From Ruminococcus sp. (GTDB lineage: Bacteria; Bacillota; Clostridia; Oscillospirales; Ruminococcaceae): a stretch of DNA of 41,474 nt. The notes beneath the pieces were generated by a model, which was given only the letters and a program-made list of their open reading frames with translations, had not been told where the DNA came from and made no database searches. This document shows, in pieces, positions 1 to 41,474 of the stretch. Both the position numbers and the translations under genes were made by a program. The stretch is taken from assembly GCA_017450925.1 (NCBI GenBank), contig JAFSSS010000039.1:1-41474 (forward strand), given 5' to 3'. The stretch's first letter is position 1, and each line of letters begins with the position of its first letter.

Positions 1-226
1 AACGCCTCTGCACATCATCTGCCGTGTCAAGCCTGCTTGACGACCGGCTTATCCGTCATGATCACCAACGTCATCAAAGATGACGTCAATTCTCCTTGAC
101 GTTGCGCAAAGCGAAGCACACTTCGCTCGCAAGCCTGCGTCTAATTTAGGCAATCTGACGAAAAGCTGTGCCTCAACGCCAGTTGAGGCTGCGCATACTG
201 ATGCACAGGGGTCGTGCGGTGTTGCC
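1..226. repeat. MITE-like element, copy 1 (left end outside the window)
   Basis: This non-coding repeat matches two other copies at 5054-5264 and 28557-28728. The right terminal inverted repeat, read on the plus strand as GGGTCGTGCGGTGTTGCC, ends at 226 and is followed by TATA. The first base of the window lies about 27 bases inside the left end, judging from the complete copies. Shared internal blocks include AACGCCTCTGCACATCATCTG and AATTTAGGCAATCTGACG. This copy carries extra sequence near 28-85 that the others lack. It has no transposase gene, so it would be non-autonomous. The open frame across it is not a gene. Confidence 0.85.
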
Positions 227-373
227 TATACAATTACATTATACCATATCCGGGAGGAAAAATCTACAAAAGCACCGAAGTTTTTTGCCGTGATTTTATA
301 CAAAATCGTTTGTGGATATTGCACAAAATAACGTTTTCGCAATCGTGCATTTTTCCTTATCCGTACAAATAAG

Positions 374-530
374 CAGCCCGCAGGGCGCGGCCATGCCCGT
401 TCGGGCGCTGCAGAGAGTTTCTGAATACGCGATCACGCATTGTCAGAACAGACTGCCGCATCCGAACGGACATACCGCGCCCCACGGGCGCTCCTTCTAT
501 TATCAGCTGTCGATCATCAACTGTAAAACG
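374..530. repeat. Nested palindromic repeat, copy A
   Basis: This is a member of a family of nested inverted repeats also seen at 7748-8090, 17745-17890 and 39439-39686. The inner pair of arms carries ATGCCCGTTCGGGCGC against a degenerate match near 470. The outer right arm reads GGGCGCTCCTT followed by TATTATCAGCTGTCGATCATC. The left outer arm is eroded. It lies directly downstream of the stop codon of the ABC ATPase gene on the minus strand and may also act as a transcript end. Positions 227-373 are AT-rich, and I see no gene there. Confidence 0.6.
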
Positions 531-544
531 CAGTCCCGGAGGCT

Positions 545-1210
545 TCAGACCACTATCCTTCCGTCGCTGATCTCGATGACCCTTTCGCACTGCTCCGCCA
601 CCTTCGGGTCGTGGGTGACGATGACCACCGTCCGCCCCTGCTCGTTGAGGGAGCGGAACAGCTCCATTATCTCCGCAGAGGTCTTGCTGTCCAGCGCACC
701 TGTCGGCTCGTCGGCGAGTATCATCGCCGGCTCGTTGACGATAGCCCGGGCGATAGCCACCCTCTGCTTCTGCCCGCCGGAGAGCTTATTGCAGGGCTTT
801 TTCGCCAGCTCCTCGATGCCCACGGAGCGCAGGGCGGCAAGGGCTTTTTCCTTTTTGCCGCGCACCTTTCTGCGGGAGAAATTCAGCGGTATCATCACGT
901 TTTCAAGGGCGGTGAAATCCTCCACAAGGGCGAAATCCTGCATCACCATGCCGATCTTCTCGTTGCGTATCTTCGCATACTGACGTTCGGAAAGGTCTTT
1001 TACGAGAGTACCGTCGATGCTGTATTCACCGTCCTGGTAGCTGTCGATGCAGGCAAGGATGTGCAGAAGCGTTGACTTCCCCGCTCCCGATTTTCCGATG
1101 ACCGCCACCATTTCGCCGTCCTTGATCTCGGCAGAGATGCCGTGCAGAGCCTCGAACTCGTTGGCTTTCTCCGGGTTGTATATCTTGACTATGTTTTTCA
1201 GCTTTACCAT
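545..1210 (-). CDS. ABC transporter ATP-binding protein, MacB/LolD-like
   Basis: This 221-residue ATPase powers an ABC system that probably moves a peptide, lipid or lipoprotein substrate, or acts mechanically in the envelope. Visible motifs are Walker A GKSGAGKST, a Q-loop in VMQDFALVEDF, the signature LSGGQKQR, Walker B ILADEPTGALDS and an H-loop in VIVTHD. The Walker B form LADEPTGALD is typical of the LolD/MacB/FtsE group. An in-frame ATG two codons upstream lies only two bases after AGGAGG, so I chose the second ATG (AGGAGG, then 8 bases). It is last in a minus-strand operon, 12 bases after an FtsX-like permease, which is its likely partner. Confidence 0.93.
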   Translation of the reverse strand: MVKLKNIVKIYNPEKANEFEALHGISAEIKDGEMVAVIGKSGAGKSTLLHILACIDSYQDGEYSIDGTLVKDLSERQYAKIRNEKIGMVMQDFALVEDFTALENVMIPLNFSRRKVRGKKEKALAALRSVGIEELAKKPCNKLSGGQKQRVAIARAIVNEPAMILADEPTGALDSKTSAEIMELFRSLNEQGRTVVIVTHDPKVAEQCERVIEISDGRIVV

Positions 1211-1222
1211 TTTCATATCCTC

Positions 1223-2503
1223 CTATTCCTCTGCCGTTTCGGTAAGCAGCTCGCGGGGGTCTGCTTTGGATATAAGCACCGTCGGTGCGGCTGCGCTTAT
1301 CAGCACTGCTCCGAGGATCATCCCGGCGGACATCAGCAGGTTGTTCGTTCTGAACACAAAGCCGAATTTGTCTGAAAGCCGGCTGTATGTGAACACCAGC
1401 GTTGCCGCTGTCGATGCGATGACTGCGATGATCCCGGTGATGACCGTCTGCCCGACGGACACCGCTATGCAGCTGCCCTTTGTCGCTCCGCAGCAGTAGA
1501 AAATGCTTAACTTTTTCAGCATTGTCTTCGTGCCGATGACCGAGCAGCTCACAATGCCTATCAGCACGATCACCCCGAAAACCGCCACCGCCGGCAGCAG
1601 CTTTCTGAAATTGTCCTCCAGCTTGTTGCGGCTGTTTTCAAGTATCAGACTGTTATCGGTCACAGTATAGCCGTTCTTCTGGAGCGCTGCTTTTGCAGCA
1701 TCGTATTCCTCGTCGGAGACATCATTTCTGAAGCTCACAAGGCTTGTCATATCATCATTGACCAGCTCACCTGCGGCATGACAGCGGTCAAGCTCGCTCT
1801 GACAGGTATAGCAGAAAAACTGATCCCGATAGTAGCTGCTGTCGTAATTCATATACATATTTTCATAGCTCATATCATAGCTGTAGCTGAAATGCATAAT
1901 GTATGTGGGGTCGGTGAGGACGGCTGATATCTTGATGTCCAGATCTGCTCCGAGGCTTACCGTCCCGTCGCTGCTGTCACTGGTCTGCTGCGGAAGGGTC
2001 ACGGTATCTCCCGCCTTATAACCCTTGGTGTTCGGGGTTATTATCACCCGCAGAGCATCATCGGTGCTGCTGCTTTTGAAAAGCCGCCCCTCTGAGACAG
2101 GCAGCCGCAGCTTGTCGAAAACATCATCGGGCAGAACGGTGATATCGAACTCTCCGATAAAGAAATGCCGGAGCGTCATAACGTCAACATCCTTCAGCAG
2201 ATCACTGATCTTCGGATGCTCTGCAGGAGCAGAAGCATCATCGGTGATGATGACTGTTCCGTCCTCGGAACGGTATTCGGCCGGGTCATTAACCGGCGGG
2301 GGCAGCATCGGCGCCTCCTGCACAACAAAGCCCTGTCTTTCAATATATCCGGCCACAGGCTCGTAGAGCATCGTTTTGCTGTTATACTGTCCGAGGGCAA
2401 AATTCGCGGCAAAGATAAGAATGAACAGCTCAAATGCTATAAACAGGCTCATGCCCGGCTTTGACAGGAATATCATAAGGCTGTAATACAGCTTGTTTTT
2501 CAT
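1223..2503 (-). CDS. FtsX/MacB-type ABC permease
   Basis: This 426-residue membrane protein has one N-terminal transmembrane helix (about residues 18-40), a large extracytoplasmic domain (about 45-300) rich in Asp and Tyr, and three C-terminal helices (about 305-415). That is the usual MacB/FtsX-like layout. The start follows AAAGGAGG and overlaps the stop of the upstream gene as ATGA, which suggests translational coupling. With the adjacent ATPase it should form a type VII ABC system, a family that does not transport through a classic channel but drives lipoprotein or peptide handling or cell-wall enzyme control. The substrate cannot be read from the sequence. Confidence 0.85.
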   Translation of the reverse strand: MKNKLYYSLMIFLSKPGMSLFIAFELFILIFAANFALGQYNSKTMLYEPVAGYIERQGFVVQEAPMLPPPVNDPAEYRSEDGTVIITDDASAPAEHPKISDLLKDVDVMTLRHFFIGEFDITVLPDDVFDKLRLPVSEGRLFKSSSTDDALRVIITPNTKGYKAGDTVTLPQQTSDSSDGTVSLGADLDIKISAVLTDPTYIMHFSYSYDMSYENMYMNYDSSYYRDQFFCYTCQSELDRCHAAGELVNDDMTSLVSFRNDVSDEEYDAAKAALQKNGYTVTDNSLILENSRNKLEDNFRKLLPAVAVFGVIVLIGIVSCSVIGTKTMLKKLSIFYCCGATKGSCIAVSVGQTVITGIIAVIASTAATLVFTYSRLSDKFGFVFRTNNLLMSAGMILGAVLISAAAPTVLISKADPRELLTETAEE

Positions 2504-3546
2504 GTTGCCCCCTCCTTTCCTGCCGAAATCGCCCTGCGGATATCCGGCGAGATCAGCAGCATCAGTATCAGCGCCGAGCCGACTGCAAATATCGCAAAGG
2601 TCATCAGATATACCTTAACGGAATAGTAGTCCTCAAAGCCGGGATAAAAGTTTAGCAGCAGCCGGAAAAGCCCCAGTCTGAACATAAGGAACGCTGTCAG
2701 ATATCCTGCGATAAGCTCGATCAGATTTTCGATCAGAAAGATATTTTTCACCATGTCCGTCGTTGCTCCGCAAGAAGTGAGTATCCGTATCTGCTTTTTA
2801 CGAAGTCCGACTATGTAGCGAAAATACATTGCAAGGTTCATCACCGCGATCATCACTATGACAAAGGCGTAAGCGTAGAAGGTGTTGTTTTGCTGCTTCT
2901 CCATAAGGTCGATCGGTTTCGGGGAATATTCGACATTCGCGTTAAAGATCTCTTTTGCTTTTTGATTTATATAGTCAACCTTTTCTGATGTCGGTTTGCT
3001 GATGATATCCATTCTGATCTCAGTTGCTACAGCAGCCTCCGGCACATCCGGCAGATTCAACCCCAAATCGTAAGCCATACCTCCGTCATGGAGCTTAAAC
3101 CCTCTTCCGTCCTCTTTGATCTCCGCAACTTCAAATTCCACACCGCAGATCATCACTTTGCCGTTTTCAAGGAGTTCCATTGAACCGTCGTTCAAAACGC
3201 AGCAATGCGGTCTTCCACCCGAAATCGGACTTGCGTTACATATCCGTTCCCTGCCGTATTTATCCTTAACTTGCAGCTTGAAATCAATGTTTTTGATATC
3301 GCCGTGCATACTCTCGATAAACTCTTTCGATTTATCCGCGATACCGGTGACATTGTTGAGCGAATATTTGTAAAAGAACATACCGCTTTCCCGGTCAACA
3401 TTGTCATCCTGCATTTTCATAACAAGGCCGTATGAAAACAGAATGCAAAGCGCCGCCGCGATCTCCGATATAAAGATCAGCAGGAAAATGCCCAAGTGGT
3501 TTTTGACGAGGCTCTTTATATTCAGCCCCACATATTTCACAAGCAT
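2500..3546 (-). CDS. FtsX-like membrane subunit, tandem duplicate B
   Basis: This 348-residue protein has one N-terminal helix within FLLIFISEIAAALCILFSYG, an extracytoplasmic domain (about residues 45-215) and three C-terminal helices. Its C-terminal 130 or so residues and its N-terminal helix are almost identical, also at DNA level, to the neighbouring gene at 3567-4598, while the domain between them differs strongly. I chose the ATG that follows GGAGG by 7 bases and that aligns with the start of the duplicate. An upstream in-frame ATG overlaps the previous stop but has no proper ribosome-binding site. It probably pairs with the other permeases and the single ATPase of this operon. Confidence 0.82.
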   Translation of the reverse strand: MLVKYVGLNIKSLVKNHLGIFLLIFISEIAAALCILFSYGLVMKMQDDNVDRESGMFFYKYSLNNVTGIADKSKEFIESMHGDIKNIDFKLQVKDKYGRERICNASPISGGRPHCCVLNDGSMELLENGKVMICGVEFEVAEIKEDGRGFKLHDGGMAYDLGLNLPDVPEAAVATEIRMDIISKPTSEKVDYINQKAKEIFNANVEYSPKPIDLMEKQQNNTFYAYAFVIVMIAVMNLAMYFRYIVGLRKKQIRILTSCGATTDMVKNIFLIENLIELIAGYLTAFLMFRLGLFRLLLNFYPGFEDYYSVKVYLMTFAIFAVGSALILMLLISPDIRRAISAGKEGAT

Positions 3547-3566
3547 AGCTTCACCTCCGATTTTTT

Positions 3567-4598
3567 TCATTTCTCCTTCCCCGCCGAGACCGCCCTGCGG
3601 ATATCCGGCGAGATCAGCAGCATCAGTATCAGCGCCGAGCCGACTGCAAATATCGCAAAGGTCATCAGATACACCTTGCCGGAATAGTAGTCCTCAAAGC
3701 CGGGATAAAAGTTTAGCAGCAGCCGGAAAAGCCCCAGTCTGAACACAAGGAACGCTGTCAGATATCCTGCGATAAGCTCGATCAGATTTTCGATCAGAAA
3801 GATATTTTTCACCATGTCCGTCGTTGCTCCGCAAGCAGTGAGTATCCGTATCTGCTTTTTCCGCAGTCCGACTATGTAGCGAAAATACATTGCAAGGTTC
3901 ATCACCGCGATCATCACTATGACAAAGGCGTAAGCATAAAAGGTGTTGTTCTGCTGCTTCTCCATAAGGTCTGCGGGCTTTGGATTATATAAAGGAGTTC
4001 CGCCGAAAATGCGGGCAGCAACAGAATTGATATAGTCAACAGTCTCGGCGGTGGGTCTTATCTCCGGCTTTAGCTTTATATCCAATCGCAGCCCCTGCAT
4101 ATCATCGGTGAGCAGTATCTCGGGTATTTTAAAATCACTGATGATATGATGATTATCACAAAGCTCAATAACCTTGCAATCTTTCCCGTTAAGCTTGACA
4201 CTGCCGTTTTTGATAAGATGACCTAACTCATCAAGCACATATATACCTGTCTGGTCAAGCATCTGACCGGGAGAATCCGGGATTATCCAAGCCTTATGCG
4301 TAACGCCGTTTTCATCTTTTACCTCGATCATTGCATCATAGCTTGAAATATCATTTATCATTACGTTTTTCAGCTCCCCAAACCGCTCCCTAAGGCCGGC
4401 TGTTCCGGGGAGTTCATAGCTGTAAAAGGAAGCCGTTCTCTCCTGCTCTCTGCCGTCATCCTGCATTTTCATAACAAGACCGTATGAAAACAGAATACAC
4501 AAGGCAGCCGCGATCTCCGATATAAAGATCAGCAGGAAAATGCCCAAGCGGTTTTTCAGCAAGCTGCGGATATTCAGAGCAGCATAGTGAAACAGCAT
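3567..4598 (-). CDS. FtsX-like membrane subunit, tandem duplicate A
   Basis: This 343-residue protein has the same plan as its downstream duplicate: a start of the form MLxxYxxLNIxSLxKN, one N-terminal helix, a divergent extracytoplasmic domain (about residues 45-210), then the shared segment MEKQQNNTFYAYAFVIVMIA and three helices to the C-terminus. The start was chosen from GGAGGTGACAGA just upstream and from the alignment with the duplicate. It lies between the lipoprotein pseudogene and duplicate B. Three membrane subunits with one ATPase is unusual and suggests alternative heteromeric pairings or variation of the outer domain (inference). Confidence 0.82.
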   Translation of the reverse strand: MLFHYAALNIRSLLKNRLGIFLLIFISEIAAALCILFSYGLVMKMQDDGREQERTASFYSYELPGTAGLRERFGELKNVMINDISSYDAMIEVKDENGVTHKAWIIPDSPGQMLDQTGIYVLDELGHLIKNGSVKLNGKDCKVIELCDNHHIISDFKIPEILLTDDMQGLRLDIKLKPEIRPTAETVDYINSVAARIFGGTPLYNPKPADLMEKQQNNTFYAYAFVIVMIAVMNLAMYFRYIVGLRKKQIRILTACGATTDMVKNIFLIENLIELIAGYLTAFLVFRLGLFRLLLNFYPGFEDYYSGKVYLMTFAIFAVGSALILMLLISPDIRRAVSAGKEK

Positions 4599-4634
4599 TC
4601 TGTCACCTCCGATCATTTCAGCCGGCAGGCCGCC

Positions 4635-6019
4635 TTAGGGCTGGAAATATGTCACCCTGCCTGTCTGCGCGTCGATCAGCGCATAATGCTCTCTCAAGGG
4701 CTGCAGGTCAAAGGACAGCAGCCAGCAGGGGGTCATGGTCACGCGGCTGTTGTCGCCCTTGGGGGCATCCTCCGGGAACACCGGCAGATAAGTCAGATCA
4801 AGCCGCCGCGCAGTGAGATCGAGATATTCCGCCAGCTCACGGCCGGCAGCTTCAACGGCATAGTCGGGAGAGATGATGCTCTCCGCCGCCGACAGCTTCT
4901 CCGTTTCTTCATAGGTAGAGGTCAGCAGCAGCGAACACAGCCTCCCCGGCGCATCAAAGACCGCCGCATTGCTCTCCACAAGGCTGTATCTGAGATCCGG
5001 CGCCTCGCCGTTTTTTGTGTTGTAAGCAAGGTTGAATACGGGTATTCCCTTAAGGCAACACCGCACGACCCGCGGCTAACGCCTCTGCACATCATCTGCT
5101 TGCCAGCTTTCCGTCATATTACCCAAATTCTCCTTGACTTTGCGCAAAGCGAAGCACACTTCGCTCGCAAGCCTGCGTCGAATTTAGGCAATCTGACGAA
5201 AAGCTGTGCCTCAACGCCAGTTGAGGTTGCGCATACTGATGCACAGGGGTCGTGCGGTGTTGCCTTAAAGCAGGAGCTGTAGGTCATCACCACCGTGTTT
5301 TTTGTCCCTCTCGCCTCGCTGGTAAGAGAAGCCGCCGCAAACGGGCGGTATTCAAAGCCCAGCGCCGCAAGGCCGTCAATAAACCCCGCGTTCATATCCG
5401 CAAGGCTCTTCACCGTGTCCTCGCCGCTCTCAAAGGCAAGGGGACTGTCTGCAAAGGCATCGGTGACTTCATACACCTGCTCTGCCCTGTCATCGTTTGA
5501 ATATGTCCTGCCGGCATTTTCCGCCGAGAGGTCCTGTATGAACAGTGATTTCTCCGCAACGATCAGCTTGACGCCGTCCTGCTCGCAGACGGCCTTCACC
5601 GGGTCGTCCGGCTGACTGCTCAGGGCAAGCTTGGATGCATCCAGCCCCTCGCCGAAATACGCCCTTGCGACTGCCTCTGCGTTATCTGAAAGGTCAGTCC
5701 TTTTGGCGGCGGCATACACTCCCAGCTCCGGGGCATCCGCCGCGTTGACGGAAAAGGTGTCGGCAAATTTCAGATTGTCGTACTTCCTGCCCTTTATCCT
5801 TTCGGCGGCGGCAGCATCGGCGGCCTTAAGCTCTGACGGGCTTATTCTTTCCGTTACCTGCTCCCCGCCCGGAGCGGGCTCGGAGACTTCAGCGCTTTCA
5901 GTGCGCTCTGCGCTGTCGGAACGCTCTGAACCTTCGGAGCGGCTGACAACATCCCCGGGAGCATCTGCGCAGGCAGCAAGCAGCAGCGCTGCTGCAAGAA
6001 TAACGATAGCTTTTTTCAT
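4635..6019 (-). pseudogene. Lipoprotein gene interrupted by a MITE-like element
   Basis: The 5' part (6019 down to about 5269) encodes a lipoprotein signal MKKAIVILAAALLLAACAD with lipobox LAAC, followed by a low-complexity Ser/Glu linker and a region starting ISPSEL, as in the lipoprotein at 9090-10346. The 3' part (about 5049 down to 4635) encodes the end of the same protein, starting KGIPVFNLAY and finishing with P-C-W and IDAQTGRV, the family's terminal motif. Between them lies a 211-bp repeat flanked by TTAA on both sides. Removing it with one TTAA rejoins the frames as ...SSCF-KGIPV. Insert plus TSD is 215 bp, not a multiple of three, so the gene is broken. Start supported by AAAGGAG. 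Other family members may compensate. Confidence 0.88.
5054..5264. repeat. MITE-like element, copy 2 (complete, 211 bp, TTAA target duplication)
   Basis: Perfect 18-bp terminal inverted repeats GGCAACACCGCACGACCC bound this copy, and TTAA stands on both sides (5050-5053 and 5265-5268). It sits inside a lipoprotein gene and breaks it, which gives a clear insertion event with a reconstructible empty site. Subterminal segments (CTCTGCACATCATC and its near complement by the right end) extend the inverted repeat imperfectly. It has no coding capacity. The TTAA target recalls the piggyBac superfamily and some bacterial MITEs, but I cannot assign a parent transposase. Confidence 0.93.
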
Positions 6020-6224
6020 AGTGTTTCTCCTTTCTTTTTAGCAGCTTGATTTTCCGTACCACTTGTGCATTGATTACATTTTCCGCATTTCATATTTGTT
6101 TGTTCCTACAATAATGGTTACAGTTTGATGAACGTTCTGCCAAATCCCGGCCTTTCTGTTGTATAATAGCATTGGGAGCATAAGCCCCCGCAGACAGAGA
6201 TACAAAGAAAGGACAGCAGCAGAA

Positions 6225-7307
6225 ATGAAAAGGATAAGCTTATTCGGGGCAGCCGTCGCCCTGCTGACAGCGGTGATAGCTGCCGGCAGCGGGGTCGCAC
6301 TGTACCGCTTTTTCTCAACGGACAGTTCAATGATAGGCAAGGAGGAGGACAAGCTTTCCGGCTACAGCAGCCGTGACGTGAACGTGATGCTCACCCGCCC
6401 CGAGGGCTGGAAGCAGATAGCCACCCGCAGTCTCCTTACCTACGAGGATTTTGCCGGCATCGACGGCTCCACCGCCACCGTACCCATTACAGCAGAGCTG
6501 GCAAGGCAGTTCTGCGGCGCCTCCGATGACCCGAATGCAAACCCCGGGAAGAATTACGTCGGCTCCTTTGTTAATCACAACAAGACCGATGTGGCCTATG
6601 ATAATCTTATACAGAAAAGCGGCAACGAGATATGCTGGTTCAACGGCGAAACGGATATTGTTACCCGCAGGCCTGTGGGACTGGTCATAGCCACTCCCCC
6701 CTCTGCCGACGAAAACAACACAGCGCAGCGCCTCGGCGTTACCCTCGAAACAGAGCCGGTGGCACTGGACGGCTTTGTGTTCATCACCCATAAGGACAAC
6801 CCTGTAGATAGTCTGACAGTTCAGCAGATAAAGGACATCTACAGCGGCAGGATAACCAACTGGAAGGAGGTCGGCGGCAGGGACGAGAAGATCAGACCCT
6901 TTCAGCGGACGAAAAATTCCGGCAGCCAGACCGCCATGGAGGAGCTGGTGATGCAGGGCGAGCCTCTTACCGATGCGCCGAAGGTCTTTGTTGCACAGGG
7001 CATGGGCGAGCTTATCGACAGGGTCGCAGAGTACGAAAACGAGACCGCCGCTATCGGCTACACCTACGAATACTACATAAACAATCTCTACAAAAGCCCG
7101 GATATCAAGGTACTGCGGGTGGAGGGCGTCGCCCCCGGCAATGAAAGCTTTGCCTCAAAGGAATATCCCTTCACCACCGCCTATTACGCCGTCATCCGCG
7201 CCGACGAACCGCAGGACAGCGTCTATCGCAAGGTGCGGGACTATCTTCTGACTGACGAGGGGCAGGAGATCATCCGGCTTGCGGGCTACTGCCCGGTAAA
7301 GGGGTGA
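6225..7307 (+). CDS. PstS-like substrate-binding protein, membrane-anchored
   Basis: This 360-residue protein begins with a hydrophobic N-terminal anchor or signal (about residues 5-28) without a lipobox cysteine. It continues with a PBP2 phosphate-binding-like fold: the segment FAGIDGSTATVPIT resembles the PstS ligand loop, ITNWKEVGG is the classic PstS strand-loop, and PFQRTKNSGSQTAMEE matches the second phosphate-contact region. No pstC, pstA or pstB gene follows, so a stand-alone sensing role or another ligand is possible. The start was chosen at ATG 6225 after a GAAAGGA box with rather long spacing. A TATAAT at 6162-6167 may be the -10, but I see no good -35. A small membrane protein gene follows after 6 bases. 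Confidence 0.82.
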   Translation: MKRISLFGAAVALLTAVIAAGSGVALYRFFSTDSSMIGKEEDKLSGYSSRDVNVMLTRPEGWKQIATRSLLTYEDFAGIDGSTATVPITAELARQFCGASDDPNANPGKNYVGSFVNHNKTDVAYDNLIQKSGNEICWFNGETDIVTRRPVGLVIATPPSADENNTAQRLGVTLETEPVALDGFVFITHKDNPVDSLTVQQIKDIYSGRITNWKEVGGRDEKIRPFQRTKNSGSQTAMEELVMQGEPLTDAPKVFVAQGMGELIDRVAEYENETAAIGYTYEYYINNLYKSPDIKVLRVEGVAPGNESFASKEYPFTTAYYAVIRADEPQDSVYRKVRDYLLTDEGQEIIRLAGYCPVKG

Positions 7308-7313
7308 GAGCGT

Positions 7314-7751
7314 ATGGATAAAATGTACCGCTCCGGCAGGCGGCTCATCAAGGCGGCTGTGATGCTGCGGCTGCTGTTCAACGCCGCCCTCGTAATAAAG
7401 CTGGCAGTCTCCTTTGCCGATCAGACAGAAAACCTCTACAGGATAGAGACCGGCAATGACGGCCTGCCGATAGTTATCGCCGCGATGCTGACCGACACCC
7501 TGCTGACTGCTCTGTGGGCGTGGAACTATATGTTCCACCGCATTCATCGGACGGTCTATATCCTTTTGGGCTGGATGATGTATTACTATTACCTCACGGT
7601 CCTGCTCCACCCTCACGGCTTAGGCTCGCTGGCCGTCTTCGTGGTGGTGATGCCGTTCCTGCTGCTGGTGGGAGCTATCCCCTTTGTTATGTGCAGCGCC
7701 GGACACAGGATGACCGTCAAGGCACAGTCCGAAAACAAAGCTGACAGCTGA
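7314..7751 (+). CDS. Small integral membrane protein of unknown function
   Basis: This 145-residue protein has about four hydrophobic helices (roughly residues 13-32, 50-68, 78-97 and 104-125) and basic ends. I do not recognise a family. It starts 6 bases after the PstS-like gene and is very likely co-transcribed and perhaps a partner of it. Its stop codon TGA lies in the first bases of the palindromic repeat at 7748-8090, so the last residues (about ADS) may derive from that element. Confidence 0.7.
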   Translation: MDKMYRSGRRLIKAAVMLRLLFNAALVIKLAVSFADQTENLYRIETGNDGLPIVIAAMLTDTLLTALWAWNYMFHRIHRTVYILLGWMMYYYYLTVLLHPHGLGSLAVFVVVMPFLLLVGAIPFVMCSAGHRMTVKAQSENKADS

Positions 7752-8090
7752 CAGCGGACAGTTGATAATGGATAGCTGATAATAAAAAGGAGCGCCTTCG
7801 GCGCGGAAGCGAACGGAACATTTGCGTAGCCCATTTCGGGCGCGGCGGAGAATGTGATAATGCACAGTGTCATTTTTACACATCCTCTGCCGCGCCCGAA
7901 TGGGCATTTTTTTGCTGCTGCAGTATCACCCTTACAAAATTCATTTTCACCTATATATACAACACAGCAGAGAGAAAATCCGCAAACGGAATGTGTATAA
8001 ATAATGAACCGCATTTGAACATTTCTGTCCGAATGGGTACTCCTTTTACTATCAGCTGTCCATTATAAACTGTCAACTGTCAATTGATAA
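7748..8090. repeat. Nested palindromic repeat, copy B, between convergent genes
   Basis: The outer arms are GGACAGTTGATAATGGATAG (left) and, near the right end, the complement of a similar string through TCAGCTGTCCATTATAAAC. An inner pair, GCCCATTTCGGGCGCGGC against GCCGCGCCCGAATGGGC, brackets about 43 bases. A further stretch of about 140 AT-rich bases of unknown nature follows the inner hairpin. It fills the gap between two convergent genes and contains the stop codons of both, at 7749-7751 on plus and 8080-8082 on minus. It could serve as a bidirectional transcript end. I see no gene in it. Confidence 0.75.
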
Positions 8091-9090
8091 AGGTATAGTC
8101 CAGCTTCATATCCCAGTAGGAGGTCACATCGGCATAGGCCAGCTTTGAAAACTCACGGCCGGAGGTGTTGAAAACAGTGCTGTCGGTGTAGATGACCGCA
8201 TAGTCAAAGCGGTGTGTCCCTCCGCTGCCGAAAAGCGAGGTCTTGGCCGGAAGCCTTACCATTACCTCCATGCCCGTCTGCGGCTCGGCGTCGTTGTAAT
8301 AGGCCGGGATGTCTATCACTGTCCTGCCGTCGTTAAGCACGACCGCCGCCCGGCCGTCACCGACCGCGCTGACCGTTCCGAAAAACGCCGGGGGAAGCTC
8401 CTCCGGCTCGGAGTAATTGAACCCCGCCGGGTTGTCCTTGTCCCTGTCTGTATAGACACTGCCGAGCATGAAGGTCCCGTCGGAAAAGGTATAGCCGTTA
8501 AACTGCACCGGCGTGACAGTCTCGGGATAATCGTATTTCATATGCATTGGCAGATCGTTGAGATCGGCCTCTACGGTATGCTCGGGATTGGTAAAGGTGC
8601 ATTTCGACCCCTCGCCCCGGTGCATGGTAAAGTCATACTCCGTCATCACCCTTCCGTCGCTGTCAAATTTCACATCCATATCATACACCCGCCCGTTGGG
8701 CGACAGCACGTCGCAGGCGAATATCCAGCCCATATCACCGCGTATGCGCAGCTTTGCCTTCACGGTCTCGCCGTAACGGTTGTTGATGACCAGCCTTGAC
8801 AGAAAGCAGTCCTCGGTAAAGGCCTCGTCCGTAAGCACCGCGGAATACTCCTGCCCCTCATAGATAAAGCTCAGGCGGTCACCGTGATAGGACAGCGCAG
8901 TGACCTCTATGCTCTTGGCAGCGGTAGCCTCTTCCGCACTGCTCTGCGCGGGAGTATCTTCCGCGATGTTCTGTGCGGAAGCTGTCGTGACAGCAGCGGT
9001 CTCTGTCTGCGGGACGCTGACGCTGTCATCAGTCTGCGAGCAGCCCGCCAGCAGGAGCATTGCCGCCGGTATCAGATATCTAAGCTTCAT
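8080..9090 (-). CDS. Lipoprotein of unknown function
   Basis: This 336-residue protein has signal MKLRYLIPAAMLLLAGCSQ with lipobox LAGC, then an Ala/Thr/Ser/Glu-rich linker to about residue 60 and a mostly beta-strand-like exported domain. Unlike its neighbours it lacks the terminal P-x-W motif and looks like a different family. I do not recognise it. It is last in the long minus-strand lipoprotein/ABC block. Its ATG overlaps the previous stop as TGATG, and AAGGTG stands 5 bases upstream. Its final residues and stop lie in the palindromic repeat. Confidence 0.8.
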   Translation of the reverse strand: MKLRYLIPAAMLLLAGCSQTDDSVSVPQTETAAVTTASAQNIAEDTPAQSSAEEATAAKSIEVTALSYHGDRLSFIYEGQEYSAVLTDEAFTEDCFLSRLVINNRYGETVKAKLRIRGDMGWIFACDVLSPNGRVYDMDVKFDSDGRVMTEYDFTMHRGEGSKCTFTNPEHTVEADLNDLPMHMKYDYPETVTPVQFNGYTFSDGTFMLGSVYTDRDKDNPAGFNYSEPEELPPAFFGTVSAVGDGRAAVVLNDGRTVIDIPAYYNDAEPQTGMEVMVRLPAKTSLFGSGGTHRFDYAVIYTDSTVFNTSGREFSKLAYADVTSYWDMKLDYTFIN

Positions 9091-10346
9091 CACATCACCT
9101 TATCAAGATCAAACTCAAATTCCATTTCGCCTGTTTCGGCATCTATCTGAATGTATCTCGCAAGCCTGCCGGCAGTGCCGTAGGGGTCGTATTCCTTATC
9201 AAAGACATAGCCGCTCGTGCCGAAGCGCTCCTCGTCGGGGGCGTCCATAACTATCTGCCACACCAGCCGGCTGTCATAGCTTATGCCCGGGTGAAAGGGG
9301 CTCTGAAGGTTCACGCTGTCGTATTTCGGAGAAAGGGAATAGGCAAGACTGATCTCAGTTACCGTGTAGGGAGTGTTCAGATCGGAAAACTTATTCTCGC
9401 ACCACCCCAAAACGCTCGAAAGCGAGGCGACCTTTTCAAGCTTATGCTCCCCCTTCGGCAGCAGCACGCCGTTGCCGTTGGTGAGAAAGCAGATATCGTC
9501 CCGGCTGCGCATCTGCAGATCTACCGTCTGTGCGATGTTCACAAGATGCTCCGCTCCGCCCTCCGGGCCGACATAATCGGGATTGACCGCGCTGTTGAGC
9601 TCCACGCCCTTATACACCTTTTCAAACAGGAGACGGTAGCAGTATTCTCCCATGTCGTTCTGACAGACGGTGACGCAGCTTACCCTCAGCTGATAGTCCG
9701 GCTCAAGATCGGCATAGTTGTCGGCTATCCACTTTTCCGCATACTTCACCGCATCCGCGACGGAAACGCTCTCGCCCTTCAGCTCAAAGGCCTTGGAAAG
9801 ATCGTCCCCCTGCTGCGGAAGAAAGACCGCCACAGTCCTGCCGGGGTCGGGCGCAAGGAAGCCCTCGCCCCGCATAAAGCAGAAAAACCCGCTGCTGTGC
9901 ATATTTATGTGTATCTGCTTTTCCTCGTCCCGGATAAGCCGCGAGGCCGAGGTGTAGATCAAACCGCTGCCGGAGTCCTCGGTATCCTTTCCGGGGTTCT
10001 CGACAAAATCACCGGTGTCAACCGTCGTCCCGGCAAGGGTCTCCTTGTCAAACACCCGGGCGGCGTATTTATCCAGCTTTGTTTCATAGCCCTCGGCCTG
10101 TACGAAATCCACTTCATTGTATTTCTCCGGCAGGCTGACGGTCAGACCGTCCTTCAGTATGAACTGCTTGTAGCTCCTTGCAAGCGCAATGTCAGCATCG
10201 CTCCGCATCTCACCGGGAGAGATGTATTCTATCTCCGTGGGCTTTTCGTCCGAGACCTCTCTGCTTTCGGTCTGAACGCCCTCCGGCACCTCCGCGCAGC
10301 CTGCCAGCAGCAGCGCCGCCGCCAACACAAAAACCGTCCTTTTCAC
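9090..10346 (-). CDS. Lipoprotein, P-x-W family member
   Basis: This 418-residue lipoprotein has a basic start, the hydrophobic stretch TVFVLAAALLLAGC with lipobox LAGC, an N-terminal ISPGEM motif shared with the disrupted lipoprotein at 4635-6019, a central segment SVADAVKYAEKWIAD, and a C-terminal LVWQIVMD ... IDAETGEMEF ending. That ending is reminiscent of PepSY- or YycI-like domains, but I cannot prove homology. GTG at 10346 is preferred because it lies 8 bases after AGGAGG, whereas the ATG two codons upstream is only 2 bases away. It follows an ABC ATPase by 12 bases and is probably an extracytoplasmic partner of that transporter. Confidence 0.85.
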   Translation of the reverse strand: MKRTVFVLAAALLLAGCAEVPEGVQTESREVSDEKPTEIEYISPGEMRSDADIALARSYKQFILKDGLTVSLPEKYNEVDFVQAEGYETKLDKYAARVFDKETLAGTTVDTGDFVENPGKDTEDSGSGLIYTSASRLIRDEEKQIHINMHSSGFFCFMRGEGFLAPDPGRTVAVFLPQQGDDLSKAFELKGESVSVADAVKYAEKWIADNYADLEPDYQLRVSCVTVCQNDMGEYCYRLLFEKVYKGVELNSAVNPDYVGPEGGAEHLVNIAQTVDLQMRSRDDICFLTNGNGVLLPKGEHKLEKVASLSSVLGWCENKFSDLNTPYTVTEISLAYSLSPKYDSVNLQSPFHPGISYDSRLVWQIVMDAPDEERFGTSGYVFDKEYDPYGTAGRLARYIQIDAETGEMEFEFDLDKVM

Positions 10347-10358
10347 TTTCATATCCTC

Positions 10359-10997
10359 CTATTGCAGCTTTTCGATAACGCCCTTGTCCATTTCGTGGAC
10401 AGTCTCGCAAAGCACCGAGATGTCCTCCGCCGAGTGGGAGCAGATAAGAATGGTCTTGCCCTGTTCGCGGTAGGAGAGCAGGTATTCGCGCATCTCGGCA
10501 ACGCCCTCCTTGTCAAGGCCGTTGAAGGGCTCGTCAAGGATAAGTATCTTCGGATTTTCCATTATCGCCTGCGCCAAACCGAGGCGCTGCCGCATACCGA
10601 GGCTGTACTTGCGGACGTGCCGCCTCAGATCGGGATCGAGGCCGACCTGCTTCATTGAGTTTCTAACCTCTTCCCTGCCGATCTTGTGATTCAGCCCTGC
10701 AAGCAGTTTCAGATTTTTATATCCCGAATAGTAGGGTATAAATCCCGGTGTTTCAATGATGATGCCCATATCCTTCGGGAAATCCACATCCTTTCCGACC
10801 CGCTTGCCGTCCACGGTTATCTCCCCCGCCGTGGGCTTGATAAAGCCGCAGATACACTTCATAAGCATAGTCTTGCCCGAGCCGTTGCGCCCGATAAGGC
10901 CGTGTATTTTGCCCTCCTCAAAGCTCACGTTTATGCCCTTGAGTATCTGCGTTTTGCCGAGGGTGAGATCTACGTTTTTTACTTCGATGATGTTCAT
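10359..10997 (-). CDS. ABC transporter ATP-binding protein (ABC-2 exporter type)
   Basis: This 212-residue protein has Walker A GRNGSGKT, Q-loop region near IIIETPGF, signature YSLGMRQRLGLAQAI and Walker B ILILDEPFNGLD. The GRNGSGKT and SLGMRQR forms are usual for ATPases of ABC-2 peptide or antibiotic exporters. It closely resembles the ATPase at 35506-36147. AGGAGG lies 7 bases before the ATG. Two ABC-2 permeases upstream in the same operon (12119-12991 and 13004-13879) are the likely membrane partners, separated from it by a lipoprotein gene. Confidence 0.94.
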   Translation of the reverse strand: MNIIEVKNVDLTLGKTQILKGINVSFEEGKIHGLIGRNGSGKTMLMKCICGFIKPTAGEITVDGKRVGKDVDFPKDMGIIIETPGFIPYYSGYKNLKLLAGLNHKIGREEVRNSMKQVGLDPDLRRHVRKYSLGMRQRLGLAQAIMENPKILILDEPFNGLDKEGVAEMREYLLSYREQGKTILICSHSAEDISVLCETVHEMDKGVIEKLQ

Positions 10998-11012
10998 GAT
11001 GTCTCCTCCTGT

Positions 11013-12104
11013 TCAAGCACCTGTCATAAGCTGTCCGAAAGCAAATTCCCCGCTCTGACAGTCAATATATGCGATGTATTCCCTGCTGCTGTCTGTCAGA
11101 CTGAACTGCCACGCCGGAGATGTTTCATAGCCGCCCTCCAGCCCGGCACGAAACTCCGCCTCCGAGAGCTTTGATGCGTCCAGCACTTCACCTATGCGGG
11201 AGGTGCTTATCTGTACAAGGCTTATCTGCCGGACAGTGCAGTGCATTCCTTCTGCAAGGCTGTCATCAAGATACCGCAGCGCCGAGGATAGCGTCACCAT
11301 TTTGTCAACAGGCTTTTCAGTCTGAATGTAAATGCAGCCGTCGCCGGCAAACATTCCCGCCCGCGCCGCCGAGGCGACGCAGCTGCGGTATTCGTGATGT
11401 ACAGCGCTTTTCAGCATCTCCGGGTTCACGGAGCTTTCCTTTGCGACAGGCTGACAGGGCAGCAGCCAGCCGTTAAGACTGGGTGAAAAGCGTATCATAA
11501 AGCCGCTGCTGTTATACTTTGCGATCATGGGAACAAGAGGTTCCATGCCGAGAGCATCGGTGTATTTTGCAGCAGTCTCCCGCGCAAGGGATACCGCCCT
11601 GTCAAGGGTCAGCTCACCGTCTTTCAGTGTGAGCGCGGTGTTTTCTTTTTTGGCATTCAGAAACACCTTGCCCTCCGGGTCATACTGCGGCTGGAAGTCC
11701 TGCCCGGAGGCGCCATAGCCGAAAAAGCCGTAGCCCTCCAGCGAGAGCATCCCGCCTCGGCCGATGTCCTCTCTGACAAGACATTCCGACAGCGCCGCGG
11801 CATCATTTATCTTAAAGCTGTTCCCGGGAACAAAGGCATCCGCAAGCCTTTTGGCGGTCCCGGCATCGGGCAGCCTGTTGGCTAAGGTCAGAGCCGCCAG
11901 CCGCTGCGGACGGTTGACGGTGATGCCCTCGTCCAAGGTGATGTTTTTGAGCTGCACAGAGGGTATGTCGTCAAGCTCGGACATTGCATTTTCAAAGGTA
12001 TCATATTTCAGCGAGCCTGTATCGGTGGTGTTATCGGTGACATCACTGCACCCCGCCAGCAGCAGCGCCGCGCAGAACAAAGCTATCACTTTTCTGATTT
12101 TCAT
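11013..12104 (-). CDS. Lipoprotein, P-x-W family member
   Basis: This 363-residue lipoprotein has signal MKIRKVIALFCAALLLAGC with lipobox LAGC. The middle contains TLDRAVSLARETAAKY and LSSALRYLDDSLAEG, helices found in similar places in its paralogues, and it ends with SPAWQFSLTDSS ... IDCQSGEFAFG. The start follows GGAGACGGAAAT. An in-frame ATG six codons upstream overlaps the preceding permease but has no ribosome-binding site. It sits between the permease and the ATPase of the ABC-2 system, so co-function with that exporter is plausible. Confidence 0.85.
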   Translation of the reverse strand: MKIRKVIALFCAALLLAGCSDVTDNTTDTGSLKYDTFENAMSELDDIPSVQLKNITLDEGITVNRPQRLAALTLANRLPDAGTAKRLADAFVPGNSFKINDAAALSECLVREDIGRGGMLSLEGYGFFGYGASGQDFQPQYDPEGKVFLNAKKENTALTLKDGELTLDRAVSLARETAAKYTDALGMEPLVPMIAKYNSSGFMIRFSPSLNGWLLPCQPVAKESSVNPEMLKSAVHHEYRSCVASAARAGMFAGDGCIYIQTEKPVDKMVTLSSALRYLDDSLAEGMHCTVRQISLVQISTSRIGEVLDASKLSEAEFRAGLEGGYETSPAWQFSLTDSSREYIAYIDCQSGEFAFGQLMTGA

Positions 12105-12118
12105 ATTTCCGTCTCCGT

Positions 12119-12991
12119 TCAAACTGCTATCTCCGCCACGTTATCATAGTTGAATTTCTTTATAGCCGCTACGCAGAAAACGATCAGCGCTGCGATGAAC
12201 GTGCAGAGGTAGATCACAGAAAATGTCAAGCTCACCACCGGCTGACGGAAGTATTTCGTGAAGTGCAGCCATATAATGCTGTTTGCCATTGGCATACTCC
12301 ACATCAGCATGGTCTTTATCGAGCAGAACGCCGTCCCGAGGGAGATCACCGCTCCGCAGAGGACAAAGCCCATTGTCTTTTTCTTGATAAGCGAGAACGC
12401 CAAAAGCAGAAGTCCGATTATCATAAGATAGGCGAAAACGAGCAGATAGCTCTGTATCGCCGCCGAGAATACCGGCAGCTGATTGTAAAGATTTTCCGGC
12501 AGCAGCTGCACGCCGAAGTTACCCGACTTTTCCGGGAACCGCACCGCAAACTGCGTGGCTACGTTGCTCCAGCCGTTGTACCAGAAGCCCCGGCCGATCA
12601 TCGGCACTACCGCTCCCAAAAATATGAAACCGAGGTATGACAGTGCCATCATCACCAGCTTGATGATCTGTCCGAGCAGCCAGTTTACCCGTCCCACCCG
12701 GATGATGTAGAACACAGTGTTGGTGTCGATCTTCGGAAAGTCAGCTATCAGCGTCAGAAAAACGAGCGGGATTATCAGCAGTATCGCTCCGCTGTTGGCG
12801 ATAGCTATGAACGGTTCGAGGATATTCAGCGGCTCGCCCATTTCCTCCGCGTTCTTCAAAAGAGGCTCGATCGCAAAGCTGTAAATGAATATCAGCAGCA
12901 CTCCGAGGATTATCATCCGTGCATCGCAGACCCATTTTATGTACTCCGTTTTAGCGCAGGAAAAGGCTTGACCTAAGTTTAATTTTTTCAT
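12119..12991 (-). CDS. ABC-2 type permease
   Basis: This 290-residue protein has about six membrane helices with a large outer loop (about residues 130-175) after helix 3. It ends with a short basic tail, the layout of ABC-2 membrane subunits. It starts after GGGGGTGCGGAT and follows the other permease by 12 bases. With the ATPase at 10359-10997 it should form an exporter or immunity-type transporter. The substrate is unknown. Confidence 0.85.
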   Translation of the reverse strand: MKKLNLGQAFSCAKTEYIKWVCDARMIILGVLLIFIYSFAIEPLLKNAEEMGEPLNILEPFIAIANSGAILLIIPLVFLTLIADFPKIDTNTVFYIIRVGRVNWLLGQIIKLVMMALSYLGFIFLGAVVPMIGRGFWYNGWSNVATQFAVRFPEKSGNFGVQLLPENLYNQLPVFSAAIQSYLLVFAYLMIIGLLLLAFSLIKKKTMGFVLCGAVISLGTAFCSIKTMLMWSMPMANSIIWLHFTKYFRQPVVSLTFSVIYLCTFIAALIVFCVAAIKKFNYDNVAEIAV

Positions 12992-13003
12992 ATCCGCACC
13001 CCC

Positions 13004-13879
13004 TTAATTGCCTTTATCTGTCCTAAGGTTCATTATCACGATGAAACCGATCAGCAGCACCAGCAGATACGCCCCGTTGAAGATCAGCATTTTCGTCTGC
13101 GCGGGCGTGATCTCCGAAAAAGTGATGTAGGGTATCTGTCTCGGAGAATCGGGCATGAAGGGCGAGAGCCTGTCGTAGATCTCAAAGTCGCCGCTCTCGA
13201 AGGACTTGGACATGATCTTGTTCATCGTCGTGTTCCAGATATAGATCAGCATGAACGGCAGGCAGGTGATGATATAGGGATTCTTGCAGAAGGACGAAAG
13301 GAAAAACGCCGGGAGCGTTGAAAATGCGCCGTAGATGAACGCCGCCAGCATGGCCTTTATCACCGCCGCAAATGCGCCGTCGGGGATGATCCATTGCAGC
13401 TGCTCCGCGTCGAGGGCATAGCTGTCAAGCGAGGGAAAGGCTATGCTGATGACGATCCCGTAGAGGGCAAGGCCTATCATGACCGCCAGTCCGCCGGACA
13501 GGAACGAGGCTGAAAATTTGGACAGATAGTATTTTATCTTCCCGCTCCGTGTGATCGTGAACCGCATCAGTCCGTTGTTGCGCTCGGCGCAGAACGAGAC
13601 CATAAACGGGAACGCCACGATGATCGGGATGAACATAGTGATGTAGCCCGTCAGCCCGCTTTGAAAAAGCCGCAGTGATGCAAATTCATCGTGTGCCTCG
13701 ATGAACTTCCGGTCAAAGGAGAAGAACGCCTCAAAGACCGAATAGCTCTTATCGTTGGAGTTGTCCCGGTAGGCCGACGCCGTGAAGCATAGTATGCAGG
13801 TCATCAGCGCCGCACCCGCGAAGCCGAGGTTGATTATTGTTTTGTTGAGGTCCTGTTTCAGTGTGTGGAAGAATTTCAT
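13004..13879 (-). CDS. ABC-2 type permease
   Basis: This 291-residue membrane protein has six helices. It contains the segment FCAERNNGLMRFTITRSGK between helices 2 and 3; the equivalent position in the plus-strand permease at 33879-34736 reads YVDRSTRISEAVITRCGK, so the two are homologous. I chose the ATG at 13879 (after GGTGAT) over the one six codons earlier. It follows a lipoprotein gene by 17 bases and precedes the second permease, forming a heterodimeric ABC-2 pair. Confidence 0.86.
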   Translation of the reverse strand: MKFFHTLKQDLNKTIINLGFAGAALMTCILCFTASAYRDNSNDKSYSVFEAFFSFDRKFIEAHDEFASLRLFQSGLTGYITMFIPIIVAFPFMVSFCAERNNGLMRFTITRSGKIKYYLSKFSASFLSGGLAVMIGLALYGIVISIAFPSLDSYALDAEQLQWIIPDGAFAAVIKAMLAAFIYGAFSTLPAFFLSSFCKNPYIITCLPFMLIYIWNTTMNKIMSKSFESGDFEIYDRLSPFMPDSPRQIPYITFSEITPAQTKMLIFNGAYLLVLLIGFIVIMNLRTDKGN

Positions 13880-13896
13880 ATTATCACCAGCTTGCA

Positions 13897-15027
13897 TCAG
13901 TTTGAAACATCAATTGTTATTTCGCCCGTTATCGCGTTGACCTTAATGAGCTTCCGTTCAAAGCCGCTCCCGTTGTCATTCATAATAAATGCCCATGTAG
14001 GGGTGAATTCCCGTTCAACTGCTGCTGTTTTCTCGAAGAATTCTCTTTGCTCCTCATTGGTGAGCTTCATCATATTCTCGGGAGTTTCACTTGTATAGAG
14101 ATTTACATACATCAGCCTCACATCGTCAAAGGAATAAAGCGAATACTCAGCCAGACCGTTTTTCAATATCTCGCAGGCATCTTTTAAAGAATAGAGTTTA
14201 CTAACTTCTTCCTTACTCTTTATTACATACGGTGGATCGGAATGGAAATTTGAAAATTCATCTTTTCCGAATACGTCCAGATTAGGCTGAACAAAACTGT
14301 AAAAACTCGTTGATGTCATTCCGTTTCCAAGATCGATACTTCTCCCGGTCGGAGAGGGGTATTCCTCAAAGGGTATGCCTTCATACTCGACACGGTATAT
14401 TATCTCTGCGATCTTTCTCCTTCCGTAGCTGAAAAGATAGATATCCTGCGGTTCCGCGTGATAATCGGAATAAGCAGAAATGTTCTCGTTGAAAAACCTT
14501 CTCGCACTGTCAGCTACCTCGGCGACCGTGCTTTTTTCTGCGCCGAAATCAATGACCTTTTCTCCGTCTGTGCTGACTCTGTAGATCCCTTCAAAATTAG
14601 CCTCGTGAAGATTGACTCTGTCCGCAAAGCACATTCCTGTGAAGCCGTCGTAATAGTCACAGATATTACCTTTTGAGTCCCTGTAGTGTATGTTTTCAAA
14701 TACAGAATTATCTACGGTAAAGCTGTTTTCTTCATATTGATCGCCGAAAAAGGCTTTGCATATCTTTTTTGCCTGTTCAAGATTATCCTTTGAACCGTAT
14801 TTTACAGATGCTTTGAATTTATATGCTTTTTCAAAGCTCTGCGGTTCGATGTGTTCGGGCATCTTAAACAGTCCGAAGTCCTTGCCCTGAAGCTCCTCAT
14901 AGCCTTCGTAGAGCTTGGATATCTCCTTTTGCTCCGCCGAAAATGAATCGTCCTTGTAGGTATTTTCGTCCTCCGCACAGGCGGTGAGCATCACAAGCAC
15001 CGACAGCAATATCATCAGCTTTTTCAT
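13897..15027 (-). CDS. Lipoprotein, P-x-W family member
   Basis: This 376-residue lipoprotein has signal MKKLMILLSVLVMLTACAE with lipobox LTAC. The motif EELQGKDFGLFKMPEHIE is shared with the next gene, and the C-terminus carries FTPTWAFIMND and VNAITGEITIDVSN. The central helix TVAEVADSARRFFNEN and LKDACEILKNGLAEYS fall in the same places as in the paralogues. It is translated 7 bases after the previous lipoprotein, with AAGGTGATG upstream. Base composition is more AT-rich than in the ABC genes. Role unknown; probably an envelope protein that partners or tunes the ABC-2 transporter. Confidence 0.85.
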   Translation of the reverse strand: MKKLMILLSVLVMLTACAEDENTYKDDSFSAEQKEISKLYEGYEELQGKDFGLFKMPEHIEPQSFEKAYKFKASVKYGSKDNLEQAKKICKAFFGDQYEENSFTVDNSVFENIHYRDSKGNICDYYDGFTGMCFADRVNLHEANFEGIYRVSTDGEKVIDFGAEKSTVAEVADSARRFFNENISAYSDYHAEPQDIYLFSYGRRKIAEIIYRVEYEGIPFEEYPSPTGRSIDLGNGMTSTSFYSFVQPNLDVFGKDEFSNFHSDPPYVIKSKEEVSKLYSLKDACEILKNGLAEYSLYSFDDVRLMYVNLYTSETPENMMKLTNEEQREFFEKTAAVEREFTPTWAFIMNDNGSGFERKLIKVNAITGEITIDVSN

Positions 15028-15034
15028 ATAATCA

Positions 15035-16192
15035 TCACCTTGCCGTATCTATGGTTATCTCTCCAGTCAAAGCATTAACTTTGACTGCTTCTCTGTGTTC
15101 TCCGTTCTCGTCCGTGACTTTATAGTAAAAGCACCATGTCGGCTCGAAATATGCAGTTTCTATCTTGCCGTAATCGGCAAGAATACGCGAATCTTCCAAG
15201 CTGTCCGTGCCGATGATAACAGGGGCGGTGATCTTGCAGCAGTATTTCAGCTCAACGGATGTGAGATTGCAGCGCATATATTCTGCCAAATCATTTTTGA
15301 GGATCTCCACAGCCCCGCTTAACGGTATCGCTTCGCTGATCTTCTCCGCGAGAGGATACTGTTCCGCAAAGGACGAACTGAAAACAAGGTAGTCGTTTTT
15401 GTCCGTGACCGTCAAGGTAAGATTGTTTAAGGAATAACCGGTCGTGACCTGATAGCCCGACCTCTGCTGAGATATCCACATGGGAGAATCTTCCTCAAGC
15501 ATTATGCCCTTGTACTTTATCCCGTACTCTATCATCGCATACCTCACTCCCTTGGAGCTTTTCAGATCGTCGATACGCAGAGGAACGATCTCAAAACCTC
15601 CGATAAACGGGAGTATCTCAGCATCAAGGCGTTTCTGCATACCGTCAAGAAGCTCCGCGACGGTACAGCTGCCGCTTTGAAGCTCAACTGTCTTTTCCGG
15701 CTCCGAAGGAAGGAACCGTCCGAGAACAGTAGAATCCGGCGTGATGTCTCCGCTTGTGCAGGACTTGGTAATATTCATCGGAAACCCGTGCAAGACTGCG
15801 GCAAAGGCATCATCCGGCAAAGATATCTGATAGATAACGCTTTTGTCCCAGTTCTTCTCCTCTCTCACGGCGGACTCGTCGAACCTTTCCCCGAAGCAGG
15901 CTTTCATCAGCTCAAGAGCCTTCTGTTTTTCCTCCGGGACCTCAGCGCCTCCCCTCCGGTCAGGAAAGCGGTACAGCCCGTCGTACTCCGGCTTTTCGAT
16001 GACATCCGGGAGCCGAAACAATTCAAAGTCCTTGCCCTGAAGTTCCTCACAGCCTTCAAAGATATCAGCAGCCGGGACAAGGTCGTCAACGTTTCCCTCC
16101 TGCGTATTGCCGCTGTTATCAGATGATGTGCAGGCGGTGAGCATCACCGCTGCCGAAAGCGCGGCCGCAAGCAGCGCTGTCGCTTTTTTCAT
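15035..16192 (-). CDS. Lipoprotein, P-x-W family member; first gene after the shared leader
   Basis: This 385-residue lipoprotein has signal MKKATALLAAALSAAVMLTAC with lipobox LTAC. It shares EELQGKDFELFRLPDVIE with its downstream neighbour and ends EPTWCFYYKV ... VNALTGEITIDTAR. The start is fixed by AAAGGAGGATCATT and by the signal peptide; the open frame extends 21 codons further upstream without a ribosome-binding site. Its leader and first codons are nearly identical to those of the gene that begins at 41441, so the two genes are recent or conserved duplicates. It probably heads the transcript that includes the ABC-2 permeases. Confidence 0.87.
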   Translation of the reverse strand: MKKATALLAAALSAAVMLTACTSSDNSGNTQEGNVDDLVPAADIFEGCEELQGKDFELFRLPDVIEKPEYDGLYRFPDRRGGAEVPEEKQKALELMKACFGERFDESAVREEKNWDKSVIYQISLPDDAFAAVLHGFPMNITKSCTSGDITPDSTVLGRFLPSEPEKTVELQSGSCTVAELLDGMQKRLDAEILPFIGGFEIVPLRIDDLKSSKGVRYAMIEYGIKYKGIMLEEDSPMWISQQRSGYQVTTGYSLNNLTLTVTDKNDYLVFSSSFAEQYPLAEKISEAIPLSGAVEILKNDLAEYMRCNLTSVELKYCCKITAPVIIGTDSLEDSRILADYGKIETAYFEPTWCFYYKVTDENGEHREAVKVNALTGEITIDTAR

Positions 16193-16298
16193 AATGATCC
16201 TCCTTTTGCAAAACGTGAGATCTATCTCTCTGTCAGCAATAACAATCAAAAGCACCCTTTTGTGATATCATATTTTCAACTTTGTACAGATGCACAAA
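16193..16298 (-). promoter_or_regulatory. Conserved leader with operator-like palindrome
   Basis: On the minus strand this stretch is about 90% identical to 41335-41440 on the plus strand. It contains the near-perfect dyad TTGTGCATCTGTACAA (16282-16297), then GTTGAAAAT, ATATCACAAAAGGG, ATTGTTATTGCT, the near-palindrome GAGATAGATCTC, and GCAAAAGGAGGAT. Such conservation of non-coding DNA next to two paralogous genes suggests a shared regulator. I see no clean housekeeping promoter in it, which fits an alternative sigma factor, but that is inference. Confidence 0.65.
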
Positions 16299-16302
16299 TC
16301 AA

Positions 16303-16337
16303 GCCCCGCATTGTTGTGCAATTTAACAATGCGGGGC
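16303..16337. terminator. 13-bp perfect hairpin
   Basis: Perfect stem GCCCCGCATTGTT / AACAATGCGGGGC with a 9-base loop stands between the lipoprotein genes at 16363 and 15035-16192. It is 25 bases after the stop of the upstream gene. No T-run follows on the minus strand, so it may be a weak terminator, a transcript-stabilising stem or part of the downstream leader. Confidence 0.55.
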
Positions 16338-16362
16338 GGTATAGATTTGATCTGTCCTGTTT

Positions 16363-17433
16363 CTACAGCGCCGCATCGATCGTCCCGTCGATACAATCGA
16401 CCGTAAAACAGTTCATACAGTTTGCGAAAAAGTCCTCCGAAAAAGTGATGAAATACCATTTCGGCCTGCATTTTATATTTGGGAAATCCACGCCCCCGGA
16501 GCAATCCGCCCGCGGCTCGTACATCAATACCACTTTTTCAAAGTTATAGTGCGCAGCATCCCCAAGGTTTTCTTCAAGCAGATCGCAGGCGCCCTTGAAC
16601 GAAATGATCTTCTCTAACCGGTCGGCTTTGACTGCCTTATATGAGTTTTCGGGATGATAGAGAACAGCCTTTACATCATTGTTGAAATAGCAATACCCCT
16701 GCAAAGGATACAGTTCGTTGCTTTCATCCAGATATGACTCTATAGGGTGCTGAACTGTATATGGCAGTACAGCCACATTTTTGTACGCCTTTTCTATTTG
16801 TACACCGTAGCCCTCGCTGTCCTCTCCGTTGTATTTGTTTGCTTCATAAACAATGCTGTCAAGCTCATCACCGAGAATTTCTTTTGACTTCTCATTGTAT
16901 TCTTCGGCAGTGCTCATCGCCTTTTTCATCTTTTCATCAAGAGATGTCAGCGTCTTTTTGTTAAGCGTGATTATCTCATCACTTTTTATCAGATCGGAAT
17001 TCAACGGAGTGACAGCTTCGGCCTTGAGAGAATTGTTGATCATATATGCAGCTGATAGTTTTGCGGTTTTAATTTTCATTGAAACTATCTCATCTGTATT
17101 TCCGAAGATCGGCTCAAGCTCGGTTCCCTTTTTGGTTTTCCATTCTTCATCGCAGTTCTTATTGATTATCTCAAGCTCAAGATCAAATACGCCTTCGGGT
17201 GTTTCAGCCGTTAATGTTTCTTTATCGGGCAGACCTACCTTTTTGTATTCGGCTGAATACGCTGCATCAATATCAGAATAAGCCTTGCTGCTTTCAGCCA
17301 AAAGTGACTCTGCATTTGCCACGCTTAATGTGTTTACCGAACCGTTTGCATTGCTTGTATCAGCCGGACTGTCAGAGCATGATGCAAGCAAAGCAGCCGC
17401 CATTACCGCTAATATCATCCTGTGCTTTTTCAT
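16363..17433 (-). CDS. Lipoprotein, P-x-W family member (divergent)
   Basis: This 356-residue lipoprotein has signal MKKHRMILAVMAAALLASCSD with lipobox LASC. A Lys/Glu-rich helical middle follows (about residues 40-200). A late helix KIISFKGACDLLEENLGDA and the ending RPKWYFITFSEDF ... VDCIDGTIDAAL match the family layout. AAAGGAG lies 7 bases before ATG 17433. It is separated from the next gene by a hairpin and the conserved leader, so it may be a separate transcription unit. Function unknown. Confidence 0.83.
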   Translation of the reverse strand: MKKHRMILAVMAAALLASCSDSPADTSNANGSVNTLSVANAESLLAESSKAYSDIDAAYSAEYKKVGLPDKETLTAETPEGVFDLELEIINKNCDEEWKTKKGTELEPIFGNTDEIVSMKIKTAKLSAAYMINNSLKAEAVTPLNSDLIKSDEIITLNKKTLTSLDEKMKKAMSTAEEYNEKSKEILGDELDSIVYEANKYNGEDSEGYGVQIEKAYKNVAVLPYTVQHPIESYLDESNELYPLQGYCYFNNDVKAVLYHPENSYKAVKADRLEKIISFKGACDLLEENLGDAAHYNFEKVVLMYEPRADCSGGVDFPNIKCRPKWYFITFSEDFFANCMNCFTVDCIDGTIDAAL

Positions 17434-17630
17434 ATTGCTGTCTCCTTTCCGATGTACATAAGGCAGCAGCACGCGGCCCGCAGCGAGCGCCGCCCTTTTT
17501 CTTATCCTCTGTATAAGTAGTGGACGGCTTTTCAGAAATAGTTATTAACAGAATGTAAACTCACATCAGAGATGATCCGCTGAACCGTGTTTTACCGCGT
17601 CACATATGCAGCAGACCGCCGCAGGCCTGC

Positions 17631-17658
17631 ATATAAAAAAAAGAGCCGATCGGGCTCT
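17631..17658 (-). terminator. Rho-independent terminator on the minus strand
   Basis: On the minus strand the stem AGAGCC-cgatc-GGCTCT is followed directly by eight T residues. It lies about 220 bases after the esterase gene and would end the methyltransferase-esterase transcript after the palindromic repeat. Other sequence from 17434 to 17744 shows no gene. Confidence 0.75.
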
Positions 17659-17744
17659 GTGCTTTTGGAAATGAGATACACTTATGAATTATGATGAAAA
17701 AAGCTGCGGCCCCTGCGGCTGCAGCAGTCCCGACAGCAGCTATA

Positions 17745-17890
17745 TAGTTGATAATTGATAATGAACAGCTGATAATACAGGAGCGCCTTTGGCGCGGGGG
17801 CGAATGTTCCATACGCCCCCGCGAATGTTCCATACGCTCCCGCACCAAAGGCGCTCCTTTCATTATCTGTTCATTATCAACTATCAACTA
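17745..17890. repeat. Nested palindromic repeat, copy C
   Basis: The left arm TAGTTGATAATTGATAATGA through CAGGAGCGCCTTTGGCGCGGG pairs with a right arm reading CGCTCCCGCACCAAAGGCGC then TCCTTTCATTATCTGTTC and ATTATCAACTATCAACTA. The loop holds two direct copies of a 21-bp unit, GCGAATGTTCCATACGCYCCC. The right end overlaps the 3' end of the esterase gene and supplies its stop codon (17877-17879). Confidence 0.85.
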
Positions 17891-18815
17891 AAAACTCCGC
17901 GTTCAGCGCCTTGAAATACTCCTGCCTTACCGCCCTTGCCTCCGGGACGAACTCCATTGCCCCCCAGCAGTGCATCATGCCCTCGCCGATGTGGACGTTC
18001 AGCCTTACGCCGCATTCCCTGCAGTGAGCCTTAAGATCGTCAAGATAGGCATACATGACCTCGTGAGTGCCGTAGAAAACATCGATCTCCGGAAAGCCCG
18101 AAATGTCACAGAGCAGAGGGCTTAGCAGATAGGCCTCGCCCCCCTTGGCAAGCACCGGGGCTATCCTGTCGAAGAAGGCCGGGGGTATCATCACATCGTG
18201 CTTTTTGAGCCTTTCCATTTTTGCCCTCTGACTGTCGCTCGGCGGCACCTGCATCCCCGGCGACTGAAGCACCAGCTTCGCAGGCATGGGGATCTCCGGG
18301 TACTTGTTCTTGATGTAAAGGCACAGCGACATCGCCTGTCCGCCGCCGGAGGAGGTGCCGAAGAACCGCACATTTTCCGGCTCGTGCCTTGTGAGGATAT
18401 GCCGATAGACCGCCAATGTGCTTTCGAGGGTCTCGGTCAGCCTGTGGTCGGGAGCCATGGGATATATCGGGAACCACACCTCTGCATCACAGGCTTTTGC
18501 TATCTGTCCGCAGAGAACAAGGTCGCCGGGGTCGGGGGGCAGGATATACCCGCCGCCAAAGAGATACAGCACCGCCTTTTTCGGCCTCGTCCCCTTGACC
18601 CTCACGGCATAGACCGCCACACCCCCAAGCTCCTTTCTGATAAGCTCGAGGCCGTCCTTTTTAAGCCTTTTATACGGCACCTTCAGGGGCTTTTTCTGCT
18701 TCTTTGAATAGTCGGCCAGCAGCCTCTCCCACTGCTCGCCCTGCTTGTCAAGCATTTTGTTCACGCCGATAAGCGAGAACAATTTTTCAAGCATACGATA
18801 TCTGAAACTCGGCAT
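17877..18815 (-). CDS. Alpha/beta hydrolase, HSL/acetyl-esterase family
   Basis: This 312-residue cytoplasmic esterase has an oxyanion loop FGGGY (residues 86-90) in place of the usual HGGG, nucleophile Ser155 in GTSSGGG, the SPLL segment near 232, and catalytic His282 in GMMHCW. The acidic member is less clear: the usual Asp position reads GTHEV, so Glu252 may replace it. Substrates would be short acyl esters, possibly of hemicellulose side chains or drugs (inference). The start follows GTGAGG. The gene follows a methyltransferase by 10 bases. The last residues, VDS, and the stop come from the palindromic repeat. Confidence 0.87.
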   Translation of the reverse strand: MPSFRYRMLEKLFSLIGVNKMLDKQGEQWERLLADYSKKQKKPLKVPYKRLKKDGLELIRKELGGVAVYAVRVKGTRPKKAVLYLFGGGYILPPDPGDLVLCGQIAKACDAEVWFPIYPMAPDHRLTETLESTLAVYRHILTRHEPENVRFFGTSSGGGQAMSLCLYIKNKYPEIPMPAKLVLQSPGMQVPPSDSQRAKMERLKKHDVMIPPAFFDRIAPVLAKGGEAYLLSPLLCDISGFPEIDVFYGTHEVMYAYLDDLKAHCRECGVRLNVHIGEGMMHCWGAMEFVPEARAVRQEYFKALNAEFLVDS

Positions 18816-18825
18816 CTTTTCGACC

Positions 18826-19449
18826 TCACTTCACTGCAATAACTATCAACCAGGGCTTTGTCTTGTGGTGGACAGATCTGACGCTTGAAAAGCCCGCCTT
18901 TTTCAGCGCCCCGCCGATATCCTGCGCGGTGTAGCATTTCATCCCGTCGATGATCCTTTCAAACCTAAGCGAGCCCTTGTCGGTGCCGTCGCTTTCGTTG
19001 ACGATCATAAACGTTCCGCCGGGCTTCAGTATCTTAGCCACCTGTGAAAAGCATTTTTCCAACCCCGGCCAGAAATAGACCGTTTCAAACGCCGTGGCAA
19101 GGTCATAGGTGCTTTCGCAGAGCTTCAGCTCCTGCACATCTCCCTGCGAGACGGTGCATCTTCCGCTTTCGACCGCAGCCCTGTTGTACTCTGCCGCTTT
19201 CTCCACCGACAGCGGCGAATAATCCACGGCATCAACGTGAGCCTCGGGGTAACGTTCAAGCAGCGCCGCCGCATTGCGTCCGCCGCCGCACCCCAGCTCG
19301 GCTATCATTTTCGGTGAAAGCTCCTTGACCGCTCCCATGCCCCAGTCCGCCATTTTGGCGTGACCGCTGTTCATCCCCTTGAGCATCATCTTCCCGAGAA
19401 AGCCCTCGGGTCGCCTTGTCTGACTTACATAGTTTTTGAATAATCCCAT
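18826..19449 (-). CDS. Class I SAM-dependent methyltransferase
   Basis: This 207-residue protein has motif I ELGCGGGRN (about residues 51-59), an acidic end of strand 2 in VDAVDYSPLSV, the post-I QGDVQEL segment, and LKPGGTFMIVNE typical of motif III. The substrate is unknown; the layout is that of Methyltransf_11/25 small-molecule enzymes. It is first in an operon with an esterase, behind a consensus promoter with a palindrome, which suggests induction by a small ligand (inference). AAAGGGAG lies upstream of the ATG. Confidence 0.9.
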   Translation of the reverse strand: MGLFKNYVSQTRRPEGFLGKMMLKGMNSGHAKMADWGMGAVKELSPKMIAELGCGGGRNAAALLERYPEAHVDAVDYSPLSVEKAAEYNRAAVESGRCTVSQGDVQELKLCESTYDLATAFETVYFWPGLEKCFSQVAKILKPGGTFMIVNESDGTDKGSLRFERIIDGMKCYTAQDIGGALKKAGFSSVRSVHHKTKPWLIVIAVK

Positions 19450-19495
19450 AGCTGCTGTACTCCCTTTCCTTTGCCGGATAATGTGCTTAGCTGCA

Positions 19496-19511
19496 TAGTT
19501 AGCATTAACTA
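19496..19511. promoter_or_regulatory. Operator-like palindrome TAGTTA-GCAT-TAACTA
   Basis: A perfect 6-4-6 palindrome lies just downstream of the -10 box of the methyltransferase promoter, around the likely transcription start. Perfect dyads at this place are typical of MarR- or TetR-type operators. No such regulator gene is in the window. Confidence 0.6.
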
Positions 19512-19521
19512 ACCATATATG

Positions 19522-19550
19522 ATTATATCACATTGCTTTACTTTAGTCAA
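19522..19550 (-). promoter_or_regulatory. Housekeeping promoter for the methyltransferase-esterase operon
   Basis: On the minus strand TTGACT (19550-19545), a 17-base spacer and TATAAT (19527-19522) match the sigma-A consensus closely. The ATG is about 73 bases downstream of the -10. Confidence 0.85.
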
Positions 19551-19593
19551 TCCCCCTTGAGAAAATAATGTCTCCTTAACGGCACAGGCGGCT

Positions 19594-19640
19594 ATAGTTG
19601 ATAATGGACAGTTGATAGTGATAATGGACAGTTGATAGTT
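19594..19640. repeat. Partial palindromic-repeat end, copy D
   Basis: Two direct copies of GATAATGGACAGTTGATAGT stand here, the same end sequence that bounds the nested palindromes elsewhere. No matching right arm is seen nearby, so this is likely a remnant. With the foldback element that follows, it fills most of the 650-base gap between the methyltransferase and transporter genes; I see no gene in that gap. Confidence 0.6.
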
Positions 19641-19782
19641 GGCAATTAAGCAGCCCCTCCCCCGGACACAGTTTTCACACAGGAGAGCCCCTTTTGACAT
19701 TTCCCCCGCAGTATGCTATAATATTTTTGAACATCACACCTATCCCAATTACGATGTGCATTGCCGCAAAGGACAATTTGCC

Positions 19783-20034
19783 GTACTCTCTGCGGGAGCT
19801 ACTGGGGAAAACCTTTCTGAAGAAAGGTTGTTCCCCAGACCCCTTTCCAAAGACTTCTGACTCTTTTTGGCGAGGGTACCTGCTGTTCCCCAAAAAAGCA
19901 CAAGCTTTAAAGTCTGATGAATTTAGCGGAAATACAGGTACCCTCGCCAAAAAGAATTAAAAGTTTTAGGGAGGGGGTTTGGGGGATGACCCTTTTTCAA
20001 AAGGGTCTCCCCCAATAATTCCCGCAGAGAGTAC
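19783..20034. repeat. 252-bp foldback element
   Basis: The ends are an inverted pair GTACTCTCTGCGGGA / TCCCGCAGAGAGTAC, and the centre is another inverted pair CTTTTTGGCGAGGGTACCTG / CAGGTACCCTCGCCAAAAAG. Between them each arm carries its own small hairpin: AACCTTTCTGAAGAAAGGTT on the left and GACCCTTTTTCAAAAGGGTC on the right, each bracketed by TGGGG/CCCCA-type pairs. The result would be a cruciform with side arms. It is distinct from the other two repeat families here. No gene lies in it. Confidence 0.85.
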
Positions 20035-20098
20035 AGCAAGCTGTCGCTTGCAGCAGCGCACAGGCGGAGCGGGATAGGTCATGCCCGGGGGTCACAGA

Positions 20099-21853
20099 AT
20101 GAAAACAAAAAAGCAGCCTATACTGATAAAGGTCTTTAACAGCGGCTATCTGATCGCGCTGCTGCTGTTTCTTGCGGGCTCTGTCGGGTCGCTGTGCGAC
20201 GGCGTTATCGCCTCGAGGGGGCTTGGTGTGGCAGAGCTGGCGGCTATAGGCATAGTCTATCCGTACACAAAAGCTATGGAATGCATATCTCTTCTGTTCT
20301 CCAGCGGTTCGCAGGTCATTATCGGCCGCAAGATAGGTCAGAGCAGATTTGACGAGGTCTCAAAGGTGTTTTACACCTCACTCACCGCTGCCGCCGTACT
20401 GTCGGTAGTGATAGCCGCGGTGATATGCATTTTCGCATCGGCATTCTCGAGGCTTTTCGGAGCAGTCACCGAGGAAACGCTCGGCCCCACCGCCGATTAT
20501 CTTGTGACCCTTGCGGTGGGCGCACCGGGATATCTGCTCACCCTTTACCTTATCCCGCTTTTGCAGCTTGACGAAAAGAAAAGGCTGATAAACATAGCCA
20601 CCTTTGTTATGACAGCGGTCAATGTGTCGCTGAACATCATATTTGTGCTTAACGGCATGGGGATTAAGGGCATAGGCCTTTCAACGTCCATAAGCTATTA
20701 CGTCGCACTTGTCATACTGTCCTCACACTTTTTCAGCAAAAAGCGCGGCATACTTCTGAAGGGCAGATTTGCACTAAGCAGGAGCTATCTGATACAGACA
20801 ATAAAAGAGGGCACACCCACCGCCTTCAAGAACGTGTCCTCGATCATCTTCAATACGGCCGTCAACAATATGATAGCTGCCGTAGGCACCACCGAAGCCT
20901 TGGCCGCATTTTCCGTCTATAAGATGACAAAGTTCATTTTCCTTTCAGTATCGGAGGCGATCATAAACCCCGTCAGAATGATACAGACCATGCTCCGGGA
21001 GGAGCGGGATCACAGGATGCTCAAACGGATATTCCGTTATTCGATGCTCAAGGGCATCGGGCTTTCGGGGCTGCTTTGCCTGCTGCTGATACTGTTCGGC
21101 AGAAAGGCCTATTCCTTTATGGTCACCGGAGCAGTGCTGGACGAGACCATGACGCTGATGTACTGGACTGTCATCGTCTATATCCTTAACACAGTTGTCT
21201 GCTACTACCTCGCTTATTTTCAAGCGATAAACCAAAGCAAGCTTGTGTATTCCATATCCGTCGTCCTCAACATCGGCACGCTGCCCGTGTTTTACCTGCT
21301 CTCCCGCGCCCTTGGCTCTTTGGGCGTGTGGATAGGCTTTGCGGTGCAGTTTGTTATCATCTCGGCATATGTGCTGATATGCGCCTGCATCCTCGGCAGG
21401 AAAAACAAGGGGCTGATAAACAAGCTGCTCGTCCTGCCGGCGACGGATAGCGAAAGCTTCAAGACCTATGATTTCCATATCGAGTCGGAGGCCGACGCCA
21501 AGGCCGCCAGTACGGATTTCTGCGATATCTGCCGCGCCAGTATAGCCGACAGGAAAAAGGCCTATTACTGCAGCCTCTCGCTGGAGGAGATCGTGTTCAA
21601 CATCCTTGAGTATCAGAGATCTGCGGGAGAGCCCGCGCCGAACATTGATGTCCATATCGTCATTACCGGGAACGAGAGGATGATCCTTAGAGTAAAGGAC
21701 TGCAGCCGCGAGCGGGATCCCTTTGTCAAATACGAATACAGCACCACCGGCGACGAGCTTGAAAACATGGGCATACGCATAATCAAGTCGCTGGCAGAGG
21801 ACGTAAGATACTCGTTTATCTACGGCGTGAATTTTGTCACCATTACAGTCTGA
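20099..21853 (+). CDS. MATE-family transporter fused to a C-terminal histidine-kinase-like ATPase domain
   Basis: This 584-residue protein has a MATE-type transporter of about twelve helices (residues 10-440). It contains segments usual for the family, such as SGSQVIIGRKIGQ, LNIIFVLNGMGIKGIGLSTS and YYLAYFQAINQSKLVY. Residues about 450-584 resemble the HATPase_c_2 (RsbW/SpoIIAB) fold: SLEEIVFNILEY fits the N-box, RVKDCSRERDPF the G1 box, and GIRIIKSLAEDVRY the later helix. It may be a substrate exporter controlled by nucleotide or partner-switching. I chose ATG 20099, 8 bases after GGGGGT; ATG 20081 is possible. It runs convergent to the giant surface-protein gene. Confidence 0.87.
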   Translation: MKTKKQPILIKVFNSGYLIALLLFLAGSVGSLCDGVIASRGLGVAELAAIGIVYPYTKAMECISLLFSSGSQVIIGRKIGQSRFDEVSKVFYTSLTAAAVLSVVIAAVICIFASAFSRLFGAVTEETLGPTADYLVTLAVGAPGYLLTLYLIPLLQLDEKKRLINIATFVMTAVNVSLNIIFVLNGMGIKGIGLSTSISYYVALVILSSHFFSKKRGILLKGRFALSRSYLIQTIKEGTPTAFKNVSSIIFNTAVNNMIAAVGTTEALAAFSVYKMTKFIFLSVSEAIINPVRMIQTMLREERDHRMLKRIFRYSMLKGIGLSGLLCLLLILFGRKAYSFMVTGAVLDETMTLMYWTVIVYILNTVVCYYLAYFQAINQSKLVYSISVVLNIGTLPVFYLLSRALGSLGVWIGFAVQFVIISAYVLICACILGRKNKGLINKLLVLPATDSESFKTYDFHIESEADAKAASTDFCDICRASIADRKKAYYCSLSLEEIVFNILEYQRSAGEPAPNIDVHIVITGNERMILRVKDCSRERDPFVKYEYSTTGDELENMGIRIIKSLAEDVRYSFIYGVNFVTITV

Positions 21854-21863
21854 ACCACCATGC

Positions 21864-21910
21864 TTTTAGTTGACAGTAGATGATTGTCCGTTATCAACTG
21901 TCAACTAAAA
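21864..21910. repeat. Short palindromic repeat, copy E
   Basis: This is a 14-bp perfect inverted pair TTTTAGTTGACAGT / ACTGTCAACTAAAA with a 19-base spacer. The arms match the outermost ends of the larger nested palindromes, so this looks like a minimal or internally deleted member. It lies just after the transporter stop codon. Confidence 0.7.
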
Positions 21911-21950
21911 GGGGCGGCCGCGGATGATCCGCTGCCGCCCCTTTTGTTTT
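21907..21950. terminator. Bidirectional terminator between convergent genes
   Basis: The stem AAAAGGGGCGGC ... GCCGCCCCTTTT is extended inside by GCGGAT / ATCCGC. It is followed by TTTTGTTTT on plus and by TTTT on minus. It lies between the transporter and the giant LRR gene and can end both transcripts. Confidence 0.88.
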
Positions 21951-21989
21951 ACTTGCCTGCGCCGGGAAGCGCTCTTTCAGCTTACTGTT

Positions 21990-24900
21990 TTACATTGCGT
22001 TTACCATTCTCTGCAGAGTGGTAATATCCTTCATACCGATCGAGCCGTCCTGGTCAACGTCAGCCGCCGCTTCGACTATGGGGTTGTTCCAGCCGTTGAC
22101 GTATCTCTGCAGCTCGGTGATATCCTTCATGCCGATGCTTCCGTCGCCGTTCACATCGCCGAGGAGGACGCCTGTGTCAAGCGCCTCAAACTCGATATTG
22201 TTTGCCTTGGCGTATTTCTCTGCCGCCGAGCCTCTGTAGCCGCTGATCTTGAAGCTGTCAACTGTATCAACTTCATCGGTGTTGTAATTCGTGTATTTGC
22301 CCAGTGCGCCGTCGCCGATATTCTTAACGCTTCTCGGAACTGTCAGCTCCTTGAGCGCGCCGCAGCCGTAAAATGCTTTGTCGCCGATAGAGGTGACACC
22401 GTCGGGGATGTTTACGCTTTCCAGTGCAGTGCATCTGAAGAAGGTGCGATTGTTTATCTCCTTAATGCCGGTGCCAAGCTTGGCGCTTGTCAAGGCTGTG
22501 CAGTATTCAAACGCATCGGGTCCGATATAGGTCACTGAATCCGGCACCTCGATGCTCTTCAGCTTATAGCACTCGGAGAATGCGTCGCTGTCGATGCTTT
22601 CAAGGCCGTTGGGAAGCTTTACGGCTTCAATGGTGCTGTTGCCTTCAAAGGTGCTGCTGCAAAGCTCTGTTACAGGCATACCCTTGATCTTTGCGGGAAC
22701 GGTGACCTCCTTGTCATTTCCGATGTAGCCGGTGATGCTCACCTTGCCGTCATTGACTTCATAGACGAAGTCACCATCAACATTCTCGTCGAGCAGAACG
22801 ATCTCAAGACCGTTTGCTTTTGCATAACGGTATGCGCCGGTGTTATAGTAGCAGCAGACTGTAAATCCGGGCACATTCTCGTTATAGAGATAGCCGTCCT
22901 TCTCGGTTTCCACAAAGCCGATAGCCAAGCTGTCGATACTGCTGTAGCCGCTGTTGAAGCTTATTCTGTCAAGCTTCGGGCAGTCATAGAACGCTCTGTC
23001 ATTGATGATCATCGAGCCCTCCTTGGGCAGGTTCACCTCTTTAAGAGATGCACAGCCCTCAAAGGCGCTGCTGCCGATAACCCCAACGCCGGCAGGAAGG
23101 GTAACGCTCTCGACAGTTGTGTTGCCTTCAAATGCGCTGCTGCCGATATTATTTACCGGGTGGCCGTCAAGCTCTGCGGGTATCGCAAGAGCCTTGCCGC
23201 TGCCGGTATAGCCGATGATAGCTGCATAGCCTGTATTTTCATTTACCGAATAGATATAATCTCCGCTGACCTCTGCATCCAGCAAAACAAAGTTCACTCC
23301 TGTATAGAGAGCATATTCGTGAGCCGAGGAGCCGGCGTAGCAGAAGAGCGTAAAGCCCTCGGTCTTTTCGTAGGTATCGGAGCTGTCATCCTCGCTGCCC
23401 GTGGACTTGAAGCCAAAGGTGTGATCGTACTTGTAGATGCTCTTGTCCCTGTCAAGTGTGACCTCCTTGAGGCTCGGGCAGTCGAAGAATGCCTTGTCCT
23501 CAATGCTGATGTATGTTCTCTCCGGGAGAGTAATGCTTGAAAGCTTGCTGCAGCCCATAAATGCGCCGTAATCTATAGTCCTTACGGTCTCGGGGACAGT
23601 AACTGCGGTGACAGACGTATTGTTTTCAAAGGCTCTGACACCGATGCTGTGTACCTTATAGCCGTCAAGCTCCGCAGGGATAGCAATGCTGCCGCCCTTG
23701 CCGGTATAGCTGACGATATTAGCCTCGTAGCTCGTTACAGGCTTATCATCGCCTGTTTCGGGATCGTACTCCCAATCGGTGGTTTCGTCAAGGATGTATT
23801 CGTAATCTCCGCTCTTCTTAAGGTCAAGCACCTCGTGGTCGAAGCCGTTTTCCTTTGCATAGCTGTGGCCGTTTGTGCCGTAATAGCAATAGATCTTGAA
23901 GCCCTCGACCTTCCTGTAGCTATAGTCCTCCCAGTCATCGCCGTCCTCGCGAGGCAGGTAGCCGAAAGCACATTCGCCGTTCCAGATATCTGCATATTTG
24001 GGAATGGTTATCTCCTTGAGGCTGGGGCAGTTGAAGAAGGCCTCGCTGCCAATGTAAAGGCTGTAGGTGCTGTCCTCCGGCAGAGCAACTGACGAAAGAT
24101 TCTTGCAGCCTGCAAAGGCAGAAGATTCGATGTTGTATATCGAATCGGGGACAGTGACTCCTGTGATATCGGCATTATTTGCAAACGCCTCGCTGCCGAT
24201 CGCAGTGACCTTAACGCCGTCCAGCTCGGTGGGAAGGGTCAATTTGCCGCCCTTGCCGGTATAGCCGACGATCTTAGCGCTGTCGTTTTCGTCAAGCACA
24301 TACAGATAATCGCCGCTCTGCTTGAGGTCAAGTACCTCGCAGTCAAACTTGTTTTTCAAAGCATACTTATGACCTGCGGTGCCAAAATAGCAGAGGATCT
24401 TGAAACCGTCAACCTTCTTGTATTCGCTGCTCCATTCACCGTCGCCGTCATTATTGGGCAAATAGCCGAAGGCATCGTAGTAGGCGCTGACCCAGTTGTT
24501 CCTGTTTATTGTCACCTGCTTAAGGCTCGGGCAGTCGAAGAATGCCTCGTCATAAATATCAGCACCGTTGTCCGGGAGAGTAACGGACGCAAGCTTCGGG
24601 CAGTTTTTGAATGCACTGATGCCGATCTCGTCGATAGTGTCGGGGAAGGTAACTCCCGTGATATCGGGATCGCCCATAAAGGCCTTGTTGCCGATTTTCT
24701 CTGTCCTGTATCCGTCAAGCTCTGCGGGGATAGTGATGTTCCCGCCCTTGCCGGTATAGTCTATGATCTTTGCATAAGACTCGGTCACAAGCTTCTCGAC
24801 GCCGTAGCTGTCGAACTCCCAGGTAGTGCTCTCTTCAACTATGTAGGTATAATCTCCGCACTGCTTTGCGCCGATTATCTCATAGTCAAATCCGTTGTAG

Positions 24901-27900
24901 TCTGCATACTCAAGACCGTCGCTGTCGAAGTAGCACTTGATCTTAAAGCCGTCAAGCTTGACCTCGTCATCTTCTTTGCCGGAGCTTACATAGCCAAAGG
25001 CGTACCAATTCTTATCGAGCCAGTTGTGCTTATTAATGGTGACCTCTTTGAGTGCGGGGCAGTTAAAGAAGGCTCTGTCTCCAATATTGAGATCATTGTC
25101 CGGCAGAGTGACGCTCGAAAGCTTCGGGCAGTTTGCAAAGGCCTCATACTCGATCTCCTTTAAGGTGTCCGTGAACGCAGCGCTTGTGAGCTTTTCGCTG
25201 CCCTTGAAGGTCTCGGCTGCAACAATGCGCACATTATAGTCATCAAGCGCTGCGGGGATCGTTACCGCTCCGCCGTTGCCGTAATACTCGACTATTACCG
25301 CATAGCTCTTGTCGCTGTCATCATCATCGTCCCAATTGTCGTTCTCTTTAAGGATGTAGCCGAAGTCCCCGCTCTTATACAGATCAAGGACGTTGAAGTC
25401 AAAGCCGTTTTCCTTCGCATATTCATGCGCGCTGGTTTTGTAATAGCAGTTGATCTTAAAGCCGTTTATCTTCTCGCAGTCGTCAAAACTGCCCTGATAT
25501 CCGAATGCATAGCCCTCATTGTCCAGCATGATGTTCCTCGGGAGAGTTACCTCCTTGAGGCTCGGGCAGTTTGCAAATGCATAGGGCTCCACGCTTGTAA
25601 CGCAGTCATCGTCAAAGACAACGCTTGAAAGCTTCTCACAGCCGTTAAAGGCACTGCTGCGGACATAGCCCACCGTTTCCGGGATAACGACGCCGGTGAT
25701 ATCGGCATTGTCCATAAAGGCCTCGTACCCGATATAGCGGACGGTATAGCCGTCAAGCTTCTCGGGGATGCTTACCTTTCCGCCTGCGCCGGTATAGCCG
25801 ATGATATTTGCATAGTCGCTGGTGACACGCTTTTCGCGGTCAGTCTCCTCGTCATAGACCCAGCTGGTTTCCTGCTCAACAACGTAAGCAAAGCCGTCGG
25901 TCTCCTTGATGTCGATGACCTCGTATTCAAAACCGTTTTCCTTGGCATAATCATGACCCTCGGTCATGTAGTAGCAGTAGATCTTGAAGTCATCCAGCTT
26001 TTCGCTGTAGGTGTAGGAATAGCCCTCCTCCTCCACCGTTTTATCAACATAGCCGAATGCATTTGAGACGGTGGCTTTCTTGGGTATGGTGACCTCCTTC
26101 AGCTTCGGACAGTCATAGAACGCACAGCTTTGTATTTCAAGCGTCTTATCAGTGCCGCACAGGAACTTGACGCTTGCAAGGTTGGCGCAGTTTCTGAAGG
26201 CATTTTCATTGATAAATCTTACCGTCTCCGGGAAGGTCACGCCGGTGATATCGGCATTGTTCGAGAAGACCTCTTGGGGGACAGTCACAACCTCCAGTCC
26301 GTCAAGCTGTGCGGGCAGGGTGATATTGCCGCCCTTGCCGGTGTATCCAACTATCCGGGCAACGTTGGTCTCAACATACTTTTCCTCGCCGTATTCATCA
26401 TACACCCACTCGCCGTAGGTCTGGGGAACGTAGCTGTAGTCTCCGCTCTTTTTAAGGTCGATCACCTTGTAATCAAAGTCGTTTTCCTTGGCGTAATAAT
26501 AGGCGCTGCTTTCAAAATAGCAGTTGATCTTAAAGTCAGAGATCTTTGCTGTGTTTTGACCGCCCCACTCGTCGATCTCTGCGGTATAGCCGAAGGCCTC
26601 GCCGTAATTGTAGATATCGACACTTCTCGGAACAGTGATCTCCTTCAGACCGGGACAGTTGAAGAACGCCCGATACTCGATCTGCGCGCCGGAATCCTCC
26701 GGCAGAGTAACGGATGCAAGCTTTCCGCAGTCTTTAAAGGCGGAGTTACCGATCCTTGTGATGCTCTTGGGGAAGGTCACGCCGGTGATGTCGTTGTTGT
26801 TGGCGAAGGCCTCGTTGCCTATCTCGGTGACCGTATAGCCGTCGATCTCCGCAGGAATGGCCATATTCCCGCCCTTGCCGGAGTAGCCGGTGATCCTGGC
26901 GTCATGCCTTTCGACCAGAACATCGGTTCCCTTTTCTTCGTCATATTCCCAATAGCTTGTATCCACAAGCACATACTCGTATTCGCCGCTCTGCTTCAGA
27001 TCAAGGACTTCATAGTCAAAATTGTTTTCCCTTGCATAATCATATCCGCTGGTGCCGTGATAGCAATAGATCTTGAAGCCCTCGATCGGTGCGGGTTCGG
27101 TAACGGTCTCGCCCCAATAATCATCATAGCGCTCGGTCTTTACATATCCGAACTGATAATCGTTCCATAATCTGTTCAGTCTGGGGATAGTGACCTCCTT
27201 AAGGCTCGGACAGTTATAGAAGGCCGAACTTTCAATGCTGAGGTCAGTATTCGGCAGTGTAACGCTTGAAAGCTTTGCGCAGTCGGCAAAGGCGCTGTAG
27301 CTGATCTGTGTTATGCTTTCCGGGATCGTAACGCCTGTGATATTGTTGTTCCCTTGGAAGGCTGAATCTCTTATGACATTCACACTGATGCCGTCCAGCT
27401 CGGAGGGGACAGCAATATCTCCGCCCTTGCCGGAATAGGCCATTATCTCCGCATTATACTTGAAGACCTTTTTCTCATCCCCGGTCTCCTCGTCATACTC
27501 CCATTCGGAATATCTGTTCTTGTAATATGTATAATCCCCGCTGGTGACGATGTTCGGATCCTTGGCCTCGGTATATTTCCCCTTCCAGTCCCAGTTGAAG
27601 GAAACGCTGTCGCCAAGCTGGTATTTGTCGGGAGATATCAGCGAAAGCTCAAGGCCGGCATTGCCGATATTGTAGTCGTTGGGAGTGATGCTCCTTTCAA
27701 GCAGGTCATAGGCATTGCCCTTGATAACGGCATGACCGTCAGCATCAAAGCTGGCATAGTCAGCCGCCCACTTCCAGTCTCTGTTTCCCATTACGAAAAA
27801 GCAGATCTGGATATCCTCTGGAGAAATATCGCTGTCGGTGATAAGATCGGATATATCCGCTGTTATCTCGTAATCGCCGAACCTGTCTGTAAAATTGGAG

Positions 27901-28523
27901 AAGCTGTAGCCGCTTCCCATAAGGTTCTTCTGATAGTTGGCGGAATAGCCCTCTCCCCAAGGGTTGTTAACTACCTCAAGGGTGATGTCTCTTGAATCCG
28001 GGTCGCCGTATTCGAGAGAGTAATCAAAATTACAGGAAAGAGTATCGTCCGGGCCGACCGCGTCATCGGTATAGGACACCTGTATGCCGGCAGAGCCTAT
28101 CGCCGTGTCATTTTCCCCGAAGCTCCTGTCAACAAGCTCACCTGCATTCACCTTGAATTCTGCGTGGCCGTTTTCATCGAAGGTACCGCTCGTTGTCTGC
28201 CAGTTCCATGAATCGTTTCCCATAATGAAAAACGCGGCATAGAGCTTTGTCGGATCGATCTCACAGGACGAGCTGATATCCGTGATATCGACTGTCACTG
28301 TAAATTCGCCGTATGTGTCGATAAAGTCCTGATAGCTGTCGCCGTAGTTAAAAATGCTTTGATTATGGGTAAAGGAATAGCCGTTCCCGTCCCAGTTCGT
28401 CTCTGCATTCAGCGACAGATGAAGATCATCGCCCACGTGACTGAAAGCCGATGCGGGCAGCAGCGTTGACATTGTCATAGCCACAGACGTTGCAGCCGCA
28501 AGTATGCGTTTGAGTTTAACCAC
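21990..28523 (-). CDS. Giant secreted LRR_5 (BspA-like) protein with type I dockerin
   Basis: This 2177-residue secreted protein has signal peptide VKLKRILAAATSVAM to an ASA cleavage site (about residue 26). Two related beta-rich domains follow (about 35-175 and 185-325), sharing GYSF, FFxMGNxxWxW and a DxxGHA turn. Ten modules of about 170 residues come next (340-2110). Each opens SGDYxY, carries a TGKGG..IPAELDGY strand, then LRR_5 units such as ITGVTFPxSI and YNCPSLKEVTIP, and ends with a CYYxTxxxxYAKENxFDYEVLD unit. The last 57 residues form a dockerin with duplicated calcium loops DVNGDGSIGMKDIT and DVDQDGSIGMKDIT. GTG 28523 is preferred, 7 bases after GGGGGT; ATG 28538 has no ribosome-binding site. 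Role: probably docked on a cellulosome-like scaffold or cell-surface cohesin, binding a polymer or host ligand (inference). Confidence 0.93.
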   Translation of the reverse strand: MVKLKRILAAATSVAMTMSTLLPASAFSHVGDDLHLSLNAETNWDGNGYSFTHNQSIFNYGDSYQDFIDTYGEFTVTVDITDISSSCEIDPTKLYAAFFIMGNDSWNWQTTSGTFDENGHAEFKVNAGELVDRSFGENDTAIGSAGIQVSYTDDAVGPDDTLSCNFDYSLEYGDPDSRDITLEVVNNPWGEGYSANYQKNLMGSGYSFSNFTDRFGDYEITADISDLITDSDISPEDIQICFFVMGNRDWKWAADYASFDADGHAVIKGNAYDLLERSITPNDYNIGNAGLELSLISPDKYQLGDSVSFNWDWKGKYTEAKDPNIVTSGDYTYYKNRYSEWEYDEETGDEKKVFKYNAEIMAYSGKGGDIAVPSELDGISVNVIRDSAFQGNNNITGVTIPESITQISYSAFADCAKLSSVTLPNTDLSIESSAFYNCPSLKEVTIPRLNRLWNDYQFGYVKTERYDDYWGETVTEPAPIEGFKIYCYHGTSGYDYARENNFDYEVLDLKQSGEYEYVLVDTSYWEYDEEKGTDVLVERHDARITGYSGKGGNMAIPAEIDGYTVTEIGNEAFANNNDITGVTFPKSITRIGNSAFKDCGKLASVTLPEDSGAQIEYRAFFNCPGLKEITVPRSVDIYNYGEAFGYTAEIDEWGGQNTAKISDFKINCYFESSAYYYAKENDFDYKVIDLKKSGDYSYVPQTYGEWVYDEYGEEKYVETNVARIVGYTGKGGNITLPAQLDGLEVVTVPQEVFSNNADITGVTFPETVRFINENAFRNCANLASVKFLCGTDKTLEIQSCAFYDCPKLKEVTIPKKATVSNAFGYVDKTVEEEGYSYTYSEKLDDFKIYCYYMTEGHDYAKENGFEYEVIDIKETDGFAYVVEQETSWVYDEETDREKRVTSDYANIIGYTGAGGKVSIPEKLDGYTVRYIGYEAFMDNADITGVVIPETVGYVRSSAFNGCEKLSSVVFDDDCVTSVEPYAFANCPSLKEVTLPRNIMLDNEGYAFGYQGSFDDCEKINGFKINCYYKTSAHEYAKENGFDFNVLDLYKSGDFGYILKENDNWDDDDDSDKSYAVIVEYYGNGGAVTIPAALDDYNVRIVAAETFKGSEKLTSAAFTDTLKEIEYEAFANCPKLSSVTLPDNDLNIGDRAFFNCPALKEVTINKHNWLDKNWYAFGYVSSGKEDDEVKLDGFKIKCYFDSDGLEYADYNGFDYEIIGAKQCGDYTYIVEESTTWEFDSYGVEKLVTESYAKIIDYTGKGGNITIPAELDGYRTEKIGNKAFMGDPDITGVTFPDTIDEIGISAFKNCPKLASVTLPDNGADIYDEAFFDCPSLKQVTINRNNWVSAYYDAFGYLPNNDGDGEWSSEYKKVDGFKILCYFGTAGHKYALKNKFDCEVLDLKQSGDYLYVLDENDSAKIVGYTGKGGKLTLPTELDGVKVTAIGSEAFANNADITGVTVPDSIYNIESSAFAGCKNLSSVALPEDSTYSLYIGSEAFFNCPSLKEITIPKYADIWNGECAFGYLPREDGDDWEDYSYRKVEGFKIYCYYGTNGHSYAKENGFDHEVLDLKKSGDYEYILDETTDWEYDPETGDDKPVTSYEANIVSYTGKGGSIAIPAELDGYKVHSIGVRAFENNTSVTAVTVPETVRTIDYGAFMGCSKLSSITLPERTYISIEDKAFFDCPSLKEVTLDRDKSIYKYDHTFGFKSTGSEDDSSDTYEKTEGFTLFCYAGSSAHEYALYTGVNFVLLDAEVSGDYIYSVNENTGYAAIIGYTGSGKALAIPAELDGHPVNNIGSSAFEGNTTVESVTLPAGVGVIGSSAFEGCASLKEVNLPKEGSMIINDRAFYDCPKLDRISFNSGYSSIDSLAIGFVETEKDGYLYNENVPGFTVCCYYNTGAYRYAKANGLEIVLLDENVDGDFVYEVNDGKVSITGYIGNDKEVTVPAKIKGMPVTELCSSTFEGNSTIEAVKLPNGLESIDSDAFSECYKLKSIEVPDSVTYIGPDAFEYCTALTSAKLGTGIKEINNRTFFRCTALESVNIPDGVTSIGDKAFYGCGALKELTVPRSVKNIGDGALGKYTNYNTDEVDTVDSFKISGYRGSAAEKYAKANNIEFEALDTGVLLGDVNGDGSIGMKDITELQRYVNGWNNPIVEAAADVDQDGSIGMKDITTLQRMVNAM

Positions 28524-28556
28524 TTGACCAACCCCCATTTAAATATACTGCTTAAA

Positions 28557-28728
28557 GGCAACACCGCACGACCCGCGGCTAACGCCTCTGCACATCATCT
28601 GCTTGCCAGCTTTCCGTCATATTACCCAAATTCTCCTTGACTTGCGTCAGCAAGCCAGCGTCGAATTTAGGCAATCTGACGTAAAGCTGGACGGCGCATC
28701 TGATGCACAGGGGTCGTGCGGTGTTGCC
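28557..28728. repeat. MITE-like element, copy 3 (172 bp) in the giant gene's leader
   Basis: The same 18-bp ends GGCAACACCGCACGACCC bound this copy. The right flank is TTAA (28729-28732) and the left flank is TTAAA, compatible with a TTAA target with one extra A. It is about 40 bases shorter than the complete copy through an internal deletion. It lies between the consensus promoter (28762-28790) and the start codon of the giant LRR gene, so the transcript leader contains the whole element as a long hairpin. Confidence 0.92.
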
Positions 28729-28761
28729 TTAATGCATTAACGCATTATTTTGCATATTAAT

Positions 28762-28790
28762 ATTTTAACATAACGTGACGCATTTGTCAA
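28762..28790 (-). promoter_or_regulatory. Housekeeping promoter of the giant LRR/dockerin gene
   Basis: On the minus strand TTGACA (28790-28785), a 17-base spacer and TAAAAT (28767-28762) form a near-consensus promoter. It stands about 240 bases before the start codon, upstream of the MITE-like element. Confidence 0.82.
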
Positions 28791-28897
28791 TTATAAGAGC
28801 ATATTTTTAATTGATTTAACACAACAATAGCAAATTGCACAAATCACATCAGCAGCGCACAGCTCCAGCGCATACGTCCATTGTGCAGTATATACGC

Positions 28898-28936
28898 AAA
28901 GCCGGGTATCCCCCATGCAGAGGGATACCCGGCTTT
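28898..28936. terminator. Strong hairpin, copy 1 of an identical pair
   Basis: The 15-bp stem AAAGCCGGGTATCCC / GGGATACCCGGCTTT has a 9-base loop. It follows the small LRR gene by 22 bases on the minus strand and may end its transcript. The 35 bases at 28899-28933 recur exactly, loop included and in the same orientation, at 31015-31049. Confidence 0.75.
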
Positions 28937-28957
28937 ACGAAACGTGATGCTCCGTCG

Positions 28958-30496
28958 TTATTGCTGTCTTTTCTTTATTACAAGGAAATATACCGCAAAT
29001 CCGCCAATAACCAAAACGATCAGCACAGATAATAGTATTATTATTACGATCGTACCGCTTGATGATTTTACATTATCTTCATTTTCACTGATTACAGATT
29101 TCTCTTGATCAGAAGACTCCTCTCTTGAGCTTTCCTCGGATTGTATAAGACTGCTCTCACTATCAGTTTTATCTTTGCTGCTTTCTGACGATGCTGCTGA
29201 TTCTGATGTCGTTTCTGATGCCGTTTCTGCTATCCGTGAGTCTTCATATACTTCTTCAGCAGTCGTTTCTGCTTCTGCATAAGCGTTATGATCCTCATTA
29301 TCTGCCACACTCGAAGAATCATAATAATCATAATCTTGATCTATTGTATCGCCATTTATAAGTTCGTAATCCAAACCGTTGATCTTGGCAAATGAAAGCG
29401 CTTTTGAGTAAGAACGGCAGCCGATCTTTGTTGTCACAGCATTAGCACTGTCACCGAATACTCTATCAATATCTGCATCTTTGCTGTTGACTATCAGTTC
29501 TTCAAGTGAACTGCATAGTGAAAAACAGCTTTCTCCAAGTTCTGTAACTCTTTGAGGCAACTCTACTTTAACTAATCCGGAAGAGGAGAAGCCGAAATCT
29601 CCTATTGAGGACAGCTTCTGAGGGAGATCTATATATTCAAGAGAACTACAGCCATTGAAAGCATAAGCCTTTATTTCCTCAACGCCGGCGGGAAGAACAA
29701 CGTTTTCTAACTTATTGCAGCCTGCAAACAGATTCTTTTCTATTGTATCGATCTTTTCGGGAATAATTACATTTTTTATTTTTAGGCATGAATGGAAAGT
29801 TCCTGCACCAATATACTCTGTATTTGAGGGAAATTGAACTTTTTCTTCTTCAATGCTTTCCTTTGTTCCTATGGTTGTCAGTTCCAGGCCGACAAAGGAT
29901 AGACTACCTATCTCTTTTAGGGAAGCAGGTAATGTGACTTTTTTTAGTGATGTATATCCGTATACGAAAGAAACGGTTTCCCCATATTCTTTATAATCAT
30001 AGATAAATGGAAGATGATCATCGTAAGAATAACCATTAAGCTCCACCCAATCATTATAGCTAAAAATATTATCGGGAATACTACCGGCCTTAACAGGCTC
30101 AAAGCATGAAAACATTCCGACATATTCTATACCCTCTGAAATAGTTACTTCTTTTATTCCACTGTAATCCAATGCCTGCCCAATATAATAACGTATATAA
30201 TTTCCAAATACAGCTTCAACCTTTTTGCCGTCTATTTTGCTTGGGAAAACTACATTTTTATCATGTCCAAAATAACCGATTATTGCAACATTACCGTCTC
30301 TTAATTCCATAAAAATGAAATCATTATAATCCTTGACTACTTCGGGATTCTTCCTAAAAGTATTGTCAACATAGGAAAAGACCCGATCGACCTCTGCTGC
30401 ATGAGCAGATAGCGCACTGCCAAACATAATAGCAATAATCGTAATTAAGAATGTCACTGTAAAACATATCATCCTGTGCTTGATTTGAATGATCAT
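28958..30496 (-). CDS. Membrane-anchored LRR_5 (BspA-like) surface protein
   Basis: This 512-residue protein has an N-terminal signal (about residues 8-33, ending SAHAA) and LRR_5 units from about 60 to 370, e.g. VTLPASLKEIGSLSF, VIIPEKIDTIEKNLF and VVLPAGVEEIKAYAFNGCSS. A Ser/Glu/Asp-rich stalk spans about 390-480, and a single C-terminal helix (about 482-505) is followed by KKRQQ. It would be displayed on the cell surface with the stalk crossing the wall. AAGGAGG lies 7 bases before ATG. It is clearly more AT-rich than its neighbours and is paired with a divergent XRE regulator through overlapping promoters, which suggests that the regulator controls it. Confidence 0.9.
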   Translation of the reverse strand: MIIQIKHRMICFTVTFLITIIAIMFGSALSAHAAEVDRVFSYVDNTFRKNPEVVKDYNDFIFMELRDGNVAIIGYFGHDKNVVFPSKIDGKKVEAVFGNYIRYYIGQALDYSGIKEVTISEGIEYVGMFSCFEPVKAGSIPDNIFSYNDWVELNGYSYDDHLPFIYDYKEYGETVSFVYGYTSLKKVTLPASLKEIGSLSFVGLELTTIGTKESIEEEKVQFPSNTEYIGAGTFHSCLKIKNVIIPEKIDTIEKNLFAGCNKLENVVLPAGVEEIKAYAFNGCSSLEYIDLPQKLSSIGDFGFSSSGLVKVELPQRVTELGESCFSLCSSLEELIVNSKDADIDRVFGDSANAVTTKIGCRSYSKALSFAKINGLDYELINGDTIDQDYDYYDSSSVADNEDHNAYAEAETTAEEVYEDSRIAETASETTSESAASSESSKDKTDSESSLIQSEESSREESSDQEKSVISENEDNVKSSSGTIVIIILLSVLIVLVIGGFAVYFLVIKKRQQ

Positions 30497-30540
30497 AATG
30501 CAACCTCCTTAATACATCTTATGTGACGTATTTCTCTTAA

Positions 30541-30569
30541 ATTATAACATCTGCTATGCTGTTTGTCAA
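30541..30569 (-). promoter_or_regulatory. Consensus promoter of the LRR surface-protein gene
   Basis: On the minus strand TTGACA (30569-30564), a 17-base spacer and TATAAT (30546-30541) give a perfect sigma-A consensus. Its -35 box overlaps that of the opposite promoter by five bases, so the two may exclude one another. Confidence 0.92.
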
Positions 30570-30591
30570 TACTAAGTATAAGTTGTATAAT
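30563..30591 (+). promoter_or_regulatory. Consensus promoter of the XRE regulator gene with palindromes
   Basis: TTGTCA (30563-30568), a 17-base spacer and TATAAT (30586-30591). The spacer holds the palindrome ATACTAAGTAT (30569-30579), and TTAGT-AATAA-ACTAA (30596-30610) lies at the likely start of transcription. Either could be the operator of the encoded XRE protein. Confidence 0.85.
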
Positions 30592-30631
30592 TATATTAGT
30601 AATAAACTAACAACATAAGGAAGTGATATTT

Positions 30632-30958
30632 GTGCAAAATCACCTTTACCTATATCCCAATCTTGTGAAAGTCCGAAAGGCCTGCATGACACAGGCACAG
30701 CTTGCTGAACTTCTCGGCATCTCCCAACAGGAGATCAGCAGATACGAGAGAGGCGAAGTCAAAGCTCCAATAAACTATATTATAGACCTTGCAAATGCCT
30801 GCCAAGTAAGTGTTGATCTTATTCTCGGTCATGATGCAAGTAATACTTCCCTAAGCGAAACAGAACAGCGTATTTTGTCGCTGTATTCTAAATTAAGCGA
30901 CGAGAACAAAATAAAAGCAGAGGAACGTATTCTTACGCTTCTTGATTTACAAAAATAA
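30632..30958 (+). CDS. XRE-family HTH transcriptional regulator
   Basis: This 108-residue DNA-binding protein has an HTH_3 domain at about residues 10-65: MTQAQLAELLGISQQEISRY is the helix-turn-helix core, and YIIDLANACQVSVDLILG is the later helix pair. A short helical tail (SETEQRILSLYSKL) follows and may dimerise. GTG 30632 is preferred because AAGGAAGTGAT lies just upstream; a GTG three codons earlier is inside that ribosome-binding site. It is divergent from the LRR surface gene and ends in its own terminator. It is likely a repressor or switch for that promoter pair. Confidence 0.9.
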   Translation: MQNHLYLYPNLVKVRKACMTQAQLAELLGISQQEISRYERGEVKAPINYIIDLANACQVSVDLILGHDASNTSLSETEQRILSLYSKLSDENKIKAEERILTLLDLQK

Positions 30959-31001
30959 AGCAGAACTGCTGTAGCATTGTACATCCCAGTTCTGCTTTTT
31001 T
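30957..31001 (+). terminator. Rho-independent terminator of the XRE gene
   Basis: The stem AAAGCAGAACTG / CAGTTCTGCTTT encloses an 18-base loop and is followed by T residues. It overlaps the last base of the stop codon. Confidence 0.88.
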
Positions 31002-31263
31002 ATATCACTAAAACAAGCCGGGTATCCCCCATGCAGAGGGATACCCGGCCTCGTTTCAAGGCTGTCCGCCCGGCTGCTGCGGTACCGCGAATGGCGCTTT
31101 TATGCGCCTTGAGGAAGCTGTCAACGGTGCTGTTATAAACAACGGCAAGCACAGCAGAGATCATTATGATAAATGCGGGGATAACGACCGCGCCGACCTG
31201 CGCCAGCAGCTTGCGCCTTTTTTGTTTTTCCTGCTCTTCTCCAAACCACCGCCGCCTTTCCAC
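31000..31263 (-). CDS. Possible small single-pass membrane protein
   Basis: This 87-residue frame starts with GTG and has a charged N-terminus (WFGEEQEKQKRRK), one hydrophobic helix (about residues 24-44) and a basic tail. The last third is read through the second 35-bp hairpin, which is unusual for real coding DNA. The ribosome-binding site is weak (AATAGGAT), though TATAAT lies just upstream. The N-terminal two thirds look protein-like. I do not recognise a family, and it may be a remnant. Confidence 0.35.
   Translation of the reverse strand: MERRRWFGEEQEKQKRRKLLAQVGAVVIPAFIIMISAVLAVVYNSTVDSFLKAHKSAIRGTAAAGRTALKRGRVSLCMGDTRLVLVI
31015..31049. repeat. Strong hairpin, copy 2 of an identical pair
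   Basis: Exact 35-bp copy of 28899-28933 in the same orientation: stem GCCGGGTATCCC / GGGATACCCGGC with loop CCATGCAGA. Together the two copies bracket the LRR/XRE locus. Confidence 0.85.
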
Positions 31264-31480
31264 ATCCTATTCATTATAACAGAATAATCAGCAATTTCGC
31301 AGCGTTATCAAACAGCTGTGTGAAGAAACTTTGATATATTTTACAAAAAGTTCACAATTATCAGCGTTTTATGTCTTGTTTGGTAACAGATTTGCGGCAC
31401 TGATGTGTTATAATGTAGGATAGATAATTATAATCTGTAAAAGCAGGACTATTATCAACTGTTTGCGTGGGAGGATATAT

Positions 31481-31732
31481 ATGGAAACGATCATACAGAG
31501 CTTTCTGAAAAATGCTGCCAAGCGTCCCGACAGGATCGCCGCCGCGGATTCCGGCGGCGCCCGCTGCGGTCTGCTCGGGCTGCCAAAGGAGCTGCCTGTG
31601 TTTTACGGCGGAAGCATCACCACCGAAAGACAGAACGAGCTGTACAGCAAGAGGCCGATAGACGGCGTTATGATAAACAGCTCCGAAATGACCCCGGAGC
31701 AGTTCGTCAAAATGACCGCCGATACACAGTAG
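31481..31732 (+). CDS. Small chimeric ORF (adenylation-domain start joined to a triosephosphate-isomerase-like end)
   Basis: This 83-residue frame begins METIIQSFLKNAAKRPDRIA, which resembles the N-terminus of AMP-forming acyl or aminoacyl adenylating enzymes. It continues LPVFYGGSITTERQNELYSK and PIDGVMINSSEMTPEQF, which resembles the last 45 residues of triosephosphate isomerase (YGGS and the IDG strand). Neither part is complete, so it cannot carry either activity. GGGAGG lies 7 bases before ATG, and the response regulator starts 13 bases after the stop, so it is probably transcribed with that operon. It could be a deletion-fusion remnant or a new small protein. A TATAAT stands at 31409-31414. 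Confidence 0.55.
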   Translation: METIIQSFLKNAAKRPDRIAAADSGGARCGLLGLPKELPVFYGGSITTERQNELYSKRPIDGVMINSSEMTPEQFVKMTADTQ

Positions 31733-31745
31733 GGCAGGTGAGATC

Positions 31746-32477
31746 ATGTTCCGTACAGCGGTATGCGACGACGATAAGTCCTTTCTCAAACAGTTTGCCC
31801 GGGCAGTGTCGGAGTGCTTTGAGAGCAAGGGGCTGAAGGCCGGGGTCAGCACCTTTTCCGACAGCTCGATGCTCCTTGAGGTGCATGGGGAGCAGCCCTT
31901 TGATGTCGTGTTCCTTGATATCGATATGCCCGGGATAAACGGCTTCGGAGCTGCCAAAAGCATCGCAGAGCGCTCCCGGGACTGCTGCATCATCTTTGTG
32001 ACCGCTCACAACGAGCTTGTGTATGACAGCTTTGAGTTCCGCCCGCTGAATTTTCTCGTCAAGCAGGATATGACCCTTATGCTGCCCAAGCTCGGAAGAG
32101 TCACCGATCAGATCACGGCGGTGCTGTCTGACAACCAGTGCGTGATACTCGAGGACAGGCTCTCCGGCAGGTTCTCCGCAAGGCTGTCGGATATCATCTA
32201 CATCGAAAGCTGCGACCACGACGTGCTTTATCACCTGCGCAGCAGAGCCGGACCGATACGCGCCGCCGGGAAGCTCTCGCAGCTTGAAGAAGAGTATTCG
32301 GCAAAAAGCTTTGTCCGCATACACAAGAGGTTCCTTGTGAACCTGCGGTATGTTTTCAACATAGACCTTACCCGGGAAAGCCTTATGCTGAAAACCGGCG
32401 GAGAGCTGCGGCTCGGCCGCCGCTATAAGGCGGAAACGGACAGGCGGCTGACAGAATATCTCAGAAAGGCAAGGTGA
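31746..32477 (+). CDS. LytTR-family response regulator
   Basis: This 243-residue protein has a receiver domain (1-120) with acidic pocket CDDD (8-10), phospho-acceptor Asp58 in FLDIDMPG and conserved Lys106. A LytTR DNA-binding domain (about 135-240) includes IIYIESCDHDVLYH and FVRIHKRFLVNLRYV. It binds direct repeats upstream of target promoters in this family. It overlaps no neighbour; the sensor kinase begins 3 bases later. A likely target is the ABC operon at 33879-36878, which has its own promoter. Confidence 0.95.
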   Translation: MFRTAVCDDDKSFLKQFARAVSECFESKGLKAGVSTFSDSSMLLEVHGEQPFDVVFLDIDMPGINGFGAAKSIAERSRDCCIIFVTAHNELVYDSFEFRPLNFLVKQDMTLMLPKLGRVTDQITAVLSDNQCVILEDRLSGRFSARLSDIIYIESCDHDVLYHLRSRAGPIRAAGKLSQLEEEYSAKSFVRIHKRFLVNLRYVFNIDLTRESLMLKTGGELRLGRRYKAETDRRLTEYLRKAR

Positions 32478-32480
32478 GCG

Positions 32481-33794
32481 ATGTTTCCCGATGCTTACTA
32501 TTATATGACCGTTGTCCTGCAGGCGATGCTCTGCACATTTTATATCGGTTCGCTTATCAGCTACCGAATCACCGCAAATAAGGAGCTTGTCTGTCTCCTT
32601 GCCGGAGCGCTGCTATCGGCAGGCGTTATAGCCGCTGACGAGCTTTCCGGGGTCAGAGGGGCAGCCGTTTTGATACTCCCCGTGATAATGCTGGCTTTTT
32701 CGGTGCTGAACAAGGGCGGAGTGCTGATAAAGCTGCTGGCAAGCACCGTCCCCCTTGCCGCTGCCACGGCATTGAACTATATATGTGTGGAATACGTCCA
32801 CTTTGACAAGGGATCGTATTTATATATGAAATTCGTGTATGAACCCGAGCTGTTCATCTGCTGTTCGACGGTTTACATACAACTGCTTGTCAGCTTTACG
32901 GTTATCGCCGGACTGATAACCGGCCGCAGGAGCATCGGCAGCTACAGCATCCGGCTGCTGCTGACCCTCACGCTCTTCTCCACGTTTGCAGTCTGCCTGC
33001 TGTTTTATATTTTTGTCAGCGATGTCGCACTTTTTTACCTGCTGCCGATGCAATGCTTCTTCGGCGTTCTGTCGTCAGCCCTGTGTATGCATATCTACCA
33101 CATCACAAAGCAGCAGAGCATCCAGCGGGAGCTTGAGGACGAGCTTCGCCTTGCCCGGCTGAACGAGCATTACAGCCGTCAGTATTCCGAAAGCATGAAG
33201 CAGCAGTATGCCGCCGTCCGGAGCATGAAGCACGATATGCGCAACAGCTTTCTGACTGTTGCAGAGCTTATCCGGGACGGCGAATACGACAGCGCCTACC
33301 GCTTTGCAAAGGAAAACTCCGATGCGCCGGAGGCTCTGCAGGCCTTTGCCGATACCGGCAGCAGCGTGGCGGATGCAGTGATAAACTCAAAGCTCTCCTA
33401 TGCGGCAGGGCTGGGGATAAGCACCCGCTGCCTGTCGGTGAGCCGTATCTCCGGCATCAGCGACATCGACCTTTGCAGCCTGCTGGGAAACGCCCTCGAC
33501 AATGCCGTCACTGCCTGTGCCGCGCTCCCGCCCGACACGGAGCGGGAGATCTCGCTGGAGATCAGCTGCGATAACGGGCGGTTTTATACATTCACGGTGA
33601 AGAACACCGTGGCCTCATCCGTTCTGGAAAGCAACCCGGAGCTTTTGACCACCAAGGACGACAGCACCTCCCACGGCCTCGGGACGAAAATAATCCGCGA
33701 CATAGCAAAGCGCAGCGGCGGCCGCGTCGATCTCTACGAGGAGGACGGAATGTTCTGCTGCCGGATAGCCGTAATTGCGGCTTGCGAAAAATAA
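32481..33794 (+). CDS. GHKL sensor histidine kinase (AgrC/VirS-like)
   Basis: This 437-residue kinase has six membrane helices (about residues 10-205), a coiled-coil linker (about 207-245), phospho-acceptor His251 in SMKHDMRNSF, N-box LLGNALDNAVTAC (335-346) and G-box SHGLGTKI (397-404). The layout is that of peptide-sensing HPK10 kinases that pair with LytTR regulators. The signal is unknown; no propeptide gene is evident nearby. It is co-transcribed with the upstream response regulator. Confidence 0.94.
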   Translation: MFPDAYYYMTVVLQAMLCTFYIGSLISYRITANKELVCLLAGALLSAGVIAADELSGVRGAAVLILPVIMLAFSVLNKGGVLIKLLASTVPLAAATALNYICVEYVHFDKGSYLYMKFVYEPELFICCSTVYIQLLVSFTVIAGLITGRRSIGSYSIRLLLTLTLFSTFAVCLLFYIFVSDVALFYLLPMQCFFGVLSSALCMHIYHITKQQSIQRELEDELRLARLNEHYSRQYSESMKQQYAAVRSMKHDMRNSFLTVAELIRDGEYDSAYRFAKENSDAPEALQAFADTGSSVADAVINSKLSYAAGLGISTRCLSVSRISGISDIDLCSLLGNALDNAVTACAALPPDTEREISLEISCDNGRFYTFTVKNTVASSVLESNPELLTTKDDSTSHGLGTKIIRDIAKRSGGRVDLYEEDGMFCCRIAVIAACEK

Positions 33795-33815
33795 CTGCAC
33801 CTTGCGCAGAAATGC

Positions 33816-33844
33816 TTGACTTTTTTCTTCCGGCGATGTATCAT
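33816..33844 (+). promoter_or_regulatory. Promoter of the plus-strand ABC operon
   Basis: TTGACT (33816-33821), a 17-base spacer and TATCAT (33839-33844) lie between the kinase stop and the first permease start. This gives the transporter its own promoter, a plausible target for the LytTR regulator. Confidence 0.78.
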
Positions 33845-33878
33845 CGCTGAAGAGTCACATTCTGCGGGAGGTGTTTTT

Positions 33879-34736
33879 TTGCGTTCACTCACGACCCAGC
33901 TTAATATTATGCTGCACAAGCGGGGCTTTCAGCTAAGCTTCACGGTAATGCTGCTGTTCATAGCCTACAGCCTTGCCGCCGGACTGCTCCAAAGGTCACA
34001 GTGGTGCATCTATGACACCTACGGCCTGCAGGCGGTGCATAACAGCTTTCTCAACAAGTTCAGCGAGGAGCGCTTCAAGATCTTTGAGTTCTTCTTCCCC
34101 TTTATAGTCGTGCTGCCCTTTTCCTTTTCACTGTATGTTGACCGCAGCACCCGCATCAGCGAGGCGGTCATCACCCGCTGCGGGAAGCGCAGCTATTATT
34201 TCTCCAAGCTGACAGCCGCGTTCATCGGCGGAGGGCTTATCATTTTTATCCCGCTGCTGATAAGCACTGCCCTCACCCACGGCTTTTATACAAATTCCGT
34301 GATAAACCCTATCGACCCCAATTACAGCCTTATGACCGCCGGCGGCAAGGATTTCCTTACCATGCGCGACCTGCTGCTGGAGATCACCCTTGTCTCGCCG
34401 GTGCTGGGAGAGCTTTTTGCATCCCTGCTGCTCTCGGTCTATGCGGGAGCCTGCGCTGCGCTGGCGCTCTCGCTTTCCAGCTTTATACGGAGGTTTTCCA
34501 TTCTGATATTCCTCCCGGTCTTCCTGCTGACAAAGCTGTTTGACCTTTTTCAGTCGATGATAAAGGTGAGCTTCGGCTATACCTTCTTTCATGCCGACCC
34601 GATGAAATACGTCATCATATCGACCGACAGTCGCTTCTACGGCAGACCCTACTGGCTCTTTGCCGCCGTCATCGCCGTTATGCTCGCTCTGTCGGCTGTG
34701 ATAATGCTCCTTGCCTCCCGGCGGGACAGCTTGTGA
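33879..34736 (+). CDS. ABC-2 type permease
   Basis: This 285-residue membrane protein has six helices and is homologous to the minus-strand permease at 13004-13879 (shared (Y/F)-x-x-(D/E)-R ... ITRxGK segment after helix 2). I chose TTG 33879 because GGGAGG lies 7 bases before it and the protein then starts at the same point as the homologue (LTTQLNIML). The open frame extends 21 codons further upstream through the promoter and is not translated from there. It is likely to pair with the next permease and the ATPase. Confidence 0.82.
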   Translation: MRSLTTQLNIMLHKRGFQLSFTVMLLFIAYSLAAGLLQRSQWCIYDTYGLQAVHNSFLNKFSEERFKIFEFFFPFIVVLPFSFSLYVDRSTRISEAVITRCGKRSYYFSKLTAAFIGGGLIIFIPLLISTALTHGFYTNSVINPIDPNYSLMTAGGKDFLTMRDLLLEITLVSPVLGELFASLLLSVYAGACAALALSLSSFIRRFSILIFLPVFLLTKLFDLFQSMIKVSFGYTFFHADPMKYVIISTDSRFYGRPYWLFAAVIAVMLALSAVIMLLASRRDSL

Positions 34737-34749
34737 CAGGGGGCGCCGT

Positions 34750-35496
34750 ATGTTCAGAAGATATGCTCCCCGCCTCGCGCTGACCCTGCTGACGGTGTTT
34801 TTCCTTGACCTCACCGACCTTATAGAGCTGCATAAAAACGCCGCCGACTTCAAGCTGAACCTTGATAATGATTTCAGCCGGATGTTTTCAGAGCTGCTGT
34901 TCGGGTTTCACAGAATTGACACGGGGCTGAACGCATCGGACATCGCACAGCTGGCATTCCTTGCGGCCGCTCCCCTCTTTCTGGGACAGAGCATCTCCGC
35001 CGACCTTAGCATCAGCGGCACATATTATTTCACCCGCCAAAATCACCGCACCCGCTGGTATGTCAGACGTTCGCTCTCACTGCTTGCCTGCAGTCTGACG
35101 GTCTCGCTTTTCACCTGTCTGCTCAATGCGGCCATGACCTCCTATTTCGATGTGAACGGCATCCCCGCCGCACGGATAGCCCTTGTGATGCTGTCGGTCA
35201 CAATGTGCATTTTTGTGCTGGTGATGCTCTCGAATATCATCGGTATATTCTTCGGCAGCGTCATAGGGCTGGCAGTTACGGTGGTGTATGCGGGCGCGAA
35301 CATACTGCTCACCTATTCGCCCATGCGGCAGATAAGCCTTGTTTTCAACTCGGCCTTTCTGCCGGATGAAGGCTATGCGGATATGTCGGTCAAGCTGGGG
35401 GTCAACACCGGCATTGCGGCGGCGGTCTTTGCTGCGGGACTGGCAGTCGTAAGAAAAAGAGAACTCGGCCTTGTAAATGCCGAGCAGCTGTTTTAG
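34750..35496 (+). CDS. ABC-2 type permease, second subunit
   Basis: This 248-residue protein has about six hydrophobic segments. It begins MFRRYAPRLALTLLTVFFLD and has a short soluble loop at about 30-60. I chose ATG 34750, 13 bases after the previous stop; the frame is open further upstream inside the previous gene. Sequence similarity to known families is weak, so the role follows mainly from context: it lies between a permease and an ATPase. Confidence 0.78.
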   Translation: MFRRYAPRLALTLLTVFFLDLTDLIELHKNAADFKLNLDNDFSRMFSELLFGFHRIDTGLNASDIAQLAFLAAAPLFLGQSISADLSISGTYYFTRQNHRTRWYVRRSLSLLACSLTVSLFTCLLNAAMTSYFDVNGIPAARIALVMLSVTMCIFVLVMLSNIIGIFFGSVIGLAVTVVYAGANILLTYSPMRQISLVFNSAFLPDEGYADMSVKLGVNTGIAAAVFAAGLAVVRKRELGLVNAEQLF

Positions 35497-35505
35497 GAGG
35501 GGAAT

Positions 35506-36147
35506 ATGAACAGGATAGACCTTGAAAACGTCAGCAAGACGATACGCAGGAGCGAGGTGCTGAAAAACATCTCTCTGCATTTCGAGAGCGGTAGGATATA
35601 CGGCTTCATCGGGCGCAACGGCTCGGGAAAGACCATGCTGTTCCGCACCGTGGCGGGGCTGATAAAGCCCACGGCGGGCTGCGTAAAATACAACGGCCAG
35701 ACCCTCGGGGCTGATATCGACATCATCCCCCGGCTGGGGCTGGTGATCGAAAACGTGGGTCTGTACCCCGAATTTTCGGGGCTTGTAAATCTAAGGATGC
35801 TGGCCAAGATAAACTCACTTGTCGGCGAACAGGAGATAAGAGAGGCTGTCTCCCGCGTGGGGCTCGACCCCGATGACAGGCGCACGGTGCGGAAGTACTC
35901 CCTCGGGATGAAGCAGCGCATAGTCCTTGCACAGGCGATAATGGAAAAGCCGGATGTGCTTATCCTCGACGAGCCCACCAACGCCCTTGACGAGGACGGT
36001 GTCGAACAGATAAGAGGCATCATCCGTGAGGAAAGGGAGCGGGGCGCACTTGTGCTGATAGCCAGCCACAACAAGGAGGATATATCCTCTCTTTGCGACA
36101 GGATATATCTGATGAAGTCGGGAGAGGTAACGGAGGCGGGAGAATGA
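35506..36147 (+). CDS. ABC transporter ATP-binding protein (ABC-2 exporter type)
   Basis: This 213-residue ATPase has Walker A GRNGSGKT, signature YSLGMKQRIVLAQAI, Walker B VLILDEPTNALDEDG and an H-loop in IASHNKED. It is closely similar to the ATPase of the minus-strand lipoprotein block (10359-10997). TAGGAGG lies 6 bases before ATG. It is in one operon with two permeases and a following exported protein. Confidence 0.95.
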   Translation: MNRIDLENVSKTIRRSEVLKNISLHFESGRIYGFIGRNGSGKTMLFRTVAGLIKPTAGCVKYNGQTLGADIDIIPRLGLVIENVGLYPEFSGLVNLRMLAKINSLVGEQEIREAVSRVGLDPDDRRTVRKYSLGMKQRIVLAQAIMEKPDVLILDEPTNALDEDGVEQIRGIIREERERGALVLIASHNKEDISSLCDRIYLMKSGEVTEAGE

Positions 36148-36878
36148 AGGCTTTCATCCTTTTGCAGGCGCTTATCATCGCCGCAGCTGTCACAGCCGGA
36201 GCTGTCATCAGATCAAAAGCGCCCGATGCGCCAGCTGATGCCGTTAAGCATTTTGAGGACGTCCGCAGTATAAGCTTTGACGTGGTCACCGTCACGGAAA
36301 TGTCCGGCAGGAAGAACTTCAGCGCCTTTGAGGGCGGCGGCTGGTTCTACGATGAAAGCTATTCCCCCTGCATTTTTGTCTGCCGCGCAGAGGACAGTCT
36401 CACCTGCGGCTGGTATGACTTCAGCCAGCGTGTCACGGTCGAGAAAAGGATAAGCGGCAGCTGTCCCGCCGTGGGCGAAGCAATTGATCTGACGGTCAAC
36501 GGCGGCATTCACCGCCACCCGAAGAATATGTATTTCTACAACGAATATCTGCCCGAGGATATCCCCGACAGCAGAGTGCTGACTGTTCTCGACCTCGAGG
36601 GGCTGAACTTCATGAAGCCCGGCCACAGCTACCTTGTGGCCTGTCAGACGACAGTCATCGGCTCCTCAAGATATTACGGTACGCCCTACGGCGCCCCCTG
36701 CTGGCTCGACCTTGCAGACAACAGCGACAAAATACTCACCGTCCCCGCTTATGAAGCAGACTACGCCGAATATGCCGACAACGAGTTTTTCTGCTCCAGC
36801 CGCAAGGAGCTGGATGATCTGATCGCTCTCAAGAAAAGGCTCTTCGACAGATACGGCCTTGATGCGCCGACGCTGTAA
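36144..36878 (+). CDS. Exported or membrane-anchored protein of the ABC operon, unknown function
   Basis: This 244-residue protein has an N-terminal hydrophobic anchor (about residues 3-22) with no lipobox cysteine, followed by an extracytoplasmic domain with several Cys (CIFVCRAEDSLTCGWYDF) and aromatic residues. The start overlaps the ATPase stop as ATGA, with GGAGGCGGGAGA upstream. I do not recognise the family. By position it parallels the lipoproteins that accompany the other ABC systems of this window. Confidence 0.78.
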   Translation: MKAFILLQALIIAAAVTAGAVIRSKAPDAPADAVKHFEDVRSISFDVVTVTEMSGRKNFSAFEGGGWFYDESYSPCIFVCRAEDSLTCGWYDFSQRVTVEKRISGSCPAVGEAIDLTVNGGIHRHPKNMYFYNEYLPEDIPDSRVLTVLDLEGLNFMKPGHSYLVACQTTVIGSSRYYGTPYGAPCWLDLADNSDKILTVPAYEADYAEYADNEFFCSSRKELDDLIALKKRLFDRYGLDAPTL

Positions 36879-36966
36879 TAACCGCAATGCAATGCACAAT
36901 GCACAATTCATAATGCACTCGGACATAATAAAACTGCCCGGAGGGTCATGCTCCCTGTCTGCATTC

Positions 36967-38406
36967 TCAATACCCGAGGAATTTTTTCAGCTCCTTATCC
37001 GGGAGCAGCTCCTTTTTGCCAAGGCCGAAGGAATGTTCGGGAACGATCTCAAGATAGCGGTCTAAAAATTCCTCGTAGGTCTTTGCTTCAAAGCAGTGCG
37101 GTGTGATGAAAAATTCCCTGCTGCCGCCTGTCACACGGTCTCCGGCAGTTACGCTCACCTTGTAGTCCCCCGACTGCATCCTGTAGAAAACATAGCTTTC
37201 AAGATTCCAGCCGTGCAAGCTGATATGCCCGAAGGCAGGGGCATAGCTTGCCACGGTTTTATTTGCCTCTATCGCCGCGCTCTGATAGTCATACTCCACG
37301 CATTCTATAAAGCGTTCAGCGCTGTTGACATCAACGACCGAAAACTTGCTTTCATTCCGGTATCTACTGACGAATTCAAGATCACCGTTCACCCTTTGGA
37401 TATCATACTGACACCTGTTACTTATCATCCTTTTGTCAAGCCAGTGATAATCCCTTTTGACGTTATCGAAGGCTCTGTCAAGATATACGTTTATGTCAGT
37501 TCCGAGCTTGAACCTTTCCTTCGGGTCCGAGTTTTTGACAGCATCGCGGGTATAGCTGCACAAAAAATCTATGAACTCCTCCGCAGTGGTGCCCTCCTCC
37601 CACGGGATCACAATATCCGAATCGTCATGATAGTTTTTCTCGATCTGACAGAAAACATATTTGCCGTGAAGAGGAGCGATCTGCCAAACGGGAGTGCATT
37701 TCTTCATCATGTTCAGAGTTGCCCAGCTGAACTCACCCCGCAGCTTTTCAAGCGCCCTTTCGTAATATGCGTCAATGTCTGTGCCGCAGCTGAACAGCTC
37801 GGGGTCAGCTGAAGGATTTTTGTTCAGCTGCCTTTCGCGCTTTTTCTCCTCCTCACGCTCCAGCTCCGCAGCAAAGACCTCATCGGTGCTCAGGGGCGTC
37901 CATGCCCACACCTTATCGCAGCTGTAGCTCGCCAGCGCAGGCGCGTAGATAAAGTCACCTCCGGCCTCGTGTCTCCATTTGTTCCACCTGCCTGCCGCAA
38001 GAGTTCCGTCCTTCATGATCAGGAGACAGTACTGCTCCTCCTTCGGCCTTTTTTTGTCGGCAAAGGAGCAAAAGCCTTCAAACTGAACATTGCGCTCGCC
38101 CTCTTCCTCCCTGCGGCCGATGTTTATCCAGTTTATCCCCTCTGTTTCGAGACACTCCGTAAGGTCGCTGCGATCAAGAGAGTGCCACCTTGCGACCTCC
38201 TCCGAATCAACAGTGTCGGCAGTACCGCGGATGAACATACCGGCCGCACCGCCTCCGTCATCCGACGGCTGCCAGCGTCCCGCAGTGTAGTCACCGTTTT
38301 TCAGCTCCAGCAGGCAGAACTCGTCGTACCGCGGCATATCCTTGTCAGAGACCTCGTGAAAATCGTTAAATGACAGTGTAAGCTCTTTATGATCTACAAT
38401 AAACAT
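36967..38406 (-). CDS. Internally repetitive hypothetical protein
   Basis: This 479-residue soluble protein has no signal or helix. The first half contains two related units: FCLLELKNGDYTAGRW (about residue 31) and YCLLIMKDGTLAAGRW (about 126). The second half contains two others: GTDIDAYYERALEKLRGEFSW (about 210) in a form close to GTDINVYLDRAFDNVKRDYHW (about 305). A Lys/Glu-rich helix (about 180-195) joins the halves. I do not recognise a family. AAAGGAGG lies 5 bases before ATG, and a consensus-like promoter lies upstream. Confidence 0.82.
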   Translation of the reverse strand: MFIVDHKELTLSFNDFHEVSDKDMPRYDEFCLLELKNGDYTAGRWQPSDDGGGAAGMFIRGTADTVDSEEVARWHSLDRSDLTECLETEGINWINIGRREEEGERNVQFEGFCSFADKKRPKEEQYCLLIMKDGTLAAGRWNKWRHEAGGDFIYAPALASYSCDKVWAWTPLSTDEVFAAELEREEEKKRERQLNKNPSADPELFSCGTDIDAYYERALEKLRGEFSWATLNMMKKCTPVWQIAPLHGKYVFCQIEKNYHDDSDIVIPWEEGTTAEEFIDFLCSYTRDAVKNSDPKERFKLGTDINVYLDRAFDNVKRDYHWLDKRMISNRCQYDIQRVNGDLEFVSRYRNESKFSVVDVNSAERFIECVEYDYQSAAIEANKTVASYAPAFGHISLHGWNLESYVFYRMQSGDYKVSVTAGDRVTGGSREFFITPHCFEAKTYEEFLDRYLEIVPEHSFGLGKKELLPDKELKKFLGY

Positions 38407-38486
38407 AGCTCCTCCTTTGTCCTCCCGATGTGTTCTTGATGACCGTATGCAAAGCCGCGCCTCATGTGAGGCCGGCCTTTATTTTC

Positions 38487-38515
38487 AGTATATCACATCC
38501 CGGCCGGCATTTCAA
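38487..38515 (-). promoter_or_regulatory. Promoter of the repetitive hypothetical gene
   Basis: On the minus strand TTGAAA (38515-38510), a 17-base spacer holding the palindrome GCCGGCCGG and TATACT (38492-38487). Confidence 0.7.
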
Positions 38516-38619
38516 GCCCGGCATTGTCATATTTTCCCCTGCGAACCGAAACGGGCTGCCCGCTCTTCACTTCCAAGAGATGATAACGGCGGTTTTCCGC
38601 AGCGTTATGTGAATGCACA

Positions 38620-38667
38620 CGCAAAAACGCTCCTGCTTTTTCCGCGCAAAAACGCTCCTGCTTTTTC
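38620..38667. repeat. Tandem duplication of a 23-bp unit
   Basis: CGCAAAAACGCTCCTGCTTT plus TTC occurs twice with a period of 25 bases, directly upstream of the promoter at 38674-38702. The promoter spacer contains GCAGGAG, the complement of the CTCCTGC core of the repeat. The 427-base gap 38407-38833 otherwise holds the two promoters and no gene. Confidence 0.8.
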
Positions 38668-38673
38668 TGATCC

Positions 38674-38702
38674 TTGACATTTATGCAGGAGTGTGATACA
38701 AT
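38674..38702 (+). promoter_or_regulatory. Promoter of the six-helix membrane protein gene
   Basis: TTGACA (38674-38679), a 17-base spacer and TACAAT (38697-38702). The gene starts about 131 bases downstream, so the leader is long. Confidence 0.82.
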
Positions 38703-38833
38703 GACCGTGATCCGGCGCGAAATATGTTGAGCCTTGTGTGCATCAGCAGTGCTTTTGTCGTCCGCCGCCTGCGGCAGAGAGTCCGGCTCCGCAGACAGCT
38801 GTCCGGAGCTATAAAAAGCGGGAGGAAGAGTAA

Positions 38834-39442
38834 ATGAATATGAACAAAATGATATCCATAGCAGGTTCGGCGATAGTAACGGTGACAGTATTCCTGTTTG
38901 CAGTTTTTCTTATCGTCAATTTTTCCGCGGGCAGCTATTTTGTCTGCCTTATCCTGCCGGCAGGCTTTATCATGATGACGGCAGGCCTGCACAATGAATG
39001 CGAAAGCGACCGCAGGGTCGCTGCAAATATCGGTCTGATACTTGCGGCTGTGTATGGCACATTGATCATGCTTGTCTATTTTTCACAGCTGACGACGGTA
39101 AAAAACGAACAGCTGAACGAACAGGCCGCACAGCTTTTGGAATTTAACAGGTTCGGGCTCATCTTCAACTACGACCTGCTCGGCTACGGCGTAATGGCGC
39201 TTTCCACCTTCTTCACAGGGCTTTCGATAAAGCCCCGGTGCAAAACGGACAAGTGGCTCAAAGCGCTGATGATGATACACGGAGTGTTCTACTTCAGCTG
39301 CACGTTCATGCCGATAACGGGAATGTTCGCAAGGATGTCCTCCGGCGGCGACGGCATCGGCGGAAGGCTCGCACTTGTCGTATGGTGTGTGTATTTTCTG
39401 CCCGTCGGGATACTGTCATATCTTCATTTCAAAAAAGGATAG
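38834..39442 (+). CDS. Six-helix integral membrane protein of unknown function
   Basis: This 202-residue protein has about six hydrophobic helices (near residues 7-27, 31-50, 62-82, 110-130, 145-165 and 178-198) joined by short charged loops. I do not recognise the family. GGAGGAAGAGTAA precedes ATG. It is monocistronic, and its stop codon TAG forms part of the end of a 248-bp inverted repeat shared with the convergent sigma-factor gene. Confidence 0.75.
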   Translation: MNMNKMISIAGSAIVTVTVFLFAVFLIVNFSAGSYFVCLILPAGFIMMTAGLHNECESDRRVAANIGLILAAVYGTLIMLVYFSQLTTVKNEQLNEQAAQLLEFNRFGLIFNYDLLGYGVMALSTFFTGLSIKPRCKTDKWLKALMMIHGVFYFSCTFMPITGMFARMSSGGDGIGGRLALVVWCVYFLPVGILSYLHFKKG

Positions 39443-39686
39443 ATCCCAATTTCGATGCAGCTGCAAAAGACAGTTTATAGTTAATAGTTGATAATGAAGG
39501 AGTGCCCTTGGCGCAATTATGCCCATATCGGGCGCAGTAGTTTGAGGAGAACAGAGGCATTGCAGTTCTATTCTCGCTGCCGCGCCCGATATGGGCATTC
39601 GTGCGCCAAGGGCGCTCCTTCATTATCAACTATCAACTGTCAATTTAATAAGCTGTTTTTGCAGCTGCATCGAAATCGGGATCTAT
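39439..39686. repeat. Nested palindromic repeat, copy F: 248-bp inverted repeat spanning two convergent stop codons
   Basis: The outermost arms ATAGATCCCAATTTCGATGC and (complement of the right side) ATAGATCCCGATTTCGATGC differ at one base. Inner arms follow: GATAATGAAGGAGTGCCC with CTTGGCGC, and the inner hairpin GCCCATATCGGGCGC / GCGCCCGATATGGGC, around a 35-base centre. Almost the entire region is self-complementary. Both TAG stop codons (39440-39442 on plus, 39685-39683 on minus) lie in the end repeats. It may act as a bidirectional transcript end. Confidence 0.92.
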
Positions 39687-40966
39687 GCATTCTCGGCGGA
39701 AATGTCATCTCTGAAGCTCTTTGTGCTTGACTGAAAGACCTTGTCCTCGATGTATTCGTCGTCCTTGTCAGCTCTGAATTCGATGCACAGCTGTCTGCTG
39801 TCCCTCGCAGGGATGTACAGCCTGTAGATCGGCTCGTTGTTTTCCGAAAGGCAGTAGAGTTTCACCTCGGTATCAGCTGCCGGGAAATACAGTGTCTCGC
39901 AGCAGCGGGCGGTCTCTGCCGCATCGTCAGCAGAGGAAACGCTCCAGTCCTCCATATATCCGAGCAGATACTCCGGCAGATCAATGTCATAAGCCTCGCC
40001 GCTGCGGATGATGTGTTCTTCACTGTTGACCGGCTGATAATCCACCGTGTATTCAAAGCCCTTGTCCTTCAGCCTTGCGACTGCCGCACTTGCCTCTGAT
40101 ATCAGACCGTCATTCCGCACCGGGACTGCCTGCACGGTCTCTTCCTCAACAGACTGCTGCTCCTCGGGACGGCTGTCTCCGATATTTTCAACGATCTCCG
40201 GCAGGTCTTTGTTCGTATCGGCTGCCCTGCTCAAAGCAGCAGGTACTCCCGCCGCTATCGCTGCCGCCGTGCAGCCCCCGATAAACCTCACTGCGAACCC
40301 CGTCTTGAATGCAGCCCTGCCTGCACCGGCAGCAGCGCTCCCGCCCGAGGCAGCATTCACCACCGCTCCGATAGGGACAAGGCAGAATACCGAGCCGCCC
40401 CTGCAAAGCTTTTTCAGCTTAGCTGTCAGCTTCTTCCGTGCTTGAAACAGCTTCTGCTTGGCAGCGTTTTCGTTAAGCCCCAAAGCCTTGCCCACATCCG
40501 CGACACTCAACTCCTCAAAATAATACAGCATAACTGCCGAGCGCATATCCGGCTTAAGACTGTTGATAGCCGCTTTCAGCTGCTCTGTTGTCTCCGCGTT
40601 TTCAAGATAGTCCGAGGGCAGCCTTACAGGCTCGTTGAGTGAATTGTTCTCTATCGTGCTTTCCAGCTCCTCCTCGCTGTCAAACCTTGCAATGCCCGAT
40701 TCTGAATTATTGTGCTGCAGGCATTTGTTGTATGCGATAGAATAGAGCCACGAGGCAAAGGCTCTGCTGCATTTCAGCTCGTTCAGCTTTTCAAAGGCTG
40801 TCAGGAACGTGTCAGAAACGATATCCTCCACCGCAGCAGCAGAATAAACATTCTTTGATACAAAGAACCATATCCTGCCCCGGTATTCGATATACAGCTT
40901 TTCAATTGCAGCCTTGTCCCCGTTCTTAGCCGCCGGAACAGTCCTTTCAAGGTCAATACTATTCAT
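39683..40966 (-). CDS. ECF-type RNA polymerase sigma factor with membrane and extracytoplasmic extension
   Basis: This 427-residue protein has a sigma-70 region 2 (about residues 20-90: FFVSKNVYSAAAVEDIVSDT, FASWLYSIAYNKC) and region 4 (about 133-188: MRSAVMLYYFEELSVADVG, then NENAAKQKLFQARKKL). Ordinary ECF factors end here. This one continues with a Gly/Ala-rich hydrophobic stretch (191-248, likely helix 224-246), an acidic linker, and a soluble domain to 427, presumably outside the membrane. AAAGGAG lies 7 bases before ATG 40966; the frame is open 30 codons earlier without support. It would sense an envelope state and control nearby lipoprotein genes (inference). Confidence 0.9.
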   Translation of the reverse strand: MNSIDLERTVPAAKNGDKAAIEKLYIEYRGRIWFFVSKNVYSAAAVEDIVSDTFLTAFEKLNELKCSRAFASWLYSIAYNKCLQHNNSESGIARFDSEEELESTIENNSLNEPVRLPSDYLENAETTEQLKAAINSLKPDMRSAVMLYYFEELSVADVGKALGLNENAAKQKLFQARKKLTAKLKKLCRGGSVFCLVPIGAVVNAASGGSAAAGAGRAAFKTGFAVRFIGGCTAAAIAAGVPAALSRAADTNKDLPEIVENIGDSRPEEQQSVEEETVQAVPVRNDGLISEASAAVARLKDKGFEYTVDYQPVNSEEHIIRSGEAYDIDLPEYLLGYMEDWSVSSADDAAETARCCETLYFPAADTEVKLYCLSENNEPIYRLYIPARDSRQLCIEFRADKDDEYIEDKVFQSSTKSFRDDISAENA

Positions 40967-41090
40967 CGTTATTCTCCTTTCCGAAAAAAATAAGGATCCT
41001 GCTGTCCAGCCGTCCGACCGCAGCCTCGTCCGGCTGACCCGCGCTGTACATTTCATACAGCACCAGCTTTATCAGTTCATCAAGCTTCAT
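40959..41090 (-). CDS. Possible 43-residue leader protein overlapping the sigma-factor start
   Basis: This short frame begins MKLDELIKLVLYEMYSAGQP, continues with an acidic/basic helix and ends GKENNDE. Its last codons contain the ribosome-binding site of the sigma gene, and the two frames overlap by 8 bases, which would couple their translation. Its own ribosome-binding site (GGGATGTGAG) is weak. It has clear helical character but no family I recognise. Possible roles are a partner or anti-sigma peptide, or a translation leader. Confidence 0.45.
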   Translation of the reverse strand: MKLDELIKLVLYEMYSAGQPDEAAVGRLDSRILIFFGKENNDE

Positions 41091-41334
41091 CTGCTCACAT
41101 CCCGTTTTGTTCTCTCATAGATCAAGATAAAAAAATCAGCAAAAGGTTATAAGCTTTTGAGATATTTTTATCCAAGCAGATCGCAAACAGCAGGTGATAC
41201 AATATTAGCACAGATCATATCCAAAAGCAAGTGTTCACTGTTTTATAGGCGGCATACCGCCCAAAACGCCCCCGCAGGAACGGTCGCATCCGACTGCCCT
41301 GCCCTGTCAAATTGCACAACGCCCGGTGCCCTAA

Positions 41335-41440
41335 TTTGTGCATCTGTACAAAGTTGAAAATTTCATATCACAAAAGGGAGCTTGAGATTGTTATTGCTTA
41401 CAGAGAGATCTATCTCACGTCATGCAAAAGGAGGATGACT
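41335..41440 (+). promoter_or_regulatory. Conserved leader with operator-like palindrome, second copy
   Basis: This plus-strand leader is about 90% identical to the minus-strand leader at 16193-16298. It holds the dyad TTGTGCATCTGTACAA (41336-41351), the near-palindrome GAGATCTATCTC and GCAAAAGGAGGATGACT before the ATG. Upstream, the 41091-41334 stretch between the divergent sigma and lipoprotein genes is AT-rich in its left part and shows no other gene; I see no convincing housekeeping promoter. Confidence 0.7.
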
Positions 41441-41474
41441 ATGAAAAGAGCGACAGCGCTGCTTGCGGCGGCGG
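41441..41474 (+). CDS. Lipoprotein gene start, P-x-W family candidate (cut by window end)
   Basis: Only the first eleven codons are present: MKRATALLAAA. They match the start of the lipoprotein at 15035-16192 (MKKATALLAAA) nearly base for base. GGAGG lies 7 bases upstream. It is divergent from the membrane-fused sigma-factor gene. Confidence 0.75.
   Translation, partial: MKRATALLAAA

Follow-up and report, generated by a model that had tools for sequence, protein, structure and literature searches.

Can one polypeptide combine an ECF sigma factor with a membrane anchor and a sensor, and how could such a sigma factor be silenced when its chain carries no anti-sigma domain? The question is raised by a gene located at 39683-40966 in the stretch of Ruminococcus sp. 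DNA analyzed here (41,474 nucleotides, hereinafter the window). A first-pass annotation of the window had proposed that sigma activity, membrane anchor and sensor were all held in this single chain.

Domain architecture of the sigma factor

The features of the gene, all on the minus strand, are the following.

39683..40966, minus: ECF sigma factor with a membrane segment and a C-terminal domain, 427 amino acids plus stop (ORF list, translation, Pfam, NCBIfam)
40712..40897, minus: sigma region 2, residues 24-85 (Pfam PF04542)
40427..40585, minus: sigma region 4, residues 128-180 (Pfam PF08281)
40352..40396, minus: conserved GSVFCLVPIGAVVNA segment after region 4, residues 191-205
40229..40285, minus: predicted transmembrane segment with an A-G-V-P motif, residues 228-246 (hydropathy, alignment)
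40160..40180, minus: juxtamembrane GDSRPEE, residues 263-269, counterpart of GDYRPE in relatives
39686..40114, minus: C-terminal, probably extracytoplasmic domain, residues 285-427, of no known family

The coordinates of the gene were correct as first annotated, and the plus strand of 39683-40966 contains stops in frame 1. Both sigma regions reported at first pass are borne out by Pfam, with matches above the curated cut-offs to Sigma70_r2 (3.1e-08, residues 24-85) and Sigma70_r4_2 (1.8e-13, residues 128-180), the combination by which a protein is assigned here to the ECF sigma factors; the NCBIfam profile sigma70-ECF (TIGR02937) gives 86 bits against 42.9. The distal part, in which no family had been recognized after residue 250, also lacks one in profile searches: Pfam assigns no family to residues 256-427 at E 0.05, and a sequence search of the PDB with residues 250-427 returns a single match (E 0.049) that was taken as noise, as was the single PDB match (0.54) of a profile built from six members of the clade described below. 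Identity between the C-terminal domain (residues 285-427) and its counterparts in the loci L079-L083 is about 25-28%.

An anti-sigma domain was detected by Pfam neither in the full chain nor in the two visible neighbors of the gene, which match no Pfam family, in agreement with the original remark that no anti-sigma gene is seen beside it. Because the contig ends at 41474, about 500 nt upstream of the sigma gene, neighbors located further upstream are out of sight. Known cytoplasmic ECF extensions, such as SnoaL_2 or TPR, were considered and ruled out, Pfam finding neither. Elsewhere in the window, several genes at 8080-17433 (minus strand) encode lipoprotein-like N-termini, some with nearly identical starts, and another lipoprotein-like start is found at the contig end, from 41434 onward (plus strand). 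A very long ORF (21990-28538, minus strand, 2182 amino acids) has a signal-peptide-like start.

One conserved module with interchangeable C-termini

The same fusion was sought in related genomes and proved to be a recurrent layout. The genome that contains the window encodes two close paralogs of 687 and 1067 amino acids with the same layout and 40-46% identity to the window protein. Within the genus, relatives are present in 10 of 16 genomes, the own genome included, with 27 sigma matches at 1e-20; a family-level draw yields matches at 1e-15 in 8 of 100 genomes, again including the own one. A scan of named genomes identified 61 loci, the nearest of which belong to uncultured Ruminococcus or Clostridia, several of them from rumen samples. 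Nearly all these relatives come from metagenome assemblies. After near-copies were removed on the basis of residues 41-180, the pooled set of 93 rows was reduced to 78, with 61 distinct proteins of at least 240 amino acids. Given two sigma domains within one open frame, two paralogs and 61 distinct relatives, the layout is not due to chance; a sequencing artefact is ruled out by the two paralogs from the own genome together with the many relatives. A single scan of viral contigs produced 22 pattern matches, none of which is a relative.

The C-termini are highly diverse. A Pfam search with 29 of them identifies FtsX permease in four (L027, L065, L068, L070), BspA-type leucine-rich repeats (LRR_5/BspA) in three (L029, L033, L077), Big_14 Ig-like domains in three (L066 above the cut-off, L012 and L063 below it) and a CAP domain in one (L032); L031 shows a sub-threshold match to DUF6438, 15 C-termini, including that of the window protein, have no match, and two more have chance-like matches only. 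In one of the paralogs from the own genome (L013, C79), the outer part resembles an extracellular solute-binding protein (E 6.4e-05); a short ECF-like gene (184 amino acids) lies directly downstream of it. Judged by these domain assignments, the family is one conserved module joined to widely differing C-termini, among which are domains of the type expected outside the cell.

Predicted membrane segment, orientation and juxtamembrane motifs

The Kyte-Doolittle profile of the window protein reaches 1.56 around residue 193 and 1.61 around residue 228 at its two peaks, the latter being the lowest value among the 61 distinct relatives measured (range 1.61 to 2.94). Averaged over the 61 distinct proteins, the 25 residues ahead of the most hydrophobic segment carry a net charge of +1.6 and the 25 that follow it one of -2.1, with the qualification that in the FtsX fusions the most hydrophobic segment is the first helix of the permease. 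This asymmetry fits a predicted orientation with the sigma domain inside and the sensor outside. A strongly positive stretch comes after the segment in these fusions, with the first helix of the permease next, an arrangement that appears to be at odds with a plain single crossing ahead of that helix.

Among 14 sequences from the genus, P198 and A201 in the linker, as well as A238 and G240 in the segment, are invariant, and P242 is nearly so. In the wider set, a G-x-P motif occurs in or beside the segment in 27 of the 61 distinct proteins and is absent from 34, and the motif G-[DEN]-x-P that follows the segment is found in 19 and is absent as written from 42. The G-x-P motif suits a predicted cut within the membrane by a site-2 protease; two M50 proteins above the cut-off are encoded in the own genome.

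A conserved microprotein encoded next to the sigma factor

Three further features lie ahead of the sigma gene.

40959..41090, minus: small ORF encoding a microprotein of 43 amino acids, overlapping the sigma start by 8 nt (ORF list, profile search)
40974..40982, minus: Shine-Dalgarno-like GGAAAGGAG for the sigma gene, within the small ORF (read from the sequence)
41121..41149, minus: putative ECF-like promoter TAACC-N16-(T)ATCTTGAT, also written TAACC-N16-TATCTTGAT, ahead of the small ORF, with the same layout before many relatives

An initial profile built from 13 small ORFs detected this microprotein family beside most of the close relatives of the sigma gene. Of the 37 close named loci (L079-L115), 31 have it, five of them with weak matches (E 0.013-0.044), and none of the 23 loci that are distant or short (L116-L138) does. 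A genus search with 33 rows, most of them from the same named loci, was run over 16 genomes of the genus at E 0.01 or better and gave 22 matches, of which 21 are located directly upstream and one directly downstream of a sigma gene of the family, with none elsewhere. Of the 27 sigma matches in the genus, 22 have the microprotein; it is absent from all three in genome G101, from the single one in G108 and from one in G110. In a draw at the level of the order, one genome of 197, the own one, contains the microprotein; the rows of the same family listed there represent other genera. At L029 (3916-3993, minus strand), the microprotein gene follows the sigma gene instead of preceding it, and the tail of the protein is basic, not acidic.

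Differences between the microprotein genes, summed over seven related pairs, amount to 42, 33 and 100 at codon positions 1, 2 and 3, respectively, a bias which indicates that the ORF is translated as a protein; the pair formed by the window and L081, which was left out of the sum, shows 17, 15 and 27. The microproteins also share a family-wide sequence motif. A search of Pfam and NCBIfam with 33 of them identifies no family, with scattered single matches only. The microprotein showed no similarity to zinc-binding anti-sigma domains: hhalign against ten zf-HC2 proteins gives a probability of 0.4, with the controls equal or higher. On this evidence, the 43-residue ORF is a conserved, protein-coding partner of the sigma gene and represents an unnamed family. 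Since all 22 matches in the genus adjoin a sigma gene of the family, a role as a mere leader is unlikely. The first-pass annotation had singled out this ORF as the only candidate partner; this reading is revised in that the ORF is conserved and coding, and in that clade members are tied to an FtsX/ABC transporter.

Putative promoter and predicted autoregulation

Promoters of ECF type combine an AAC-type -35 with a GTC-type -10 element. Of 47 upstream regions, 21 contain the pattern AACC-N14/17-(S)TCWW in the nearest 150 nt, compared with 1.8 on average and 7 at most over 300 shuffles, a contrast that is inflated because the pattern was chosen after some of the sequences had been viewed and because the rows are related. 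A stricter, [GT]TC version (pattern A), which misses the promoter of the window, has no match in the window; the looser pattern B occurs there twice (30030, plus strand, and 41149, minus strand) against a shuffled mean of 0.1. The match at 30030 lies on the strand opposite to the ORF 28958-30496. The presence of an ECF-like pattern before many operons of the family makes autoregulation of the sigma operon likely.

In the own genome, the stringent pattern identifies the operon's own promoter and one site inside a DegV-type reading frame; given the location of this other match and a control count that is also 1, no regulon was found in this genome, which is 66.6% complete. In a search for shared leaders, the conserved word CTATGAGAG was found once in the window. 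Rfam has no match in the window, a generic sigma-70 promoter scan yields 1 site versus 1.6 expected, and a terminator scan yields 4 terminator-like sites versus 2.1.

Association with FtsX-type ABC transporters

A quick tree of 62 rows places the window protein in a seven-member clade with full support (SH-aLRT 100). Five of these members (L080-L084) have a gene for an FtsX-type ABC permease next to the sigma gene. In L081 and L083, the permease follows the sigma gene after a gap of 8 nt, with the ATPase next; in L082, the permease precedes the sigma gene and the ATPase overlaps it on the other side; in L084, the permease is directly after the sigma gene; and in L080, the adjoining permease is a shortened frame. 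Elsewhere in the tree, the sigma factor and an FtsX-type ABC permease are fused into one protein of about 900 amino acids. There are seven distinct fusions in eleven rows (L027, L065, L068, L070, L098, L105 and L109); the label of a further row, L104, as a fusion was assigned by the present authors, its contig stopping inside the sigma domain. In the three cases examined in this respect (L027, L065, L070), the end of the fusion gene is overlapped by a gene for an ATPase.

Homology between the adjacent and the fused permeases extends over most of the sequence, with E values from 5e-27 to 1e-09 and an identity of about 20%. That the permease is adjacent in one clade and fused in another is good evidence that sigma factor and permease form a working pair. 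Given the conserved microprotein and the tie of the clade to an FtsX/ABC transporter, the single chain is probably not the whole system. The first-pass reading is supported as far as the layout is concerned, which is recurrent and has a probable anchor and a probably extracytoplasmic part, and is probably incomplete as a description of the system. A permease of the L081 type was not found in the own genome (66.6% complete). Additional genes for ABC ATPases and FtsX-type permeases are located in the window at 545-4616 and 35506-36878; at the threshold of the tblastn search, they do not resemble the L081 type.

Proposed mechanism and alternative explanations

The explanation that we consider the best, and which as a whole has about an even chance of being right, is that of a membrane-tethered ECF sigma factor with interchangeable sensors that is released by proteolysis, regulated by the microprotein and autoregulated. 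The module would consist of the microprotein, sigma regions 2 and 4, the conserved linker and one G-x-P membrane helix, joined to exchangeable sensors, with the sigma domain in the cytoplasm and the C-terminal domain outside. In the clade of the window protein, the sensor probably works with the FtsX-type ABC permease and its ATPase, which might sense or export an envelope-active compound. A signal would lead to a cut outside the membrane and then to one within the G-x-P helix, and the freed sigma factor would join RNA polymerase to transcribe the operon that encodes it, using TAACC-N15/17-(G)TCWW promoters. The microprotein would be a dedicated partner of the sigma domain that most likely holds it off until release; put more broadly, being made together with the sigma factor, it may either hold or help it. 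A bolder proposal, to which we attach less confidence, is that Ruminococcus-type bacteria possess a new signaling design, in which a sigma factor is part of, or attached to, an FtsX-type ABC transporter and is checked by a microprotein of about 40 residues, such that the transporter would report directly to RNA polymerase without a kinase, a response regulator or a classical anti-sigma factor, the same module being re-used with many outer sensors.

Release could be dispensable if the sigma factor were never cut out and worked at the membrane, with either a change in its outer domain or contact with the transporter serving as the switch. The FtsX fusions, which place the sigma domain on a multi-spanning permease where contact could suffice, are consistent with such a scheme, and so is the lack of G-x-P in about half of the family. 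It is nevertheless rather unlikely, because an anchor would hamper the sigma factor both in leaving the promoter with the polymerase and in being released from it, and because IutY, a studied relative in the sense of an outer fusion, is cut, according to the accounts of it in PMC8999054 and PMC7593790. Alternatively, the hydrophobic stretch might not be inserted at all, so that the C-terminal domain would be an internal regulatory domain. The weak hydrophobicity of the window protein (1.61) and the problematic charges in the FtsX fusions point in this direction; the family-wide charge asymmetry and the outside-type C-terminal domains argue against it and make it improbable. As for the microprotein, its ORF runs into the start of the sigma gene in most loci and contains the ribosome-binding site of that gene, as would be expected of a leader that serves translational coupling only and has no function as a protein. 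We give little credence to this possibility in view of the codon-position bias, the family-wide motif and the location of the L029 microprotein gene after the sigma gene.

A separate issue is whether the copy in the window is intact, given a repeat at the end of the gene:

39434..39691: palindromic repeat of 258 nt, nearly perfect, one arm of which holds the sigma stop codon (repeat searches)

This repeat is dispersed in the own genome (80 matches, about 40 places by eye), and further pieces of it are scattered over the window (for instance, near 7750-7920, 17740-17900 and 19600); at 38620-38667, a 23-nt sequence occurs twice as an exact direct repeat, the copies being 25 nt apart. Insertion of the repeat could have removed the distal sensor and parted the gene from its permease, leaving a decaying remnant. 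Such a history would account for the stop codon within the repeat arm and for the greater length, by 50-153 residues, of five clade members (477, 548, 553, 578 and 580 amino acids); it also agrees with the search for a remnant of the distal sensor, which found none above noise within the window, and with the own genome (66.6% complete), in which no L081-type permease was detected. On the other side, the sixth member, the sister L084, is shorter still (313 amino acids) and yet has its permease directly after it; another copy of the repeat lies just past the end of the full-length paralog L012, and the repeat therefore occurs at the ends of intact genes too; the open frame, the promoter and the microprotein are all intact; and mis-assembly at the repeat is another possible source of the shortened end. 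Decay appears rather unlikely, and is compatible with the main reading of the family as tethered sigma factors that are released by proteolysis. Lacking the transporter and a part of the sensor present in most of the clade, the window copy may be an orphan or a cut-down copy.

Comparison with known systems

The closest parallels in layout are the ECF52, ECF53 and ECF48 groups of Actinobacteria (e.g., SCO4117). In the accounts given by PMC8999054, PMC5826349 and PMC10766802, these proteins combine an ECF sigma factor, a membrane helix and a long outer part with binding domains, contain a zf-HC2 zinc finger between the sigma domain and the membrane, and are described as exclusive to Actinobacteria; activation by cutting has been proposed, and positive autoregulation has been suggested for SCO4117. 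The family analyzed here is similar in that the sigma factor is followed by a membrane segment, predicted from hydropathy and charge, and a long, probably outer part. Unlike ECF52 and ECF53, the window protein contains no zinc-finger anti-sigma domain detectable by Pfam (CxxC occurs within residues 181-260 in 1 of 75 rows) and no carbohydrate-binding or hydrolase family in residues 256-427 (Pfam), and its host is Ruminococcus sp., a member of the Clostridia. The separate microprotein and the FtsX links set the family apart from all three groups.

IutY of Pseudomonas putida, which needs a TonB receptor, likewise has sigma and membrane part in one chain; its fused anti-sigma factor is FecR-like, and no such family is found in the window protein (Pfam, full chain, E 10). 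The sigma factor and membrane-spanning regulator of IutY are described as released by Prc and RseP (PMC8999054; PMC7593790). ECF52/53 and IutY carry an anti-sigma domain within the chain, and the window protein does not; a similar way of working seems likely, but by the zinc-finger feature the protein does not belong to ECF52/53. SigI/RsgI of Clostridium thermocellum comprise, in the account of PMC10766802, many paralogs with interchangeable outer sensors. There, the sigma factor and the membrane sensor are separate proteins, whereas in the present family they form one chain.

In Bce-type modules, an FtsX-type ABC transporter is paired with a sensor kinase. The pairing with a transporter is alike, but in the present family it is a sigma factor that does the signaling, in some cases as a fusion with the permease. 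SigO-RsoA of Bacillus subtilis exemplifies a small protein that is encoded with a sigma factor as its partner; the microprotein is about half that size.

The family raises two testable questions, namely, how a sigma factor is silenced without an anti-sigma domain in its chain and whether RNA polymerase can receive a signal directly from a transporter, and its exchangeable sensors could serve for building biosensors. A search of open-licence papers found no description of a membrane sigma family in Clostridia, of an FtsX-sigma fusion or of this microprotein. Membrane sigma factors with sensors in the same chain are known mainly from Actinobacteria and from one Pseudomonas protein; to these, the present family adds a gut and rumen lineage, many swappable sensors, a predicted microprotein partner that is unnamed in the profile libraries, and direct fusions of a sigma factor to a transporter.
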